The notes beneath the pieces are model-generated. The model was not told the origin of the DNA, searched no databases, and saw only the letters and a program-made list of their open reading frames with translations. Both the position numbers and the translations under genes were made by a program. Shown one piece after another: positions 1 through 64,000 of a stretch of DNA of 64,000 nt. The stretch spans positions 1-64,000 of the forward strand of contig NZ_PCPZ01000005.1 of assembly GCF_002979865.1 (NCBI RefSeq), written 5' to 3'. The DNA comes from Arthrobacter sp. MYb214. Lineage in GTDB: Bacteria; Actinomycetota; Actinomycetes; Actinomycetales; Micrococcaceae. Numbering within the stretch: position 1 is the first letter of the stretch; each line of letters starts with the position of its first letter.

Positions 1-24
1 CGGTGCTACCGCCAGGACCGATGG
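1..24 (+). promoter_or_regulatory. 3' end of a SAM riboswitch (cut by the window edge)
   Basis: Only the last 24 nt of the element are inside the window. They follow the 3' part of the complete SAM riboswitch at 6104..6187 almost base for base: GGTGCTAC, then GCCAG, then ACCGATGG, the last GATGG being the 3' strand of helix P1. The rest of the aptamer must lie upstream of base 1. The following monooxygenase start codon is only 18 nt away, so there is no room for a separate terminator hairpin; control of translation start or of an overlapping structure is the simplest inference. Confidence 0.7.
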
Positions 25-42
25 AAAGAATTGAGAACCCTG

Positions 43-1374
43 ATGCCTATTGGTGAATCGCACAATGCCCTCGGACTGGACTTCAACCAGCTCAGTGACC
101 CTTCGCAGGCCACCGCAATGGACCTGGACAAGTTTGAAGAACAGTTGCCGACTAGGCAATTGCTGAAAATTACCCCCGGACCAAGTGCGGATGAGCAATA
201 CGACCGGCTGGCGGAAATCTTCCGTCCCGTTTTTGCGCAGATCGCCGCAACCGCCAAGGACCGCGACTTGAACCGCGTGCTTCCTTTCGAGCAGGTAGGC
301 CTGCTGAATCGCGAGCGCTTCGGTGCGCTGCGCCTTTCCGTTGCCGACGGGGGCTACGGCGCACGGCTGGTGGATGTCTTCCGCCTGCTCATCGAGCTGT
401 CCGAGGCGGACTCCCACGTTGGCCAGCTGTGGCGTGCGCATATCGCATTCGTCGAGAACGTCTTGGCGCTGGACGACGAAGAGCTGCGCAAGAAGTGGGT
501 CGCTCGCATCGCTGCCGGGCAGATTATTGGCAACGCCTACACCGAACGCGGTGGCAACGCCCTGGGCACCTTGAACACCAAGGCCAGCACCGTGGACGGG
601 CGCTGGGTGATCGACGGTGAAAAGTACTACTGCACCGGCACCATTTTTGCCGACTGGACCACCGTTGCCGTGGCCCACCCGGAGCTCGCCGGCCGCCAGA
701 TCGCCGTGGTCTCCACCCAGCGCAGCGGCGTCAAGATCCTCGACGACTGGGATGGGTTCGGCCAGGGCCTCACCGGAACCGGCACCACCGAATTCCACCA
801 GGTCCCGGTGGATTGCTTCATGCCGCAGCAGACCAATGACTCCGAAGCGGCGATCTTCCAGCTGGTTCTCATGGCCGTGCAGGCGGGCATCGCCCGCGCC
901 GCATTGAACGACCTGCGTCACGCGGTGCAGGCGCGCACCCGCATCTTCACCACTGGAACCGGGGTGCCGGTATACCAGGAACCCCAGGTCCTCCAGCTGG
1001 TGGGCGAAGTTTCCGCGGAGTCCTTCGCTGCCGACTCCGTGGTGATCGGCGCAGTCCTTGAAGTTGAAGCCGCCCTGGGCGATCCGGGACTGAACGACGA
1101 GGAACGCTACGCCGTATGCGAGCTGGCCGCCAACCGCGCGCAAACCGTGGTGCAGCCACTGGCCATCGGCGTGACCAGCAAGCTCTTCGACGCACTGGGA
1201 GCCTCTTCCACCAGAAGCGGCTGCAACCTGGACCGGCATTGGCGCAATGCGCGCACCATCGCCACCCATAACCCGGCGATCTACAAGGCGCGCATCGTCG
1301 GGGACTACGAGATCAACGGGGTCCAGCCGCAGCGGCTGTCCGTCACCGGCGAAGATTCGACCCAGCGGGCCTGA
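43..1374 (+). CDS. SfnB/DszC-like flavin-dependent monooxygenase (acyl-CoA dehydrogenase fold), copy 1
   Basis: A 443-residue cytoplasmic protein of the acyl-CoA dehydrogenase superfamily. It carries the blocks typical of the SfnB/DszC branch: TERGGNALGT, FGQGLTGTGT and a C-terminal HWRNARTIATHNP. Members use reduced flavin and O2 to oxidise organosulfur compounds such as sulfones and thiophenes; the substrate here is unknown. It is homologous over its length to the protein at 8824..10041. The ATG at 43 is preferred because GAGAACCC just before it also precedes the start of the second copy; TTG 31 and ATG 118 are alternatives. It lies directly behind a SAM riboswitch remnant and 57 nt before a partner monooxygenase, so expression when sulfur amino acids are short is inferred. 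Confidence 0.8.
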   Translation: MPIGESHNALGLDFNQLSDPSQATAMDLDKFEEQLPTRQLLKITPGPSADEQYDRLAEIFRPVFAQIAATAKDRDLNRVLPFEQVGLLNRERFGALRLSVADGGYGARLVDVFRLLIELSEADSHVGQLWRAHIAFVENVLALDDEELRKKWVARIAAGQIIGNAYTERGGNALGTLNTKASTVDGRWVIDGEKYYCTGTIFADWTTVAVAHPELAGRQIAVVSTQRSGVKILDDWDGFGQGLTGTGTTEFHQVPVDCFMPQQTNDSEAAIFQLVLMAVQAGIARAALNDLRHAVQARTRIFTTGTGVPVYQEPQVLQLVGEVSAESFAADSVVIGAVLEVEAALGDPGLNDEERYAVCELAANRAQTVVQPLAIGVTSKLFDALGASSTRSGCNLDRHWRNARTIATHNPAIYKARIVGDYEINGVQPQRLSVTGEDSTQRA

Positions 1375-1431
1375 GGGCCTGCGACGCACACCAGCAACTT
1401 TCCACGATTACCAACCTATGGGGGCAAAGCC

Positions 1432-2835
1432 ATGAGCGAGAACAAGCGCGAGATCCTATTCAACGCATTCGACATGAACTGCGTGGTGCACCAGTCGCCG
1501 GGCCTGTGGCGCCATCCGCAGGACAAGGCCTCGACCTACAACACCCTGGGCTACTGGACGCACCTGGCCAAGGTGCTGGAAAAGGGGAAGTTCGACGGAC
1601 TGTTCCTCGCCGACGTGCTGGGCACCTACGACGTGTACAAGGGCACCAACGTCACCCCGCTGGGCTCCGGCGCCCAGGCACCGGTCAACGACCCGATGAT
1701 GCTGGTTTCCGCCATGGCCGCCGTGACCGAGAACCTCGGCTTCGGCGTCACCGCGGGCACCGCCTATGAGCACCCGTACGCTTTCGCCCGCCGCCTGGCC
1801 ACCCTGGACCACCTGACCAACGGCCGCGTGGGCTGGAACGTCGTCACCGGCTACCTGCCATCGGCGGCCCGCAATATGGGCCAGGAAGACCAGATGGAGC
1901 ACGACGAGCGCTACAACCACGCCGATGAGTACCTCGAGGTGGTCTACAAGCTGCTCGAAGGCTCGTGGGAAGACGACGCGGTGCAGAATGACAAGGCCAC
2001 CGGCGTCTACACCGACCCGGCCAAGGTGCACCCGATCGAGCACGAAGGCAAGTACTTCAAGGTTCCGGGCATCGCCATCACCGAGCCGTCCACCCAGCGC
2101 ACCCCGGTGATCTACCAGGCCGGCGCCTCCAAGCGCGGCACCGAGTTCGCCGCGTCGAACGCCGAAGCGATCTTCGTCAATTGCCCCACCCGCGACCTGC
2201 TGAAGGAAGCGGTCAGCAAGATCCGTGACGCTGCCGAGGCCGCCGGGCGTGGCCGCTACGACATCAAGGTCTTCGCCATGCAGACCATCATTACCGCCGA
2301 AACCACCGAACTGGCCCAGGCGAAGTTCCAGGACTACAGCTCCTACGTGGATATCGAGGGGTCGCTGGCACTGCTGTCCGGCTGGACCGGCATCGACATG
2401 TCCGTCTACGGCCCCGACGATGTCATCGGCGACGACGTGAAGTCCAACGCCATCCAGTCCTCGGTGGAAACCTTCAAGAAGGCCAGCGGCGATACCGGCA
2501 AGCCGTGGACCATCCGCCAGCTGGCCGAATGGATCGGCGTGGGCGGATTCGGCCCGGTCTCCGTCGGTTCCGGCGCCGAGGTAGCCGAGAAGCTCATCGA
2601 CTGGGTGGAGTACACCGACGTGGACGGCTTCAACCTCGCCTATGCTGTCACTCCGGGCACCTTCGAGGACATCGTCGAGTACGTGGTTCCCGAGCTGCAG
2701 GCGCGCGGGGTCTACAAGACCGAATACGCCGAGGGCTCGCTGCGCCACAAGCTGTTCGGCGAGGGAGACCGCGTGAAGGACACCCACCGCGCAGCCCAGT
2801 ACAAGATCGCCAACCGGATGGCTGCGCAGGCCTAG
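1432..2835 (+). CDS. NtaA/SnaA/DszA-family FMN-dependent monooxygenase, copy 1
   Basis: A 467-residue luciferase-like (LLM, TIM-barrel) monooxygenase of the NtaA/SnaA/DszA branch. Visible family features are the N-terminal SPGLWRHPQDK block, LDHLTNGRVGWNVVTGY, and TQRTPVIYQAGASKRG. Such enzymes take FMNH2 from a separate reductase and cleave C-S or C-N bonds or oxidise sulfones. The ATG at 1432 is preceded by a purine-rich GGGGGCAAAG. It follows the SfnB-like gene on the same strand and resembles the second pair at 8824..11462. No flavin reductase gene is beside it, so FMNH2 must come from elsewhere. Substrate is not deducible. Confidence 0.82.
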   Translation: MSENKREILFNAFDMNCVVHQSPGLWRHPQDKASTYNTLGYWTHLAKVLEKGKFDGLFLADVLGTYDVYKGTNVTPLGSGAQAPVNDPMMLVSAMAAVTENLGFGVTAGTAYEHPYAFARRLATLDHLTNGRVGWNVVTGYLPSAARNMGQEDQMEHDERYNHADEYLEVVYKLLEGSWEDDAVQNDKATGVYTDPAKVHPIEHEGKYFKVPGIAITEPSTQRTPVIYQAGASKRGTEFAASNAEAIFVNCPTRDLLKEAVSKIRDAAEAAGRGRYDIKVFAMQTIITAETTELAQAKFQDYSSYVDIEGSLALLSGWTGIDMSVYGPDDVIGDDVKSNAIQSSVETFKKASGDTGKPWTIRQLAEWIGVGGFGPVSVGSGAEVAEKLIDWVEYTDVDGFNLAYAVTPGTFEDIVEYVVPELQARGVYKTEYAEGSLRHKLFGEGDRVKDTHRAAQYKIANRMAAQA

Positions 2836-2859
2836 ACGCATAGCCTGATAGCGCAGCAA

Positions 2860-2903
2860 ATGGCGGCCCCGGCAACTTCGGAAGAAGTCGCCGGGGCCGC
2901 CAT
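2860..2903. terminator. Bidirectional terminator hairpin between two convergent genes
   Basis: ATGGCGGCCCCGGC and GCCGGGGCCGCCAT form a near-perfect long stem, extended by ACTT/AAGT around a short loop. It lies in the gap between the convergent monooxygenase gene and the gamma-glutamyltransferase gene and can serve both. Confidence 0.75.
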
Positions 2904-2915
2904 CTGCCTGCGGGC

Positions 2916-4739
2916 CTATTCGGTTGGCTTCAGCACCATGGCTGAACCGCCGCCGCGCCTCGTGGGCTCGGCCGCTGCGGTGAGCGTGCCATCGGCAGCG
3001 ATTTCCACCGCTTCAACCGCTCCGATTTCCGCCTGCGGAGTGAAGGAATCGCCAGCTGGCGTGAGCTTGTGGCCGAAGGCTTCGAGCGCGGAACCGTGGG
3101 CTTCGATAAACTCCGGTTCCGCGGTGACAGCGGCCGTATTGCGCTGGGAAGCACGCGGAGCGGCGATGGCTTCGCTGATGCTCATGCCCAGGTCGATGCG
3201 GTTCACCAGGGTCTGCAGAACCGTGGTGATGATGGTTGAACCGCCGGGGGAACCGATGGCCAGCACCGGATCGCCGTCCTGCAAGACAATGGTTGGAGCC
3301 ATCGAGGAACGTGGGCGCTTGCCAGGTTCAATGCGGTTCGGATCCTGCGGGTCGTACACCGTGGAGAAATCGGTCAGCTCGTTGTTCAGCAAGAATCCGC
3401 GATCGGGAACCACCATGCCCGAGCCACCGGTCTGTTCGATGGTCAAAGTGTAGGAAACGGCATTGCCCCAACGATCCACGACCGACAAATGGGTGGTGGA
3501 GATGTTTTCCGTATCCTGCTCTTCTACCGGTTCGCTGGTGGCAGCGGGGCATTGGCCATCATAGTTTTCAAGGTCGCCCGGAGCGACCGGCTTCGTTGCA
3601 GCCTGCTCCGGATCAATGGCGCAAGCACGATCCGTACCGAATAATTTGTCCGTCAGCGTCTGGGTCGGGACGTTGGTGAAAGCGGGGTCGCCGACGTACT
3701 TGCCGCGATCAGCGTAGGCGAGCGCAGTTGCCTCGAAATAATGATGCAAGGCATCGGGTGCTTCCATAGCTGGCAAATCGAACTCGCCCAGAATGTTCAG
3801 CGATTCGCCGATGGTCGTTCCGCCACTGGACGAAGGAGCCATGCCGAAGACGTCATAGCCCCGGTAGTCCACCTTAGTTGGTGCCTGCTCCACCACTTCG
3901 TAGCCGGCCAGGTCGGCAGTGCCCAGCTGCCCTGCGGGAACCGGGAGGGCGGTGTCTTCGCTCTTTGGCGGAGCCTGCACCGTTAGGGCGATTTCGGCAG
4001 CCAATTCGCCCTCATAGAATCCCTGGAGGCCTTGCTTGGCCAGCATCCGGTAGGTGTGTGCGAGATCCGGATTCTTGAAAATGCTCCCGACTTCCGGGGC
4101 ATCTCCGCCGGGCAAGAACAATTCGCTCGTGGAGGTGAACGCGGCGAATCGTTCCTTGTTATCCAGGGTCTGTTCACGGAACGTCTCATCAATGACAAAG
4201 CCGCGTGAAGCGATCTGGGTCGCCGGCCGCAGAACCTGTTTCAGGTTCTGCGAACCCCAATTATCCAGTGCGCGCTGCCACGTGGCCAAGGTCCCGGGCA
4301 CGCCCACGGACACGCCACTGGTGACCAGTTCCGGGGTGAAGTTATACGGCTCGCCGGTTTCAGGATCGATGAATGCATCATGCGCAATGCCTGCCGGTGC
4401 GGTTTCGCGGCCGTCGATGGTGCTGACCTTGCCCGACTTCGCATCGTAGTAGAGGAAGTATCCGCCACCGCCAATGCCTGCGCTATATGGTTCGGTGACG
4501 CCGAGTGCTGCTGCGGTTGCCACGGCCGCATCGACGGCGTTGCCTCCCTTGCGCAGGACTTCGATGCCGGCAGCGGTGGCCTCCGGGTCTACCGAAGAGA
4601 CAGCGCCACCAGTTCCGACAGCAGTCGGGTCCTTCTGGGTGTGTCGTGGTTCCGCGCTCGCCGGGAAGGCCGAGAAAGCTCCCAGGCACAAGGCGAGGGC
4701 TGCCGCGCAGGCAACTGACCTTAAACGTGCTCGTGACAT
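2916..4739 (-). CDS. ggt: Gamma-glutamyltransferase, exported
   Basis: A 607-residue N-terminal-nucleophile hydrolase that cleaves gamma-glutamyl bonds in glutathione and related peptides. An N-terminal signal peptide of about 29 residues points to export. The autoprocessing site is the TTH motif in NISTTHLSVVDRWGNAVS, with Thr415 as the predicted nucleophile and new N-terminus of the small subunit. The downstream GGSGM and PGGSTIITTVLQ blocks are typical of the small subunit. The ATG has a clear GAGGAG ribosome-binding site. Transcribed opposite to the preceding sulfur genes; release of cysteine-containing dipeptides would fit the sulfur theme of this region, but that link is inference. Confidence 0.92.
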   Translation of the reverse strand: MSRARLRSVACAAALALCLGAFSAFPASAEPRHTQKDPTAVGTGGAVSSVDPEATAAGIEVLRKGGNAVDAAVATAAALGVTEPYSAGIGGGGYFLYYDAKSGKVSTIDGRETAPAGIAHDAFIDPETGEPYNFTPELVTSGVSVGVPGTLATWQRALDNWGSQNLKQVLRPATQIASRGFVIDETFREQTLDNKERFAAFTSTSELFLPGGDAPEVGSIFKNPDLAHTYRMLAKQGLQGFYEGELAAEIALTVQAPPKSEDTALPVPAGQLGTADLAGYEVVEQAPTKVDYRGYDVFGMAPSSSGGTTIGESLNILGEFDLPAMEAPDALHHYFEATALAYADRGKYVGDPAFTNVPTQTLTDKLFGTDRACAIDPEQAATKPVAPGDLENYDGQCPAATSEPVEEQDTENISTTHLSVVDRWGNAVSYTLTIEQTGGSGMVVPDRGFLLNNELTDFSTVYDPQDPNRIEPGKRPRSSMAPTIVLQDGDPVLAIGSPGGSTIITTVLQTLVNRIDLGMSISEAIAAPRASQRNTAAVTAEPEFIEAHGSALEAFGHKLTPAGDSFTPQAEIGAVEAVEIAADGTLTAAAEPTRRGGGSAMVLKPTE

Positions 4740-4887
4740 ACTTTGATCTCCTCTGGAGGTGGGGATGAAGTATGCCCAAAATTACGGGAGCGGGAACTCG
4801 CCGCACGGTTGTGACACGCGGCACTATGGGTTTGCGCGGCAATTTCGCCCTGGTCGCACAAATATTCTTGGTTATGACGCTTTGAAG

Positions 4888-4935
4888 CAGCGGGCAGGCA
4901 CCACGGCCTCGATCGCCGCGAATGCCTGCCCGCTG
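4888..4935 (-). terminator. Hairpin downstream of the NmrA-like gene
   Basis: CAGCGGGCAGGCA and TGCCTGCCCGCTG are perfect 13-bp arms separated by 22 nt, just past the stop of the minus-strand gene at 4955..5818. The T-tract after it is weak, so termination activity is likely but not certain. Confidence 0.55.
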
Positions 4936-4954
4936 GAAACCGATTGCGAATGGG

Positions 4955-5818
4955 CTACTTGTTCAGGTTGTCCTTGATGACTTTGCCCAAGGAGGCTGGG
5001 GTCCGGCCGATCAGCTTGGCCAGCTCCCCGGAGTTCACCTCCAGCGCTCCTTCGCGAATGCGCACGTCGGTATCGACGAGGATATGCGCGAATGGTCCGG
5101 GGACTCCAGCATCAGCGTAGATCTTTTCCAGCTGTTCGGGATCCATTTCCTGGTAGGCGATGTCCTGGCCGGCGGCAGCGCCAACAGCGCCAGCAAGCTG
5201 GGCGAGGGTGAATGGCTTGTCGCTGCCCAGCTCGTAGATCCTGCCGTTCTGGTCCTCATCGGATAGCAGCACGGCCGCAGCGGCATCCGCATAATCGGCA
5301 CGGGCGGCAGCGCTGATTTTGCCCTCGCCCGCGGCACCGAGCACCATGCCGCTGTTGAGGTAGCCCATCAGCTGGTCGGTGTAGTTCTCGATGTACCACC
5401 CATTGCGCAACAGCACGTAGTCGATGCCGGATCCGGCAAGCAGGCGCTCGGTAGCGATGTGCTCGTCGGCGAGCTTCATGCCGCCGGTCAGGGCGTTGGC
5501 AATGGAGGTGTAGGCGATCAGCGGGACATCCACGTGCCTGGCGGCGCTGATGACGTTCTCATGCTGGGCAACGCGCTGGCCCACCTCGCTGGCCGAAATC
5601 AGCAGCAGCTTATCTACGCCTTCGAGTGCGGACACCAGAGTTGGCTGGGCGTTGTAATCGGCAACGCGGGTTTCCAAGCCCTTGCCCGCCAGCGGTTCCA
5701 GCTTCTGCTCGGAGCGGCCAATGGCAACCAGATCAGCTGCATTCGCCCCACGAGCCAGCAATGCGTCGATGACTAGATTTCCAAGCTGTCCGGTGGCACC
5801 GGTAATTGCGATCTTCAT
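4955..5818 (-). CDS. NmrA/QorB-like NAD(P)-binding SDR-family oxidoreductase
   Basis: A 287-residue atypical short-chain dehydrogenase. The Rossmann glycine motif GATGQLG is at residues 7-13, followed by a conserved arginine (IGRSEQK), typical of NADP-preferring NmrA/QorB quinone oxidoreductase-like proteins. The body contains VDKLLLISASE and YTSIANA, matching the QorB-type layout, and lacks a classic YxxxK catalytic pair, as is usual for this group. Monocistronic, minus strand, divergent from the riboswitch-controlled metNIQ operon. It may reduce quinones or act as a redox-sensing regulator; the substrate is not clear. Confidence 0.8.
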   Translation of the reverse strand: MKIAITGATGQLGNLVIDALLARGANAADLVAIGRSEQKLEPLAGKGLETRVADYNAQPTLVSALEGVDKLLLISASEVGQRVAQHENVISAARHVDVPLIAYTSIANALTGGMKLADEHIATERLLAGSGIDYVLLRNGWYIENYTDQLMGYLNSGMVLGAAGEGKISAAARADYADAAAAVLLSDEDQNGRIYELGSDKPFTLAQLAGAVGAAAGQDIAYQEMDPEQLEKIYADAGVPGPFAHILVDTDVRIREGALEVNSGELAKLIGRTPASLGKVIKDNLNK

Positions 5819-6103
5819 GAGGTCCTCTCGTTGGTCTGCAATCCACTACAACCATCGAAGGCATCGCCGAATTCCCCACCCATGATTGCTGGGGGCAAGC
5901 CAGCGAGCGGGGCAGAACTCCAAAGGTTCCGTCATAGAAGGGAAAAGTAGCGAAATATGTCAGATTGCTACGTGGATTATTGCGTGATTTCAGCGTGGAT
6001 CCGTCCGGACTATGACTTGATGACGCCGATTGAAGTAACGTTTGCCGGCCTGCGGGCGTGGACTCCAGACTTGAATTGTTCGGCTCGTACAACCGAACGC
6101 ACA

Positions 6104-6187
6104 CCATCCAGAGCGACTGAGAGATCTGGCTCAACGACGTCGCAGCAACCACCCGAGAGGGAGCGGTGCTACAGCCAGAACCGATGG
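6104..6187 (+). promoter_or_regulatory. SAM riboswitch (SAM-I / SAM-I-IV-variant clan) upstream of metNIQ
   Basis: The 84-nt element has P1 CCATC/GATGG (6104-6108/6183-6187) and P2 GCGAC/GTCGC (6113-6117/6139-6143) followed by the conserved CAGCAACC. A small P3 CCC/GGG and the conserved GGTGCTA come next. TCTGGCT (6125-6131) is complementary to AGCCAGA (6173-6179). The layout AGAG...P2...GCAACC...GGTGCTA is the S-box signature; no P4 hairpin is visible, so the compact SAM-I/IV variant is the better fit. SAM binding would turn off the transporter operon. The rest of the gap from 5819 to 6103 shows no gene; the promoter was not pinned down. Confidence 0.88.
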
Positions 6188-6195
6188 AGTACTTT

Positions 6196-6243
6196 CACTT
6201 CGCGACGGAAAATCTGTGGAACGCAGATGATTTTCGCGAAGTG
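6196..6243 (+). promoter_or_regulatory. Strong hairpin after the riboswitch, candidate expression platform
   Basis: CACTTCGCG (6196-6204) pairs perfectly with CGCGAAGTG (6235-6243), and inside it GAAAATCTG (6208-6216) pairs with CAGAT-ATTTTC with one bulge. The hairpin starts 8 nt after the aptamer and ends 30 nt before the metN start. It has no T-tract behind it, so it is not an obvious intrinsic terminator; it may be a Rho- or ribosome-access-type switch. Confidence 0.6.
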
Positions 6244-6273
6244 CGCTCCGCATAACCAAGCACCAAGGGAGCG

Positions 6274-7080
6274 ATGATGATTCGTCTTGAAAACGTAACG
6301 ACCGCCTTCGGCAAGGGCCAAGATCAATTCACGGCCGTCAAGGATGTCTCGCTGGAAATCCAGGCCGGAACCATCCATGGAATTATCGGATTTTCCGGTG
6401 CGGGAAAGTCAACGCTATTGCGCAATATCAATTTGCTGCAGCGTCCCACGTCGGGCCAGGTCATCGTGGATGGCGTCGAACTGACCGGGCTCAGTGAAGG
6501 AGACCTGCGAAAGCAGCGTCATGAGATCGGGATGATCTTCCAGCACTTCAACCTGCTGAACAATCGCACCGCGCAACAGAACGTCGAGCTGAATCTGAAG
6601 TTCGCTGGTGTTCCGAAAAAGCAACGCCGTGAACGTGCGCTGGAAGCGCTGTCCATAGTGGACCTCGCTGACAAGGCTGCCGCCTATCCAGGACAGCTTT
6701 CGGGCGGCCAGAAACAGCGCATCGCCATTGCCCGCGCGCTGGTCACCGAGCCCAAGGTCCTGCTGTGCGATGAGCCAACCAGTGCCGTGGATCCTAGAAC
6801 GACAACGTCGGTGCTGCAATACCTCAGTGACATCAACGCCAGCCTTGGCATCACCACAGTCATCGTCACCCACGAGATGAACGTTATTAAGGCCATTGCC
6901 GACAAGGTTTCGGTCATGGAAGACGGAGCGGTAGTTGAAGAGTTCGCCCTGAGTTCGTTGCGAGAACCAGGCTTTGAACCAGTGACGCCAATCGGCCGCT
7001 ACCTGATCAGTGACGAACTCACGCTTAACCGCCAGCCAAAGCAGGACCAAGCCGTCGCTGCCACCGTAGCCCGCGTATAG
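6274..7080 (+). CDS. metN: Methionine ABC transporter ATP-binding protein MetN (short form)
   Basis: A 268-residue ABC ATPase that energises uptake of methionine or related sulfur compounds. Walker A GFSGAGKST is at residues 39-47, the signature LSGGQKQR starts at residue 142, and Walker B ends at Asp166-Glu167 (LLCDEPTSAVD). The sequence matches MetN up to the region FEPVTPIGRYLI, but the protein then ends. The usual C-terminal NIL regulatory domain found in approximately 340-residue MetN proteins is missing. GGGAG precedes the start; the tandem ATGs at 6274 and 6277 are equivalent choices. First gene of metN-metI-metQ behind the SAM riboswitch. Confidence 0.92.
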   Translation: MMIRLENVTTAFGKGQDQFTAVKDVSLEIQAGTIHGIIGFSGAGKSTLLRNINLLQRPTSGQVIVDGVELTGLSEGDLRKQRHEIGMIFQHFNLLNNRTAQQNVELNLKFAGVPKKQRRERALEALSIVDLADKAAAYPGQLSGGQKQRIAIARALVTEPKVLLCDEPTSAVDPRTTTSVLQYLSDINASLGITTVIVTHEMNVIKAIADKVSVMEDGAVVEEFALSSLREPGFEPVTPIGRYLISDELTLNRQPKQDQAVAATVARV

Positions 7081-7096
7081 AGAACCTGGATTACCA

Positions 7097-7813
7097 ATGA
7101 ATTTCACGTCAGTAGTGCTAGCCACGAGCAACGGCAACGCAGCAGCTTTCAGTTTTGACCGCATCATCGAACTTGCCCCGGAAATCTGGGTCGCCATGGC
7201 GCAGACCTTTGCGATGCTGCTGGTTTCCATCCCGATCGCGATTCTCCTGGGAACCCCGCTGGGCATTTGGCTTTACTCGATGTCTCCCAACGGTTTGCGC
7301 CCACGTCCGCGACTGCACCGAATCGTTGACGGGCTGGTCAATACAATCCGTTCCTTCCCATTCCTCATCCTGCTGATCGCCATCATCCCGTTCACCCGAT
7401 TCGTTGTGGGAACTACCATTGGCACCGCGGCGGTTATCGTTCCGCTGACCATCAACGCGATCCCCTATTTCGCCCGGTTCGTGGAGCAGAACATCAGCCA
7501 ACTTGGCAATGGCGTTGTCGAAGCAGCGCAGGCCATGGGCGCCACACGGGGACAGATCATCCGTGAAGTGCTGCTGATCGAAGCCAAGCCTGCACTGCTG
7601 TCTTCCATCACCATCATGACCGTCAGCTTCATCTCGTATTCGGCCATGGCCGGACTGGTCGGCGGAGGCGGTATCGGCGACTTCGCAATCCGCTACGGCT
7701 ACTACCGCTATGAAACCGGAGTCATGCTGCTAGCCATCGTGTTGATGATCCTGCTGGTGCATGCAGTTCAGTTCGTCGGAACTCGGCTATCGCGCGCCGC
7801 TGACAAGCGCTAA
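7097..7813 (+). CDS. metI: Methionine ABC transporter permease MetI
   Basis: A 238-residue inner-membrane permease with five to six hydrophobic segments. The EAA loop is recognisable in EAAQAMGATRGQIIREVLL, which contacts MetN. VNTIRSFPFLILLIAIIPFTR and SAMAGLVGGGGIGDFAIRYG are characteristic MetI blocks. It starts 16 nt after metN and is followed 43 nt later by metQ, forming one operon under the SAM riboswitch. Function is methionine uptake by family knowledge; D-methionine, methionine sulfoxide or other organosulfur ligands cannot be excluded. Confidence 0.93.
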   Translation: MNFTSVVLATSNGNAAAFSFDRIIELAPEIWVAMAQTFAMLLVSIPIAILLGTPLGIWLYSMSPNGLRPRPRLHRIVDGLVNTIRSFPFLILLIAIIPFTRFVVGTTIGTAAVIVPLTINAIPYFARFVEQNISQLGNGVVEAAQAMGATRGQIIREVLLIEAKPALLSSITIMTVSFISYSAMAGLVGGGGIGDFAIRYGYYRYETGVMLLAIVLMILLVHAVQFVGTRLSRAADKR

Positions 7814-7856
7814 ACACAAAACCCGCTCAACTCGCATTTCAGCAAAGGACAACACC

Positions 7857-8729
7857 ATGGCATTCTCTCGCCGCACCTTCTTAACTTTCACCGCCGGCTC
7901 CGCCGCACTCCTCGCGCTGGCTTCTTGCGGCCTGGCAGGTGGACAGGCCGCCGGCACCGGTGACAAGACCATCAAGGTTATTGTCACCGAATCGGCCCCA
8001 TCGCAGGAACCAACCAAAATCGCACAGAAGCTGCTGGCCGAAAAGGGCTGGACTCTGGAGGCTACCTATGTCACCGACATCGTGCAGCCGAACCACGTGG
8101 TGTCCAATGGCGAATACGATGCCAACTTCTTCCAGCACGGCGCTTACCTGGAACAGTTCAAGAAGGATCAGAACGTCGACGTGGAGCCGGCCTTCTACAT
8201 GTACAGCTCGCCTGCCGGCGTGTACTCGAAGAAATACGACGACATCAAGGACCTGCCCAACGGTGCGACCATCGCACTGCCTGTGGATACCGCCAACAAC
8301 GGACGCGCGCTGGCCCTGTTGGATAAGGCCGGTGTCCTGAAGGTAGCTGAGGGCAAGAGCGTGATTCACTTGTCGCAGAACGACATCCTGGAGAACCCCA
8401 AGGGCTTCAAGTTCGTTGAGGTAGATCAGCAGTCGCTCTCAAAGACCCTGCCTGACGTGGATGCCGGGTTCCTTTTCGCCCGGCTCGGCGCCGAGATCGG
8501 ACTGAACCCGAAGGACGCACTGCTCTTTGAAGAGGAAGAAGAAGCGCTCCCGTACATCAACATCATCGGCGCAAAGCCAGGGTTTACGGACACCGAAAAG
8601 GGCAAGGCGCTGGAAGAGGCCTACCACTCCGATGAGGTGCGCGAATGGTACGCGAGCTACCTCGACGGTGCGTTGGGCACTCCTTGGGACCGCGATCTCG
8701 AAGCGGACTTCGCCACCTGGAATAAGTAG
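7857..8729 (+). CDS. metQ: Methionine-binding lipoprotein MetQ
   Basis: A 290-residue substrate-binding lipoprotein of the NlpA/MetQ family. A twin-arginine-like start (SRRTFLTF) leads into a hydrophobic stretch and the lipobox ALASC, so it is lipid-anchored outside the membrane. VTESAPSQEPTKIAQ, YVTDIVQPNHVVSNGEYDANFFQHGAYLEQF and LDGALGTPWDRD are typical blocks. The ATG at 7857 is chosen because it gives a proper signal peptide and has AAAGGA upstream; longer open frames overlap metI. Last gene of the transporter operon, followed by a strong terminator. Confidence 0.93.
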   Translation: MAFSRRTFLTFTAGSAALLALASCGLAGGQAAGTGDKTIKVIVTESAPSQEPTKIAQKLLAEKGWTLEATYVTDIVQPNHVVSNGEYDANFFQHGAYLEQFKKDQNVDVEPAFYMYSSPAGVYSKKYDDIKDLPNGATIALPVDTANNGRALALLDKAGVLKVAEGKSVIHLSQNDILENPKGFKFVEVDQQSLSKTLPDVDAGFLFARLGAEIGLNPKDALLFEEEEEALPYINIIGAKPGFTDTEKGKALEEAYHSDEVREWYASYLDGALGTPWDRDLEADFATWNK

Positions 8730-8735
8730 GCCCTT

Positions 8736-8770
8736 GGCCCCACGACGCTGAACTTCGGCGTTGTGGGGCT
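8736..8770 (+). terminator. Terminator after metQ
   Basis: GGCCCCACGACGC and GCGTTGTGGGGCT form a long stem with one G-T pair and a short loop, starting 6 nt after the metQ stop, with a T-rich stretch (ATTTTC) a few bases later. It separates the transporter operon from the second monooxygenase pair, at least partly. Confidence 0.8.
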
Positions 8771-8823
8771 CCACATTTTCCGACTCCTTTACTCAAAGTA
8801 TCGACGTTCTGCAGGGAGAACCC

Positions 8824-10041
8824 ATGACGATGATCGCCGCGCCCGCAATCGAAAGCCGCTACCAGGAACTTCTGGAGCGATTCCAAGCGGTCTTTGCCAG
8901 AATTGCTGAAGGAAGCTGTGAACGCGAGCAGCAGCGCATCCTGCCGTTCGAGCAGGTGCAGTGGCTCAAGGATGCCGGTTTCACCACGCTGCGTGTGCCA
9001 GAAAGCCATGGCGGTTCGCCTATCAGCCACGAGCATCTGTTCCGCTTGCTGATCGAGCTGGCCGCGGCGGACTCGAATGTAGCGCACCTGCTGCGCAGCC
9101 ACTTCTCCTTCGTCGAAACCATCTCCCTGCAGCCGGCAGAGTTCCAGGACCGCTGGTTCCCGCGGGTGCTTGCCGGGGAAATCTTCGGCAACGCCGCGAC
9201 CGAGCGTGGCGGCAATGCCCTTGGCACCACCAATACCAAGCTGGTCCAGACCGGGCAAGGCTGGGTGCTGCGCGGCGAGAAGTACTACACCACTGGCTCG
9301 ATCTTCGCCGATTGGGTAGTGGTCATGGCGACCACCGACGGGATTGAGGGGCGCCAATACGCCATCGTCGATCGCCATGCCGAGGGCGTGGAGATCCTTG
9401 ACGACTGGGATGGCTTCGGCCAGCCGCTGACCGGTACCGGCACCGCGATATTCACTGACGTTGCGGTGGAAGAAGCCAATATCATTCAGCGCAAGATAGC
9501 TTCCACCCTCGAACCTGCCTTCTTCCAGCTGTGCCTGCTCGCCGTACTGGCAGGTATCGGCAAGGGGGCCCGCAATGCCGCAGCAGGCATCGTTGCCAAC
9601 CGCACGCGAACCTTCAACACCGGCTCCGGCGCGCTGTTCAAGGATGACGCGCAGATCCAGGAACTTGTCGGCCGTTTGGCGGCCAATGTCTTCGCTGCAG
9701 AGAGCATCGTGGTCACCGCAGCCCGGGAACTGGATTCGGCGCTCGACGAGGATCTGGGCTTGGACCCGCAAGCGGCCTACCTGCGCGCAGAGCTTGCCGT
9801 CCAGCAAGCCCACGTGGCCACGCCGAAGCTGGTCCTGGACGCCACCAGCGAGCTCTTCGACGTCACCGGGGCCTCGGCGATTTCGACCTCCAAGTCGCTG
9901 GACCGCTTCTGGCGCAATGCCCGCACGGTGGCCACCCACAATCCGGTGGCCTTCAAGGCACGCTCGGTGGGGGACTACTTCATCAACGGCACCATTCCTA
10001 CTGGTTTGAACTCGATCGGCGAAGCAAAGGCAGGAAAATAA
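8824..10041 (+). CDS. SfnB/DszC-like flavin-dependent monooxygenase (acyl-CoA dehydrogenase fold), copy 2
   Basis: A 405-residue paralogue of the enzyme at 43..1374, sharing the order of motifs: LPFEQVQWLKDAGF, TERGGNALGTTNTK, FGQPLTGTGT and FWRNARTVATHNPVAFKARSVGDY. By family it oxidises an organosulfur substrate with reduced flavin. The ATG at 8824 has CAGGGAGAACCC directly in front. It stops 2 nt before the next gene, so the two are cotranscribed. It sits 94 nt behind metQ, after a terminator; read-through or an own promoter would be needed. No riboswitch is visible in this gap. Confidence 0.85.
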   Translation: MTMIAAPAIESRYQELLERFQAVFARIAEGSCEREQQRILPFEQVQWLKDAGFTTLRVPESHGGSPISHEHLFRLLIELAAADSNVAHLLRSHFSFVETISLQPAEFQDRWFPRVLAGEIFGNAATERGGNALGTTNTKLVQTGQGWVLRGEKYYTTGSIFADWVVVMATTDGIEGRQYAIVDRHAEGVEILDDWDGFGQPLTGTGTAIFTDVAVEEANIIQRKIASTLEPAFFQLCLLAVLAGIGKGARNAAAGIVANRTRTFNTGSGALFKDDAQIQELVGRLAANVFAAESIVVTAARELDSALDEDLGLDPQAAYLRAELAVQQAHVATPKLVLDATSELFDVTGASAISTSKSLDRFWRNARTVATHNPVAFKARSVGDYFINGTIPTGLNSIGEAKAGK

Positions 10042-10043
10042 TC

Positions 10044-11462
10044 ATGGGTACTTTCAACGAACGCCCGCGCTTGCTGCTTTCGGCCTTCTTGATGAACACC
10101 TCCAGCCACATCCTTGGCGGAATGTGGCGCCACCCCGAAGCGCAGCAGCATCGGTTCCATGAACTGGGCCTATGGGTTGACCTGGCCAAGAAGCTGGAAG
10201 AGGCAAAGTTCGATTCGCTGTTCTTCGCTGACGTGGTTGGCCTTTACGGCGAGCATGAGGGTGGTTGGGCATCGCACGTACGAAAGGGACTGCAGGTCCC
10301 CAGCCATGATCCGCTGGTCCTGCTTTCGGCATTGGCCGCCAGCACCAAGGACATCGGCCTGGCGATGACCAGCTCGGTCATCCAATCCCATCCATTCCAG
10401 TTTGCCCGGCAGATCTCCACCCTGGATCATCTCTCGCAGGGGCGTGTGGCCTGGAATATCGTCACCAGCGTACTGGAAAATGCGCACCGCAATTTCGGCG
10501 GGAAAGAACTGGTCGGGCATGATGACCGCTACGGTTGGGCCGAAGAATACGTGGACGCCGCCTACAAGCTGTGGGAGGGCTCCTGGGAAGAGGATGCCTT
10601 GCTGGCCGACAAGATTTCCGGAATCTACGCAGATCCGGCCAAGGTCAACAAAATCAACCACCGCGGCGACTACTACTCCATTGACGGTCCGCACCTGGCA
10701 CTGCCAAGTGCCCAGCGCACCCCGTTCCTGTTCCAGGCGGGTTCGTCGGCACGCGGTTCGCAGTTCGCGGCCACTCACGCCGAGGCGACCTTCCTCTTTG
10801 CCCCGCACGCACAGTACGTGGCGAAGAAGAATGCCCAGCTGATCGAGCACCTGGCTGCTGCCGGACGCGGCCGCGATGACATCAAGGTCTTTGCCGGCTT
10901 GTCCTTCCTCGTTGGTTCCACCGAAGCTGAAGCCAAGGCATTGGAAGCTGAATACGACGAGTACCTGGACTTGGACGCCATCATCGCGCACATCGGCGGC
11001 GGTATCGGAGTGGATCTGGGCGGACTGGACCTGGATACCCCGATCGGCCAGATCCAGACCGAGGGTGCGCAGGGAGTACTTGAAGCAGCCCGGGCTTCGG
11101 TGCCCGGCGGCAATCCGACCCTGCGCGACTTGGCCTACTACCGCGCCAAGGCACAGCAGATTTCGGGGACCCCGGAACAAATTGTCAATGAGCTCGAACG
11201 CTGGCAGGATGCTGGTATCGATGGCCTGAACGTGATGAATCATGTTCTTCCCGGCTCCTACGACAACTTCATTGACGGAGTGCTGCCCGAACTGCGCCGC
11301 CGTGGCCTGGCCCAAAGTGGATATGCAGAGGGCAGCCTGCGCCAGAAGGTCTTTGGCCGTGGCGATTACCTGCCCGCGCATCATCCGGCGGCGAAGCACC
11401 GCGGGGCGTTCTCGCAGAACAGCGCGGCAGCCACTGGGAAAGCGGTTCAGCTGCAGCAGTGA
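10044..11462 (+). CDS. NtaA/SnaA/DszA-family FMN-dependent monooxygenase, copy 2
   Basis: A 472-residue luciferase-like monooxygenase. MNTSSHILGGMWRHPE, LDHLSQGRVAWNIVTS and SAQRTPFLFQAGSSARGSQFAATHAE identify the NtaA/SnaA/DszA branch. It is homologous to 1432..2835 but differs in several blocks, suggesting a different substrate. The start follows the stop of the SfnB-like gene by 2 nt, which indicates translational coupling. Together with the upstream gene and metNIQ it forms a likely uptake-and-desulfurisation module. No partner flavin reductase is present. Confidence 0.85.
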   Translation: MGTFNERPRLLLSAFLMNTSSHILGGMWRHPEAQQHRFHELGLWVDLAKKLEEAKFDSLFFADVVGLYGEHEGGWASHVRKGLQVPSHDPLVLLSALAASTKDIGLAMTSSVIQSHPFQFARQISTLDHLSQGRVAWNIVTSVLENAHRNFGGKELVGHDDRYGWAEEYVDAAYKLWEGSWEEDALLADKISGIYADPAKVNKINHRGDYYSIDGPHLALPSAQRTPFLFQAGSSARGSQFAATHAEATFLFAPHAQYVAKKNAQLIEHLAAAGRGRDDIKVFAGLSFLVGSTEAEAKALEAEYDEYLDLDAIIAHIGGGIGVDLGGLDLDTPIGQIQTEGAQGVLEAARASVPGGNPTLRDLAYYRAKAQQISGTPEQIVNELERWQDAGIDGLNVMNHVLPGSYDNFIDGVLPELRRRGLAQSGYAEGSLRQKVFGRGDYLPAHHPAAKHRGAFSQNSAAATGKAVQLQQ

Positions 11463-11566
11463 ATTCCGAACGCTTGGAAGGCCAGCGGTGTGAGCGGTTC
11501 CTGCCAATTGGACGTACTTCAGTACCTGGACGCCAAAAGTGCCAGCAACGCGGTATGGTGTCGTGC

Positions 11567-11983
11567 ATGGACACGCAGCACGTAAATAATTCGGCAACAA
11601 TCCGCAGGCTGTTGAGCACGCCTGGACGCTGGGCGGTTGTCGGGCTGACCAACAACCCAGCTCGCGTAGCTCCGTCCATCGCCCGTTTCCTGCGTGATGA
11701 ACTGTCGATGCAGATTATTCCCGTGTCGTTAGGCGCGGAAATTGTAATGGGCGAACCGGGCTTCGCGAAGCTTGCTGGCATTCCAGGCCCCATTGACGTG
11801 GTGGATTGCTTCGTGAACTCTTCCAAGGTGGGAGACATCGTTGACCAAGCCATTGCCGTAGGAGCGCAGGCGGTGTGGTTGCAGCTGGGCGTCATTGACG
11901 AAGCTGCCGCCCGACGGGCCAAGGATGCGGGACTGGACGTAGTAATGGATACCTGCCCCAAGATCGAGTACCCATTTCGCTAG
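11567..11983 (+). CDS. CoA-binding (Rossmann-like) domain protein, YccU type
   Basis: A 138-residue protein consisting of one CoA-binding domain, as in YccU-like stand-alone proteins. Diagnostic parts are GRWAVVGLTNNPAR near the N-terminus, VDVVDCFVN-like IDVVDCFVN in the middle and the C-terminal DAGLDVVMDTCPKIEY. The ATG at 11567 is preferred: a TATGGT box ends 7 nt before it, suggesting a leaderless mRNA, and it begins just before the conserved domain. Family members bind CoA or acyl-CoA; their biological role is not settled. Followed 10 nt later by a MmcQ/YjbR-like gene. Confidence 0.8.
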   Translation: MDTQHVNNSATIRRLLSTPGRWAVVGLTNNPARVAPSIARFLRDELSMQIIPVSLGAEIVMGEPGFAKLAGIPGPIDVVDCFVNSSKVGDIVDQAIAVGAQAVWLQLGVIDEAAARRAKDAGLDVVMDTCPKIEYPFR

Positions 11984-11993
11984 TGAGGCATTG

Positions 11994-12413
11994 ATGGCAA
12001 CAACAGCTGGGCAAGAAGAATTGGAAAATGCGTGGGCGCAGCTGTGCCTGCGCATGCCGTGCGCTTACGCCGATTACCCCTTCGGCCCTGACAGCACCGT
12101 ATTCAAGGTGGCGGGCAGTGATCCGGGCAAAGGCAAAATATTTGGGCTGCTCATGCACCTGCAAGGCGAATTAGTGCTGAACCTGAAATGCGAACCGGCT
12201 CTGGCAGACCAGCAGCGCAGCGAGCATCCGCAGATCACCGCGGGCTATCACATGAATAAGAAGCACTGGAATTCGGTTCGTGCAGGACTCGACCCGCAAC
12301 TGATGGGCGAGCTCATCGAGGATTCATACGATTTAGTGGTCGACGGCATGCCCCAAAGGGATAAAGAATACATTCGTTTGCAAGGCGCAATTAACAAGGG
12401 AACCCTAGACTAG
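11994..12413 (+). CDS. MmcQ/YjbR-family protein
   Basis: A 139-residue protein of the MmcQ/YjbR (CyaY-like fold) family. Typical segments are YPFGPDSTVFKV, LNLKCEPALADQQRSEHPQITAGYHMNKKHWNSV and ELIEDSYDLVVDGMP. The family is thought to bind DNA or act as a small regulator but has no established function. The ATG at 11994 has TGAGG upstream; the TTG three bases earlier is a weaker alternative. It lies between the CoA-binding protein and an ABM-domain protein with very short gaps, so the three are probably one operon. Confidence 0.8.
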   Translation: MATTAGQEELENAWAQLCLRMPCAYADYPFGPDSTVFKVAGSDPGKGKIFGLLMHLQGELVLNLKCEPALADQQRSEHPQITAGYHMNKKHWNSVRAGLDPQLMGELIEDSYDLVVDGMPQRDKEYIRLQGAINKGTLD

Positions 12414-12417
12414 AGAC

Positions 12418-12741
12418 ATGTACTTCATCGTTGTTAAATACCAAGTAAAGCCAGAATCCACCCCGAACTTCATGGGCCATGTCGCTGAATTCACCGCGGC
12501 AACCCGCGCCGAAGAGGGCAACATCTTCTTCGATTGGTCCGTGAGCGTCGAAGACCCCAACGAATTCGTCCTGGTTGAGGCCTTCCGCGATGACGAAGCC
12601 GCGGCAAACCACGTGAACTCCGCCCACTTCGCAGCCGGTCTTGAGTCCATGCGACCACACCTGGTCTCCACCCCGAAGATCGTTTCCCGCAAGGTAGACG
12701 GCGAAGGCTGGGATTCCATGGGCGAACTGGTCATCGACTAA
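12418..12741 (+). CDS. ABM/YgiN-like antibiotic biosynthesis monooxygenase-domain protein
   Basis: A 107-residue dimeric alpha-beta-barrel protein of the ABM family. MYFIVVKYQVKPE forms the first strand, FFDWSVSVEDPNEFVLVEAF the central strands, and HVNSAHFAAGLESMRPHL the helix with the usual histidines. Relatives include quinol monooxygenase YgiN and LsrG. Its substrate is unknown. The start lies 4 nt after the preceding stop, showing cotranscription, and a perfect terminator follows. Confidence 0.82.
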   Translation: MYFIVVKYQVKPESTPNFMGHVAEFTAATRAEEGNIFFDWSVSVEDPNEFVLVEAFRDDEAAANHVNSAHFAAGLESMRPHLVSTPKIVSRKVDGEGWDSMGELVID

Positions 12742-12752
12742 GTTATTGGGAC

Positions 12753-12794
12753 AAAGGCAAAGGGAAGAACCTCTTGGTTCTTCCCTTTGCCTTT
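12753..12794. terminator. Perfect bidirectional terminator
   Basis: A perfect 19-bp stem (AAAGGCAAAGGGAAGAACC with its complement) around a TCTT loop lies between the ABM-domain gene and the convergent 5'-nucleotidase gene. A/T-rich flanks on both sides allow it to work in both directions. Confidence 0.88.
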
Positions 12795-12811
12795 ATCTTT
12801 GCCCTTGGGCT

Positions 12812-14845
12812 CTAGCGTCCGGCCTTGTTGCCGAAGCGGCGTATCAGTACCAAGGCGATGCCTGCCAGGACAACGACACCGGCGACGATGCCGATCCAGC
12901 TGGTGCCGAATCCGGTAGCAGCTAGGTCTTCGGAGTCCCGGTTCTGGGAATCATCCTTCTGCTCATCCTTAGGCTCGCCAGACGAGTCAGGGGACCGGGT
13001 CGCGTCCCCAGTTGGCTCTGGCGAACTGGTAGGTTCTTCGGTCGCGTCGTCGGTTGCATCCTCAGATGGTTCCGGCGAATCAGTTGGATCCCCGGTTGGC
13101 TCATCCGAAGGATCCGGCGACTGCGTTGGCGCAACAGGCTCTTGCAGGACCGCGCGGCCCAGCGGAGCCGGCTCAACAACGTCATGTGCCTTGAAGTAGT
13201 TCACGGTGGCGTCCAAATCGATCTGGCCGGAGTCAGCATGATCGGTGCCGGCGGCAAACGCGGCGAAGTTATCGCCACCGGTAGCCAGGAATGCATTGGC
13301 TGCGACACGGAAGGTTGCTTCCTCGTCCAGTGGCTCGCCCTTGAAGGTGATGTCCTTGATGTGCTCGCCCTGGGCAGCGTCCTCGACGTAGGTGTAGGCG
13401 AGACCCTCGGAAATACCCAGATGCAGCTTGTTGCGTTCCGATCCTGCAGGCTGCCACTGCTGCTCCAAGGCCTCGCGGATCTGCGCCCCGGTGAGGTTGA
13501 AAGTGATCAGGGTGTTGGCGAATGGCTGGACCTCGGCTGCGGCCTTGTAGGACACTGTGCCATCTTGGCCGTAGAGCAGGTCGGCACGCAGGCCGCCTGG
13601 GTTCATGAATGCGATCTCGGCTGGTTCGCTGGCGAAATCCTCATTAGAGGTAGCCCATAGGTGGATGTCGGCTACGGTGTTGCCCAGGGTGGATTCAACG
13701 CCTCGGTCCTGGCCGGGTTCTTCTCCACCACGAAGGATGTCTTCAGAGATGGCGCCGATCTTCACGCTGCCGACCACTTCAGCTTCCGCTTCAGCGGCGC
13801 TAACGATTTCTGCGACCTCGGCATTGGCATCAAAGTTGCCCACCCATTCGCCGTCAGCGCCCTCGGTTGCCAAGGCGATGCGCTCGGTAGCGGCCTCGGT
13901 GACTTCGCCAGTCTCAGGATCTACCTGCAAGGAAACCTTGCCCAAAGTGGTGCCGTACTGGTGGGACTGGATCACCGGGCGGCCCGCGATTTCGCAGTCG
14001 TAGGACTGGTGGGTGTGGCCCGAGAAGATCGCGTCGATCTCGTTGCTGGCCTCGCGAACGAGCTCGCCATAGGCGCTGTCTTCTTCGGCAATATCTGCGC
14101 ACTGATCGCCAGCGGAACCGTTGTGGGTCAGCAGCACCACTACATCTGCCTCGCCGTTCGCTTCATCGCCATCGGAGAGCTGCTCAGCTACACGGTTCGC
14201 TGCTTCCAGTTCGCTGCCGAAATCCAGGTCGGCGATGCCAGCTGGGGAAACCAGTGAAGGCATGTCTTCGGTAACGGTGCCAATGAAGCCCACGGAAATA
14301 CCGGAGATCTCGCGGATCGCGTATTCCTGGAGGGCAGGAGCCGTGGTGCCCTTTTCATAGACATTGGCGCCCAGTGCGAAGTCTGCGCCGTTGACACCGC
14401 TGGAATCGGCGTAGCTGTCGATGACGCGTCCGGTCAGGTCCGCGAATCCCTTGTCGAACTCGTGGTTGCCTACTGCCGAGACATCCAGGCCGCCAGCACC
14501 CAGGGCAGCGATGGTTGGTTCGTCATCCTGCGAGGCGGAAGCGAAGGTTGAGGCGCCGATGTTATCGCCGGCGGAGACGAATAGGGTGTTTTCGTTTTCT
14601 GCACGCATTCCATCTACAGCACCGGACAGCACAGCAGCGCCGGCAGAGCTTCTGTCAGCAGAAATGCGGCCATGGAAGTCATTGATGCCAACTAGATCAA
14701 TGGTGACGGCTTCAGTACCCGCAGCTGGCGACAGGGAAGCACTCTGCGTGGATGTAGCCTGAGCTGTTGCGGCACCGGTGGCGGCCAGCGAAATCGTTGC
14801 CAGCGAAGCGAGACCGAGTTTTCTTATCTGCCTGAATGCAGGCAT
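12812..14845 (-). CDS. Cell-wall-anchored 5'-nucleotidase/UshA-like phosphoesterase
   Basis: A 677-residue extracellular metallophosphoesterase that removes phosphate from nucleotides. The signal peptide is followed by the metal-site motifs NDFHG, GNHEFDKG and SGHTHQSYDC; the C-terminal 5'-nucleotidase domain contains FMNPGGLRADL and FNLTGAQIREALEQQW. A Pro/Ser/Thr/Asp-rich linker leads to the sorting signal LAATG, a hydrophobic helix and RRFGNKAGR, so sortase attachment to the wall is likely. The ATG at 14845 is used because TAGGAGT stands before it and it starts the signal peptide; an upstream in-frame start at 14875 is weaker. No sortase gene is in the window. Confidence 0.9.
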   Translation of the reverse strand: MPAFRQIRKLGLASLATISLAATGAATAQATSTQSASLSPAAGTEAVTIDLVGINDFHGRISADRSSAGAAVLSGAVDGMRAENENTLFVSAGDNIGASTFASASQDDEPTIAALGAGGLDVSAVGNHEFDKGFADLTGRVIDSYADSSGVNGADFALGANVYEKGTTAPALQEYAIREISGISVGFIGTVTEDMPSLVSPAGIADLDFGSELEAANRVAEQLSDGDEANGEADVVVLLTHNGSAGDQCADIAEEDSAYGELVREASNEIDAIFSGHTHQSYDCEIAGRPVIQSHQYGTTLGKVSLQVDPETGEVTEAATERIALATEGADGEWVGNFDANAEVAEIVSAAEAEAEVVGSVKIGAISEDILRGGEEPGQDRGVESTLGNTVADIHLWATSNEDFASEPAEIAFMNPGGLRADLLYGQDGTVSYKAAAEVQPFANTLITFNLTGAQIREALEQQWQPAGSERNKLHLGISEGLAYTYVEDAAQGEHIKDITFKGEPLDEEATFRVAANAFLATGGDNFAAFAAGTDHADSGQIDLDATVNYFKAHDVVEPAPLGRAVLQEPVAPTQSPDPSDEPTGDPTDSPEPSEDATDDATEEPTSSPEPTGDATRSPDSSGEPKDEQKDDSQNRDSEDLAATGFGTSWIGIVAGVVVLAGIALVLIRRFGNKAGR

Positions 14846-14962
14846 GGGTACTCCTAAAAGTGACGAGTGTGACAAGACATATGTCTATCGCATCTGAATG
14901 AACCTGTCGATGCTTTGGCGTTAAATTTAGGTGCAGAAGTACAAGTACTGTCGGTTATTCAA

Positions 14963-15003
14963 CAGAAGCAACCTCCCAGCCATAGGCCAAGAGGTTGCTT
15001 CTG
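14963..15003 (-). terminator. Terminator hairpin downstream of small membrane-protein gene
   Basis: CAGAAGCAACCTC and GAGGTTGCTTCTG are perfect 13-bp arms with a 15-nt loop, 18 nt after the stop of the minus-strand gene at 15021..15233. The following TTGAATAA is only moderately T-rich. Confidence 0.7.
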
Positions 15004-15020
15004 ATTAGAGGAGTATGCAG

Positions 15021-15233
15021 TTATTGCTGACGCTTATGCCGCGGGTCACCTGCGGTGACGGTGGAAGTTCCAAGGATCGCACTCAGCAGCAGCATGGCTG
15101 CTCCAATGAACATGAGGGTGGAGACGACCCAGCAGGCAGTGGCTGCCTCGCGCTGCGTGGTGGTCAGTGCAAAACTGAAGATGCACACGCTGGAAACCAG
15201 TAGGAGGACTCCGGGGATTCGTCTCTTCATCAT
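15021..15233 (-). CDS. Small two-helix membrane protein of unknown function
   Basis: A 70-residue hypothetical protein. After a basic MMKRR start come two hydrophobic helices, IPGVLLLVSSVCIFSFAL and CWVVSTLMFIGAAMLLLSA, and a polar tail ending in KRQQ. No family is recognised. The start at 15233 (tandem ATG) is preceded by AAGGGC; a longer frame from 15266 is possible but adds polar residues with no ribosome-binding site. It stands alone between the nucleotidase and nuclease genes and has its own terminator, which supports expression. Confidence 0.55.
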   Translation of the reverse strand: MMKRRIPGVLLLVSSVCIFSFALTTTQREAATACWVVSTLMFIGAAMLLLSAILGTSTVTAGDPRHKRQQ

Positions 15234-15403
15234 GCGCCCTTGCAGTAGAGGATCAGGCCAAGCCATCGCAGAACATAATCGCTAACGTGTTGAATAATAT
15301 CCATTTTGCCACAAGTCCATCGATTTGACGATAAGCCTTAAGGTGGATGTTTCCGTGCGATGCCCTGCGTACGGCTATGAGGCCCGGCGAAGCTGCCTGA
15401 CTG

Positions 15404-16111
15404 CTAGATGCAGGATTTGAGGATGTTCCCGATCGCGGTGTGCTCTGCCGTGGTCATCCAAACGTCGTATTTGGCTTTTACCTGGGTCTGCCGCGAGACG
15501 TAAGTGCAACGGAAGCTCTTGTTTGGTGGCAACCATGATGCCGCGTCCTTGTCGCCTTTGGAAGCATTAGTGGGGCCATCGGAAGCCAGCAGGTTCAGCG
15601 GGTCATTGGCAAATTCCAAGCGGGTCTCGGCATCCCAGCGCTGCGCGCCCTTTTGCCAGGAATCGGACAGGGCGACAACATGGTCGATTTGCACGGAGGT
15701 GCTGGTGCCTTGGCCGCGCTTGAATTCGATGGTCTTGCCCGTGTAGGGATCATCGAACGTTCCGCTCAATACAACGCAGGGTCGCGTGGCCGGTTTATAT
15801 GTCACGTCCACCAAATCGCGCGAGAGGATGTCGTTGCGCGCATCGCATCCATTGCGGTCCGGATCTTTCCATCCCTTGCCGAATTCCGCTCTGTCGTAGC
15901 CGGTTTTTGGTGCGCGGCCTTTGACCGTAACTTCATTGAGCAGTTCAAGGGATTCTGCGTAGATATCACGTTGTTCTGCGGTGCTTGGCGTCGGTGCGGC
16001 TTGGGCATCAGGAAGGGGCGGGAACTCAATGGTCTCCAATGAAGAGCACGAGCTCAGAGCCAGGGTGGACAGGAGGGCGAACAAAGATAAGGTGCGACGC
16101 AGCGAACGCAT
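15404..16111 (-). CDS. Secreted HNH nuclease-family lipoprotein (DUF1524/GmrSD-like)
   Basis: A 235-residue protein with a lipobox (LALSSC) after the signal peptide, so it is probably tethered to the outer face of the membrane. The nuclease core is VQIDHVVALSDSWQKGA followed by FANDPLNLLASDGPTNASKG and DAASWLPPNKSFRCTYVSRQ, the pattern of secreted HNH proteins related to DUF1524. RNGCDARNDILSRDL and two cysteine pairs are also typical. It probably cleaves external DNA, possibly for phosphate or nucleotide use. An AGGAG motif lies 12 nt before the ATG. Neighbours are a wall-bound nucleotidase and a siderophore-binding lipoprotein. Confidence 0.85.
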   Translation of the reverse strand: MRSLRRTLSLFALLSTLALSSCSSLETIEFPPLPDAQAAPTPSTAEQRDIYAESLELLNEVTVKGRAPKTGYDRAEFGKGWKDPDRNGCDARNDILSRDLVDVTYKPATRPCVVLSGTFDDPYTGKTIEFKRGQGTSTSVQIDHVVALSDSWQKGAQRWDAETRLEFANDPLNLLASDGPTNASKGDKDAASWLPPNKSFRCTYVSRQTQVKAKYDVWMTTAEHTAIGNILKSCI

Positions 16112-16253
16112 GCGGTAGTACTACTCCTAAGGTGGCTGGTGCTTGAGCTAGAAGATGCTCTGACTTGAACTATAGGCAGTGGAGCGGACCATTTAGCCGT
16201 CCATGATCCGTGTTGTGGCGTGAGGTCGGATGTACCGGCTTCAAGGAATGCTG

Positions 16254-17279
16254 CTACTCGAGCTCAGAAGAGCCCAGACCTGGAAAATCGTGTTCGAAAT
16301 AGTCCAAGATCTTCTGGGTTGCGTAGTAGTCCAGAAGGTGGGCAGTGGTGAGCGGGAAGACGCTGCCGCTCTGCACCGATGGCAGCTGGGCTAGTGATTC
16401 ATCCGAGGTAAATGCCGTGGTCGCTTTCTTGTTTGCGGCCAAGAGGAAGGTGGCATCTCCAGTGAGCGTTGCTGGCAGATCCCTGTAGCTGACGAAACTG
16501 AAATCTTCCCTTGGCTGTGTGGAAGTGTCGAACTTCTTTGGCGTGGATACCACCGTGAAGCCGAGTCCTCTGAACAGCTGCGCATGCGGCCCGGTGGTTT
16601 TAGCGATCGGGGATATGCCATGGGCTGCGTAGGAAATGATTGAAGCCGTGGTTCCGGATGGGATTGCCAGCATGCTTCTCAGTGCTGAAACCCGTTCGTT
16701 AATGGCTGCAGAGTTCTGCTGTGCTCGTTCTTCGGTACCAGTGGCTTCCCCGAGCAACTTTGAAAGTTCGTTCCAGTCCTTATCTGCGTAGTCCACGACA
16801 ATGGTTGGTGCAATCTTCCTCAGCGCACCTACGTTGTCGACTTCGGAGTCTGCTCCTGTTGCCGCCACGATGATGAGGTCGGGTTTCTGGTCCTCGATTT
16901 CTTCCAGATCGAACTTCCCGATCTCGTAGAGCGGATCAACTTTGCGGTCCGAGGCAACATCAGCCCAATGCTTGAAGAAACCGTCGCCATCGGTATCAGG
17001 CCCCGCCGGCGCCGTTGCGCTGGCAATGACCGGCGCGTCCAGGGCCAGCAGTGAACCCGTGAGTCCTACCGAGGTCGAGACGATACGTTCAGGTTTTGCC
17101 GGGATCCGTATGGGGTCATGCATTGAATCAGTCAAGGTGCGTGGCCAATGCCCGGCTTCAAATGCCGCGGTGCCCGCATCTCTCCCTTGCTCGTCAGGTA
17201 ACGCCGCGCAAGAGCCAAGGGAAAAGGCCAAGATGCCAAGGCACAAGGCAACTGCGATTCGGGACAAGCTGGGACGCAC
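16254..17279 (-). CDS. Iron-siderophore ABC transporter substrate-binding lipoprotein (FepB/FecB-like)
   Basis: A 341-residue periplasmic-binding-type lipoprotein. A signal peptide ends in the lipobox SLGSC; IPAKPERIVSTSVGLTGSLLALD opens the binding-protein domain and GKFDLEEIEDQKPDLIIVA is the typical FepB/FecB block. It should capture a ferric siderophore at the cell surface. GTG at 17279 has CAGGAGAATCC upstream. No permease or ATPase gene is adjacent, which is unusual; a siderophore-interacting reductase is found about 3 kb away on the same strand. The permease partner must be elsewhere. Confidence 0.86.
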   Translation of the reverse strand: MRPSLSRIAVALCLGILAFSLGSCAALPDEQGRDAGTAAFEAGHWPRTLTDSMHDPIRIPAKPERIVSTSVGLTGSLLALDAPVIASATAPAGPDTDGDGFFKHWADVASDRKVDPLYEIGKFDLEEIEDQKPDLIIVAATGADSEVDNVGALRKIAPTIVVDYADKDWNELSKLLGEATGTEERAQQNSAAINERVSALRSMLAIPSGTTASIISYAAHGISPIAKTTGPHAQLFRGLGFTVVSTPKKFDTSTQPREDFSFVSYRDLPATLTGDATFLLAANKKATTAFTSDESLAQLPSVQSGSVFPLTTAHLLDYYATQKILDYFEHDFPGLGSSELE

Positions 17280-17433
17280 TAGGATTCTCCTGGGCCGACG
17301 GCCAGAAAATGGCTAGGCGGCATTGAACGGCAATGAATTACTGGAAGTCTTTCCGAACCTATTTTATGTTCCACAGACACGGGCCCGTGCGCTGATACAA
17401 GAACAAAAGGAATCAGAGTGGCATCGCAAACGG

Positions 17434-19200
17434 TTATTTCCTGCACAGGGTGGAGCCTTCAGGGAAAGCTGGCTTCCCCTCAAGCAGCGAGTGGGTGAAG
17501 GCGACAAGATCTTCATTGAGTGCCGAGTCTGCCCCGACGAGCGGCATGTGGTCCAGTCCGGAGTACTCGAGGTAACCAATCTGGGCATCCGGGGTGCAAG
17601 AACTTCTGAAGAACTCGCGCTGCATCGAGGGCAAGACCAATGAATCAGCAGCGCCCTGGGCAATGAACGCCGGGTAGCCCGCCGGAACGATGGACGAATT
17701 GCGTTTCAGCACCGAGTGCAGCTGGCCGTCGAGAGCCTCGGAACTGAGAATCGGTTCGAAGAGCTGGCTGGCCTGGGCCAACCCGGTCAGCGCGCCCGTA
17801 CCGGAAAAGCAATTCTGGGATAGCTGGTTTACCGCCATGCGAGAACGGGTCGTCAACCGCTCGTCGATGCCCAGATCCGGATACAGCTGGTTCCAGCTGG
17901 CGGCAATGTAGCTGGAAATGATTTTTCCCGCCGCGGTATCAGCAACCGACTCGGCCAATTCCGGAAGGTTGGTTGCCGGGGCCATGGCGGCGATGCCGAG
18001 AATCTCCAGGTTCGGAGCGTAGTCCCCGGCGGCTTCAGCCGTAGCCAGAGCCGCATGCCCGCCCTGGGAATGGCCCCACACTACGCTGGACTGTCCTAGC
18101 CGGACTCCTCGTGAATGCAGGTCTTGCAGCTGACCTGCAGCAAGAGTCGCGTCAAGCACCGCGTACGCCTCGGCAGCCGGAATCAAATAGGGATGAGGGC
18201 CGGCGGTGCCCAAGCCGACGTAATCGGTAGCGACTACTGCCCATCCGCCAGCCAACATGGTTTCACGGGCAGCAGCTGGACCATCATCATAAGGATTCGG
18301 TCCCATGGACAGCGCGCACTGGGACATGACGCCCTTGGTCCCATTGGCCCATGAGATGACAGGTAGGGTTCCCGTGGCGGACTCGGCCACGGTCACCACG
18401 CCCGAAGCTATTGCAGGAGAGCCATCGTGACCTTGCGTCGTATACAGAATTCGCCAGGCGAGAGTGTTCGGCGGAGTGCTCTTGGCCAGCGGTTCCGCGC
18501 GCAGCAACTGGCCATGGGCAGCAGGAACGCTAGCTGGCGGCAAATAGAAATCATCCGCGGCGGCCGTATCGCTTTGGCTATGCAGAAAAGCGGTGATCGT
18601 TCCGAGCGCGAGCACGGCGACGAGGCCAATGGCGCTCAATCCTGTCAGGCTAGCGCTACGCGCAGTGCGGAGCCAGCCAGGAATTGCCGGAAGGCGAGGC
18701 CGGAGAAAAGACCACAAGCAGTGGACTCCCAAAAGGAATAACCAGCCGCCGAAAGCGACGCCGAGCACCCACAAGGAAAGCCTGGGCCAAAACATCACCA
18801 GAGCCGCGCCAAAGACACCGGCAAGTGCTGTGAGAGCGCCGCGGAAGGGATACTGCCGCTGCCCGCGGAGCACCGCTGCCAGTCTGAGCACTCCGCCCAG
18901 GAGAAGAACCAGTGAAGTCGCCAAAGCCAGGACCGGCAAGCTGGCGCGATGCCAGAGCGGGAGGGCGACCCCGCTGAGCACCAGCAGGCCGCCCGAAAGC
19001 ATCACTGGCCAGCGGCGAACGGAGTCCTGTTGAGCCTCGGCAAGGCGCACCAGGCCCGCAATCAACAGGCCAGCGCCCAGCAGCCAAATGATCAGCCGGA
19101 CCGCGCTCGCCGAGTTGAGCATCAGGACGAGTCCGAGGGCAATCAGCAAAACACCGCCGAGAAAGCGCGCGAAATTGCTGGTGCTATCGGGCTGAGCCAT
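17434..19200 (-). CDS. Fusion of DUF308/HdeD-like membrane domain and secretory-lipase domain
   Basis: A 588-residue protein in two parts. Roughly residues 1-200 form six to seven hydrophobic helices resembling DUF308/HdeD membrane proteins. After one more membrane segment (about 205-225) comes an alpha/beta-hydrolase of the secretory lipase (LIP) family, with nucleophile Ser378 in GHSQG and a second domain block FRSSCTPDAQIGYLEYSGLDHM carrying Asp and His candidates. The hydrolase would face outward. The ATG at 19200 has GAGGAG upstream; the longer frame to 19431 lacks support. A lipase or esterase role is likely; the function of the membrane half is unknown. Confidence 0.8.
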   Translation of the reverse strand: MAQPDSTSNFARFLGGVLLIALGLVLMLNSASAVRLIIWLLGAGLLIAGLVRLAEAQQDSVRRWPVMLSGGLLVLSGVALPLWHRASLPVLALATSLVLLLGGVLRLAAVLRGQRQYPFRGALTALAGVFGAALVMFWPRLSLWVLGVAFGGWLFLLGVHCLWSFLRPRLPAIPGWLRTARSASLTGLSAIGLVAVLALGTITAFLHSQSDTAAADDFYLPPASVPAAHGQLLRAEPLAKSTPPNTLAWRILYTTQGHDGSPAIASGVVTVAESATGTLPVISWANGTKGVMSQCALSMGPNPYDDGPAAARETMLAGGWAVVATDYVGLGTAGPHPYLIPAAEAYAVLDATLAAGQLQDLHSRGVRLGQSSVVWGHSQGGHAALATAEAAGDYAPNLEILGIAAMAPATNLPELAESVADTAAGKIISSYIAASWNQLYPDLGIDERLTTRSRMAVNQLSQNCFSGTGALTGLAQASQLFEPILSSEALDGQLHSVLKRNSSIVPAGYPAFIAQGAADSLVLPSMQREFFRSSCTPDAQIGYLEYSGLDHMPLVGADSALNEDLVAFTHSLLEGKPAFPEGSTLCRK

Positions 19201-19312
19201 GGACACTCCTCGGATAACCAGTGCGGATGCGATGCTTCCAAGGTTATCCGGAGTTAAAGAGCTTGTCCCTGTGCGTGCCGTTGTGATGCTGCGGATCACT
19301 CTGATCCAGCTT

Positions 19313-20506
19313 TTAGCGGCGTAATCTCCCCTCGCGCAGGGTCCAGTAAGAGGAAATGTGGGAGGAACGCTTGTCGAGGTGCCAGTGCCGCGCAACTTGG
19401 CTGATCTCTTTAACCGTGGAACGCTCGGCATGAGCGATTAGCCCAAGCCGCAGAGGGGGCAGCGGCAAGGAACGGAGCTCATCGGCCAGCAGTGAGCTGC
19501 GGCCCGCCGGAACGCCGTCACGCGGCAGCCAGCGTAAATCAACGCCTGGAGGATGTTTCACGTCAAACATTGCGTTCTGATCGGCAACTTCGAGCAACGC
19601 TAGACCGCGCGCATCCGAGGGCAATGCTTCGAGGGCTTTGCAGATCGCCGGGATGCCTGCTTCATCCGCGGCCAGCACGTAGTAGTCGGCATTCAGCGAC
19701 AATGATGACTTGCTCCGTGAGGGGGAAATAACCAGTGGGTCCCCGGGCTGCGCTGTCCCGGCCCAATGGCCAACAGTCCCAGGCTCCCCATGAACTACGA
19801 AGTCGATCGCAATTTCCGGCACAACCGCGTTGATCCAACGTATCGTGTACGACTTGGAACGCGGAACCTGGTCGCGGGGCAGGCGCTGCCGCAAGGCGCG
19901 CAGATCATAGGGAGGCTCTAATCCGAGGGCGGGGTCAGCGGCAAAGACTTTCACGTATTCATCAATCGCCCCGTTGGAACGGTAGCCATCCAGATCGGGG
20001 GCGCCAGCGATGATGCGCACCATCTGGTCGTTCAGCTGTTCTACCCGGGTGATGGTCAGAATGTGCTGATCCACCTTTTCCCTTGACGGATCCAGATATC
20101 CCAAGGCGGGGGTGTGCTGGGCCAAGGGCTCCTCGTAGGTTTCCGAGTAGCTGCGCGTCTGCGCAGGAGCAAATGGCTGCGGGGCAAGCTGCTGCGCGGG
20201 CCCCTGCGCCGTTGAGTGGTGGTAGTGCTTGAACGAGGTGCGCAGTGTCTTATCCAGGACTTTGCGTGCCGCGGTGAGTGCCGCCGCGGCGCCGGCACGT
20301 TCGGCAGCGGCCAGCAATTCGTCGGTTTCCTGCTCGTTGAGCACAGAGCTGTTGCCGATGTTCCGGTACAGCTGCTCTTTGGCCATCGCGTATCCTGCCT
20401 TTGCCCCGGCCTTTTCGGCCTGAGCGAGGATTTCCAGGGTGAGCCCTTCCCTTGGCGTCACCGTGTACTGCGGACCGTAGCTCTTGTACTTGTGGTGCTT
20501 AGACAT
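19313..20506 (-). CDS. Siderophore-interacting protein (ViuB-like ferric reductase) with extended N-terminus
   Basis: A 397-residue protein. The C-terminal ~250 residues are a SIP domain that binds FAD and NAD(P)H and releases iron from siderophores: [44 protein letters not shown] and [21 protein letters not shown] are diagnostic. The first ~145 residues are not part of that domain; they contain two related alanine-rich helices ([20 protein letters not shown] and [20 protein letters not shown]) and a Gln/Pro-rich linker. The ATG has AGGGGC upstream. Divergent from the YjdM-like gene. Iron uptake role is by family; the extension is of unknown function. Confidence 0.85.
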
Positions 20507-20675
20507 GGTGTGCCCCTAACCCGGCCGGTGTGGGCACCAGCCTGTATGCCTGAGTATGGGGTATATCCGGCGTGGAAAACAAGTAATTTCAAGCTGGAGG
20601 GCAGGAAGTGTTCAAGGCCTGGGGTTCGTGCCATTTCCAGCGCGGAATTCCGGGGATTATTCGATATCCGATTCA

Positions 20676-20706
20676 TTCGACATGGGGCATATCCGGTCAC
20701 TAAAAT
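20676..20706 (+). promoter_or_regulatory. Candidate promoter of the YjdM-like gene, leaderless
   Basis: TTCGAC (20676-20681) and TAAAAT (20701-20706) with a 19-nt spacer. The -10 box ends 7 nt before the ATG at 20714, so transcription would start at or next to the start codon. Confidence 0.5.
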
Positions 20707-20713
20707 CAGCTTC

Positions 20714-21070
20714 ATGTCTGATACCTTGCCACCGTGCCCTGACTGCTCCAGCGAGTACACCTACGAAATGGATGCCCTGCTTGTCTGCCCAGAGTGCGCA
20801 CATGAATGGAACGCTGAGGCCGAAGTAGCCGAAGCTGTCGAAGCTGTCGAAGCAGTGATCAAGGATGCTGTCGGCAATGAGCTGCAGGACGGAGATACCG
20901 TCAGCATCACCAAAACCATGAAGGTCAAGGGCGCGCAGAGTGCGCTGAAGGCTGGAACCAAGGTGCGCAATATCCGCTTGGTCCAAGGCTCTGGCGACCA
21001 TGATATCGCCGCCAAGGTGGACGGCTTCGGCCAGATGGAACTGAAGTCTTCCATCGTCAAGAAGATCTAG
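20714..21070 (+). CDS. yjdM: YjdM/PhnA-family zinc-ribbon protein
   Basis: A 118-residue protein. CPDCSSEY and CPECAHEW form a four-cysteine zinc ribbon at residues 8-32, followed by the small barrel domain typical of YjdM (formerly PhnA): [21 protein letters not shown] and [10 protein letters not shown]. Despite the historical name, a role in phosphonate use is not established. The ATG at 20714 is the only start that fits the family length; a -10 box 7 nt upstream suggests a leaderless mRNA. Followed by its own terminator. Confidence 0.9.
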
Positions 21071-21091
21071 GCGTTCCGCCCGCAGTTCCTC

Positions 21092-21123
21092 AGGCTCCCA
21101 GCATCTACGGATGGTGGGAGCCT
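21092..21123 (+). terminator. Terminator after the YjdM-like gene
   Basis: AGGCTCCCA and TGGGAGCCT are perfect arms, extended by CATC/GATG, followed by TTTAGT. It lies 21 nt after the stop codon. Confidence 0.8.
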
Positions 21124-21205
21124 TTAGTGTTCCATGCTGCTTGGCACGTGCCACGGCATGCAAGGTGCTCGGCTGCGCCGCCGGCGGGAATCCTCAGGCC
21201 ATGGG

Positions 21206-21811
21206 CTAGGCGGCAGAAGAATCCTGCTGGCTCTTCTTCTTGGCGTACGAACGGGCCGCCCGCACGCGATCACCGCAACGCGTGGAGCACCAATGCCGGC
21301 GGCCATGGGTCTTGAGCAGGTAGCGGGTGCATGGCTCGGCTTCGCATTGGGCCAGCAGGCCCGCTTCTTCGCTGCTCAGAAGTGCTGCGGCGTCCTCGGC
21401 AAGTCGCGACATGGCGTGCTCGGTCAATTGCGTGGCGGGGTGTTCCAATGCGCGGAAGAATCCTTTGTCCGGCTCATGGTGCAGCAATGGGGTGCTCGGT
21501 GCTGCCAGCAGTGCGGCGTTGATGCCCTGCAGCACTTCCCGGGCCACGGGCGTGCCCGTGGCGCTGGCATGGAAAGCTTTCCTGATCTGGCTGCGAAGGG
21601 TGACCAGCCGATTCTGGCAATAGCTTTGCAACGCTGCTTCCTGGGGCACGAGACCCCGCACGATGAGCCATTGCGTGGTGTCCTCCGGGCTAGCCAGCGC
21701 GTCGAAGCTCTTGCCGCCAGGCAGCTGGATTTCGCTGTTGGCCAGATCAATGCTGCAGTGCTGCGCGGTTCCGGGGCTCGGGGGAAGGGGCATCTGGGAC
21801 ATGTTCCTCAT
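21206..21811 (-). CDS. CGNR zinc-finger protein, probable transcription regulator
   Basis: A 201-residue protein with an N-terminal ABATE-type domain (QHCSIDLANSEIQLPGGKSFDALASPEDTTQWL) and a C-terminal CGNR zinc finger. The finger is visible as CEAEPCTRYLLKTHGRRHWC followed by STRCGDRVRAARSYAKKK. Such proteins are likely stress or ligand-responsive DNA binders. ATG 21811 has no clear ribosome-binding site; ATG 21802 with GAGGAAC before it is a close alternative. Divergent from a luciferase-like monooxygenase gene; the gap holds a perfect inverted repeat that could be its operator. Confidence 0.82.
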   Translation of the reverse strand: MRNMSQMPLPPSPGTAQHCSIDLANSEIQLPGGKSFDALASPEDTTQWLIVRGLVPQEAALQSYCQNRLVTLRSQIRKAFHASATGTPVAREVLQGINAALLAAPSTPLLHHEPDKGFFRALEHPATQLTEHAMSRLAEDAAALLSSEEAGLLAQCEAEPCTRYLLKTHGRRHWCSTRCGDRVRAARSYAKKKSQQDSSAA

Positions 21812-21825
21812 GGTATCAGTATTGC

Positions 21826-21864
21826 TTTACCGTGATCACCTGCTAGTGTTTATATCACGGTAAA
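21826..21864. promoter_or_regulatory. Perfect 11-bp inverted repeat, candidate operator
   Basis: TTTACCGTGAT (21826-21836) and ATCACGGTAAA (21854-21864) are exact reverse complements 17 nt apart. They lie in the short divergent gap between the CGNR regulator and the monooxygenase gene, 15 nt from the former start and 26 nt from the latter. Position and symmetry fit a binding site that controls both genes. Confidence 0.65.
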
Positions 21865-21890
21865 AAATAGAAATAACATGAGAAAAGAGA

Positions 21891-22961
21891 TTGACCTTGC
21901 AGCCAGTGCCACGATTCGGCTCCGCTCCCTTCGCCCTGTCGGTTCACACCGGAGGCGGACCCGGTGTAGGGCAAACCGCCCAAGATGGCCTGCAGGACAC
22001 CATCGATATCGCCAAGGCTGCGGATCAATCCGGATATCACCGTTTCTGGATGTCCGAGCACCATGCCATGCCCGCGCTGTCCGTCGCATCGCCGCTGCTG
22101 ATGATGGCCCGGCTCACCGCCGACACCCAGCGGATCAGGTTGGGCGCGGGCGGAGTGATGCTGCCTAACCATGCGCCGCTGGTGGTCGCGGAGCAGATCG
22201 GCATGCTCGAAGCGCTGGCTCCGGGGCGCATCGACCTGGGAGTCGGGCGCGCGCCAGGAACCGATGGGGCCACCGCGGCCGCGTTGCGCCGCGGAACCGG
22301 AGCCAACGAAACCTTCGACGAGCAACTGGCCGAGCTGGTGGGATTCCTGAATGATGATTTCCCCGCAGGGCACCCCTACAGCGAAGTCCATGCAGTGCCC
22401 GGCCCGTGGCAGAACGAGCAGAACCGCCTGCCCGCACCGGAAACGCAGACCCCGTTGTGGATCCTGGGCTCCTCGCCGTATTCGGCGCAGCTGGCCGCGC
22501 GGCTGGGCCGGCCCTACGCCTTCGCCTTGCAGTTCGGCGATGCCGATATCGACACCGCGCTGCGCATCTACCGCGAGAACTTCGTGCCTTCGGCAGTGCT
22601 CGACCGTCCGTACGTGCTCATCAGCCAAAGCGTCATCGCGGCCGAGGATCCAGAATACGCCCGTGCCGAGGCCTCGACCATGGCGATGGCCATGCTGCGG
22701 ATGTTCAAGCGTGAACCCTTTGCACTGCTATCCGCCCAGGAGGTCGCAGGATATCCGGCCACGCTCAATGAGCGAGCGATCATTGACATGTACACCAACC
22801 GCACCCTGGCCGGCACGCCTTCCGAAGTGGCCCAGCGCCTGGAAGCGCTGCAGCAGTGGACTGGAGCGGATGAGTTGATGATGGTCCTTGGCAGCCACAC
22901 CCCTGGCGCAGCGGTGCAAACCGTGCAGCTCATGGCCCAGCACTACCGGCCGGCTAAATAA
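21891..22961 (+). CDS. LLM-class flavin-dependent oxidoreductase, MsnO8-like
   Basis: A 356-residue single-subunit luciferase-like monooxygenase. YHRFWMSEHHAMPALSVASP, RIRLGAGGVMLPNHAPL and EQIGMLEALAPGRIDLGVGRAPGTD are typical of the MsnO8-like group. It would use reduced FMN or F420; the substrate is unknown. The start is a TTG at 21891 with AAAAGAGA before it; no ATG gives a better N-terminus. Followed 60 nt later by an isochorismatase-like hydrolase, and divergent from a CGNR regulator. Confidence 0.85.
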   Translation: MTLQPVPRFGSAPFALSVHTGGGPGVGQTAQDGLQDTIDIAKAADQSGYHRFWMSEHHAMPALSVASPLLMMARLTADTQRIRLGAGGVMLPNHAPLVVAEQIGMLEALAPGRIDLGVGRAPGTDGATAAALRRGTGANETFDEQLAELVGFLNDDFPAGHPYSEVHAVPGPWQNEQNRLPAPETQTPLWILGSSPYSAQLAARLGRPYAFALQFGDADIDTALRIYRENFVPSAVLDRPYVLISQSVIAAEDPEYARAEASTMAMAMLRMFKREPFALLSAQEVAGYPATLNERAIIDMYTNRTLAGTPSEVAQRLEALQQWTGADELMMVLGSHTPGAAVQTVQLMAQHYRPAK

Positions 22962-23021
22962 AACCTGAAACACCCGGTGCCGTATGGCGCCATCTCGACA
23001 CATCGGAAAGAGGAACTCACT

Positions 23022-23651
23022 ATGTCCGCACCACGCAGAGCACTAATCGTCATCGACGCACAGCAGGAATACTTTGATGGCCTGCTACAGATCCAGTACC
23101 CGGATCGCGAGCAGTCGGTAGCCACCATCGCCAATGCCATGGACGAAGCGGCAAAGGCCGGGATCCCGGTGGTTGTCGTGCAGCACCAAGCGCCCGAGGG
23201 ATTCCCCGTCTTCGCCCCGGAATCCGCTACCTATGCCCTGCACCCGCAGATCCAGGATCGGATGGAAGCTGCAGAGCACCAATTCTCCAAGAACTATGCC
23301 AGCATCTTCGCGGGTACAGGCCTGGAAGAGTGGCTTCGCGAGCGTGAAATCACCACGTTGACCCTGGTGGGCTACATGACCAATAACTGCGTGATCGGTT
23401 CTGCCGCGGCTGCCGAACCGCTGGGGTTCGCCGTGGAAGTGCTCTCCGATGCTACCGGCGCGATCGACATTGTCAACGCTGCCGGTTCCATCCCCGCCCA
23501 GCAGGTGCATGAAACCCTGATGGCCGTGCTGAATTCCAGCTGGGCTGCGGTGGCCCCGACCGCTACCTGGATCGAGGCAGTGGCCTCGGGTGCTGCACTG
23601 CCCGGCGATAACCTCATCGAATCAGCTGCTCGTGGCCGTGCCGGCCAATAG
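23022..23651 (+). CDS. Isochorismatase-like cysteine hydrolase
   Basis: A 209-residue cysteine hydrolase. The catalytic triad of the family is visible as Asp12 (IVIDAQQEYF), Lys90 (FSKNYASIF) and Cys123 (MTNNCVIGSA). Relatives act on isochorismate, nicotinamide, biuret or N-carbamoyl compounds; the substrate cannot be read from sequence. ATG 23022 has AAAGAGGAACT before it. Cotranscription with the LLM oxidoreductase upstream is likely, and a terminator follows. Confidence 0.87.
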   Translation: MSAPRRALIVIDAQQEYFDGLLQIQYPDREQSVATIANAMDEAAKAGIPVVVVQHQAPEGFPVFAPESATYALHPQIQDRMEAAEHQFSKNYASIFAGTGLEEWLREREITTLTLVGYMTNNCVIGSAAAAEPLGFAVEVLSDATGAIDIVNAAGSIPAQQVHETLMAVLNSSWAAVAPTATWIEAVASGAALPGDNLIESAARGRAGQ

Positions 23652-23671
23652 CCAGGTGAGCGTCCTGTAAC

Positions 23672-23712
23672 TGGCGGATCGCATCTTGCAAAGGGTGTGG
23701 TCCGCCATTTTT
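23672..23712 (+). terminator. Terminator after the isochorismatase-like gene
   Basis: TGGCGGA and TCCGCCA form the outer stem with further partial pairing inside, followed directly by TTTTT at 23708-23712. It ends the LLM-hydrolase unit. Confidence 0.72.
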
Positions 23713-23804
23713 CATCTCCGGGCTGTCCGGGCAAAGGTTGACGCAAGCGGCCTGCGCGAACAAGACTCGTGCTAGGACAAGACGGCGACAGCTAGGGGAT
23801 TATC

Positions 23805-25187
23805 GTGGGTTCAGCAAGCGCGGACGGACAACTCGACGCGATCATCATAGGGTGGGGCAAAGGCGGCAAGACCCTGGCAGGTACCCTGGCCAAGGCAGGA
23901 CAGCGGGTGGCGGTGATCGAGCAGTCCTCCCAGATGTATGGCGGCACCTGCATCAATATCGGTTGCGTGCCGACCAAGGCCTTGATCCATGATGCCGAAT
24001 CCCGGGATGGCGCCGGATACGACCAGCAGGTCTTCCAGGAGGCCGTCCAGCGCCGGGACAAGCTCACCGCCATGATGCGCGCCAAGAATTTCTCCATGCT
24101 CGACGACCTGGAGTCGGTGCTGGTGGTCAATGGCAAGGCCGCATTCACCGGGCCTCGAAGCATCAAGGTCAGTGCCGGTTCCGAAGAGCTGGAACTGAGC
24201 GCAGGGAAGATCATCATCAACACCGGCGCGCTACCTGCGATCCCGGACATCGAAGGAGCGCAGATCGGCGGGCGGGTGCATGACTCCACAACGATCCAGC
24301 ATGCCCAGCTGCCCAAGGCCCTGGCTGTGGTGGGCGGGGGATATGTCGGCATCGAGTTCGCCTCGATGTTTGCCCAGTTCGGATCGAAAGTCACCGTGCT
24401 GGATCGCGGGAGCCGTGCGCTGTCCAAGGAAGACCCGGATGTGGCCGGGGAAGTCCAGGCCTGCCTGGAAGATGCCGGAGCCGAGATCATCAGTTCGGCT
24501 TCGGTGCGTTCGATCAGCCAGGACGAGCAAGGCGCCACCGTCAGCTACGAGCGTCGGGGCGAGGTGCACCAGCTGCAGGCGGATGCCGTGCTGATTGCGC
24601 TTGGGCGCGTGCCGAATACTGCCGGTCTGGGGCTGGAAGCCGCCGGGGTCCAGACGGGCTCCCGCGGGGAAGTCGCGGTTGACGAGTTCCTGGCCACCAA
24701 TGTCGAGGGCATCTATGCCCTGGGCGATGCCAACGGCGGACCCCAGTTCACCTATGTCTCGCTCGATGACCACCGGGTCTTGGCCAGCCAGTTGCTGGGA
24801 GACGGATCACGCAGCACCAAGGACCGGGTTGCTGTTCCGTACACCATCTTCACCACTCCGCCGCTGGCTCGCGTTGGCTTGAGCCAAGAGCAGGCAGCGC
24901 AGCAGGGGTTCCAAGCCAAGATCGCGGTGAAGAAAGTTTCCGAGATCGCCGCGATGCCGCGCCCCAAGATCGTGGGCGACCCGCGGGGCATCATCAAGTT
25001 CGTCATCGATGCGCGCAGCGACCAGATCCTCGGAGCGGCGCTGATGCACGTGGACTCCCAGGAGGTGGTCAACCTGGTGGCATTGGCCATGCGGCAGCAC
25101 ATGACTGCCGCTGAACTGCGCGACCAGATCTTCACCCACCCCTCGTCCACCGAAGCGCTGAACGAGGTGCTCGCGCAGCTAGGCTGA
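23805..25187 (+). CDS. rclA: RclA-type pyridine nucleotide-disulfide oxidoreductase
   Basis: A 460-residue FAD flavoprotein. GWGKGGKT (residues 16-23) opens the FAD-binding fold; the redox-active disulfide is Cys49/Cys54 in [36 protein letters not shown] and [18 protein letters not shown] match E. coli RclA closely by memory. The C-terminal dimer interface ends in [15 protein letters not shown]. RclA is a copper-linked NADH oxidoreductase protecting against reactive chlorine species; equivalence here is inferred. GTG 23805 has TAGGGGAT upstream. Its stop overlaps the convergent gene end by 9 nt. Confidence 0.82.
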
Positions 25188-25832
25188 GGCCTGGACCTGC
25201 GCGGCATCGATGAGTTCGGCGAGCTCGGCCCGCGGCTTGTTCGCGCCGAAAGCAGGCTGGCCCGGCTGCAGGCGCAAGCCTTCAGCCAAAGGGCCGATCG
25301 GCAGCGGATCAAAGCCGAAATCATCAACGATCAGTGCTACCTGATCGACGTCGGCGCCCAGATCACCGGCGATCGCGATGGCCTTGCGGCGCTCGGCGCC
25401 GGCTGGACGGGACTCGTCCTCGAGGTCGTGGTAGCCCATGTGGTTGAAGGCCTTGACGATCCGCGAACCTGGCAGGAACTCCTGGATCAACTTGCTGGTG
25501 GACACCGTGGGGTCGTTAAGGTCCTCGCGGATGCCGTCGGTTTCCCACCAGTAGTTCATGGCATCGATAACCAGCTTGCCTTCAAGCTCGGCAGCCGGAA
25601 TATTCTGGTACTTTCCCAGAGGCAAGGCCAGTATGGCAATGTCGGCTTCCCGTGCGGCGGTTGCCGGATCCACGGCCACGGCACCCGGAGTCAGGATCTC
25701 AATGGTCAGGGCAATGGCGCCGGGGTCGCCGGAACCGGCGATGAGCACCTTGTAGCCGGCCTGCAGGGCGCGGCGGGCCAGGACCGTGCCGATCTTCCCG
25801 GCGCCCAGGATGCCGATGGTCTGCTGTGTCAT
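25179..25832 (-). CDS. F420/NADP oxidoreductase-like NADPH-binding protein
   Basis: A 217-residue protein with a Rossmann fold starting at [22 protein letters not shown], followed by [19 protein letters not shown] and a C-terminal [15 protein letters not shown] block. This is the pattern of NADPH:F420 reductase-like (pyrroline-carboxylate-reductase-type) proteins; many bacterial members do not use F420. ATG 25832 is chosen for its GGAGAG ribosome-binding site. It follows the LLM oxidoreductase at 25867..26910 by 34 nt on the same strand, so it may supply that enzyme with reduced cofactor. Confidence 0.8.
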
Positions 25833-25866
25833 TTTCTCTCCTTCAGGCATGTCTTCGAATCCGGGT

Positions 25867-26910
25867 TTAGCTCTCGGCAAGCATTTCGCGCACCAACGGG
25901 ATGACCTTCTCGCCGTAGAGTTCCACTGCACGCAGGCGGGCGCTGGCTTCTACTGCGCCGCCCGAGTAGATCAAATCGAAACGGCCGATATCCAAGGTCT
26001 TGATGGTCTTGGCGATCTTGCGCGCCACGGTTTCCGGAGAGCCCACGTACAGCGATCCTTCGCTGATTTCGTGCTCGAATTCGCCGCGGCTCATTGGGCT
26101 CCAGCCACGGGACGCACCAATGCGGTCACGCTGTTCCTTGTAGGCGTCGAACATGTGCTCGCGGGCCAACTCGTCGGTATCTGCCACGAAGCCGGGGGAG
26201 TGCAGGCCCACCGGCAGGGTTGGGTGGCCGAACTGGTCGTTGGCCCGGCGGTACAGGTCGATGTAGGGTGCGAAGCGCTCGGGGGACCCGCCGATGACAG
26301 CGAGCATCATGCGCAATCCGTAGTGCGCCGTGCGGATGACCGACTGCGGGGAGCCGCCCACGCCCACCCAGGTGTTCAGGCGGCCGGACTCGGTCTTCGG
26401 GAAGACTTCCATATCCTCCAGCGGTGCACGCTTGGTTCCCTGCCAGGTCACCGGCTTCTCGTCGAGCAGCTTGTGGAAAAGGTCGATCTTCTCGTCGAAA
26501 AGCAGTTCGTAGTCAGCCATGTCATGGCCGAACAACGGGAAGGACTCGGTAAAGGAGCCGCGGCCCAGCATGACCTCGGCACGTCCGTTGGACAAGGCAT
26601 CTACGGTGGCGAAACGCTGGAAGACGCGGACCGGATCGTCGGAAGACAGCACGGTCACGCCGGATCCGAGGCGGATCCGCTCGGTCGCCGTGGCAATGCC
26701 CGCCAGAACGGTCTCGGGGCTGGAGATGGCGTATTCGGGGCGGTGGTGCTCGCCGACAGCGATCACATCGACGCCGGCCTGATCGGCCGCGATGGCTTCC
26801 TGGACCGTGGCGCGGATGCCCTGGGCATGGGTTACCAGCTTGCCTGACTTGTCGCTGGGTACGTCGCCAAAGGTGTCGAGGCCGAATTCGATGTTCTCGA
26901 AGGCGTTCAT
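25867..26910 (-). CDS. LLM-class flavin- or F420-dependent oxidoreductase
   Basis: A 347-residue luciferase-like protein: [64 protein letters not shown] and [18 protein letters not shown]. The C-terminal AESVARK-like [20 protein letters not shown] is typical. It is first in a two-gene unit with an F420/NADP reductase-like protein. The ATG has AGGGAG upstream. Two 12-bp palindromes overlap its predicted promoter, so repression by a MarR-type regulator is likely, though no such gene is next to it. Substrate unknown. Confidence 0.85.
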
Positions 26911-26938
26911 TGCGTGCTCCCTGTAGTCCAGAACTTTG

Positions 26939-26978
26939 TTGATGCATCAATCATGACTTAAAGTTATTGACGTGTCAA
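26939..26978 (-). promoter_or_regulatory. Promoter with paired MarR-like palindromes
   Basis: On the minus strand TTGACA (26973-26978) and CATGAT (26950-26955) have a 17-nt spacer. The perfect palindrome TTGATGCATCAA (26939-26950) touches the -10 box and the near-perfect TTGACGTGTCAA (26967-26978) covers the -35 box; their centres are 28 bp apart. This is the layout of a repressor-controlled promoter. Confidence 0.65.
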
Positions 26979-27103
26979 CTATATCCGGAAATTGTGCCTC
27001 GACCGGTCTCCAGCCCAGCCGCACAGGCGCCAGAACGCATCGGACTCGGGGCTGGAGCAGACCCTGGAGCACTGCTTAGCGCCACATCATCCAGGCATGC
27101 AAA

Positions 27104-27136
27104 ACGGCGGCTCTCCTCGATGAGGAGAACCGCCGT
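27104..27136 (-). terminator. Terminator after purL
   Basis: ACGGCGG-CTCTCCTC pairs with GAGGAG-CCGCCGT around a 3-nt loop; on the minus strand the stem runs into TTTTGC. It lies 18 nt after the purL stop. Confidence 0.82.
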
Positions 27137-27154
27137 CCAGGGGTGGGCCAGAAA

Positions 27155-29470
27155 CTAGCCGAAGTACTTCTTCATGGTGCCCTCGGAAGCCTCGCGCAGC
27201 TCGTCCACCGATACGGTGAACTCGCCCTGGACTTCCAGGGCGCCGGACTGCGCATCGACAATGCCCATGCGGGCCACGGTGACACCGCGGGCGCTGGTCA
27301 TGTCGTTGAAGCGGACCTCTTCGCTGCGTGGAACGGCAACCAAGGCGCGGGCCTGGGTCTCCGAGAACAGCGCGGTGAAGGAATCGATGCCGTCACGCTG
27401 CTTGATCTCGTCCAGGGCCACGCGGGCACCGACGCCGTAGCGCAGGACCATCTCGGACAGCGCTGCAAGCAGGCCGCCCTCGGACAGGTCGTGCGCGGCG
27501 TCGATCATGCCATCGCGGCTGGCATTGATCAGGATTGCGCCCAGTGCCTTCTCGGCTGCCAGGTCGACCTTTGGCGGCAGGCCGCCGAGGTGGCCGCGCA
27601 GGTTGGCGAACTCCGAGCCGTCCAGCTCATCGGCGGTGGTGCCGATCAGGTAGATGGCCTGGCCGTCGGCCTCTTCGCGCCAGCCCGAAGGGGTGCGGCG
27701 GGCGACGTCGTCGAACTTGCCCAGGGTCGCCACCACAGGCGTCGGGTGGATGGCCTTGTCGCCGGTCTGGTTGTACAGCGAGACATTGCCGCCGGTGACC
27801 GGTACGCCGAGCTCCATGCACGCATCGGACAGGCCGCGGATGCCCTCGGCCAGCTGCCACATGACGTCGGGGTCCTCCGGGGAACCGTAGTTCAGGCAGT
27901 CCGAAACCGCCGCAGGGATCGCACCGGAGGTGGCGACGTTGCGGTAGGACTCGGCCAGCGCCAGCTGGGCGCCGGCATACGGGTCCAGGTAGGTGTAGCG
28001 GCCGTTGGCATCGGTGGCGATGGCCACGCCGAGTCCGGTGGACTCGTCGATGCGGACCACGCCGGCATCATCCGGGGCGGCCAGCGCGGTGTTGCCGCCG
28101 ACGTAGCGGTCGTACTGGTTGGTGATCCAGGACTTGTCGCACATGTTCGGGCTGGCGATCAGCTCCAGGGCGGCGGCCTTCAGCTCTTCGCCGGTAGCTG
28201 GCAGGTTGGCGCCGGCTTCCGAGGACTTGAAGGTGTCAGCCTGCAGCGCATCCTGCCACTGCGGGCGGGCATACGGGCGGTCGTAGACCGGGCCGTCGTG
28301 GGCGACGGTCTTCGGGTCCACGTCCACGATGACTTCACCATTCCAGGTGATGATCAGCCGATCGGTGTCGGTGACCTCGCCCAGCCAGGAGTACTCCACG
28401 TTCCACTTGGCCATGACGGCCTCGAACGCTTCGATGTTCTGCGGGGTGACTACGGCCATCATGCGTTCCTGGGACTCCGACATCAGGATTTCGCCCGGGG
28501 TCAGGGTGGAGTCGCGCAGCAGCACGTTGGTCAGCTCGACCTGCATGCCGCCTTCGCCGTTGGAAGCCAGTTCGCTGGTGGCGCAGGAGATGCCTGCGGC
28601 GCCCAGGTCCTGGATGCCCTCGACCAGCGAGGCCTTGAACAGTTCCAGGCAGCACTCGATGAGCACCTTCTCGGCGAACGGGTCGCCCACCTGCACCGCA
28701 GGGCGCTTGGAGGGCTTGGTGTCGTCGAAGGACTCCGAGGCCAGCACCGACGCGCCGCCAATGCCGTCGCCACCGGTGCGCGCACCGAAGAGCACGACCT
28801 TGTTGCCCACGCCCGAGGCATTGGCCAGGCGCAGGTCTTCGTGGCGCAGCGCGCCAACTGCCAGCGCGTTGACCAGCGGGTTGCCCTGGTAGATCGGGTC
28901 GAAGACGGTTTCGCCGCCGATGTTCGGCAGGCCCAGCGAGTTGCCGTAGCCGCCGATGCCCGAGACGACGCCGTGCACTACGCGCTGCGAGTCCTCGTGG
29001 TCGATCGCGCCGAAGCGCAGCGGATCCATCACGGCGATCGGGCGGGCGCCCATGGAGATGATGTCGCGCACGATGCCGCCGATGCCGGTAGCGGCACCCT
29101 GGTACGGCTCGACGTAGGAAGGCGAGTTGTGGGACTCGATCTTGAAGGTCACGGCCCAGCCGTCGCCCAGGTCGGTGACACCGGCGTTTTCGCCCATGCC
29201 GACCATCAGGTCCTTCTTCATTTCCGGGGTGACCTTCTGGCCGAACTGGCGTAGGTGGTTCTTGGTGGACTTGTACGAGCAGTGCTCGGACCACATGACC
29301 GAGTACATGGCCAATTCAGCGGCGGTCGGACGACGGCCCAGGATCTTCACGATCTCGGCGAACTCGTTGTCCTTCAGGCCCAGCTCTGCCCATGGCAGTT
29401 CTACATCCGGGGTGCCCGCTGCGTTATCGACGGTGTCGATATTGAATTCCTTAGTGGCTTCCTGGCTCAC
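27155..29470 (-). CDS. purL: Phosphoribosylformylglycinamidine synthase subunit PurL (small-type)
   Basis: A 771-residue enzyme of purine synthesis that converts FGAR to FGAM with ATP and ammonia delivered by PurQ. The N-terminus has [49 protein letters not shown] and [21 protein letters not shown] are further diagnostic blocks. Length fits the small PurL that works with separate PurS and PurQ. It starts with GTG, preceded by GGAGG, and that GTGA overlaps the purQ stop by 4 nt. Last gene of purS-purQ-purL. Confidence 0.97.
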
Positions 29471-30219
29471 TTTTTGCCTCCAACAAGGTGGGTCAGAACA
29501 CTGGTGAAGAATGCCAGCCCGTCGGTGCCGCGGTGGTCCGGGCCGAAGCCGGCCTCAATGGCGTGCTCCGGGTGCGGCATCAGGCCGACAACGTTGCCGG
29601 CCTTGTTGCTCACGCCGGCGATCGAGCGGCGCGAGCCGTTCGGGTTCCAGCCCACGTAGGAGAACGCGATGCGGTTTTCAGCTTCGAGCTCGTCCAGGAC
29701 CTTCTCGTCGGCCACGTACTGGCCATCCTGGTTCTTCAGCACGATGGTGATTTCCTGGCCGGCTTCGAAGCCGTTGGTCCATGCGGTCTGGTTGTTCTCC
29801 ACGCGCAGCAGCTGATCGCGGCAGATGAACTTCAAGTGGTCGTTCTTGATCATCGATCCGGGCAGCAGGTGCGACTCGGTGAGGATCTGGAAACCGTTGC
29901 AGATGCCCAGCACGGGCAGCTTGGCATCGGAGTTCGCGGCATCTGCGATCTTCGCCATCATCGGTGCGAAGCGGGAGATCGCGCCGGCGCGCAGGTAGTC
30001 GCCGTAGGAGAAGCCGCCGGGGATCACCACGGCGTCGACATCCTGCAGGTCGGTGTCGGCGTGCCACAGGGACACCGCTTCGGCACCGGCTGCGCGCACG
30101 GCGCGAGCGGCGTCGCGGTCATCGAGGGTGCCCGGGAAGGTCACCACGCCGATGCGCGCTCCGGAAAGTTCAGTGCTTGGCGTTGAATAGTCGCCAATCA
30201 GGGGAAGTTCGGCGCTCAT
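29467..30219 (-). CDS. purQ: Phosphoribosylformylglycinamidine synthase glutaminase subunit PurQ
   Basis: A 250-residue class I glutamine amidotransferase that makes ammonia for Pur[19 protein letters not shown], the nucleophile elbow [10 protein letters not shown] and the PHPEHAIE His-Glu pair are visible. A 20-residue N-terminal extension before [11 protein letters not shown] is slightly longer than usual. The start overlaps the purS stop by one base (TAATG) and the end overlaps purL by 4 nt, so the three genes are translated in a coupled way. Confidence 0.97.
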
Positions 30220-30470
30220 TAGTCTTCGAATACCTCGACGTTGACGACATCTTCGATCACCGGGTTGGAAAGCAGGGTTTCTGCAGCCTCGCGAGCCTGG
30301 GCGAGGATTTCTTCGGTCACCTCGCCGTCCACGGACAGTTCAAAGCGCTTGCCCTGGCGGACAGCTTCGAAGGAGGTGAAGCCTAGGCGGGGAAGAGCTC
30401 CCGCGATGGCCTTGCCCTGAGGGTCAAGGATTTCTGGCTTGAGCATGACATCTACAACGATGCGGGGCAT
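30219..30470 (-). CDS. purS: Phosphoribosylformylglycinamidine synthase subunit PurS
   Basis: An 83-residue small subunit that dimerises and docks PurQ on Pur[32 protein letters not shown] is the family pattern, with the usual acidic end (VVNVEVFED). It is the first gene of the purS-purQ-purL unit. AGGAGATATGCC precedes the ATG. No purine riboswitch was recognised in the 220-nt gap upstream. Confidence 0.95.
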
Positions 30471-30656
30471 CCGGCATATCTCCTGTTGGCGAGGTTAAGT
30501 TAAATGCCACACGGAGATGCCGTCTCACACCAGGGGGATTTGGCGCTCCGCGAGCTTGCCTTCATAGTCTACCCGTGAATGTGATGGGGAAAACGTCCCT
30601 GTGCGCGATAGCACCGATATCCTGCGGTTTAAGTCATGTGATCTTAGGCTCACGGG

Positions 30657-30684
30657 TTGTCGAAGCGCGCTCGACGCGTATGCT
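30657..30684 (+). promoter_or_regulatory. Candidate leaderless promoter of the YchJ-like gene
   Basis: TTGTCG (30657-30662) and TATGCT (30679-30684) with a 16-nt spacer; the -10 box ends 6 nt before the GTG at 30691. Confidence 0.55.
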
Positions 30685-30690
30685 GAAACT

Positions 30691-31101
30691 GTGAAAAATG
30701 CTAGTCAAACCGTCTGCGCCTGCCGAGTCCTGGACGCTGTGAAGCCGTCCTACGAAAACTGCTGCAAGCCCTTGCATGACGGAAGGGAAGATGGCTCCTT
30801 GCTGCCGCAGACCGCGGAGCAGCTGATGCGCTCACGCTACAGCGCCTTCGTGCTGGGGCTGTCGCAGTATTTGCTGGCGACCTGGCATGAGAGCACGAGG
30901 CCCAAGGAACTGGACGTGGATTCGCGGATGCGCTGGACCGGCTTGGAGATCATTTCAACCCGTGCTGGCGGCGCGGCGGCCTCCCGCGGGGTGGTGGAAT
31001 TCGCTGCGTACTATCGCGACGGCCGGCATGAAGCGCAGCAGCGTGAGGTCAGCACCTTCGTGAAGCAGGACGGCGCCTGGTTCTACCTCGACGCCCTCTA
31101 G
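30691..31101 (+). CDS. YchJ/UPF0225-family protein
   Basis: A 136-residue protein with the family order: an N-terminal cysteine cluster (CACRVLDAVKPSYENCCKPLHDG), TAEQLMRSRYSAFVLG, and LLATWHESTRPKEL. The rest is a small NTF2-like/SEC-C-associated domain ending in TFVKQDGAWFYLDA. The cysteines may bind zinc. Function is not established. The GTG start at 30691 is preferred over the longer frame because a good promoter -10 box lies 6 nt upstream and the conserved domain begins right after it. Confidence 0.8.
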   Translation: MKNASQTVCACRVLDAVKPSYENCCKPLHDGREDGSLLPQTAEQLMRSRYSAFVLGLSQYLLATWHESTRPKELDVDSRMRWTGLEIISTRAGGAAASRGVVEFAAYYRDGRHEAQQREVSTFVKQDGAWFYLDAL

Positions 31102-31104
31102 GAT

Positions 31105-32097
31105 TCAGCGCTTGGCTGCAGCCTGCAGCATGGTCAGCATCTGGCTCTGCTGGCGTTCACGCGCTAGCTTGAATGCATCAGAACCGGAGTGGTCCTCCAA
31201 ATGCGGGTCCGCCCCGTTGATAATCAGCAAACGCGCGATGGTGATGGCATTGGCGGTGCCCTGGCCCAGGACAATGGTTTCGTGCAGGGCCGTCCAGCCC
31301 AGGTCATTAACCTGGTCTACCGGGATATCGGTGCGGAGCAACTGGCGCACGGCCTGAACCCGGCCATTCTCGCTGGCGACGGTCAAAGCGGTCCCGCCCA
31401 TGCGATTCACCGCCGTGAGGTCGGCCCCGCCGTCAATGAGAAGCTTCAGCGTTTCAACCTGGCCATTGGCGCTCGCGCGCAGGAACGGCGACTCGTAGAA
31501 GTCGTCCTTCTTGTCGGGATCCGAGCCTGCTTCGAAGAGGGTCTTGGCGATGGCAGGGTTCTTGTTGATGACTGCACGCATCAGCGCGGTGCGACCGGCC
31601 TCGTCCTGCGCGTCGAGGTCAGCTCCATCCTTGAGCGCCGCCTTGACGTCCTTCAGCTTGCCTCGATTCACTGCAGCGAACAGCTGCGTGGTGGCCTTGG
31701 ACATTTCGGCCGCTGAACTGGGAAGCGCCTTGATGGAGGCACCAGTGTTGGCACCCGAGGCCAGGGGCGACAGCGATGTCTTGGAGCTTTCGGGCTTGGC
31801 CGGAGTGCCGGCGGGCTGCTTGGCTGAATTGCTCGGAGTCGTGGTGGGAGCAGTGGCATTGTTCCCGGTTGGAGCCGGAAGCGGGACGCTGGAGCTTGCT
31901 GCGGCCTTGCTCGGAGCGGGCAGGGATTTTTCGGTGGCACTGCTGGAAGACGGGGCGGGAACCGGGGTGGAAGAAACTTCATGAGCCTGGGGTGAAGAAG
32001 CGGCGCAACTCGTGCAGGCGCCGATCGCGGCAGCAAGGGGGAGTGCAAGCAATGCAATGCCACGGCGATGCGTGGATAGCCCGGTATGAAGTGCCAT
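31105..32097 (-). CDS. Ankyrin-repeat lipoprotein
   Basis: A 330-residue protein. A signal peptide ends in the lipobox AAIGAC (a second Cys follows two residues later). Residues ~35-130 are a low-complexity Ser/Pro/Ala/Thr-rich stretch that could span the cell wall. The C-terminal ~190 residues hold about five ankyrin repeats, for example LKDGADLDAQDEAGRTALMRA, FEAGSDPDKKDDFYESPFLRA, LIDGGADLTAVNRMGGTAL and DQVNDLGWTALHETI. It is predicted to be a surface-exposed protein-binding scaffold. AAGGACAG lies before the ATG. Convergent with the YchJ-like gene, 3 nt apart. Confidence 0.85.
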   Translation of the reverse strand: MALHTGLSTHRRGIALLALPLAAAIGACTSCAASSPQAHEVSSTPVPAPSSSSATEKSLPAPSKAAASSSVPLPAPTGNNATAPTTTPSNSAKQPAGTPAKPESSKTSLSPLASGANTGASIKALPSSAAEMSKATTQLFAAVNRGKLKDVKAALKDGADLDAQDEAGRTALMRAVINKNPAIAKTLFEAGSDPDKKDDFYESPFLRASANGQVETLKLLIDGGADLTAVNRMGGTALTVASENGRVQAVRQLLRTDIPVDQVNDLGWTALHETIVLGQGTANAITIARLLIINGADPHLEDHSGSDAFKLARERQQSQMLTMLQAAAKR

Positions 32098-32276
32098 CTG
32101 TCCTTTCGCGGTTAAACAACCCTTCCCCGTATGGCTTTCGCATCATGCAGGGATTCTGCTCAGTAACTTTTGATCAATTGCGAGCTTAGCGGCCAAAGCT
32201 GAAAATTTGCGGTCAATCAGCGCCAAGATTTCTCTGTGCTCGGTGCCGGCCGATCTTCGCTAAAATCATAAGCACC

Positions 32277-33407
32277 ATGGAATGCCTTTACTTTTCTGCC
32301 TCCCGTTGCCGCTCATGCACCTTGATGACGGTGCCTTACGCCCAGCAACTGCAATCTAAGGTAGCGGATTGCCAGCAGCTGCTGGCCGGCTTCCCAGGCC
32401 TGGAATTCCTTCCGCCCCAAGCCAGTAGCGAACAGGGCTTCCGCAACAAAGCCAAAATGGTCATTTCCGGAACCACCGGCCAGCCGACCATCGGCATCCT
32501 GGATGCCGACGGCCACGGTGTCGATCTGCGCAACTGCGGAGTCATCGCAGCACCGCTACGTGCCGTATTCCCGGTCATCGAGCAGTTCATTCATGATCTG
32601 AAGCTCATTCCCTACGACGTTCCCAAGCGCAAGGGCGAACTCAAGCATGTGATTCTCACCCTGTCGGATACCGGTTCGGTGATGGTCCGTTGGGTATTGC
32701 GCACCAAGAAGCATTTTGTGGCACTGCGTGATTCGCTGCCGCAATTCCTTGAGCAGCTTCCACGCCACAGCGTGGTGTCGGTGAACTTCTTGCCTGAGCA
32801 CAAGGCAGTGCTGGAAGGCGAAGAAGAAATCATTCTTACCCGCCGAACCACCTTGGAATTCGGGCTGAACGGCGTACCGATGCACCTGCGCCCCCAGGGC
32901 TTCTTCCAGACCAACAGCGAGATCGCTGCCGCCTTGTACCGGCAGGCCCGCCAATGGATCAACGATGCCAACCCCGAAAGCGTTTGGGATCTGTACAGCG
33001 GGGTGGGTGGTTTCGCACTGCATTGCGCTACCGAGGACCGTACCGTGTACGGCATCGAGACCAGCGGGGAAGCCGTTGAATCGGCAAAGACCAGCGCCAA
33101 GACCATGGAGCTGGATGACATCCATTTCAGGGTCCAAGACGCAACCGAATTCGCGCTGGGTGCCGGCTGGGCGCCAGAGGCGGTAATCGTGAATCCTCCG
33201 CGCCGCGGTATCTCCGCAGAGCTATCGAAGTGGCTGAACGAGTCCGATGTCCAGCACATCATTTACTCCAGCTGCAACGCGAAGTCACTGGCCAGGGACC
33301 TGGAGCGTTTGGAGAACTACGCTCCGCAGCAGGCTCGCGTCATGGACATGTTCCCGCAGACCAGCCACTACGAAGTCATCGTGAAGCTGGAGCGCAAGGC
33401 CGCCTAG
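32277..33407 (+). CDS. rlmC: 23S rRNA (uracil-C5)-methyltransferase RlmC
   Basis: A 376-residue SAM-dependent methyltransferase. The iron-sulfur ligands Cys3, Cys11, Cys14 and Cys87 match the RlmC (RumB) layout exactly. The SAM motif is VWDLYSGVGGFAL, the substrate loop VIVNPPRRG, and the catalytic cysteine is Cys333 in YSSCNAKSLARDL. By family it methylates U747 (E. coli numbering) of 23S rRNA. A TAAAAT box lies 11 nt before the ATG, implying a very short leader. Ends overlap the convergent antiporter gene by 4 nt. Confidence 0.92.
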   Translation: MECLYFSASRCRSCTLMTVPYAQQLQSKVADCQQLLAGFPGLEFLPPQASSEQGFRNKAKMVISGTTGQPTIGILDADGHGVDLRNCGVIAAPLRAVFPVIEQFIHDLKLIPYDVPKRKGELKHVILTLSDTGSVMVRWVLRTKKHFVALRDSLPQFLEQLPRHSVVSVNFLPEHKAVLEGEEEIILTRRTTLEFGLNGVPMHLRPQGFFQTNSEIAAALYRQARQWINDANPESVWDLYSGVGGFALHCATEDRTVYGIETSGEAVESAKTSAKTMELDDIHFRVQDATEFALGAGWAPEAVIVNPPRRGISAELSKWLNESDVQHIIYSSCNAKSLARDLERLENYAPQQARVMDMFPQTSHYEVIVKLERKAA

Positions 33408-34981
33408 CGATCCAGGGTTGCGGTGCGTCGGTCAAGGCGGCCGACAATCTCGTCAACGATGTGCGGGTCGATATTCGGTTCGCGGCGGGCCTTGAGCAGC
33501 TCGTCGCGGGCGGCTTCCAGGGCGATGGCCTGGATCGAATCGGCCTTGGCGATCACCGCGCGAATCTGCGTGTACTTTTCGTCCGAGATCGCATCGTGCG
33601 GATCCGGGTCCTTGGCCAGGATGGTATGCAGCGAGTTCATGCGCCGGCGCACTGCCTGCTGGTAATTCTCCGGCAGCTCTTCGAGCTGCACGTTCTTGCG
33701 CAGCGCCGCCAGTGCGACAGCCTCGGCGCGACGGGCCAGGGCCCGGCGGGCACGCTTGGCATCTTGCTCGTTGTTGCGCAGCTTCAGCACGCGCATCAGC
33801 GCTGGCAAGGTCAGGCCCGGGAGCACCAAAGTGCACAGCAAGACGGAGCAAGCGGCGACCACCACGAAGTTGCGTCCCTCGATGGCCGATCCATCCGCTG
33901 CGACCTTGGGCAGTGCCAGGGCCAAGGCCAAAGTCGCCAGCCCGCGCATGCCGCACCAAGTGAGCACCAGCGCATCCTTGCGCGCAGGAATCTTGGGCTT
34001 GCTGCGGTTGGGCAGGTAGTAGGTCGCCAGCATCCACAGCGCACGCACTGCGATGACCACGAAGCAGATCGCGGCGATGCCCGGGATGAAGCCGATCAGG
34101 TTGCTGCCTTCCTCCTGGATCACCTGGTTCATCTCGATGCCCATCAAGCCGAAAGCCAGGCCGGTGGCCAGCAGCTCGAGCACTTCCCAGAAGGATTGCC
34201 GGGTTAGGCGTTCGGCAGAGTCCTGGGGGCGGTCCCGCCGCACCATTTCAAGGGCCGTCACCACCACTGCGATGACCCCTGAAATATGCAGCTCCTCCGC
34301 AATCATGTAGACCGCATAAGGTGCCACCAAGGTGGCCGCGCAACGCGCTGCCAGGTTGGGAACGAAACGGTTCAAGGCGCCGATGGCCCAGCCCATGGCC
34401 AGACCCAGGACTACCGCCCCTGCGGCACCGAGCAGGAACTGCGGAATGATTTCGAGTCCGACTTCCGAGCCATTCAGGGTTGCCTGGACGGCCAGCTGGA
34501 AGATCACGATGGCCATTGCGTCGTTGAACAGGCCCTCGGTTTCCAGCAGGGACGTCAGGCGCCGCGGCATTTTCACCTTGGTGGCAATCGCATCCACCGC
34601 GACCGGGTCAGGCGGGGCCACTACTGCGCCCAACGCCAATGCCAGCGGAATGGAAGCGATGGGGGAGAAGGCCAGCGCGGTAGCGGCCACGGTGCCTGCT
34701 GTCACCACGATGAGCACCACGGCCAGCCGGATCAGGGCCTTCCAGCGGAAGCGGAACACCGACCAACTGCTGCGCTGGGCCGTAGCGAAAAGCAAAGGCG
34801 GCAAGAAGATCGGCAGGATCAGCTCGGGCTCAATATGCATTTCGGGCATGAACGGCAAGAAACCTGCCAGCGTCGCGAAAATCAGCATCAAGATCGGGTA
34901 GGGCAATTTAATGCGTTCCCCGATGCCGACAATCAAGATCGTGGCGAATAGCAGCGCGATAACCAGCAGGAAAAACTCCAT
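33404..34981 (-). CDS. CPA1-family Na+/H+ antiporter
   Basis: A 525-residue membrane protein with about 12 hydrophobic helices. LGAVVAPPDPVAVDAI and LLETEGLFNDAMAIVIFQLAV carry the ND pair that binds the cation in the CPA1 (NhaP/YjcE) family. After the membrane part, a hydrophilic tail of ~115 residues (LKLRNNEQDAKRARRALARRAEA onward) is predicted to be helical and cytoplasmic. It exchanges Na+ or K+ for H+ and helps pH and salt tolerance. A TAGAAT box 9 nt before the ATG suggests a short leader. Confidence 0.9.
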   Translation of the reverse strand: MEFFLLVIALLFATILIVGIGERIKLPYPILMLIFATLAGFLPFMPEMHIEPELILPIFLPPLLFATAQRSSWSVFRFRWKALIRLAVVLIVVTAGTVAATALAFSPIASIPLALALGAVVAPPDPVAVDAIATKVKMPRRLTSLLETEGLFNDAMAIVIFQLAVQATLNGSEVGLEIIPQFLLGAAGAVVLGLAMGWAIGALNRFVPNLAARCAATLVAPYAVYMIAEELHISGVIAVVVTALEMVRRDRPQDSAERLTRQSFWEVLELLATGLAFGLMGIEMNQVIQEEGSNLIGFIPGIAAICFVVIAVRALWMLATYYLPNRSKPKIPARKDALVLTWCGMRGLATLALALALPKVAADGSAIEGRNFVVVAACSVLLCTLVLPGLTLPALMRVLKLRNNEQDAKRARRALARRAEAVALAALRKNVQLEELPENYQQAVRRRMNSLHTILAKDPDPHDAISDEKYTQIRAVIAKADSIQAIALEAARDELLKARREPNIDPHIVDEIVGRLDRRTATLDR

Positions 34982-35029
34982 AGTCTTACTATTCTAGTTT
35001 CTCCGCGCAGTTATTCAGGGGTTATCGAC

Positions 35030-35461
35030 TCATGTTTTCACGGAACCGAGTAGAAATGAGGCGGCATCCCAACGATCGATGGCGCAGCCGTTATGCCGGG
35101 AAAAGCTCGTATTCACCGTCTCGCCGTGCAGGGTTCCGCTTATTTCGGCCCGTTGCGGTCCACCGTATATTTCGGTGCAGATTTCCTGGGGATCAACTTC
35201 TCCGGCAATGGCACCGGGTTCAAGCTCGAGCTGCAAGCAAGCTTTGGATGCGTTCGGCAATGTGCTGGATTCAGCGGCTTGTTCGCCGGTGCATTCCAGG
35301 GAGTACTGCTGTGAAATTTCGCTGCCGTCATCGCGAATGGTGATTTCCAATTGGGTCTGCGGCCCCTGTCCGATGCTGGTGGCGCAGGAAGCCAGCGAGA
35401 GGCTCATGCAGCCGAGCGCGATACCGGCCGGAATCAGGCGAAGGCCCCGTGCAGTAACCAT
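35030..35461 (-). CDS. Subtilisin-inhibitor-like (SSI family) lipoprotein
   Basis: A 143-residue protein with a signal peptide and lipobox (SLASC). The mature part follows the Streptomyces subtilisin inhibitor pattern: YSLECTG, NASKACLQLE, CTEIYGGPQRAEISGTLHGE and SFSRHNGCAIDRWD, with four cysteines in positions suited to two disulfides. The reactive-site residue usually lies before the third cysteine; here the segment is VDPQEICTEIY, which lacks the usual Met/Lys-type P1 region, so inhibitory activity is uncertain. Most SSI proteins are freely secreted; lipid anchoring is unusual. Confidence 0.75.
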   Translation of the reverse strand: MVTARGLRLIPAGIALGCMSLSLASCATSIGQGPQTQLEITIRDDGSEISQQYSLECTGEQAAESSTLPNASKACLQLELEPGAIAGEVDPQEICTEIYGGPQRAEISGTLHGETVNTSFSRHNGCAIDRWDAASFLLGSVKT

Positions 35462-35493
35462 GGATCAATCTTGCCTGCGGCCGCGAATAAGTT

Positions 35494-36393
35494 CTAGTCT
35501 TCCGGGAAGATTGGCAGGTTGTTGGCGACTTCCAGCAATTGATTGCGCAGCGAGTCGGCACGTTGGGCAAATTCCTTTTGCAATCTCACGTACGCGGCCT
35601 TGCCCTCGGGAGTTTCAATGCGGATGGGTTCATGGCCCCAATCGCCCAGATCATAGGGGGACGCCTGCATATCCATGGTGCGAATGTCCCAGGCGAGCTC
35701 GAAGCAGTCCATGACCAAGTCGCTTGGCACCGCAGGGGAGAGCTTATAGGCCCACTTATACAGATCCATGTTGGCGTGCAAGCAACCGGGCTGCTCCAGG
35801 TCGCGCTGGGTTTCCCTGGTCGGCTGCAGCTCGTTGAGCTCGATCGCCTGGGGAGTGTAGAAGCGGAATGCATCGAAGTGGGTGCAACGGATCTTGTGGG
35901 TTTCCACCACTTCGTCGGTTCCCTGCGCACCCAAGCGCAGCGGGAGATATTCATGGCGGATGCCGTTGGCCTCGGATTTGTAGGCCATCGCCCATTCATG
36001 CAGGCCGAAGCAGGAGAAGTTTCCTGGCCGCTGCGCGGTGCCGGCCAGAATGATGCGGGCGAACTCGATGGCTCGGGCGCGCGCCTTGCCGAATGCCTCC
36101 GCATCGAAGTGGTATCCCGTACCGTGGCCGGTTTGGACTCTGCGGTAGAACTTCCACTCGCCGCGTTCTTGGGCCGCGTCTCCGGCTAGAACCACGTTCA
36201 TCCCTGGATGCCAGCGGTAGAGCTGGCCCGGCTTTTGCGTGTAATAGGTGAACAGGAAGTCCTCGATGGGATGCTTCTTGCCCTTCATCCGCCGTTCCAC
36301 GAAAGGTTCGCCAAAGGCCCGAGCCCGTGCTTCATGCTCAGCGGCAGGCGGCATCCACTGCGAGGGTTCCAAAATGGCGGCGGTCAGAGGCAT
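35494..36393 (-). CDS. Actinobacterial conserved protein (often labelled 3-methyladenine DNA glycosylase)
   Basis: A 299-residue protein of a family common in actinobacteria; it includes KKHPIEDFLFTYYTQKPGQLYRWHPG, FSCFGLHEWAMAYKS and CTHFDAFRFYTPQA. Automated pipelines often name it 3-methyladenine DNA glycosylase, but no helix-hairpin-helix or other glycosylase signature is visible, so I treat the function as unknown. Conserved His, Cys and Asp residues suggest a metal or catalytic site. Divergent from a DinB-like gene with a short AT-rich gap, and no clear ribosome-binding site, so the mRNA may be leaderless. Confidence 0.75.
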   Translation of the reverse strand: MPLTAAILEPSQWMPPAAEHEARARAFGEPFVERRMKGKKHPIEDFLFTYYTQKPGQLYRWHPGMNVVLAGDAAQERGEWKFYRRVQTGHGTGYHFDAEAFGKARARAIEFARIILAGTAQRPGNFSCFGLHEWAMAYKSEANGIRHEYLPLRLGAQGTDEVVETHKIRCTHFDAFRFYTPQAIELNELQPTRETQRDLEQPGCLHANMDLYKWAYKLSPAVPSDLVMDCFELAWDIRTMDMQASPYDLGDWGHEPIRIETPEGKAAYVRLQKEFAQRADSLRNQLLEVANNLPIFPED

Positions 36394-36470
36394 ACTTCTA
36401 ATTATTCAATTCATGGGCCGATGAAACCAGTTTGGTACGCCAACTCACACTTCTCGCAAAGGGGTACGCC

Positions 36471-37025
36471 ATGGAAATCCTGCCTCCCTGGGAACCGCCA
36501 ATGAGCGGCTCCGACCAGCAGCATCTGTTCGGGATGCTTGACAGGCTGCGCGCCACTTTCAGATACAAGGCCGACGGGCTGGACATCGAACAGCTGGCAA
36601 CCAAGTTGCCCAGCAGCCAGCTCAGCCTGGGCGGATTGCTCCAGCATCTTGCCCTTGTCGAAGATGAGAAATTCACCTACTTCATTGCCGGGCAACGACC
36701 TGAAGTCCTCCTTGGGTTCACTGCCAACGGGCGCGAGCACTTCGTGGTTGATCTGGAAGAGGATCCGGAGAATCTTTATCAACGCTACGACCGGGCCGTG
36801 GCCAAAAGCCGGGGAATCCAGCAGTCCGTTATCGAGGAAGGGAAGCTGGACACGGACTCGGGGTTGGCATTCGATGGCAAGCATGCGTCGATACGCAGAA
36901 TCATCTGCGACCTGATTGAAGAGTATGGGCGGCATGCAGGGCATGCGGATCTCTTGCGTGAAGCCATCGACGGGCGGGTGGGCGAGGATCCTCCCTTCGG
37001 CTATCTTCCTGCATGGTATGCCTAG
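36471..37025 (+). CDS. DinB/DUF664-family protein
   Basis: A 184-residue four-helix-bundle protein. The predicted metal ligands of the DinB family are the His in GGLLQHLALVEDEKF and the two His in EEYGRHAGHADLLRE. The N-terminus MEILPPWEPPMSGSD and LLGFTANGREHFVVDLEEDP are typical of actinobacterial DUF664 proteins, some of which are mycothiol-dependent. ATG 36471 has AAAGGGG 6 nt upstream; the longer frame from 36432 is not supported. Divergent from the gene at 35494..36393. Confidence 0.82.
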   Translation: MEILPPWEPPMSGSDQQHLFGMLDRLRATFRYKADGLDIEQLATKLPSSQLSLGGLLQHLALVEDEKFTYFIAGQRPEVLLGFTANGREHFVVDLEEDPENLYQRYDRAVAKSRGIQQSVIEEGKLDTDSGLAFDGKHASIRRIICDLIEEYGRHAGHADLLREAIDGRVGEDPPFGYLPAWYA

Positions 37026-37246
37026 CTTTCTGGTTGCATTGGCAGCCGCTTCGGGCAACAGCCGGCCCGTTAGTTGTCCGCAATCAAGCTCTGTCCAGAA
37101 GTTCTTGTTCCTGCTCCAAGTCTGCCGGGGTAGCGTGCTGCAGGAAACCGAGGGATTCATTGCGGCGCCGGACCAGACATTGCGACGGAATTCAGCAATT
37201 TCCCATCCTCGGGAACCGGCCTGCCTGAAGCCTCTAGGATGGGGCC

Positions 37247-38596
37247 ATGAACACTGAGCGCTCCAGCCAGCTGCCGGCATCTGCATCCGTTGTCTTCGAC
37301 TGGTTCTCGCGACCCGGGGCCATGCAGCGGCTCTTGCCGCCGTGGCTTCCGCTGAAGGTCATTGAAGAAGCCGGTTCGCTGAAGGACGGGACGGCCGTGC
37401 TGGGCCTTCCCGGCGGAGTGCTGTGGAATGCCAAGCACCAGCCTGAGGGGTTCGCGGAGAACCGCAGTTTCGTCGACCAGCTTGAACCCGAAGGGGTTCG
37501 CGGCCTTCCTGCCCGGGTGGTGCAGTGGCGGCATGAGCATTACTTCGAGCCCGCGGGCGCACAGTGCACGACCGTGGGCGACTGCATCCAGTCGAATATG
37601 CCAGGACGGCAGATCGAATCGATGCTTGCATACCGCCACCGCCAGCTGGCAGACGATTTTGCCGCACATCAGCGGGCGGCGCAGGCCGGGTTGAAGCCGC
37701 TGGTGATAGCGCTGACCGGTTCAAGCGGATTAGTCGGACAGGCTTTGTGCGCCTTCTTGTCCACCGGCGGGCACCGGGTCGTCAAGCTCGTGCGGCACGA
37801 GCCGGAATCGGCAAGCGAACGGCGCTGGAATCCGCTGGATCCTGACCCGGGCCTGCTCGATGGCTGCGACGCGGTCATCCATTTGGCCGGAGCCAGCATC
37901 TTCGGCCGGTTCAGCCAAGCACATCGGCAGGCAATTCTCTCCAGCCGCATCGAACCGACCCGATCCCTTGCCCTGCTGGCGTCACGTTCAGGTGTCCGGA
38001 CCTTCATCAGCGCTTCGGCCATCGGATTCTACGGTGCTTCAGCCGGACCGCACCCATTAGACGAGACCGATTCCCCGCGGGCCGGGACTCCGGATTTCCT
38101 GGCTGACGTGGTGGACCGCTGGGAACGTGCGGCGAATGCGGGGGACAGCGGCATGCGCCGGGTGCAGATCAGGACCGGTATCGTGCTGAGCCCCAAAGGC
38201 GGGATGCTCGCCGTTTTGCGTCCTGTATTCTCCGCAGGCCTGGGCGGTCCCCTGGCAGGGGGAAAGCAGATGCTTTCGTGGATCGGGCTTGATGACCTGC
38301 TGGACATCTACCATCGCGCGCTCTGGGATTCGCAATTGACAGGTCCGGTCAATGCGGTGGCACCGCAGCCGGTGAGCAACGCCGAATTCACCAGGGCCTT
38401 GGCGCGCGCAGTGAGGCGGCCTGCCATCATTCCGGTTCCTGCCGCGGCTCCCAAATTGCTGCTGGGAGCCGAAGGGTCCCACCTTCTGGCCATGGCTGAT
38501 CAGAAAATTGTCCCGCGCAAATTGCTCGATGCCGGTCATCAGTTCCGCAATGAGCGCATTGAGCTGGAACTGGCTCATAGCCTGGGTAGTCGTTAG
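37247..38596 (+). CDS. TIGR01777-family epimerase (SDR39U1-like) fused to an N-terminal SRPBCC domain
   Basis: A 449-residue protein. Residues ~1-145 form a START-like SRPBCC domain (SASVVFDWFSRPGAMQRLLPPW, QWRHEHYFEP). Then ALTGSSGLVGQALCAFL opens an NAD(P)-binding epimerase domain with HLAGASIFGRFS, FISASAIGFYG and MLSWIGLDDLL, typical of the SDR39U1/YfcH group. This two-domain layout is known in actinobacteria; the substrate is not. A TAGGAT box ends 6 nt before the ATG, so the mRNA is probably leaderless. Confidence 0.88.
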   Translation: MNTERSSQLPASASVVFDWFSRPGAMQRLLPPWLPLKVIEEAGSLKDGTAVLGLPGGVLWNAKHQPEGFAENRSFVDQLEPEGVRGLPARVVQWRHEHYFEPAGAQCTTVGDCIQSNMPGRQIESMLAYRHRQLADDFAAHQRAAQAGLKPLVIALTGSSGLVGQALCAFLSTGGHRVVKLVRHEPESASERRWNPLDPDPGLLDGCDAVIHLAGASIFGRFSQAHRQAILSSRIEPTRSLALLASRSGVRTFISASAIGFYGASAGPHPLDETDSPRAGTPDFLADVVDRWERAANAGDSGMRRVQIRTGIVLSPKGGMLAVLRPVFSAGLGGPLAGGKQMLSWIGLDDLLDIYHRALWDSQLTGPVNAVAPQPVSNAEFTRALARAVRRPAIIPVPAAAPKLLLGAEGSHLLAMADQKIVPRKLLDAGHQFRNERIELELAHSLGSR

Positions 38597-38631
38597 GGGT
38601 CGGCGACGCCCGCTGGCGATTCGGAGGCAAA

Positions 38632-38678
38632 GCAATTATTGTTAGCTTGGCTAGATAAAAGCTAATCTAGGTAATTGC
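38632..38678. promoter_or_regulatory. Nested inverted repeats upstream of the ferrochelatase gene
   Basis: Outer arms GCAATTA (38632-38638) / TAATTGC (38672-38678), inner arms TTAGCTT (38642-38648) / AAGCTAA (38659-38665), and a third pair CTAGAT (38651-38656) / ATCTAG (38665-38670). The stretch is AT-rich against its surroundings and ends 71 nt before the gene start. It is a candidate promoter with operator sites. Confidence 0.45.
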
Positions 38679-38749
38679 TTGCGACTGCCAGCTCCGGGGA
38701 ATTTTGCCCATGGCGGCAGTTGCCCGAGAAGAAAGCGTGGACGATCCCG

Positions 38750-39880
38750 ATGGGAAACATGCAGGTAGCGCCGTTTGATGCAGTTGTGCTGATGTCCTTT
38801 GGCGGGCCGGAAAAGCCCGAAGATGTCCTGCCCTTCCTGCAAAACGTTACCCGGGGACGAGGGATTCCGGACGAGCGCCTTGAAGAGGTGGGCGAGCACT
38901 ACTACATGTTCGGCGGAAAATCTCCGATCAATGAGCAGAACCAGGCTTTGCAGCAAGCCGTTCAAGAGGAATTCGCAGCCCGCGGCATCGATACGCCACT
39001 GCTCTGGGGGAACCGGAATTGGGAACCGTACCTCACCGAAGTGGTCGGAAACCATGCGCGCAGGCACGGCTCGAGAAGGTTCCTGGCCATCGATACGTCG
39101 GCCTACTCCTCATATTCCTCGTGCCGGCAATACCGCGAGGATTTCGCCGGAACTGTGGCGGCACTGCAAGAAGAGGGCCTCGAGGTGGTGATCGATAAAG
39201 TCCGGCAGTACTACAATCATCCGGGATTCGCTCATGCGCAGTTGGACTGCGTGCGGAAGGGATTGAAGGAATTCAAGCAGCTCGTCGGCGGCCTGGACCG
39301 CAACCGGCACAAGATCCTATATGTCACCCATTCGATCCCTACTGCGATGCAAGAATCATCGCAGAAGTTCACCGCCGGCTACCAGCGGCAGCATGAGGAG
39401 CTCATGGCCTGGATTGGCGGGGAACTAGCTGGTGAGGAGCAGCTGGATGCCGAACTGGTGTACTGCTCCCGTTCTGGATCCATGCACACTCCCTGGCTGG
39501 AACCGGACATCAATGACCGCATGCGCGAGCTTGCGGAAACTGGAACTGAGGGCGTTCTGGTTGTACCCCTCGGATTCGTTTCGGACCACATGGAGGTCAA
39601 ATTCGATCTGGATACCGAAGCGGCAGATACCGCGCGCGAGTTGGGGATGGCGTTTCTCCGTGCCGGCAGTGTTGGCACCTCACCGTCGTTTGTCAGCGGC
39701 TTGGTCGATCTGGTCCTGGAACGGGCAGCGCAAGTGCGTGGCGAGCAGCCGGAGTCATCGACCATCGCCGGAAGCAAAGCGCTGGGCCCGGGCAGTGGCG
39801 CCTGCTCCCTGAATTGCTGTGAAGGCACTACTAGGAAAAAAACCGTTCCGAATTGGAGCGCCGGCGTGCCTACAGGCTAG
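38750..39880 (+). CDS. hemH: Ferrochelatase (coproporphyrin-type, CpfC/HemH)
   Basis: A 376-residue enzyme inserting Fe2+ into the porphyrin; in actinobacteria the substrate is coproporphyrin III. VLMSFGGPEKPEDVLPFLQNV, VTHSIPTAM, CSRSGSMHTPWLEPDI and GFVSDHMEVKFDLDTEA are diagnostic, with the active-site His in THSIP and Glu in HMEV. The C-terminal CSLNCCEG cluster fits the [2Fe-2S] ligands of actinobacterial enzymes. The C-terminus continues about 20 basic residues beyond this. ATG 38750 or 38759 are both possible starts. Confidence 0.92.
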   Translation: MGNMQVAPFDAVVLMSFGGPEKPEDVLPFLQNVTRGRGIPDERLEEVGEHYYMFGGKSPINEQNQALQQAVQEEFAARGIDTPLLWGNRNWEPYLTEVVGNHARRHGSRRFLAIDTSAYSSYSSCRQYREDFAGTVAALQEEGLEVVIDKVRQYYNHPGFAHAQLDCVRKGLKEFKQLVGGLDRNRHKILYVTHSIPTAMQESSQKFTAGYQRQHEELMAWIGGELAGEEQLDAELVYCSRSGSMHTPWLEPDINDRMRELAETGTEGVLVVPLGFVSDHMEVKFDLDTEAADTARELGMAFLRAGSVGTSPSFVSGLVDLVLERAAQVRGEQPESSTIAGSKALGPGSGACSLNCCEGTTRKKTVPNWSAGVPTG

Positions 39881-40111
39881 GCCGGCAGCAGGCTGGTGGC
39901 CGATCCCGGGAATCCTTTTTCGGCCGGCCATCACGGTTGGCCGACGAATCAGCGAAGCTGGACCGATTGCGGATAGATGCCGGAATCCGTGCGATCCGGA
40001 TGAAGGAACCGGGTGGAGCTTTGGGGACTGCGATGAATGAATTCTGTCCACCGGATCCGTATTCACTGCTCGCGCGGTCAGCGGACACTTGCGGCAAGGA
40101 GCAGTGGCGTC

Positions 40112-40492
40112 CTAAGTGCTTTCGTCGTCAAAAGGGGCCGGACCGGAGGGTTCTGGCGGTGATGATGCACTCCTGGTCTCGGGTCCCCTTGAGCGGGCAG
40201 AATCCGGGAATCCTTGGACAGGCGGCTCTTCGAGTTGATCTCGCAGCACTTCGCTGATGATCCTTCGAGGATCATATTGCCGCAGATCGAACTTCTTCAG
40301 ATCCATGTCCGCGAAATCCTCGCCAAGCTCCTCGCGGAGTTGTTCCTGGGCACCAGAGGCGAGTCGGCGCAACTCGCGAATCAGCGTGGCTAGTTTCCTT
40401 GCGTAGTCGGGCAATTTTTCAGGTCCGAGCAGCACGGCCGCCAAAATGGCCAGCACGATGAATTCATTGCCATTGATGCCTGCAATGCTCAC
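40112..40492 (-). CDS. tatB: Twin-arginine translocase component TatB-like
   Basis: A 126-residue protein with one N-terminal membrane helix (NEFIVLAILAAVLLGPEKLPDYA), the GPEKLP hinge and an amphipathic helix RKLATLIRELRRLASGAQEQLREEL, followed by an acidic, Pro/Ser-rich tail. Glu/Gly-Pro hinge and length fit TatB rather than TatA. It would help bring Tat substrates such as the PhoD-like protein at 48331 to TatC. GTG start with GAGGTG 9 nt upstream. tatC is not in the window. Confidence 0.85.
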   Translation of the reverse strand: MSIAGINGNEFIVLAILAAVLLGPEKLPDYARKLATLIRELRRLASGAQEQLREELGEDFADMDLKKFDLRQYDPRRIISEVLRDQLEEPPVQGFPDSARSRGPETRSASSPPEPSGPAPFDDEST

Positions 40493-40652
40493 TGTGAATC
40501 ACCTCGCTGCAAGGGACGCGGTCAAACGGAATTGGCAGGTGCAGCCCAGCCGGAATACGAAGGCCAACAGCCGCGGGCAAACGGAGATTCGCCTGGCAGC
40601 CATCGCGGCATGGCAGGATTTTCCGGTGGCGCGGCCTGCCCTTGGGGCCGGC

Positions 40653-42053
40653 TCAGCCGCAGAGTTTCTGGTCTGCTTTGCGGCTGTTCACCTTGACGGG
40701 CTGCTTTTCTGGCCGCCCCAGGTTTTGGTAATCCTGGCCCAGGATCAATTCGATGCTTTCGACATCGGCGACTGTTGCCTCGATGTCGAGATCGACTGCC
40801 TTGGCGAATGCGTCGGCTGTTTTCCTGGCTGCATCAGTATCCGGAATCAGCAGCCGTGTTTGCGCCTGCAAGGACGCCGCGGTAGTGATTGAAGTGACGG
40901 TGAAGCCTTGCTCCGTGGCTTCGTTGGCGAATTTGCCGGCCAGTCCGCTCACTCGCGCTGCGTTGGCTATGCTGACAGGAAGCTGCCGGGCGGAGGTTTT
41001 CGCCGTGGCAGTTTCTCCTGCATCGGATTCGGAGCCGGATTCGGACTCGGAATCCGGATTCACCGGGATGTCTTGCTTGATGCGTTCAAAGATGAGGGTC
41101 GCGTCGGGAGCCGGGACAACCCGGTTGGCGTTTGATGGTGCAGGCTGGGTCGGCATGGTCATGAAGGTGATCTTGTCCGTGGGAACGTCCTTGACCCGCG
41201 CAGCCAATCCTGCAAGTTCCGGTAGCGAACTCAGTTCCGGGTCAACGGTCATCGAGGAGGTAATCGCGTCAAGGAAAGAGTAGAGCCGGTCCGGGCGTGC
41301 GAGAACTTCCTTGCTGGTGGCACGCTGGACTATTGCGGACATGACCTTCTGCTGGTTTCCGAGCCGAGCGAGGTCGCTTCCATCGCCAAGGGCATGGCGG
41401 GTCCTGGCCAGGGCAAGCGCATCGGTTCCGTCCAGCTCCTGCAGCCCGGCTGGAAGATCCAGGTTCGCTTTCGGATCGGTCATTGGCTGGGCCAGGCACA
41501 CGCTGACTCCGTCGAGTGCGTCGATGATTGAAATGAATCCCTCGAAATCCACCTCAATGAAGTGGTTCAGGTGAACTCCGGTGAGCGTTTCCACCGCGGC
41601 GACAGAGCATGCGGGACCGTAATTCAGCGCAGAATTGATCATGCCGTATCCTCCGGCATAGGCGCCGGACCCGGTATCCGCGCAGGCCGGGCGCTGCAAT
41701 ACGGTATCGCGTGGGATCTGGACCGCCTCGATGCGCTCGTTGCCTGGCGACAAGTGGACAAGCAGCATGGAATCGCTGCGTCGGGAACCGTTATCCGTGC
41801 CGAAGCCGGTGGAGCTGAAATCCCGGCTATCGGAACCGAGCACCAGCAGATTCAGGCCTTCGCTGGAGTCCGGGACATCCGCTTCAGACGCCCTGAGCGC
41901 CGAGACGGAAATATTTCCCTGCAGGCGCAGGAAGGCAATGCTGGTCGGCACAACTACTGCTAGCACCAGCGCCGCTGCAATGATGGCAGCTACCCGGCGC
42001 CGCGGCCGTTTGGAACTACGCCTGGAAGAGGAAGGTGTTCGTTGGGAATTCAC
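40653..42053 (-). CDS. LytR-CpsA-Psr (LCP) family cell-wall glycopolymer ligase
   Basis: A 466-residue membrane-anchored protein. A basic N-terminus precedes one membrane helix (VAAIIAAALVLAVVVPTSIAF). The LCP domain shows LLVLGSDSRD, RRSDSMLLVHLSP, IQIPRD-like VQIPRDTVL and ALALARTRHALGDGSDLAR, with the arginines and aspartates that hold the polyprenyl-phosphate. A C-terminal LytR_C domain follows a short Ser/Glu-rich linker (about 330-345). It transfers teichoic-acid-like or galactan polymers to peptidoglycan. GTG start preceded by GGAGAGC. The tatB gene lies 160 nt downstream. Confidence 0.9.
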   Translation of the reverse strand: MNSQRTPSSSRRSSKRPRRRVAAIIAAALVLAVVVPTSIAFLRLQGNISVSALRASEADVPDSSEGLNLLVLGSDSRDFSSTGFGTDNGSRRSDSMLLVHLSPGNERIEAVQIPRDTVLQRPACADTGSGAYAGGYGMINSALNYGPACSVAAVETLTGVHLNHFIEVDFEGFISIIDALDGVSVCLAQPMTDPKANLDLPAGLQELDGTDALALARTRHALGDGSDLARLGNQQKVMSAIVQRATSKEVLARPDRLYSFLDAITSSMTVDPELSSLPELAGLAARVKDVPTDKITFMTMPTQPAPSNANRVVPAPDATLIFERIKQDIPVNPDSESESGSESDAGETATAKTSARQLPVSIANAARVSGLAGKFANEATEQGFTVTSITTAASLQAQTRLLIPDTDAARKTADAFAKAVDLDIEATVADVESIELILGQDYQNLGRPEKQPVKVNSRKADQKLCG

Positions 42054-42220
42054 GATCTTGCTCTCCTTGGTAGGACCATGGCCGGATTACCCATCAAGCT
42101 GACCACGTGGAACGCCGCTGGAACCAATAGCATGATTGATTAGAGCCATGCATGCAGCGCATGAAAGGCCGATTTCGCGCGCAGGTTCAGGAGAGCGGAA
42201 ACCGCCTGGAGATCTCTGTC

Positions 42221-43114
42221 TCAGAGGTATTCGAGGAATTCGCCCAGCGCCGGATTGCGGTATTCTTCGCGGCGGTAGATGACGCCCAGGGGCCTGCTGG
42301 CTGGCAAGCTCAGCGGGACCTGCTTGCCGCCGAAGATCACGGCGGTGCTGGCCATGATCCGTGGAACCAAGGTGATGCCGCCGGCGGCGATGCCCAGATG
42401 GACCAATGCGTCGCGTTGCGTTGTGGTGATGAGCCGCGGAGCGGTGGCCTTCAAGCTCCGGTAAACTTCGTCGGTGATCTTGCGAATCGAGGTGCCCTGG
42501 GGGAGGGTGGCCAGAGTCAGGGAATTGAGCAATTCAGTGCTTAGCCCAGTGTCCGGGTCCACCTCGGTATCCTCGGATACGACCGCCGAGAATTGCTGAT
42601 CGCGCAGGGATTTGCCGATGAGGTCCGCGGGGATGCGCTCGTTCACGCCAAAAGCCACATCGGCACGATTCAGGCGAAGCGCATCGGCAAGCTGCTCATC
42701 GTCCTCCACGCTCAGGATCTCTATCCGGACACCGGGGTGCTGGCGATGGAAGGGGCCGATGTACTCGGGCATGATTCCTCCAACCAGGGAGGGCAACCCC
42801 GCGATGCGCAGGGATCCGGTGGCCAATGCACGCGTGGAGGAGGCGATGGTTCCGATCGCGGCGACTTCACGCAGTGCCCGGCGGCCGGCAGGAATGATGC
42901 TCCGGCCAACCTCGGTCAGCACCATGTCCCTTCCAGCGGCCCGGAACACGGGCATGCCAAGAGTGCGCTCCAACGCGCTAATGCGCCGGGACAAGGAGGG
43001 CTGGGAGATGCCAAGGATATCCGCGGCGGCGGTGAAGGAACCATAGTCCACAATCATGACAACCGCTTCGAGCTGGGCCAGGGAGATGCTGTTGTCCAGA
43101 GGTTCTCTTTCCAT
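42221..43114 (-). CDS. LysR-family transcriptional regulator
   Basis: A 297-residue regulator. The N-terminal winged helix-turn-helix is DYGSFTAAADILGISQPSLSRRISALERTLG; the rest is the type 2 periplasmic-binding effector domain (GSLRIAGLPSLVGGIMPEYI, DVAFGVNERIP). ATG 43114 is used because it starts about 10 residues before the helix-turn-helix, as in the family, and AAGGAAGG lies upstream; a longer frame to 43201 is less likely. It is on the same strand as the CitMHS transporter, 335 nt downstream of that gene, and may control it; this is inference. Confidence 0.88.
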   Translation of the reverse strand: MEREPLDNSISLAQLEAVVMIVDYGSFTAAADILGISQPSLSRRISALERTLGMPVFRAAGRDMVLTEVGRSIIPAGRRALREVAAIGTIASSTRALATGSLRIAGLPSLVGGIMPEYIGPFHRQHPGVRIEILSVEDDEQLADALRLNRADVAFGVNERIPADLIGKSLRDQQFSAVVSEDTEVDPDTGLSTELLNSLTLATLPQGTSIRKITDEVYRSLKATAPRLITTTQRDALVHLGIAAGGITLVPRIMASTAVIFGGKQVPLSLPASRPLGVIYRREEYRNPALGEFLEYL

Positions 43115-43449
43115 GCGTTGGAGCCTTCCTTTGCGTCGGGAGAAGACGGTCGAATTCGCGGTGTGGCCCAGTGGCGGGTCCATCCGGTCCAGGGGAAGCA
43201 CGCGCTGTGCACGTCTTGCCCTGCCTCCAGTTTTTCACGGGAAACTGTGCTTGCTGAACCGGCGCCCTGTGCAGACCGTCAATGGCTGGCGGGAAGAAGC
43301 AACTGGGTGCTCGAATAGCTGCATGCGGCAGCCTCCGGCGGGCTGCCAACAGGGTCAGCCCGGGTTAAACACCGGACTCCGTGCCACCCGCTTGGAAATG
43401 TCCGGGTGGCACGGAGCCTGGCTGACGACGGACCTTTGGTCCTGGGGCG
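43115..43449. other. 335-nt gap without a gene, holding a terminator
   Basis: The gap separates the LysR gene from the CitMHS gene. No convincing gene is seen on either strand. Perfect 14-bp arms CTCCGTGCCACCCG / CGGGTGGCACGGAG at 43377..43416 form a likely terminator for CitMHS on the minus strand. Nearer to the LysR start, the sequence is GC-rich with no clear promoter. Confidence 0.6.
43377..43416 (-). terminator. Terminator after the CitMHS gene
   Basis: Perfect 14-bp stem with a 12-nt loop, 34 nt past the CitMHS stop codon; on the minus strand it is followed by a modest GTGTTT stretch. Confidence 0.7.
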
Positions 43450-44874
43450 TTAGCCCATGTGGATGACACCAAGGAGCATGCCCGAAGCGAGCATGACCAA
43501 GGAGACCACCAACGCACGCCACAGCACCTTCTTGTGGTGATCGCCCAAGTCCACACGAGAGAGCGACACCAGCAGCAAGATGGCTGGAACGAGCGGAGAC
43601 TGCATGTGCACTGGCTGTCCGGTGATGGAGGCGCGAGCCATATCCACCGCTGGTACACCGAAATGCGCGCCGGCTTCGGCGAGAACTGGCAAGACGCCGA
43701 AGTAGAAGGCGTCATTGCTCATCAGGAAGGTAGCTGGAATCGAAATCAGCCCGGTCAGTACTGCCATGTATGGACCCATGGAGGTAGGAATGACATCCAC
43801 CAGCCACTGGCTCATGGCATCAACCATGCCGGTGCCGGAGAGCACGCCGGTGAGCACTGCCGCGGCGAGCACCATGGAGACCACGGCAATGATTTCGCTG
43901 GAGTGCGCGGCGATCATCTTCACCTGGTCGGAGACCTTGGGGAAGTTGACGATCAAGGCGATCGCGGTTCCCACCATGAACAGGTAGGGCAACGGAGTGA
44001 CATCGACTACCAGCAGCACCATGATGGCGACGGTCAGCGCCAGGTTGAAGTAGAAGGTCTTGGGGCGCAGGGTCTCGCGATCCGGATCCAGGACGGTGCC
44101 GTCCAAGGTGGAAGCTTCGGTGCCATCGCCCTTGCGAGCCACGGATTCCAGTACGGCCAGGTTGCCTCCGGCAGGGGAAGTGCCAGCAGGGCTCTTTCCT
44201 CCGGTTGGGGTGGAAACGTTGCCGCCACCGAGTTCGGTGCCCCAGATTTCCGGACGCTCGCGCTGCAAGCGGCGGCGTTCGGATACGCCCATCTGCCATG
44301 CGAACAGGGCAATGACAATGAGGGAAATTCCCAGCGCAGGGAGCATCGGCACGAAGATTTCCGAGGCGTCAACACCTAGTGCCGCTGCCGCGCGGGCCGT
44401 TGGGCCGCCCCAGGGAACGATGTTCAGCGTGCCATTGGTCAGGCCTGCAACACAGGTCAGGACCACTGGGCTCATGCCCAGGCGCTGGTAGATCGGCAGC
44501 AGTGCCGCGGTAACCACAATGAAGGTGGTCGAGCCATCCCCATCGAGGGAAATTACGGCGGTGAGCAGCGAAGTGCCCATGACGACCTTGGCAGGGTCGT
44601 TGCCCACTAGCTTCTGGATGCCGGAGACCAATCGGTCGAACAAGCCGACGTCGATCATGATGCCGAAGTACATGATGGCGAACATCAGCAGGGCTGCGGT
44701 ACTGGACATGTCCTTGACCGCGTCCATGACCATGTCGCCAAGGCCGAATCCAGCACCGGTGAACAAGCCGAAGATGGTTGGAACCAGAATCAATGCCAGC
44801 AGCGGCGTCATGCGTTTTGTCATGATCAGCACCATGAAGGTGGCGACCATGAGGAATCCGAGTACAACGAGCAT
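43450..44874 (-). CDS. CitMHS-family citrate transporter
   Basis: A 474-residue membrane protein with about 11-12 helices. MYFGIMIDVGLFDRLV, VISLDGDGSTTFIVVTAALLPIYQ and NIVPWGGPTARAAAALG are hallmarks of CitMHS carriers, which import citrate complexed with Mg2+ or Ca2+ along with protons. Between about residues 210 and 270 there is a hydrophilic loop rich in Gly/Thr/Pro/Asp. ATG 44874 has GGAGG 8 nt upstream, so the 5-residue longer frame is rejected. Divergent from a CitA/CitB-like two-component system that very likely induces it. Confidence 0.92.
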   Translation of the reverse strand: MLVVLGFLMVATFMVLIMTKRMTPLLALILVPTIFGLFTGAGFGLGDMVMDAVKDMSSTAALLMFAIMYFGIMIDVGLFDRLVSGIQKLVGNDPAKVVMGTSLLTAVISLDGDGSTTFIVVTAALLPIYQRLGMSPVVLTCVAGLTNGTLNIVPWGGPTARAAAALGVDASEIFVPMLPALGISLIVIALFAWQMGVSERRRLQRERPEIWGTELGGGNVSTPTGGKSPAGTSPAGGNLAVLESVARKGDGTEASTLDGTVLDPDRETLRPKTFYFNLALTVAIMVLLVVDVTPLPYLFMVGTAIALIVNFPKVSDQVKMIAAHSSEIIAVVSMVLAAAVLTGVLSGTGMVDAMSQWLVDVIPTSMGPYMAVLTGLISIPATFLMSNDAFYFGVLPVLAEAGAHFGVPAVDMARASITGQPVHMQSPLVPAILLLVSLSRVDLGDHHKKVLWRALVVSLVMLASGMLLGVIHMG

Positions 44875-45048
44875 TGACCCGACCTCCATTTCAGTGTGAG
44901 TGAATCCTTAGTCCCCACAAGCTAGGAGGGGCACCCATTCAAGGTACGTGTCGGTGCTCACTTTGCGCGTCTTGTGCTTATTGTTGAAGGCTTAAGTTCT
45001 TTGCCAACTTTTTGCTCATTAAAATCACGAGAGTGGAAAGATGGGTTT

Positions 45049-46755
45049 ATGCTGGGTGGCATGTTCCGTTCTGGCGCCGGCACCCGGCATTTCGCATCAC
45101 GCATCATGCGGCTTCAATTCCTGGTCGTAGGTGTGCTGATTGTTCTCGTTACTGCCGGAACGCTTTTCGCCAGCTATGACCGCGTCTATTCGAAAGCCGA
45201 GGATACCTCGCTGACCATAGCTCGTTCGGTCGCCGTCTTGCCGGAAGTAGTTGAGCAGGTCTCGCACTATGCAAAGCTGGACAAACTGGAAGCCAAGGAG
45301 CTCGCCGATGGAAAACTGCAGCAACTGGCTAACGCTGTCATTGGGCAAGAGCAAGCGTATTTCGTGGTGATTACCGAGGACCGCGGACTGCGCTTGAGCC
45401 ATCCGAACCCCGAGGAACTGGGCCAAATGGTTTCTACTGACCCGGTGGCGTTGGAAGGCATTGAAGCGGTCTCCCGGGAACACGGAACCCTTGGTGAATC
45501 GGTGCGTGCCAAGGTCCCGGTCTACAGTACCGCGGGTGCGGTCATCGGAGAGGTTTCCGTGGGCGTGACCACTGACTCCTTGACCGGGGCGCTGCTTGAG
45601 TCCTTCGCCTGGATTGTATTGCTTGCGGCGATTTGCGCAGCCTTGGCAGTGCTTGCCGGACGAGTCACCGTACGCCGTTTGAAGCGCCAGACCCTCGGGC
45701 TGGAACCGGCCGAAATTGCCCAGCTTGTCAGGGACCAGCAGGCCGTGCTCTACGGTGTTACCGAAGGTGTCATGGGCATTGGCGCAGATAGCCGGATTAC
45801 CGTGCGCAACAGGGCTGCCAGGCAATTGCTGGGACTGCCGCACCGCACCGAATTGGAAGACGTGGTCGGCCGCCACTTTGAATCCGCTGGATTGGATCAC
45901 CGGCTGGTCAGGGCGATCAAGGAATGCGACCCGGCACCGGTGCGCTTTGCGGCCAATGGCAACTCGCTCATAGCCCGCGTGACCAAGGTCGACCGTGACG
46001 GAGTGGACCTCGGACTGGTCGTGCTGCTCCATGATGTCACCACCCTTGAAGCGCTGGGCACCAAACTCGATGCAGTCCAGGACATGGCCGATGCGCTGCG
46101 CGCCCAGCGCCATGAATTCGCCAACCGGATGCACGCAGTCCTCGGGCTGATCAACTTGGGCAAGATCGAACAGGCAGAAGACTACCTGCGTGAGGTGATG
46201 GAATCCGGGCCGAAGATCGCTCAGGTTCCCGGGCTGGAGGCCATCCAGGACGCTTACCTCTCGGCGTTTATTTCGGCGAAGGCGGTGCGCGCCCACGAAC
46301 AAGGCATAGAACTGAGAGTGTCTGCCCAATCCATGCTTTTCGGACACATCGCCTCGGCCCACGATGCCCAAGACGCCACCGCAGTCCTGGGGAATCTGCT
46401 GGATAACGCCTTCACTGCAGCTCTTTGCACAGATGCAGAACCCTGGGTGGAAATCGACTTGCTCTCCGAAGGGAACACCTTGCACATAGCCGTGGCCGAT
46501 TCTGGACCCGGCATTACCACCGACGAGGATATCTTCGCCCGGGACGTCAGCACCGGATCCCATCTGGGCGGCGATCATGGCCATGGCGTCGGATTGCCGC
46601 TGATCAGACGGCTCGCCCAAGCCCGCAGCGGGGACGTCTGGATAGCGGACCGCGGGACGGATGGTTCCGGGGCAGTTATCGCAGCAAGATTGCCGGCGGT
46701 ACTGGTGGAGCCAGCCAATACGGAAAACGACGAGATTGAAGGAGCGCAACATTGA
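45049..46755 (+). CDS. CitA/DcuS-type sensor histidine kinase
   Basis: A 568-residue sensor. Two membrane helices (about 22-42 and 186-207) bracket an outside sensor domain with the CitA/DcuS pattern (VSHYAKLDKLEAKELADGKL..., FVVITEDRGLRLSHPNPEELG, VPVYSTAGAVIGEVSVGVT). A PAS domain follows, then the kinase with phospho-acceptor His355 in QRHEFANRMHAVLGL, the N box NLLDNAFTAAL and G boxes DSGPGI and GVGLPL. It should sense citrate or a related acid. ATG 45049 has GGAAAG upstream. Its stop overlaps the next start (TTGA). Confidence 0.9.
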   Translation: MLGGMFRSGAGTRHFASRIMRLQFLVVGVLIVLVTAGTLFASYDRVYSKAEDTSLTIARSVAVLPEVVEQVSHYAKLDKLEAKELADGKLQQLANAVIGQEQAYFVVITEDRGLRLSHPNPEELGQMVSTDPVALEGIEAVSREHGTLGESVRAKVPVYSTAGAVIGEVSVGVTTDSLTGALLESFAWIVLLAAICAALAVLAGRVTVRRLKRQTLGLEPAEIAQLVRDQQAVLYGVTEGVMGIGADSRITVRNRAARQLLGLPHRTELEDVVGRHFESAGLDHRLVRAIKECDPAPVRFAANGNSLIARVTKVDRDGVDLGLVVLLHDVTTLEALGTKLDAVQDMADALRAQRHEFANRMHAVLGLINLGKIEQAEDYLREVMESGPKIAQVPGLEAIQDAYLSAFISAKAVRAHEQGIELRVSAQSMLFGHIASAHDAQDATAVLGNLLDNAFTAALCTDAEPWVEIDLLSEGNTLHIAVADSGPGITTDEDIFARDVSTGSHLGGDHGHGVGLPLIRRLAQARSGDVWIADRGTDGSGAVIAARLPAVLVEPANTENDEIEGAQH

Positions 46756-47423
46756 GCGAGAATTCCAGCGGCAACTACCGGGTGCTAATTGTCGATGACG
46801 ATTTCCGGGTAGGAGAGCTGCACGCTGAGATGGTCAACGCCATTCCCGGGTTCCAGGCCCTGGAGCCTGTGCAGGATCCGCGTGTTGTGCCCAAAATGGT
46901 GAAGAGCCTGAAACCTGATTTGGTATTGCTGGATCTCTACCTGCCGCATGTCAGTGGAATCGAGCTGCTGAGAGAACTCGATGTTGATGCGATCATGATT
47001 TCCGCGGCGATTGAACCGAAGAACATTGACAAAGCGTTGCGCTCGGGCGCACTGGCGTTCATCATCAAGCCCTTTGAGGCCAAGACCCTGGCCGCCAAGC
47101 TCAAAGGCTGGGCTCGCTATCGTCGCCAATTGACCGGGACCGCGGAGTTCAACCAGCAGGGAGTGGACCGGTTGTACCGGGCACTCCAAGGGGGCGAAGA
47201 AACCAACGCATCGGTGGGTGCCGCCCCCACCGAACAGGCAGTTCTTTCCTGCGTCAAGGACGCTACCGAACCCATGAGCGTCGCCGAGGTCGCGGAGGCA
47301 ATTGGGGTTGCCCGTGCGACAGCGCAACGGTATTTGGCGGCGCTGGTGGCCAATGAATCCCTGGAGCTGCAGCTTGGATACGGAACCCGTGGCCGTCCCG
47401 AGCACCGTTACGTGGCACGCTAG
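46752..47423 (+). CDS. CitB/DcuR-type response regulator
   Basis: A 223-residue regulator. The receiver domain has VLIVDDDF, phospho-acceptor Asp61 in LLDLYLP and Lys in FIIKPFEA. The C-terminal winged helix domain ends with VAEAIGVARATAQRYLAALVAN, matching CitB/DcuR-type activators. It starts at a TTG that overlaps the kinase stop by 4 nt, so translation is coupled. The likely target is the divergent CitMHS promoter region between 44875 and 45048. Confidence 0.9.
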   Translation: MSENSSGNYRVLIVDDDFRVGELHAEMVNAIPGFQALEPVQDPRVVPKMVKSLKPDLVLLDLYLPHVSGIELLRELDVDAIMISAAIEPKNIDKALRSGALAFIIKPFEAKTLAAKLKGWARYRRQLTGTAEFNQQGVDRLYRALQGGEETNASVGAAPTEQAVLSCVKDATEPMSVAEVAEAIGVARATAQRYLAALVANESLELQLGYGTRGRPEHRYVAR

Positions 47424-47435
47424 CGGCTCGGCCTC

Positions 47436-48191
47436 CTAGGTTGCGTCCCAGACCTTTCGGTAGAACGACACCTTCCGCTCATCGGGTTCGATTCCGTACC
47501 CGGCGTAGACATGCTGTTCGAAACCAGGCCCGTAATTCCACTCGGTGCTCCATGCGGCAACGGCGAGATCCGCCCAGCGGTCTCCGACACCCAATTTCCC
47601 CATATCCACATGCGCGCTGAAATCATGGCTATCGGTGATGATCGTGTTGGGCAGGCAAGCATCGCCATGGCAGACCACAAGATCAAGCTCCGGGATTTCA
47701 GCCAGCAAAGCAGCTTGCTCCCGGGCAGGCAGGTGCTGGATGCGGGATTCCAGATCCCAGCTGAAGGGGCACTGGTCGACCGGCAGCCGATCGTGCAGGT
47801 GGCGCAGACCGGCGCCCACTGCAAACGCGGATCGCGCCGGATCGCTTTTGCCAAGCTCGCTGACTGCACTGTGCCCGGGCAATGCTGCCGTGACGAGCAG
47901 CTGGCCGTCAGCATGCTGTCCGCAGCTGAGCACTTCGGGGACTCTGATGAATTCTCCCGCCCACCGCATGCGCAGGGCTTCAGCCAGGAGATCGCCGTCC
48001 TCTGCGGGAGGGCATCCCGGCGACCACTTGGCGAAGCGCATCTGCTCGCCCTGTCCAATCCGGTATGTTATCCCGCCTAATGCGTTCTGCCAGATACCCT
48101 CGATTTCCGCCTGGCCGGCTGCAGTGCGCACAGCCGGAGGAATTGGGTGGCCAGCCGACGGCGGGCCAGAAATGACTTGAGGTGAACTCAT
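47436..48191 (-). CDS. APH(3')-like aminoglycoside phosphotransferase family protein
   Basis: A 251-residue kinase-fold protein. The catalytic loop VVCHGDACLPNTII and the metal-binding HVDMGKLGVGDRWADLAVA match APH(3') enzymes closely in pattern; an N-terminal ATP-binding lobe contains MRFAKWSPGC with the conserved Lys. By family it transfers phosphate from ATP to an aminoglycoside hydroxyl; an intrinsic chromosomal relative could have a different substrate. There is no transposon or integron around it and codon use looks native. No ribosome-binding site is seen, so the mRNA may be leaderless. Confidence 0.82.
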   Translation of the reverse strand: MSSPQVISGPPSAGHPIPPAVRTAAGQAEIEGIWQNALGGITYRIGQGEQMRFAKWSPGCPPAEDGDLLAEALRMRWAGEFIRVPEVLSCGQHADGQLLVTAALPGHSAVSELGKSDPARSAFAVGAGLRHLHDRLPVDQCPFSWDLESRIQHLPAREQAALLAEIPELDLVVCHGDACLPNTIITDSHDFSAHVDMGKLGVGDRWADLAVAAWSTEWNYGPGFEQHVYAGYGIEPDERKVSFYRKVWDAT

Positions 48192-48330
48192 TTTTCTAGT
48201 CTGCCAGTAATGGGCGTGCTTTGGAGTTCAGGATCTCTGGATTCGTGGTGTGGACTGGACACGAATGATTTCTCTTGGTGTTCATCTGGGCTCAAGGAAA
48301 TGGCTGATCAAGTCGCGAACACTGAATCCC

Positions 48331-49938
48331 ATGAATAATATTTCGCGACGCAAATTGCTCACCGGCGCCATTGGCGCAGGTGCATTGACCTTGGTTGGGC
48401 CCACTGGAGCAGCGCTGGTTTCCAGCAGTCCCCGACTCGTGCGTTCCCGCCTGGGATTGACCAGCGGATTTTCCATGGGGGATGTCTCTGCCAGCAACGC
48501 CGTACTCTGGGCTCGCAGCTCCGGGGAAGGCCGCTTGCGCGCGCAGCTGCGTGCGGTGGACGAAGCAGGGGAAATCATCCGCGGCCGTGGATCCTTCGCC
48601 AAGACTTTGCGCGGTGCCTACGCCCGCGAGGCCACTGACTTCACTGCAAAGATCAATGCCGAGCATCTGCCTGCCGGTACCCGTTTCGCAGTCAGCATCG
48701 GTTTCGAGGACGATAACGGCACCCTTGGCGAGACTCAGAACGGCTGGTTCAGCACCGCACCGGCGTTGACCGGTCGCCGCAACCACGACGCCTCCCGTGC
48801 CCAGAGTTTTGTGTGGTCCGGCGACACCGCTGGCCAGGGCTGGGGCATCAACGAAGAAATCGGTGGCATGCGCGCCTACGCGGCCATGCATGCAACCAAG
48901 CCGGACTTCTTCGTGCACAGCGGCGACACCATCTACGCCGACGGCCCGATTGCCGCAGAAGTTGTGGAACCGGACGGCCATATCTGGCGCAACTTGGTCA
49001 CCGAGGAAGTCTCCAAGGTGGCCGAAACCCTGGCCGAGTATCGTGGGCGGCACCGCTACAACCTGATGGACCACAACGTGCGTGCCATGTATTCCGAGGT
49101 TCCGGTGATTGCCCAGTGGGATGACCACGAGACCCATAACAACTGGTGGCCGGGTGAGATCATCGAAGATGAGCGCTATACCGTGCGCGATATCAACACC
49201 CTTGCCGCCCGTGGCCGCCAGGCCTGGCAGGAATACCAGCCGATCGCCGACCCGCGCGCCATGCGCGCAGGCATCGGATTCGAGGCGGCACGCATCTACC
49301 GCAAAATCTCGCGTGGTCCAGCAATGGACCTGTTCGCATTGGACATGCGCAGCTACAAGTCCGAGAACACCACCGGAATGGAAGAGAAGTCCACTTCAAT
49401 TCTCGGCGAAGAGCAGCTGAATTGGCTAGTCGATTCCTTGGCCAAGTCCAAGGCAACCTGGAAAGTCATTCTCAACGACCTGCCGCTGGGCATCATTGTT
49501 CCGGACGGCAAGGCGCAGGAATCAATTTCCAACGCAGACCACGGAGCACCACTAGGCCGCGAGCTGGAACTTGCCCGCCTGCTCAAGGCCATCAAGGACC
49601 GCGGCATCAAGAATGTCGTCTTCCTGACCGCGGATGTGCACTATTGCGCGGCGCACCACTACTCTCCAGAGCGTGCTGCCTTCAGCGAGTTCAATGAGTT
49701 CTGGGAATTCGTGGCCGGTCCAGTCAATGCCGGTTCCTTCGGGCCGAACCAAATGGATGGCACTTTCGGACCACGCGTGGACTTCTCGCTGGCTGGCAGC
49801 ACCAACCAGTCGCCGCGCGATGGCAAGGGCCAGTTCTTCGGCCACGTCGAGCTGGATGAGCAGGACCTGTTCACCGTCACGCTGCGCAATGGCTTGGGCG
49901 AAATCGTCTATACCAAGACACTGGAACCGAATAAATAG
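48331..49938 (+). CDS. phoD: PhoD-family alkaline phosphatase, Tat-exported
   Basis: A 535-residue metallophosphatase. The Tat signal is SRRKLLTGAIGAGALTLVG. A PhoD N-terminal domain (GFSMGDVSASNAVLWARSS) is followed by the catalytic part with WSGDTAGQGWG, FFVHSGDTIYADGP, IAQWDDHETHNNWWPG and FLTADVHYCAAHHY, which hold the Fe/Ca ligands. It frees phosphate from mono- and diesters outside the cell. ATG 48331 is chosen for the Tat signal; a longer frame to 48250 adds a segment that would bury it. No PHO box was recognised. A perfect terminator follows. Confidence 0.9.
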   Translation: MNNISRRKLLTGAIGAGALTLVGPTGAALVSSSPRLVRSRLGLTSGFSMGDVSASNAVLWARSSGEGRLRAQLRAVDEAGEIIRGRGSFAKTLRGAYAREATDFTAKINAEHLPAGTRFAVSIGFEDDNGTLGETQNGWFSTAPALTGRRNHDASRAQSFVWSGDTAGQGWGINEEIGGMRAYAAMHATKPDFFVHSGDTIYADGPIAAEVVEPDGHIWRNLVTEEVSKVAETLAEYRGRHRYNLMDHNVRAMYSEVPVIAQWDDHETHNNWWPGEIIEDERYTVRDINTLAARGRQAWQEYQPIADPRAMRAGIGFEAARIYRKISRGPAMDLFALDMRSYKSENTTGMEEKSTSILGEEQLNWLVDSLAKSKATWKVILNDLPLGIIVPDGKAQESISNADHGAPLGRELELARLLKAIKDRGIKNVVFLTADVHYCAAHHYSPERAAFSEFNEFWEFVAGPVNAGSFGPNQMDGTFGPRVDFSLAGSTNQSPRDGKGQFFGHVELDEQDLFTVTLRNGLGEIVYTKTLEPNK

Positions 49939-49948
49939 CAGTTAATAG

Positions 49949-49991
49949 GGAGAACGCCTGCGAAACAGTAATTGTTTCGCAGGCGTTCTCC
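49949..49991. terminator. Bidirectional terminator between phoD and aspartokinase genes
   Basis: An 18-bp perfect stem (GGAGAACGCCTGCGAAAC and complement) with a 7-nt loop lies between the convergent genes and is followed by TTAT on the plus strand. Confidence 0.85.
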
Positions 49992-50009
49992 TTATCAGCT
50001 TGTCGGCGC

Positions 50010-51296
50010 TTAGCGGCCGGTGCCGCCGTAGACGGTGGCTTCCACATCGGTATCCAGATCGAACGCGGTGTGGATAGCGCGTACTGCATCGTTGAGCTTG
50101 TCGGCGTCGGTGACCACGGAGATGCGGATCTCTGAAGTGGAGATCATGTCCACGTTCACGCCCGCGCGGTGCAAGGCCTCGAAGAAGGTGAAGGAGACTC
50201 CTGGATTCGAGCGCATTCCGGCACCGATCAACGAGAGCTTGCCAACCTCGTCATTGTGCTCGATTTCCTCGAAACCGATCTCCGGCTTCGCGGTGTTCAG
50301 TGCTTCAAGCACATGCTTGGTCTCGGTCATCGGCAGGGTGAAGGAGATATCGGTGGCACCCGAACCGCGGGTCGAGATGTTCTGCACAATCATGTCGATA
50401 TTGGCCTGCGCAGCGGCGATAACCCCGAAAATCTGTGCTGCTTTGCCGGGGATGTCCGGAACGCCAATGATGGTGACCTTGGCTTCGGAGTGGTCGTGGG
50501 CGACACCTGAGATGATTGGCTGTTCCAAGGGTTCTCCCTCTTGAATTTTGATTTTGTCTTCGGGATCCGGGAGCACCCAGGTGCCCTCGTTGGTGCTGAA
50601 TGAAGAGCGCACGTGCAGCGGCACGCCGAAACGGCGGGCGTATTCCACGCAACGCAGGTGCAAGATCTTCGAGCCGCTGGCGGCCATTTCCAGCATTTCT
50701 TCACTGGTGATCTTCTCGATCTTCTTGGCCGAGGCGACCACGCGCGGGTCGGCGGTGTAGATGCCGTCCACGTCGGTGTAGATTTCGCAGACATCGGCGC
50801 CCAGCGCTGCGGCCAGCGCGACGGCGGTGGTATCCGAGCCGCCACGGCCCATGGTGGTGATGTTCTTGGATTCCTTGCTCATGCCCTGGAACCCAGCGAC
50901 GATGGCGATGAATCCGCGGTCGATAGCACGGCGCACGCGCTGTGGGGAGACCTCCATGATGCGGGCTTTGCCGTGGGTCGAGTCGGTGATCAATCCTGCC
51001 TGCGAGCCGGTGAATGAAGCGGCCTGCTCGCCGAGCTGGTTGATCGCCATCGCCAGCAGCGACATCGAGATGCGTTCGCCAGCGGAGAGCAGCATGTCCA
51101 TCTCGCGGGCTGGTGCATCATCGGTAAGCTGGCCTGCCAGGTCCAGCAAGTCATCGGTGGTGTCGCCCATTGCGGAAACAACGACAACGACGTCATGGCC
51201 CTTGGACTTAGTATCAATAATTCGGCGCGCTACACGCTTGATGCCTTCGGCATCTGAAACGGAAGAACCGCCAAACTTTTGAACAATTAGGCCCAT
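50010..51296 (-). CDS. lysC: Aspartate kinase
   Basis: A 428-residue enzyme catalysing the first step from aspartate to lysine, threonine and methionine. KFGGSSVSD is the N-terminal substrate site, GFQGMSKESKNITTMGRGGSDTTAVALAAALGAD the kinase core, and two ACT domains follow (VTIIGVPDIPGKAAQIFGVIA and LSLIGAGMRSNPGVSFTFFEALHRAG) for feedback by lysine plus threonine. An internal start giving a separate beta subunit is common in this family and may exist here. ATG 51296 has GGAG 9 nt upstream. The asd gene, frequently next to it in actinobacteria, is not here. Confidence 0.95.
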   Translation of the reverse strand: MGLIVQKFGGSSVSDAEGIKRVARRIIDTKSKGHDVVVVVSAMGDTTDDLLDLAGQLTDDAPAREMDMLLSAGERISMSLLAMAINQLGEQAASFTGSQAGLITDSTHGKARIMEVSPQRVRRAIDRGFIAIVAGFQGMSKESKNITTMGRGGSDTTAVALAAALGADVCEIYTDVDGIYTADPRVVASAKKIEKITSEEMLEMAASGSKILHLRCVEYARRFGVPLHVRSSFSTNEGTWVLPDPEDKIKIQEGEPLEQPIISGVAHDHSEAKVTIIGVPDIPGKAAQIFGVIAAAQANIDMIVQNISTRGSGATDISFTLPMTETKHVLEALNTAKPEIGFEEIEHNDEVGKLSLIGAGMRSNPGVSFTFFEALHRAGVNVDMISTSEIRISVVTDADKLNDAVRAIHTAFDLDTDVEATVYGGTGR

Positions 51297-51477
51297 GGGC
51301 ACTCACTCCACCTGTTGAAAGCTGTGCCTCGCCGCCGGTGCTTTTTGATGGAACTGTGGCGCGAGACATCTACCAGATAAATATTGTGACAGCTACGGGG
51401 CGACATGTCCTAGTTGTGAAGGTAACCATTGGTCATATTGCCTAGGAACCTCAATGCAGGTTGTTGAAAAACACTGG

Positions 51478-52029
51478 CTACCCCTTGAATTCAGCCAAAA
51501 TTTGTCGCCAAAAGCTCTTCCATCCAGACACCTGTTCAGGTGTTCCAGCCTTAGTAATGTTTATGGCAACCGAGGCTTTTCCACCTTTGAGGCCAATGTC
51601 TACCTGTGTCTTGGTTCCGTCGCTGAAATCAGCTCGCCAATAGCGCCATCGCTCTGAGCCGCTGGTGCGTGCAGGTTCGGAAAGCTGGTGGCCGTTGAAC
51701 TCCTGGCGCCCCTGGACGCAGGCGATCCAGCGTTCCAGCGCGGTATCCAAATCAGCATCGATGGTGCTGCTCACCGAACCTTGGAAGGTGCCGTCTTGGG
51801 ATTGGCCGGGCAGGCGTCGGCCAATGTGCTGCTCATAGGCTACAGCCACGGATTGAGCCCACCAGCCCGGAGTGTCGACGGTTGGGGGCATGTGGGTGAA
51901 AGCCAGTTCGGCTATCTGCTTGTGCGTAAGTTGATCGGCTCCGCCAGCGCGCAGTTTGGCGCACCACTGATCCCATTCAATGCCGGTGGCCTTGGCGATG
52001 GCCGGGAGGTTGCTGCTTTTTGTTGCCAT
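51478..52029 (-). CDS. DUF4287-like conserved protein
   Basis: A 183-residue cytoplasmic protein. The N-terminal half (NLPAIAKATGIEWDQWCAKL, HKQIAELAFTHMP, TPGWWAQSVAVAYEQHIGRR) follows the DUF4287 pattern seen in actinobacteria; the C-terminal half (WRYWRADFSDGTKTQVDIGL, SGWKSFWRQILAEFKG) resembles an SRPBCC-type domain. Function unknown. On the minus strand, not in a clear operon; a degraded coding frame lies directly upstream. Confidence 0.7.
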   Translation of the reverse strand: MATKSSNLPAIAKATGIEWDQWCAKLRAGGADQLTHKQIAELAFTHMPPTVDTPGWWAQSVAVAYEQHIGRRLPGQSQDGTFQGSVSSTIDADLDTALERWIACVQGRQEFNGHQLSEPARTSGSERWRYWRADFSDGTKTQVDIGLKGGKASVAINITKAGTPEQVSGWKSFWRQILAEFKG

Positions 52030-52256
52030 GAGGACAGTCTAGGGCGGACTTGGAGCTGTCGGTACTCCGAAGCGATGCGCCGGGCCCGCAGGAGCCTGCC
52101 GCTTTCCTGCGGGTCCTGCATCAGCGGAAGCAGCTTCTGAATCCATTCGTTCTGCGTCATGTCGCGCAGGCCCGCGGCATCCATGATGCCTGCCCATTCC
52201 TTCCACTCTTGAACCAGTGCGGATTTCGATTTTCCCTGATCTGCCCAGTGAAGTGC
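52030..52256 (-). pseudogene. Possible broken small gene upstream of the DUF4287-like gene
   Basis: One minus-strand frame reads ALVQEWKEWAGIMDAAGLRD and continues into NEWIQKLLPLMQDPQESGRL then RRIASEYRQL with codon use like neighbouring genes. However, it has no usable start: an in-frame TGA lies at 52257-52259, and the nearby ATG (52260) with MSTSLGRSGKIEI is in another frame. Joining the two would need a frameshift near 52210-52240. The EW..W...L..AG...LT spacing recalls the N-terminus of the next gene, so it may be a decayed relative. Sequencing error is an alternative. Confidence 0.3.
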
Positions 52257-52390
52257 TCATGTGCCGAAACCTGACGCGCTCCAACAACAAGGTGGCCGCG
52301 GCGCCGCTGTCTGGCGCCGGGGAACGGGCCTTGAGCGAGGGCGCTGTGCGAAGCCGTGAACTGCCGGTGCATGTAGTGGGCTTTAAAGGC

Positions 52391-52433
52391 CCCTGGCCGG
52401 TCTTCTCGGTAATTCCGAGAAGAACGGCCAGGG
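52391..52433 (-). terminator. Terminator after the MarR gene
   Basis: CCCTGGCCGGTCTTCTCGG and its near-complement (one mismatch) surround AATT; on the minus strand the stem is followed by GCCTTTAAA. It lies 12 nt past the stop of the MarR gene. Confidence 0.75.
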
Positions 52434-52444
52434 ATTGGACCGCT

Positions 52445-52921
52445 CTAGAGGGACTTGATTTCCAAATTCAATCGGCTCAGGAGGTCGATGAGTGCCGACA
52501 GATCCTCATTGTCCCAATTGGTCATGCGCGAGCGGAGCTCTGTACGCCACCCTTGGAAGCATTCATGCCACCTTTCAACCGCAAGCTCGGTAGGCAGGAT
52601 GTGGAACACTCTCCGGTCTTCCGGGTCGACTTCACGCTTGACCAGCGCCAGCTGTTCCAGCTTGGTGATCATGCGCGATAGCGCAGCTTTATCGACCAGC
52701 AAGTGTTCGCAGATTTCAGACTGGGTGATGCGTTGGCTGCGCAGAATCATCCCGAGCACGGGCAGGTATCCCGGGGTGAGCCGGCTGTCGAGCCGAGTGG
52801 CCAGTTCCCGCTTGGCACGCGCCGTCAGCGCGATCAGTGAAAATAATTCCTGTTCGGCTGACGCATAGAGATCGGGGCGTTGCGCGGCGGGAACGTCTTC
52901 GGCTTTGCTTGAAACCTGCAC
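52445..52921 (-). CDS. MarR-family transcriptional regulator
   Basis: A 158-residue winged-helix regulator. ITQSEICEHLLVDKAALSRMITKLEQLALVKREVDPEDRRVFHILPT is the DNA-binding wing-helix block. A GTG start with GGAG that overlaps the end of the upstream efflux gene (8-nt gap) shows an operon with it. The tandem GTTGA/TCAAC sites in front of the efflux gene are its likely targets, making it an autorepressor and drug-responsive switch. Confidence 0.88.
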   Translation of the reverse strand: MQVSSKAEDVPAAQRPDLYASAEQELFSLIALTARAKRELATRLDSRLTPGYLPVLGMILRSQRITQSEICEHLLVDKAALSRMITKLEQLALVKREVDPEDRRVFHILPTELAVERWHECFQGWRTELRSRMTNWDNEDLSALIDLLSRLNLEIKSL

Positions 52922-52929
52922 CGGATCTC

Positions 52930-54552
52930 CTAGTTGCCAGCTGGCGTTTCTGCCTTGGCTGCGTCCTGGTCCTCAGCAGCCAGCTCCTGCATGCGTTCAC
53001 TTGCAGTCTGGGTCTTCAGCGACTGGTTGGGGATCAGGCAGACAGCCACGACGATGAGCAGCGACAGCGGAGCGGCAATGGTGAACAGCGAAGGCACTGC
53101 GTCGCCGTAGATGGACTCGAAGATCACGCGGACCGGTTCAGGCATCGCGGCCACTGAAGGCAAGGTGCCCGATCCCAATGCTGCGGTCAGCTCCTTGGCT
53201 TGGTCGCCCAGGGAAGCCAGGGCTGCGGCCAAATCGGATTGCCGGTCGGCGATCATGTTCGGCACAGTGGTCGCCAGTATGGCGCCCAGGCCTGCGGTAC
53301 CCGCAGTGCCGCCCAAGGTGCGGAAGAAGTTCACGGCCGAGGAGGCTACACCCAGTTCCTTGACGTGGACCGAGTTCTGCACCACCAGCACCATGTTCTG
53401 CATGACAAGGCCCATGCCGGCGCCGAGGATGAACATGTAGGCGGCGACCAACGCGTAGTTGGTGTCGTAGTGGATGGTTCCCAGCAGGAACAGCCCAACG
53501 ACGATCAGCACCGAACCGGTGACTACCAGTGCCTTCCACTTGCCGGTGCGCGAGATCATCGCACCGCCGATGGTGGAGATGACCAGCAGGCCGCCCATCA
53601 GCGGGAAGGTCATCAGGCCGGCCATGGTGGCTGATGCGCCACGGGCCATGATCATGTACTGGCTGAGGAACACCGAGGTGCCGAACATCGAAACGCCAAC
53701 GGCCAGCGAGGCGATGACCGCGAAGGTGAAGGTGCGGTTCTTGAACAGGCCCAGGCTCAGCAGCGGCTCGGAGGACTTGGCTTCGACCAGAATGAACAGC
53801 GCCAGCAGGATTACCGCACCGGCAATCATCAGGTAGCTGGTCGTCGAGGCCCACTCGAACTGCGAGCCTCCCAGCGACATCCAGATCAGCAGCAGCGAGA
53901 CGCCGGAGGAAAGCAGGACGATGCCCCAGTAGTCGATCTTGACCTTGCGCTTGGCCATGGCCGGAAGGTGCAAGGTGCGCTGGATCAGGATGACCGCAGC
54001 GATGGCGAAAGGCAGGGCGATGAAGAAGTTCCAGCGCCAGTTGATGGTGTCAGTAACGAAGCCGCCGATCAGCGGGCCGCCCACGGTGCCAACGGCCATG
54101 ACTGCGCCGAACAGGCCCATGTACTTGCCGCGTTCACGAGGGGAGAGGAAATCGGCCATGACGATCTGCGCCAAGGCGCCAACGCCGCCACCGGCCAGGC
54201 CCTGGACGACGCGCATGGTGATCAGGAAGCTGGTGTCCTGCGAGAAACCTGCGGCGGCCGAGGCCAGCACGAAGATGCCGAGCGAGATCTGCAGCAGCAG
54301 TTTGCGGTTGCCCAGGTCGGCGAGCTTGCCCCAGATCGGAGTGGAGATGGTGGTCGCCAACAAGGTGGCGGTGACCACCCAGGTGTAGGCGGTCTGGCTG
54401 CCGTTGAGATCGGAGACGATCACTGGCAGCGAGCTGGAAACGACGGTGCTGGCCAAGATGGAGACGAACATGCCCATCAAAATGCCTGTGAGGGCAGTGA
54501 GGATTTCGCGGTGAGTCATCTTGGGCTTGGCGACCGGTGCGGTTGCGGTCAT
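52930..54552 (-). CDS. DHA2-type (EmrB/QacA) MFS multidrug efflux transporter
   Basis: A 540-residue membrane protein with 14 predicted helices. The DHA2 motif A-like WGKLADLGNRKLLL and motif C-like AVGTVGGPLIGGFVTD are visible; SLPVIVSDLNGSQTAYTWVVTATLL is the typical first-periplasmic region. It exports hydrophobic drugs or cations by proton antiport; substrates unknown. ATG 54552 has TTTGGAGC upstream. Cotranscribed with the MarR regulator and preceded by a strong operator-covered promoter. Confidence 0.9.
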   Translation of the reverse strand: MTATAPVAKPKMTHREILTALTGILMGMFVSILASTVVSSSLPVIVSDLNGSQTAYTWVVTATLLATTISTPIWGKLADLGNRKLLLQISLGIFVLASAAAGFSQDTSFLITMRVVQGLAGGGVGALAQIVMADFLSPRERGKYMGLFGAVMAVGTVGGPLIGGFVTDTINWRWNFFIALPFAIAAVILIQRTLHLPAMAKRKVKIDYWGIVLLSSGVSLLLIWMSLGGSQFEWASTTSYLMIAGAVILLALFILVEAKSSEPLLSLGLFKNRTFTFAVIASLAVGVSMFGTSVFLSQYMIMARGASATMAGLMTFPLMGGLLVISTIGGAMISRTGKWKALVVTGSVLIVVGLFLLGTIHYDTNYALVAAYMFILGAGMGLVMQNMVLVVQNSVHVKELGVASSAVNFFRTLGGTAGTAGLGAILATTVPNMIADRQSDLAAALASLGDQAKELTAALGSGTLPSVAAMPEPVRVIFESIYGDAVPSLFTIAAPLSLLIVVAVCLIPNQSLKTQTASERMQELAAEDQDAAKAETPAGN

Positions 54553-54593
54553 GGAAGCTCCAAAAATTTAGGGTCAGGCATAGAGGGCCTGAA

Positions 54594-54639
54594 TGGTTGA
54601 TTGATATCAACTATACGGCGATAGTTGACTATTATCAAC
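54594..54639 (-). promoter_or_regulatory. Promoter and tandem MarR-type operator of the efflux operon
   Basis: Reading the minus strand, TTGATA (54632-54637) and TATAGT (54609-54614) are a near-consensus promoter with a 17-nt spacer. Two 18-bp copies of one site, AGTTGATAATAGTCAACT (54622-54639) and AGTTGATATCAATCAACC (54594-54611), cover the -35 box and the start-site side. Both have GTTGA-N6-TCAAC arms and their centres are 28 bp apart. Confidence 0.8.
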
Positions 54640-54679
54640 TAAGCGTGTTTCACCCCACATCACCGTGCGGGCATAGAAA

Positions 54680-54724
54680 AACGCCCTGCGCTCAAGCCGG
54701 CGAACCGGAAGAGTGCAGAGCGTT
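54680..54724 (-). terminator. Terminator after recR
   Basis: AACGC-CTGC-CTC pairs with GAG-GCAG-GCGTT (one G-T and one mismatch) and an inner CCGG pair; on the minus strand the stem is followed by TTTTTC. It lies 15 nt past the recR stop. Confidence 0.8.
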
Positions 54725-54739
54725 CCAAGGCAACCAGAA

Positions 54740-55552
54740 CTACTGGCTGCGACGGTTATCCATCTCGGGAACTACCGGATGCGAAGGCCCTTCGCCAGCG
54801 TTGCTGGAAGGAACCGGCGCACCGCCAACGTGCAGCAGGCGAGGTTCGGATAGCTGGGCTTTTGGCTTCTCTGCAGCTTCTCCGGACTGATCTTGCGGTG
54901 CCTGCTCCTCGGATCCCTGCTTCTGGGCCTTGGCGCGGGCCGGACCCGGCGCGGTGCGGCCGGCAGCGCGACGTCCCTCGAAGGCGCGGGCCAGGGTCAC
55001 TTCATCGGCGTATTCCAGATCGCCGCCCACCGGCAGGCCGGAGGCCAACCGGGTGATGTGGATGCCCAAAGGGGCTAGCGCGCGCACCAGGTACACGGCG
55101 GTGGCTTCGCCTTCGAGATTCGGGTCGGTAGCCAGGATCAGTTCGGTGATCGAGTCATCGGCCAAGCGGGTTACCAGCTCGCGGATGTGCAGCTGTTCCG
55201 GGCCAATGCCTGCCAGCGGATTAATGGAACCGCCGAGCACGTGGTACTTGCCGGAGAACGCCCGGGTGCGCTCAATGGCCAGGACGTCCTTGGACTCCTC
55301 CACGATGCAGATCTTGGTGCCATCGCGGCGTTCATCGCGGCAAATGGCGCAGGTTTCCTGCTCCGAGATGTTGAAGCAGATCTCGCAGAACTTCACCTTT
55401 TCCTTGACCAGCTGGATCGAGGCGGCGAGCCGGGTCATGTCCTCGGCATCGGCATCAAGAATGTGGAAAGCAATGCGCTGAGCCGACTTCGGGCCGATGC
55501 CAGGCAAGCGACCGAGCTCGTCGATCAGTTCCTGTACAGCACCTTCGTACAC
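54740..55552 (-). CDS. recR: Recombination protein RecR with a C-terminal extension
   Basis: A 270-residue recombination mediator working with RecF/RecO. The helix-hairpin-helix [20 protein letters not shown] starts near residue 13; the zinc finger is Cys56, Cys59, Cys68 and Cys71; the Toprim domain has [19 protein letters not shown]. The family normally ends near residue 200 after [13 protein letters not shown]; here ~70 more residues rich in Ala, Pro, Gln and Glu follow. GTG start. It lies 90 nt downstream of dnaX on the same strand, the common order. Confidence 0.95.
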
Positions 55553-55642
55553 GTGCGCCTACTTTCTAGCTTGCTTCAATACCGTGAAATTGTTCCGTGG
55601 TACACCCTAGTGTCTCACTCCGACAGTTCGCCGTGGTGCCGG

Positions 55643-58600
55643 CTACAAGCTTCGTTTGATTTCCACTACATTCCCGTTGACGTCGCGCTGCTCGATGACC
55701 ATGCCGCCGAGCAGGCGTTCCACGGCTGGAACACCGATCAGTGCCGAATCCTCGACCTCGATATCATCGTCGCTCGGGACAAATTCCTCGGGCTCTTGCA
55801 CCGGAGCGGGCGCGGGAGCTGAAGCAGGACCGCCCCAGCCGCTCGCCGCCTGGGCAGGCGCCGGCGCACTGGGTGCGTTCTTCGCCTGGTCCATCAGCTG
55901 CTGGTATCGGCTCATGCGGCCTGAGGCCGCCGGTGCCGAGTCCGCAGGATCCGGTGCCGGTTCAGCCTGTGGAGCGCCCCATCCCGGAGCGGATTCAGGG
56001 GCCGGCTGCGGGGCTGCCGGGGGTTGCAGCGGTGCGGCCGGCTCCTGGCGAGGCTGTTCCTGATGCTGGGGGCGGACCTGCGGCTGCGTTTGGGCAGTCC
56101 GCGGCGCCGGGGCTTCCGGAACCGATGGAGCTGATGGCGCCATAGATTGTGGAGCCTGCTGCTCGGATTCACCAACCGCTAGATTCCCGAAGGAATCGGT
56201 GGTGCTTTCCGGGTGCAACGGGGTCGAAGAAACCGGACGTGCAATGTTCGGAACACCGCCCTCAGCCTGGCGCGCCGTCATGCCAGCAGTCATCCGGGGC
56301 TTGGGAGCCACCGGAGGCCCACCGAAACTCCGTGGTGCACTAGCCGCCGGCGCTGGCGCTGCCGGGGTCGGCTGCGGAGCCACGGCCGGGACCGGAGCCT
56401 GTTGCTGCGGCTGCACCTGCTGCGCTTCCGGAACAGAACCAGCTGGCACGTAGTACGGGTCATCTGGGAACGGTGGCTCGTCGAAGTAGGGTTCATCCGC
56501 TGGAGGCGGGACGTCATCGTAGGAGCTGTCGTACCCGTCATGGGCGCGTGGTGCAGGCGCGACTGGTGCCGAGCTTGGCACAGCGGATACCGGACGCTGC
56601 TGCGGTGCCGGAGCGGCAGCTTGGGCCCGTGCCGCAGCGCGCGCGGCCGCCCCAGCAGAACTTACAGCCTTGGTGAACTTAGTTGGTGCTGGGGTTGGCG
56701 CCGGGATTGGCCGGCGCTCACCTTTTGGGGAACCACCACCGTTGGGGTTGGAGCCGCCTTCGGTGAGGACCACTTCGATCGGTGCACCGGTGACCTGGGA
56801 CAGAACCCCGGTCAGCGTATTCATCAGATCCGGCCGGTTGCGCAGATTCACGATTGGGCCAGTATTGCTGAACGCCAAGGTGAGGGTGCGGCCATCGAAG
56901 CCTGCCACAGAGCCATAGGTGGCAACCATGGAATGCAGGACGCGCGAGCTGCCCTGCAACTGCTGCAAGATCGTTGGCCACGCTTGCTGGAACATCGCCA
57001 CCGGTGAGCCGGTGTCCTGTGGTGCTGGCTGGCTCTGCGGCATCCCGCTAGGGGCACCATGTTGAGGTTGCTGAGCACCCTGTTGTTGCTGTTGCTGTTG
57101 CGGTGTTTGAGCGCGTTGGGCTTGTTCTTGTGCGGCGCGCTGTTGTGCTTCGCGTTCAGCTTGTTCGCGTTGGGCTTGTTCTTGTGCGGCGCGCTGTTGT
57201 GCTTCGCGTTCAGCTTGTTCGCGTTGGGCTTGTTCTTGCGCCTGGTGGGCAGCGTGGCGCTGGGCATCCACGCCAGCCTGGCTAGCTTCTGGTGCCTGTT
57301 GCGGCTGTGCCGACTGCGGTGCTTGTGGTGTTCGGTTGGCAGCCGCACGACGTGCAAATTCGGCCATGGCAGGATTTTGCTTCACGTCATCAATGGAGAC
57401 CCCGGTGCCGAATGACAGGTCTTCACCGCTGGAAGGATCGGGAACCAAGCTGAATGGTGCCACACCTTCCGGACGAGCTGCCGGAATACTCGGACCAGGC
57501 TGCACCTCGGTGGTCACCGAGTAATTTTCGCCCTTTGGACCCCAAGTTGCGCCCCAGTCAGCGGCTTCACCAGTGTTCAGCGACGCTGCCGCGCCTGGAT
57601 CCAGCGGAGCATTTGGATCATCATCATGTGGCTGTGGCTGTGGCTGTGGCTGTGGCTGTGGCTGTGACGGCGCGGACTGCTGGGGATGCGTTTCCTGCGG
57701 GGCAGGTACTGGCTGTGGAGTCTCTTGAGGCTGCTCGGTGCGCTGAGCTTGAACTGGTTCTGCGTGCTGCGCGGGCTGCTGCATTTGCGCTGGAGCCTCG
57801 GGAGCCTGCGGTTGCGGCTGGGCATGATTTGGCTGAACCTGTGGGGCCTGTTCGCCAGCCACTGGTTCGCCCTGTGCTTCAGCCGGTTCGGGTGCACCGT
57901 CACGACGGGATTTGGCGGCGGCCAGGGCTTCGCGTACTGCGGCAGCACCCTGACGCGCGGCGCCCGGGTTAGGAGTGGCGTTCATTGAGGCACCAGCACT
58001 TGCAGCGTCGTTCTCATCAAGCGCAGGCAGCACTCCACCGGTCATCGCATGGCGCTCCAACCGATCCAGCCGAGCGGCAAAAGCGCTGTCGGAATTCTGC
58101 GAACCGGGCAGCATCAAGCGCGCGGCCAGCAATTCCAGGTGCAGACGAGGCGAAGTTGCGCCGGTCATCTCGCTCAGGGCCTTGTTGGTGACATCGGCCC
58201 ATCGCGATAGTTCGCCTGCACCGACCAAGCCAGCTTGCAAGCGAAGGGATTCAAGCTGGTCTTCTGGTACGCCGCGCAAGATCTTCTCAAGGCCTTCTGG
58301 CATGGCCTTGGCGATGATCAGATCGCGGAAGCGCTCCAGCACATCTTCAACAAAGCGCCGGGGATCCAGACCGGTCTGGATGATGCGGTCAATCGCACCG
58401 AACAGACCAGCGCCATCGGATTCGTGCAGCGACAAAGTGACCTCATCGAGCAGTGTCGAGTGGGTATAGCCCAGCAGTGCAATGGCCGTCTCGTAATCCA
58501 GGTTGCCATCGCGGGCACCAGCGATCAGCTGATCCAGCACCGAAAGGGTGTCGCGGACCGACCCGCCGCCAGCACGGATCACCAGTGGCAGTACGCCTTC

Positions 58601-59200
58601 GGCTACCGCGACGCTTTCGCGTTCGCAGAGCACTTGCAGGTACGCCAGCAATGCCTCTGGCGGAACCAGGCGGAATGGGTAGTGGTGGGTACGCGAGCGG
58701 ATGGTGCCGATGACCTTTTCCGGCTCGGTAGTCGCGAAGATGAATTTGATGTGCGCCGGTGGCTCTTCAACGATCTTCAGCAAGGCATTGAAGCCTGCCG
58801 CCGTGACCATGTGGGCCTCATCGATGATGAAGATCTTGTAGCGGTCGCGAGTCGGCGCGAAGGTTGCGCGCTCGCGCAGATCGCGGGCATCATCGACGCC
58901 GCCATGGCTGGCTGCGTCAATCTCGATGACGTCCAGCGAACCCGGGCCACCATTGGCAAGGTCCACGCAGCTTGGGCAGGTGCCGCAAGGAACGGGCGTA
59001 GGGCCCTGCTCGCAGTTCAAGCAACGGGCCAAAATGCGGGCAGAAGTCGTCTTGCCGCAACCGCGCGGACCGGAGAATAGGTAGGCGTGGTTGACGCGGT
59101 TCTTCTCCAGCGCCGTCATCAAGGGCGCAGTAACGTGCTCCTGGCCGATAACGTCGCCAAACGTATCGGGACGATATCTGCGATATAGCGCTGTACTCAC
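55643..59200 (-). CDS. dnaX: DNA polymerase III gamma/tau subunit with very long low-complexity region
   Basis: An 1185-residue clamp-loader ATPase. Walker A is GPRGCGKTT (44-52), zinc ligands Cys63, Cys72, Cys75 and Cys78, and Walker B IIDEAH. The ATPase and collar domains end near residue 380. The remaining ~800 residues are rich in Pro, Gln, Ala and Glu, with perfect DNA tandem repeats encoding QREQAEREAQQRAAQEQA-type and PQ units; a small conserved island (QQAWPTILQQLQGSSRVLHSM..., FSNTGPIVNLRNRPDLMNTL) is the tau-type domain. GTG start with AGGGA upstream. It follows gluQRS by 12 nt. Confidence 0.96.
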   Translation of the reverse strand: MSTALYRRYRPDTFGDVIGQEHVTAPLMTALEKNRVNHAYLFSGPRGCGKTTSARILARCLNCEQGPTPVPCGTCPSCVDLANGGPGSLDVIEIDAASHGGVDDARDLRERATFAPTRDRYKIFIIDEAHMVTAAGFNALLKIVEEPPAHIKFIFATTEPEKVIGTIRSRTHHYPFRLVPPEALLAYLQVLCERESVAVAEGVLPLVIRAGGGSVRDTLSVLDQLIAGARDGNLDYETAIALLGYTHSTLLDEVTLSLHESDGAGLFGAIDRIIQTGLDPRRFVEDVLERFRDLIIAKAMPEGLEKILRGVPEDQLESLRLQAGLVGAGELSRWADVTNKALSEMTGATSPRLHLELLAARLMLPGSQNSDSAFAARLDRLERHAMTGGVLPALDENDAASAGASMNATPNPGAARQGAAAVREALAAAKSRRDGAPEPAEAQGEPVAGEQAPQVQPNHAQPQPQAPEAPAQMQQPAQHAEPVQAQRTEQPQETPQPVPAPQETHPQQSAPSQPQPQPQPQPQPHDDDPNAPLDPGAAASLNTGEAADWGATWGPKGENYSVTTEVQPGPSIPAARPEGVAPFSLVPDPSSGEDLSFGTGVSIDDVKQNPAMAEFARRAAANRTPQAPQSAQPQQAPEASQAGVDAQRHAAHQAQEQAQREQAEREAQQRAAQEQAQREQAEREAQQRAAQEQAQRAQTPQQQQQQQGAQQPQHGAPSGMPQSQPAPQDTGSPVAMFQQAWPTILQQLQGSSRVLHSMVATYGSVAGFDGRTLTLAFSNTGPIVNLRNRPDLMNTLTGVLSQVTGAPIEVVLTEGGSNPNGGGSPKGERRPIPAPTPAPTKFTKAVSSAGAAARAAARAQAAAPAPQQRPVSAVPSSAPVAPAPRAHDGYDSSYDDVPPPADEPYFDEPPFPDDPYYVPAGSVPEAQQVQPQQQAPVPAVAPQPTPAAPAPAASAPRSFGGPPVAPKPRMTAGMTARQAEGGVPNIARPVSSTPLHPESTTDSFGNLAVGESEQQAPQSMAPSAPSVPEAPAPRTAQTQPQVRPQHQEQPRQEPAAPLQPPAAPQPAPESAPGWGAPQAEPAPDPADSAPAASGRMSRYQQLMDQAKNAPSAPAPAQAASGWGGPASAPAPAPVQEPEEFVPSDDDIEVEDSALIGVPAVERLLGGMVIEQRDVNGNVVEIKRSL
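57118..57238. repeat. 54-bp perfect tandem repeat inside dnaX
   Basis: Units 57118-57171 and 57172-57225 are identical at the DNA level, and a third begins at 57226 and runs for about 13 nt. They encode 18-residue units of the AQREQAEREAQQRAAQEQ type, predicted as a charged helix or coiled coil. Confidence 0.9.
57631..57666. repeat. GCTGTG hexanucleotide repeat (six copies) inside dnaX
   Basis: Six perfect copies of GCTGTG encode a Pro-Gln repeat on the minus strand (PQPQPQPQPQPH). Its length is a multiple of 3, so copy-number change would not break the frame. Confidence 0.9.
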
Positions 59201-59212
59201 ACCGGTTCCCTA

Positions 59213-60130
59213 TCAGTTGCCTGATGCTTTAGGCATCAGCTGTTGGACAATATTCAATGGTTCGACGGTCCACGGTTCACGTGGCAGATTCGCCGGATCG
59301 AAAGCTTCCAGGGCTGCCTGCAAACTTGTGCTGGGCAAGCCCAATGACTCTAGCAAAATCGCCACAACGTTGGCTGGATGCACACCTTGTTCGGTGATCT
59401 CTTCGAGTGTTACTGCACCGTCGCGTTTAGCCAAGCGCTGGCCCTTGGTGTTCAGTGCCAGCGGTACGTGCGCGTAGGCCGGGACCGTGTAGCCCAGTAG
59501 CGTTGCCAGATAGGCCTGCCGCGGCGCAGAAGAGAGCAAATCATCTCCGCGCACGACCTGGTCGATGCCTGAGAACGCATCGTCGACGACAACCGCAAGG
59601 TTGTAGGCGGGAGCTCCATCGTTGCGGATCAGGACGAAATCATCTACCGCACCGGTGTAATCGCCGAATAGTTCGTCATGAACAGAAAATTCGTTCACTT
59701 CTGAACGCAGTCGCAAGGCGGCTGGACGGTTCTGTGCTTTAGCCGAGCGTTCGCTGGCGCTCAGATCGCGGCAGGTTCCCGGGTAGGCGCCGGGCGCAGC
59801 ATGCGGAGCACTTCCGGCTTCGGCGATGTCCTTGCGCGAGCAGAAGCATTCATAGACCAAGCCGCGGGCCTTGAGCCGCTCAACGGCCTGGAGATAAATC
59901 GGAAGGCGGTCGGACTGTCGGAGAATTTCGCCGTCGAAATCAAGGCCCAAGGACGATAATTCAGCAATTTGGGTGGCTTCGGCGCCGGAACGAACACGAT
60001 CCAAGTCTTCAATGCGCAGTAGGAATTTGCGTTGCGAGGAGCGGGCGAAAAGCCAAGCGAGGATGGCCGTGCGCAAATTGCCAAGGTGGAGTGGCCCCGA
60101 GGGGCTAGGGGCGAAACGGCCAGCGCCCAC
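59213..60130 (-). CDS. gluQ: Glutamyl-Q tRNA(Asp) synthetase
   Basis: A 305-residue paralogue of GluRS that attaches glutamate to queuosine in tRNA(Asp). The class I signature is APSPSGPLHLGN, the KMSKS-like loop is LAKRDGAVTLEEI, and FLLRIEDLDRVRSG and VVVDDAFSGIDQVVRGDDLL are typical. There is no anticodon-binding domain, as expected. The GTG at 60130 has GGAG 5 nt upstream and starts exactly at the family N-terminus; the longer frame to 60244 reads through the SRP RNA gene and is rejected. In one unit with dnaX and recR. Confidence 0.92.
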   Translation of the reverse strand: MGAGRFAPSPSGPLHLGNLRTAILAWLFARSSQRKFLLRIEDLDRVRSGAEATQIAELSSLGLDFDGEILRQSDRLPIYLQAVERLKARGLVYECFCSRKDIAEAGSAPHAAPGAYPGTCRDLSASERSAKAQNRPAALRLRSEVNEFSVHDELFGDYTGAVDDFVLIRNDGAPAYNLAVVVDDAFSGIDQVVRGDDLLSSAPRQAYLATLLGYTVPAYAHVPLALNTKGQRLAKRDGAVTLEEITEQGVHPANVVAILLESLGLPSTSLQAALEAFDPANLPREPWTVEPLNIVQQLMPKASGN

Positions 60131-60164
60131 GTGGACTCCATTCGGCTTGCGTAAGAAAGTAAAA

Positions 60165-60252
60165 GACCCCTCATGCACCTGCCAGAGCCCATCTACCCTT
60201 GCTACCTTCCGGTCCTGGGGGAGTTCAACAGGATGACACCACACGAGGGGTC
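60165..60252 (-). ncRNA. ffs: Small (4.5S-type) signal recognition particle RNA
   Basis: On the minus strand the 88-nt gene begins GACCCCTCGTG and ends CATGAGGGGTC, whose ends pair as the base of the hairpin. The universally conserved Ffh-binding loop is present as CCAGGACCGGAAGGTAGCAA. A TAGTAT -10 box (60260-60265) ends 7 nt before the predicted 5' end, and TTTTACTTTCTT follows the 3' end as a terminator-like tract. The RNA pairs with Ffh to target membrane proteins. It lies 34 nt upstream of gluQRS. Confidence 0.95.
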
Positions 60253-60362
60253 ACCAAAAATACTACCCGAGGTTGGCGCTTGGATGAAAATCGGCAGGCG
60301 TGCGCTTGCTCTCAGCTTGCAAATCATGGCTCAGAGATCTTGACCAAAAATGCTGTTCGTCC

Positions 60363-61904
60363 TCAGCCGGTCGCTTCTTCAGGCGGTTCTAGCCACCCAA
60401 GTACGCGTCGAACGCGGTCATTGAGCTGGACGGTAGGCAACATGGGTGTCTGCTCCTTCTCGAAGTCGAAGTTCTGGACGCTGGTGACGCTGCCGGGAAG
60501 CTCAACACAGATCATGCCGTTGGGGGAGCGCCAGTTCACTGAACCGTCCGGAAGATAGGTGGCTTGCCATCCCAGCACGTGCTTGAACATCTGATGCCGC
60601 TTGCACAATAAATGCGTATTGCTGCGCGTGGTGTGCCCGCCCTTTGCCCATGCATCGATGTGGTCAATCTCGGATGCTTCGGCGGGCCGATTGCACCCGG
60701 GGAAGCGGCAGACGATATCCCGATTTCGCAGCAGATCACGCAGCGCCTTGGACGGACGGTACTTTTCGCGGCCAACGTCTATAGCTGCCCCTGACCAAGG
60801 ATCGGTGAGCACCTTGATGAAAGACGGGGCGTCTTTTGCGATCAGCAGCGCTGTCCCTACTGGGATCGGCCCGTAGCCCTCAAGGTCAGCTAGTGCGCGT
60901 TTAGGGTTGGCCAGCATTTCCAGCGCAGGAATCGTGACAGCTACACGAGCTTTGAGCGGGGTCCCTTCGGTTGCGGGCCAACCATCGAGCAACGCATCGC
61001 AAACAATGTCCAGCCGTCGTTGCTGTTCGGTCCGATTATCAGCTGGATCAACATTGCGTACGGCATGCCAATTGACCGTATTGATAATGCCCAACGCCTT
61101 TTCCACCGGCAGATGCAGCTGAATCACGCTCATTCCATTGGCCTCGTGCCAATAGGTGATCTTGCGGTCCTCCGCACCTTTCTTGTGGCGTTCTTCAATG
61201 GGCTTTGGATGCAATCGCTCACGCATTTTCCTGGCACGTAGGGCTATCGCGGAGTCAGCGGCCTGCCGCGCTATCGGCAGCAAGGTTCGTTGCATTAGTG
61301 CCACGTCATCGGGTGCCAGATCCTGAGAGTGCTTGACGATCTCCTGCGCGGATCTGGTCGTGATCTCACCGACGCTCAGGGCGTCCAAAGTGTCTGCGCA
61401 AAGATGGCGCAGTCCTTCGGCGAAGAACAACTTGTCCTGGATTTTCTTTTCCGAGGAGCGCATTGCCACCGATGCCTCGGCAACAAAGGAAGAACGGATC
61501 AGCGACTCGTCGGAGCGATTGACACCGTAGAAGTAGGCAGAATGAGTTTCAGCTGTTTCTTCCGTTGTGCCAGGGTCATCCAGCAGCGGCTCTTGGGTTC
61601 CGTGGCTGATTGTCTCGGCGACCGAATATTCGTAGCTATCGGCCAACACCGCTGCCTCGGCAGCATCCAGCATGCTGTGCAGCCGGGCAATGGTCTTCAG
61701 CCGCTCCAGGCCCTGGGCGGATGCAGTGACCGGCGACTGCTCATAGAGGTTTATGGCGGTAGCGGCGATCTGGGTAAAGAGATTGTCTTTGTCCAGGTTC
61801 GCGGCCCAAAGACCATCGATTCCGGGGATGCTCCTTGTTCCGGGCGGGCTGATGGGCAGTCGGCGAGGGTCGTCTTGGCTGTGAAATACCTCTCTTTTAC
61901 TCAT
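60363..61904 (-). CDS. DUF222 and HNH-endonuclease domain protein (13E12-type family)
   Basis: A 513-residue protein with an N-terminal DUF222 region (LERLKTIARLHSMLDAAEAAVL...) and a C-terminal HNH nuclease of the form CRFPGCNRPAEASEIDHIDAWAKGG followed by SNTHLLCKRHQMFKH, with two Cys pairs and the DH metal/catalytic pair. This family, known in mycobacteria as the 13E12 repeat, is multi-copy in actinobacteria and its role is unknown. Start ATG 61904 has no ribosome-binding site and may be leaderless. Next to a tRNA gene, but without integrase or repeats marking a mobile element. Confidence 0.85.
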   Translation of the reverse strand: MSKREVFHSQDDPRRLPISPPGTRSIPGIDGLWAANLDKDNLFTQIAATAINLYEQSPVTASAQGLERLKTIARLHSMLDAAEAAVLADSYEYSVAETISHGTQEPLLDDPGTTEETAETHSAYFYGVNRSDESLIRSSFVAEASVAMRSSEKKIQDKLFFAEGLRHLCADTLDALSVGEITTRSAQEIVKHSQDLAPDDVALMQRTLLPIARQAADSAIALRARKMRERLHPKPIEERHKKGAEDRKITYWHEANGMSVIQLHLPVEKALGIINTVNWHAVRNVDPADNRTEQQRRLDIVCDALLDGWPATEGTPLKARVAVTIPALEMLANPKRALADLEGYGPIPVGTALLIAKDAPSFIKVLTDPWSGAAIDVGREKYRPSKALRDLLRNRDIVCRFPGCNRPAEASEIDHIDAWAKGGHTTRSNTHLLCKRHQMFKHVLGWQATYLPDGSVNWRSPNGMICVELPGSVTSVQNFDFEKEQTPMLPTVQLNDRVRRVLGWLEPPEEATG

Positions 61905-62092
61905 GTTTACAGTATTGATCTGTTCAAACGGCAGCCTTTGAAGAAAAGATCGGGATGGTGAAAAGGTGCAAAATTACCGAATTTCAGGGGTTTGGCGCCT
62001 CAAGAATGAGCTGGGAAGCAACGTGGAAACGTCCGATTCGTGATTGAGCGAGAATTTAGATATGCTGGATCCTGCTCCACGGAGCAAACTGA

Positions 62093-62177
62093 GGAGGATT
62101 CGCCTAGCGGCCTATGGCGCACGCCTGGAACGCGTGTTGGGTTAACGCCCTCAGGGGTTCAAATCCCCTATCCTCCG
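62093..62177 (+). tRNA. tRNA-Ser (anticodon GGA)
   Basis: An 85-nt class II tRNA. The acceptor GGAGGAT pairs with ATCCTCC, the anticodon stem CACGC/GCGTG holds loop CTGGAAC with anticodon GGA, a long variable arm (TTGGGTTAACGCCCTCA) follows, and the T arm GGGGTTCAAATCCCC is perfect. Discriminator G is as expected for serine. CCA is not encoded. No attachment-site duplication was found. Confidence 0.95.
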
Positions 62178-62310
62178 CCGAATTTAATGTCCCGGCTCAT
62201 CGTGAAAACGCTGAGGCGGGACATTATTTTTTTGCGCTTACCGGCATTGCAAGAACCTGGCGGGTAGTATCCGTGGCAACTGTTCAGCAATCTTTCGGCA
62301 AGGTAAGACT

Positions 62311-62676
62311 ATGGCAAGTGTATTGAGCGAAATCGCCGTCGACTGCGCGAACCCGATGCTGGTGGCGAGGTTCTGGTGCGAAGCGCTGAATTATGACGTA
62401 TTGGAAGAAGAAGCCGGCTTGGTCAGTATTGGGTCCAAATCCCAAGGCCCGGGCGGGCTGAAATTGACGTTCGCGCAAGTGCCCGAAACCAAGAGCATCA
62501 AGAATCGCCTCCATCTGGACCTGCGTCCTCAAAACGCCCAGCAGCAAGAAGAAGCTGATCGCCTGATCTCTTTGGGGGCCAGCTACGCCGATGTGGGCCA
62601 GCGGGAGGACGAGAGCTGGATCGTGATGGCTGATCCTGAAGGCAACGAATTCTGCGTGCTTTCCGGCGTCGAATAA
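62311..62676 (+). CDS. VOC-superfamily (glyoxalase-like) protein
   Basis: A 121-residue protein with one vicinal-oxygen-chelate domain of the Glyoxalase_6 type: EIAVDCANPMLVARFWCEALNYDVL, NRLHLDLRP and VMADPEGNEFCVL. The metal ligands expected at His (HLDL) and Glu (NEFC) are present. Substrate unknown. Alone on the plus strand, 133 nt after tRNA-Ser; AAGG lies upstream of the ATG. Confidence 0.85.
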   Translation: MASVLSEIAVDCANPMLVARFWCEALNYDVLEEEAGLVSIGSKSQGPGGLKLTFAQVPETKSIKNRLHLDLRPQNAQQQEEADRLISLGASYADVGQREDESWIVMADPEGNEFCVLSGVE

Positions 62677-62782
62677 GCGAGGCGCTTTAAATGCCTATTG
62701 GCGCCGGGCCGGTAATCTCTCACCAGCTCGACGCCAACAGGTTTTGCGCGTGCAGCTCCTGATCCCTGCAGAAGCTCACGGC

Positions 62783-63823
62783 CTAGGCGCTTTTGCGCCC
62801 CTTGGCCAGCTCTGGGTAGTGGATGGCCGCGGTCTGCGGGTGGGCTCGCAGCCATCCCTTGAGCACGTTGGCGCCGTAGGAAGCCAGCATTGGGTTTTCC
62901 GGATCATCGGAGACGCCGCGAGCTTCGGCAGCCAGCTCGGCTGGCAGTTCGACCTTGTCGATCACTGCATCCAGTCGAGGGGAGTAGAAGAACGGCACCG
63001 AGTAGCGGTCAACGCCAGCTGGTGGCGCAATGACGCGGTGGATGGTGGCCATCAGGTAGCCGTTGGTCGCGACTTCGAGCATCTCCCCGAGGTTCACTAC
63101 CAATGCACCCGGGGTCGGCGGCACCTCGATCCACTCTTCCTGGCCGTAGGGTTGCACCTGCAGCCCTCCAACCTGGTCCTGCAGCAGCAGGGTGACGAAG
63201 CCGTAGTCGGCGTGCAGGCCAACGCCCTGGTTGCCCGACTCTGGTACGACGTCGCCCGAAACGTAGTGCACCAACTTGCCCATCCATGACGGGGTGTTGG
63301 CGAATGGCTCGTCGAAGTGGCCTTCGGGCAAGCCCAGCCCCACAGCGATGGCCGAAAGCAGCTCGTGGCCGGTTTTGTTCATCAGCTCGGCCCACGCCAT
63401 GGCGCGCTCTTCGAGCTGGGGGAAATCGGCAGGGAACTGGTTCGGGCCCTGCAGGTTCAAGTACGGCTTGTCCTCGGGAACGACCGCCAACGTCTCGCGT
63501 TCCGGTCCGTAGTCGATCTGTTCGCGGGCATCGGCGCGGCCGCGGGTGATTTCGGTGCCCATCCGGGTGTAGCCGCGGAACTGGGCGCTATTGCGGTTAT
63601 CGAGCTTGATTTTCTGCTCAACGGGCTTCTGGAAGAATTCTGCGATGGTGTCGAGCAGTTCCTGGTCCTGCCCGGCATATGCGCTGTATCCGACGATCTG
63701 GAAGAAGCCGACGCGGTGTGCGGCGTCGCGAATCGCGGCAACGAAATCCTTGTTGAAGGAGCCGTCAGCATTGCGTGCGGTAGAAATATCGAGCAGTGGG
63801 ATCTCGGTGACTACGTTGTTCAT
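62783..63823 (-). CDS. 2-oxoglutarate/Fe(II)-dependent dioxygenase of the isopenicillin N synthase family
   Basis: A 346-residue oxygenase. The iron site is His and Asp in GVGLHADYGFVTLLLQD and the distal His in ATIHRVIAP; the 2-oxoglutarate-binding Arg is in DRYSVPFFYSP. The N-terminal DIOX_N domain contains AAHRVGFFQIVGYSA and EQKIKLDNRNSAQFRGYTRMG. It oxidises an unknown small molecule; plant-type gibberellin or ethylene enzymes are distant relatives. ATG 63823 is preferred over an in-frame GTG at 63838, though neither has a strong ribosome-binding site. The last 177 nt of the window (63824-64000) show no gene. Confidence 0.88.
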   Translation of the reverse strand: MNNVVTEIPLLDISTARNADGSFNKDFVAAIRDAAHRVGFFQIVGYSAYAGQDQELLDTIAEFFQKPVEQKIKLDNRNSAQFRGYTRMGTEITRGRADAREQIDYGPERETLAVVPEDKPYLNLQGPNQFPADFPQLEERAMAWAELMNKTGHELLSAIAVGLGLPEGHFDEPFANTPSWMGKLVHYVSGDVVPESGNQGVGLHADYGFVTLLLQDQVGGLQVQPYGQEEWIEVPPTPGALVVNLGEMLEVATNGYLMATIHRVIAPPAGVDRYSVPFFYSPRLDAVIDKVELPAELAAEARGVSDDPENPMLASYGANVLKGWLRAHPQTAAIHYPELAKGRKSA

Positions 63824-64000
63824 AAACCCAGAGTGCACCTTATGACGCGATTGTTACCAGCTAAAGTTACGCCCGGTTCCTCCAAGTTTCCCTTGGCGTA
63901 ACAATCCTTGCTTTTTCGCATTGCGTGTCTGATTATTCGCATTCGCGTGTAGCATTCGCCCGGCAACTGCGCGGCGAGTCCGGCTGCCACCCGGCTCAAT

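Follow-up and report, generated by a model that had tools for sequence, protein, structure and literature searches.

The first 11,462 nucleotides of the window (the whole stretch of 64,000 nucleotides analysed here, from the genome of a soil bacterium that belongs to Glutamicibacter) carry a metNIQ-like importer and two pairs of flavin monooxygenase genes in the company of SAM riboswitches. This arrangement raises the question of why SAM riboswitches would control oxidases, and of what the importer encoded beside them carries. Our analysis makes it likely that the locus holds two operons of a SAM-riboswitch regulon that scavenges organic sulfur, is repressed by SAM, and feeds MetY and methionine synthesis. 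The parts of this system are known; as a regulon it is new, to judge from the open-licence literature covered.

Two riboswitch-led units

The features of the locus, with profile scores in bits, are the following:

1-27, + strand: 3′ end of a second SAM-I riboswitch that is divided by a contig break; the 5′ half of this element lies at the end of contig C18
43-1374, + strand: SfnB_A, SfnB/DszC-like flavin monooxygenase of the acyl-CoA dehydrogenase fold family (TIGR04022, 254.5; cut-off 430.9)
1432-2835, + strand: LLM_A, NtaA/DmoA-family FMN-dependent monooxygenase (TIGR03860, 542.9; cut-off 279.7)
2916-4739, - strand: gamma-glutamyltransferase between the units, without a riboswitch (TIGR00066, 442.1)
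4955-5818, - strand: NmrA/NAD(P)-binding protein, a neighbour (PF13460, PF05368)
6101-6190, + strand: complete SAM-I riboswitch aptamer (RF00162, 61.2; gathering score 44.4; E 9.5e-12)
6243-6273, + strand: possible hairpin over the metN ribosome site, GCGCTCC ... GGGAGCG (MFE fold)
6274-7080, + strand: MetN-like ATPase without a NIL domain (profile and domain matches)
7097-7813, + strand: MetI-like permease (NF008049, 192.1; cut-off 212)
7857-8729, + strand: MetQ-like lipoprotein with an altered ligand site (PF03180; start predicted from the lipoprotein signal)
8830-10041, + strand: SfnB_B, SfnB/DszC-like flavin monooxygenase (TIGR04022, 301.6; cut-off 430.9)
10044-11462, + strand: LLM_B, NtaA/DmoA-family FMN-dependent monooxygenase (TIGR03860, 482.5; cut-off 279.7)
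11459-11983, + strand: CoA-binding-domain protein, last gene of the metNIQ unit (PF13380; the true start is probably inside the frame)

A single operon spanning 1-11462 was rejected. The gamma-glutamyltransferase and NmrA-like genes intervene on the opposite strand, and the locus is therefore composed of two riboswitch-led units. The first-pass annotation had placed two oxidase pairs around metNIQ; both pairs are present, but the first is separated from the transporter by these two genes, and the gamma-glutamyltransferase is a neighbour rather than a proven member of the units. The metN-I-Q-like genes span 6274-8729 and SfnB_B and LLM_B continue the same operon, with intergenic gaps of 16, 43, 100 and 2 nt along metN-I-Q-SfnB_B-LLM_B. 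The terminal CoA-binding-domain gene occurs in the same order in eight metNIQ-type operons of the genus. Neither of the window's two units encodes a flavin reductase.

Both riboswitch assignments of the first pass stand. The element before the transporter passes the Rfam gathering score and is complete, as had been proposed. The piece before the first oxidase pair matches the last 27 positions of the aptamer model, truncated at the 5′ side (24.5 bits, E 1.9e-5). The first letter of the window is base 1 of contig C15, contig C18 ends in the matching aptamer 5′ half (opposite strand, 53 nt that score 59.3 bits with a 3′ truncation; L009 1-53, minus), and the whole SfnB_A riboswitch is intact in the close relatives G008 and G001. 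A degenerate remnant is therefore ruled out, and this piece is a real SAM-I 3′ end split by a contig break. A consensus of both 3′ ends, which was derived from the two tested sites themselves, matches nowhere else in the window, against 0 matches expected (100 shuffles). Genome-wide, there are six RF00162 matches at E<=0.001, five of them above the Rfam cut-off, and the split element is additional. Across 30 aptamers, 3 of the 19 predicted pairs are changed on both sides and the majority are invariant.

Conservation of the riboswitch-oxidase order

The association extends beyond this locus. The genome encodes four strong SfnB-like proteins (252-301 bits; next 106), all four from genes inside SAM-riboswitch operons, as are three of its seven NtaA/DmoA genes above the cut-off. 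The probability of such placement by chance is ~2e-9 and ~1e-5, respectively, in a calculation that assumes 3,400 genes and independence, which paralogues do not have. In 18 Glutamicibacter genomes, at least 44 of 116 riboswitches directly lead oxidase operons; the 116 include five with no labelled gene behind them and six matches under the Rfam cut-off (among them the one before SfnB_C1), and seven Dpp-type operons that end at the edge of the fetched stretch were counted as lacking oxidases. SfnB_A lies downstream of a riboswitch in all 18 genomes, the split element included. The co-regulated neighbours of the oxidases include a sulfonate-type importer and MetY, which stands behind a SAM riboswitch and exceeds its profile cut-off (TIGR01326, 599.7 bits; cut-off 495.1). 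Acetate-CoA ligase is a co-regulated gene of clear function outside sulfonate uptake and methionine synthesis.

Outside the genus, named Micrococcales loci with an SfnB relative have a same-strand upstream riboswitch in 27 of 37 cases. Eight loci (in Microbacterium, Rothia, Brevibacterium, one Kocuria and one Curtobacterium) have none in the fetched stretch, and at two Sinomonas loci the riboswitch faces away. Rfam covered 33 of these loci and found RF00162 at 24, while L109 has an R1 match only. Among other sampled genera of the family, each represented by one locus hand-picked among the matches listed and not always the best match, 19 of 22 have a riboswitch ahead of the SfnB operon, counting L265, where an unlabelled stretch of ~1.5 kb separates the riboswitch from SfnB_B. 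At the loci L257, L262 and L273, no riboswitch in the fetched stretch leads the genes; Rfam covered 12 of the 22 loci, 10 of them with RF00162. Two further loci stand outside this count: L277, which has a riboswitch, and L276, which showed none and whose operon runs off the edge of the stretch. The Micrococcales and genera samples share species, and some Micrococcales loci come from Glutamicibacter itself, which makes them dependent on one another. In other families, 13 of 40 loci hand-picked from riboswitch matches have SfnB/LLM genes downstream, with MetY directly before LLM in four; the 13 exclude three loci with weak LLM similarity (25-27%) as well as L303, L311 and L314, which end after <500 bases. 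Two Nesterenkonia loci have a flavin reductase behind a divergent riboswitch. Proteobacterial homologue loci yielded a riboswitch in 0 of 43 cases in a scan that used only the Glutamicibacter-trained model of this one SAM class.

By this comparison, SAM riboswitches stand before oxidase operons much more often than chance would give, with a gene order that is conserved across Glutamicibacter and its family, and we rejected a chance neighbourhood given this recurrence and the low chance figures. The comparison supports the suggestion made at first pass that the riboswitch link reaches the oxidases. Because the order is conserved and the genes that share this control are sulfur genes, the comparison of related genomes, which the first pass had named as a check, also favours the sulfur context proposed for them.

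Oxidase substrates and the importer ligand

SfnB_A and SfnB_B both miss the TIGR04022 (SfnB) equivalog cut-off and are therefore named SfnB-like only. Among solved relatives, the SfnB-like proteins are closest to DszC and MsuC (BdsC/DszC and MsuC for SfnB_A). LLM_A and LLM_B exceed the TIGR03860 subfamily cut-off. DmoA is the best solved relative of LLM_A (6ak1, 553.6 bits) and of LLM_C, and HcbA1 is that of LLM_B (6lr1, 482.8 bits), followed by LadA (397.9 bits) and DmoA (396.2 bits). HcbA1 is a hexachlorobenzene dehalogenase and LadA, just above DmoA, an alkane monooxygenase, which would suit a carbon or xenobiotic substrate, such as an alkane or halogenated aromatic, and an incidental link to SAM. 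Such a role is highly improbable, given that LLM_A and LLM_C are nearest DmoA, that their partner oxidases resemble DszC and MsuC, and that the clear co-regulated functions, acetate-CoA ligase excepted, are sulfonate uptake and methionine synthesis.

The substrate could also be an S-alkylcysteine or glutathione conjugate, processed by a CmoO/CmoJ-like cysteine salvage with gamma-glutamyltransferase as its first step. Gamma-glutamyltransferase adjoins LLM_A at 14 of 17 other Glutamicibacter loci, Dpp-type importers take the place of metNIQ in some species, and CmoJ is related to the LLM family of these oxidases (PMC10863075). However, the LLM proteins score only 222.7-236.4 bits against YtnJ, well below DmoA, LadA and HcbA1, the gamma-glutamyltransferase gene lies on the opposite strand without a riboswitch, an amino-acid anchor is lost from the window MetQ, and the genes labelled or scanned here include neither an N-acetyltransferase nor a deacetylase. 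We consider cysteine salvage quite unlikely on this balance, and organic-sulfur scavenging under SAM control remains our preferred reading of the oxidases.

The importer shares its overall families and gene set with the MetNIQ methionine importer, but differs in lacking NIL, in its ligand residues and in sharing an operon with oxidases. The genome has a second metNIQ, with the NIL domain, all three polar anchors and no riboswitch match. In the window MetQ, two of the seven methionine-contacting residues are altered (Y81 to I and N213 to F) and the other five, including N238, are kept; the housekeeping MetQ (C1:1009111) deviates at only one of these contact residues (H100 to T). Since a second, NIL-bearing metNIQ exists, the window MetN lacks NIL and its MetQ is altered, the window importer is unlikely to be the one that serves housekeeping methionine uptake. 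It is probably a specialised paralogue whose ligand is an organosulfur molecule other than methionine. No NCBIfam cut-off is reached by the window MetN (298.7/499.7), MetI (192.1/212) or MetQ (135.6/228.85), and these cut-offs do not discriminate because the housekeeping MetN misses its own as well (335.1/499.7). In another family, the riboswitch-linked MetN of L300 retains NIL. MetQ has lost a residue that holds the alpha-amino and alpha-carboxyl groups, which makes a plain alpha-amino acid slightly less likely as ligand, and the kept arginine of the site suggests that the ligand is perhaps an anion. The first-pass proposal of a ligand other than methionine alone is consistent with the altered pocket and missing NIL, but an oxidised methionine, one of the options it named, is not specifically supported.

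A metNIQ operon downstream of a SAM riboswitch is a textbook arrangement. The importer could accordingly carry methionine in the usual way under a standard S-box, with the oxidases as passengers or acting on unrelated substrates. The five retained methionine-contacting residues would fit this, as would the relative G003, in which metNIQ of this type is riboswitch-led without a labelled oxidase behind it. We regard it as unlikely in view of the separate housekeeping metNIQ and of three features of the oxidases: the SfnB_A-LLM_A pair is riboswitch-led without metNIQ in 18/18 genomes, other species have a Dpp-type importer instead before SfnB_B-LLM_B, and in L085 and L086 metI and metQ have LLM_B between them.

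Proposed regulon, known systems and leader control

For the scavenging regulon, we infer the response to SAM and its direction, the substrates and the flow through MetY as follows. When SAM is plentiful, the aptamer in each leader would close and keep the operon silent; a drop in SAM would let the importer and oxidases be produced. The SfnB/DszC-like and NtaA/DmoA-like monooxygenases would oxygenate the imported organosulfur compound and cleave its C-S bond, with FMNH2 supplied by a reductase encoded elsewhere. The released sulfite or thiol would then enter homocysteine or methionine via MetY, restoring SAM.

More tentatively, and with somewhat less than even confidence, we propose that in Micrococcaceae and related actinobacterial families SAM riboswitches, rather than protein regulators, may be the master switch for scavenging organosulfur. 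The MetQ families linked to riboswitches would have been re-purposed from methionine to organosulfur ligands that lack a standard alpha-amino acid head: N213 was lost in one line, plus N238 outside Glutamicibacter, and R156, N213 and N238 together in the other. Sulfur or thiol would pass via MetY straight to methionine, making SAM a logical end-product signal. If the scavenging regulon holds, SAM rather than cysteine or sulfate status would be the cue for foraging on organic sulfur in a large lineage of soil and cheese rinds. Many genes whose annotation goes no further than SfnB family, NtaA/SnaA/DszA family or methionine transporter would gain testable roles, and where metNIQ is linked to a riboswitch its annotated ligand may be wrong.

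In Corynebacterium glutamicum, also an actinobacterium, the ssu/seu genes pair flavin monooxygenases with a sulfonate importer for organic sulfur, but are under the protein regulators SsuR, CysR and McbR and are not known to be led by a riboswitch. The sfn/msu/dsz systems (SfnB, SfnG, MsuC, DszC/DszA) likewise use a DszC-type and a luciferase-type monooxygenase on organosulfur compounds, whereas the window proteins fall under the SfnB and DszC equivalog cut-offs and the proteobacterial relatives gave no riboswitch match. DmoA, a dimethyl-sulfide monooxygenase, is the nearest solved relative of LLM_A and LLM_C; LLM_B is nearer HcbA1. The SAM-I/S-box regulon (RF00162) shares the aptamer class and also leads metY, metB-like and metNIQ-like genes; unlike it, the targets here extend to flavin monooxygenases and to importers of the sulfonate, sugar and Dpp types, and many leaders leave no room for a terminator. 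The SAM-II/SAM-V riboswitches of Pelagibacter (bhmT, mmuM, metY) also steer organosulfur into methionine, with metY as one route, but belong to other aptamer classes, and the acquisition genes are reported there as constitutive, whereas here importers and oxidases are riboswitch-led (PMC5069961). Among the matches listed in the open-licence literature, no prior report connects a SAM riboswitch or S-box to oxidases of these kinds, to sulfonates or to these taxa. The available main text of a 2013 RNA-regulon survey names neither monooxygenases, sulfonates nor Arthrobacter (PMC3766115), and the link between SAM riboswitch and oxidase is absent from the available portions of PMC6706770, PMC6739813, PMC12357092, PMC2211319 and PMC8557817. 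In the parts available, PMC2965389 describes an attenuator before a sulfonate ABC operon that is not named a SAM riboswitch, and PMC4991794 a B12 riboswitch only.

The geometry of the leaders suggests control at translation. SfnB_A starts 8-21 nt downstream of P1 in the 22 leaders scored (18 nt for the predicted start in the window), which is too close for a terminator. In an energy calculation on 88 leaders that compared P1 forced with P1 forbidden, the predicted access to the ribosome site with P1 closed was lower in 24, higher in 19 and little changed in 45; leaders without an exact CCATC/GATGG P1, without an in-frame start or with AcsA as first label, and duplicates, had been dropped from this set. 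In the metN leader, CGCTCC and GGAGCG are invariant in 8/8 leaders, which are ~90% identical to each other.

Riboswitch-led operons in the source genome

Two SAM riboswitches bear on the 64-kb window, which opens contig C15 of the 3.72-Mb, 19-contig source genome:

1-27, + strand: 3′ end of a SAM riboswitch; the matching 5′ half occupies the final 53 nt of contig C18 on the opposite strand
6101-6190, + strand: complete SAM riboswitch, the sole Rfam SAM riboswitch match in the window

The Rfam match confirms the complete riboswitch that the first-pass annotation had placed ahead of the transporter. The same annotation had described a riboswitch remnant before one monooxygenase pair; a riboswitch is indeed present, but its decay is rejected. 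Because the 5′ half lies at the end of C18, and relatives such as G001 and G008 carry an intact pair back to back (about 270 bp between, oriented towards ssuBAC and SfnB_A, respectively), the element was split by assembly. The split riboswitch is followed by SfnB_A and LLM_A, and the complete one by metN-, metI- and metQ-like genes, SfnB_B, LLM_B and a CoA-binding-domain gene. The opposite strand encodes an NmrA-like protein and a gamma-glutamyltransferase (2916-4739, -), which has no riboswitch of its own and adjoins LLM_A at 14 of the 17 other loci compared within Glutamicibacter.

Genome-wide, we count seven SAM riboswitches, including the split one and a 43.0-bit match slightly below the Rfam cut-off.

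Genes behind the SAM riboswitches of the source genome
C12: sulfhydrylase-like and cystathionine gamma-synthase genes
C18: metY and CoA-binding gene
C18: ssuBAC and acetate-CoA ligase
C18/C15 (split): SfnB_A-LLM_A
C15: metNIQ-SfnB_B-LLM_B
C14: sugar-type ABC importer and LLM_C
C14: SfnB_C1-SfnB_C2

These operons contain all four strong SfnB-like genes of the genome (252-301 bits; next-best gene 106) and three of its seven NtaA/DmoA genes over cut-off. In profile searches, LLM_A and LLM_B both exceed the NtaA/DmoA family cut-off, and SfnB_A and SfnB_B both fall under the SfnB equivalog cut-off, their closest solved proteins being DszC-type and MsuC. The closest solved relative of LLM_A is DmoA (553.6 bits), and that of LLM_B is HcbA1 (482.8 bits; DmoA 396.2).

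The acetate-CoA ligase after ssuBAC (3245-5209 of the C18 stretch L009) is over the TIGR02188 cut-off, and such a gene stands directly behind a SAM riboswitch in other genera (L087, L088, L107, L110). A small CoA_binding_2 (PF13380) protein ends both the LLM_B operon (window 11459-11983) and the metY operon (L009 14152-14646). The window also encodes further luciferase-like oxidoreductases at 21891-22961 (+) and 25867-26910 (-), over the TIGR03558 and TIGR03858 cut-offs, where the Rfam scan of the window found no SAM riboswitch, and a bacterial small SRP RNA (60159-60255, -, 65.1 bits).

Conservation in Glutamicibacter and beyond

In the genus of the source genome, taken here to be Glutamicibacter, SAM riboswitches occur in 18 of 18 genomes (116 matches, 110 over cut-off). 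We fetched all 116 loci and labelled downstream genes by similarity to source-genome proteins.

Targets of the 116 Glutamicibacter riboswitches
metY-CoA-binding: 18
sulfhydrylase/synthase pair: 17
SfnB_A: 17, 16 with LLM_A
SfnB_C1-C2: 12
ssu: 11
Dpp-type ABC: 9 (SfnB_B in the fetched stretch of 2; the other 7 end too early)
metNIQ-SfnB_B-LLM_B-CoA-binding: 8
acetate-CoA ligase as first label: 7
second metNIQ-like set: 6
sugar-type ABC with LLM_C: 5
metNIQ alone: 1
no label: 5

At least 44 of the 116 lead directly into oxidase genes. The riboswitch-led gene order highlighted by the first-pass annotation recurs in the genus, with eight copies of the full metNIQ operon and SfnB_A riboswitch-led in 18/18 genomes once our own split copy is included. 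The CoA_binding_2 protein ends the metY operon in all 18, and the importer accompanying SfnB_B-LLM_B varies by species between metNIQ-type and Dpp-type. One SAM-riboswitch-led binding protein of the Dpp type (L044 11670-13301) scores 353.6 bits against TIGR04028, short of the 468.5 cut-off. In L067, L072 and L074 (genomes G007, G014, G015), the start of the riboswitch-led gene resembles, judged by eye, that of a MetE-type methionine synthase; the frame of this putative gene was placed in L067.

A scan of named genomes for SfnB relatives kept 80 loci, 37 from Micrococcales and 43 proteobacterial. A search model (R1) trained on 30 aptamers from Glutamicibacter detects a riboswitch in 29 of the 37 Micrococcales loci, upstream and on the same strand in 27. 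Among the 43 proteobacterial loci this Glutamicibacter-trained model has no hit with E of 0.01 or below, and one at 0.067. RF00162 was found in 24 of 33 Micrococcales loci run through Rfam, and L109 is matched by R1 alone. In Arthrobacter sp. 131MFCol6.1 and Pseudarthrobacter sp. H3Y2-7, a single riboswitch precedes metN-metI-LLM_B-metQ-SfnB_B. Among the matches listed for an even family draw, close relatives of SfnB_B occur in 93 of 149 genomes, spanning 23 of 32 genera. With one locus per genus, the riboswitch lies upstream on the same strand in 19 of 22 other genera; of the remaining three, L257 has a divergent one only, and L262 and L273 have none.

The converse sample comprised 40 loci chosen solely for a SAM riboswitch (8 genomes, 4 other families). 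An SfnB/LLM gene follows within about 5.7 kb on the same strand in 13, with three further weak cases and three loci cut short. L300 reads MetQ-MetN-MetI-SfnB-SfnB, and MetY is followed by an LLM gene in L287 (256.7 bits, under the family cut-off of 279.7), L296, L305 and L310. Elements of a separate class, SAM-IV (RF00634), also lie near oxidase genes, at L274 1321-1434, L255 9245-9369, L087 11274-11385 and L097 7242-7366 (all +), the first ending about 37 nt ahead of an LLM_A match. The 4.9-Mb genome G231 (family f14) has 13 SAM riboswitch matches, the maximum in the order sample.

The importer and its ligand

The source genome encodes two MetQ proteins. The housekeeping copy (C1:1009111) retains the equivalents of the methionine-contacting residues R156, N213 and N238, with H100 replaced by T, and its MetN carries the C-terminal NIL domain. 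The window-type MetQ, found in 9 of 18 genomes, has I for Y81 and F for N213, and its MetN lacks NIL, as does that of L085. Relatives in Arthrobacter, Pseudarthrobacter and Nesterenkonia have V/F for N213 and I/M/L/C for N238. A third type, MetQ2 (the six second sets in the genus), changes R156 to Q, N213 to Y and N238 to S, again with a NIL-less MetN (L059). These changes match direct alignments to solved MetQs. The altered sites and NIL-less MetN therefore make a ligand other than plain methionine likely, in line with the first-pass suggestion that methionine is not the sole ligand; against it, the window MetQ retains N238, and the L300 MetN retains NIL. MetQ2-type sets share one 13-kb locus with LLM_A-/SfnB-like genes in 6 of the 43 proteobacterial loci (Pantoea, Erwinia and related genera), one of which, L151, has no labelled LLM. 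In three Nesterenkonia operons (L101, L106, L111), tandem MetQ-like genes with differing ligand-site residues precede SfnB_B.

Leaders, control and proposed pathway

SfnB_A starts 8-21 nt behind the closing helix P1 in 22 leaders, leaving no space for a terminator. Spacing is likewise tight in ssuB leaders (7-15 nt, six scored) and in one metN leader from Nesterenkonia (10 nt). Leaders of window-type metN genes leave more room, at 86-88 nt in six of them, and a hairpin with both arms invariant in 8/8 leaders is predicted over the metN ribosome site; a two-state energy calculation gave no consistent change in ribosome-site access. Going by the known behaviour of this RNA family, SAM would repress these operons, and leader geometry suggests control at translation. 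Low SAM would then open the riboswitches, allowing importers and oxidases to be made; the oxidases would cut C-S bonds, and the released sulfite or thiol would pass to MetY, restoring methionine and SAM. Acetate released by MetY could be recycled by the acetate-CoA ligase of the ssu operon.

The individual parts are already known. A study of Brevibacterium on cheese describes a joint drop in seuA, metY and metNIQ expression (PMC6706770), and a Rhodococcus desulfurization study places MetQ, MetN, MetY, SsuD and NtaA-type proteins in one sulfur-protein table (PMC8557817); no riboswitch is mentioned in either of these passages. The closest precedent is Pelagibacter, which differs in SAM riboswitch classes and targets (PMC5069961). 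Among the matches listed in open-licence full texts, no paper joins SAM riboswitches with SfnB/NtaA-type oxidases. In two Nesterenkonia loci, the first gene behind a divergent SAM riboswitch is a flavin reductase (PF01613; L100 187-780, -; L106 1564-2175, -), which would supply the missing oxidase partner there.
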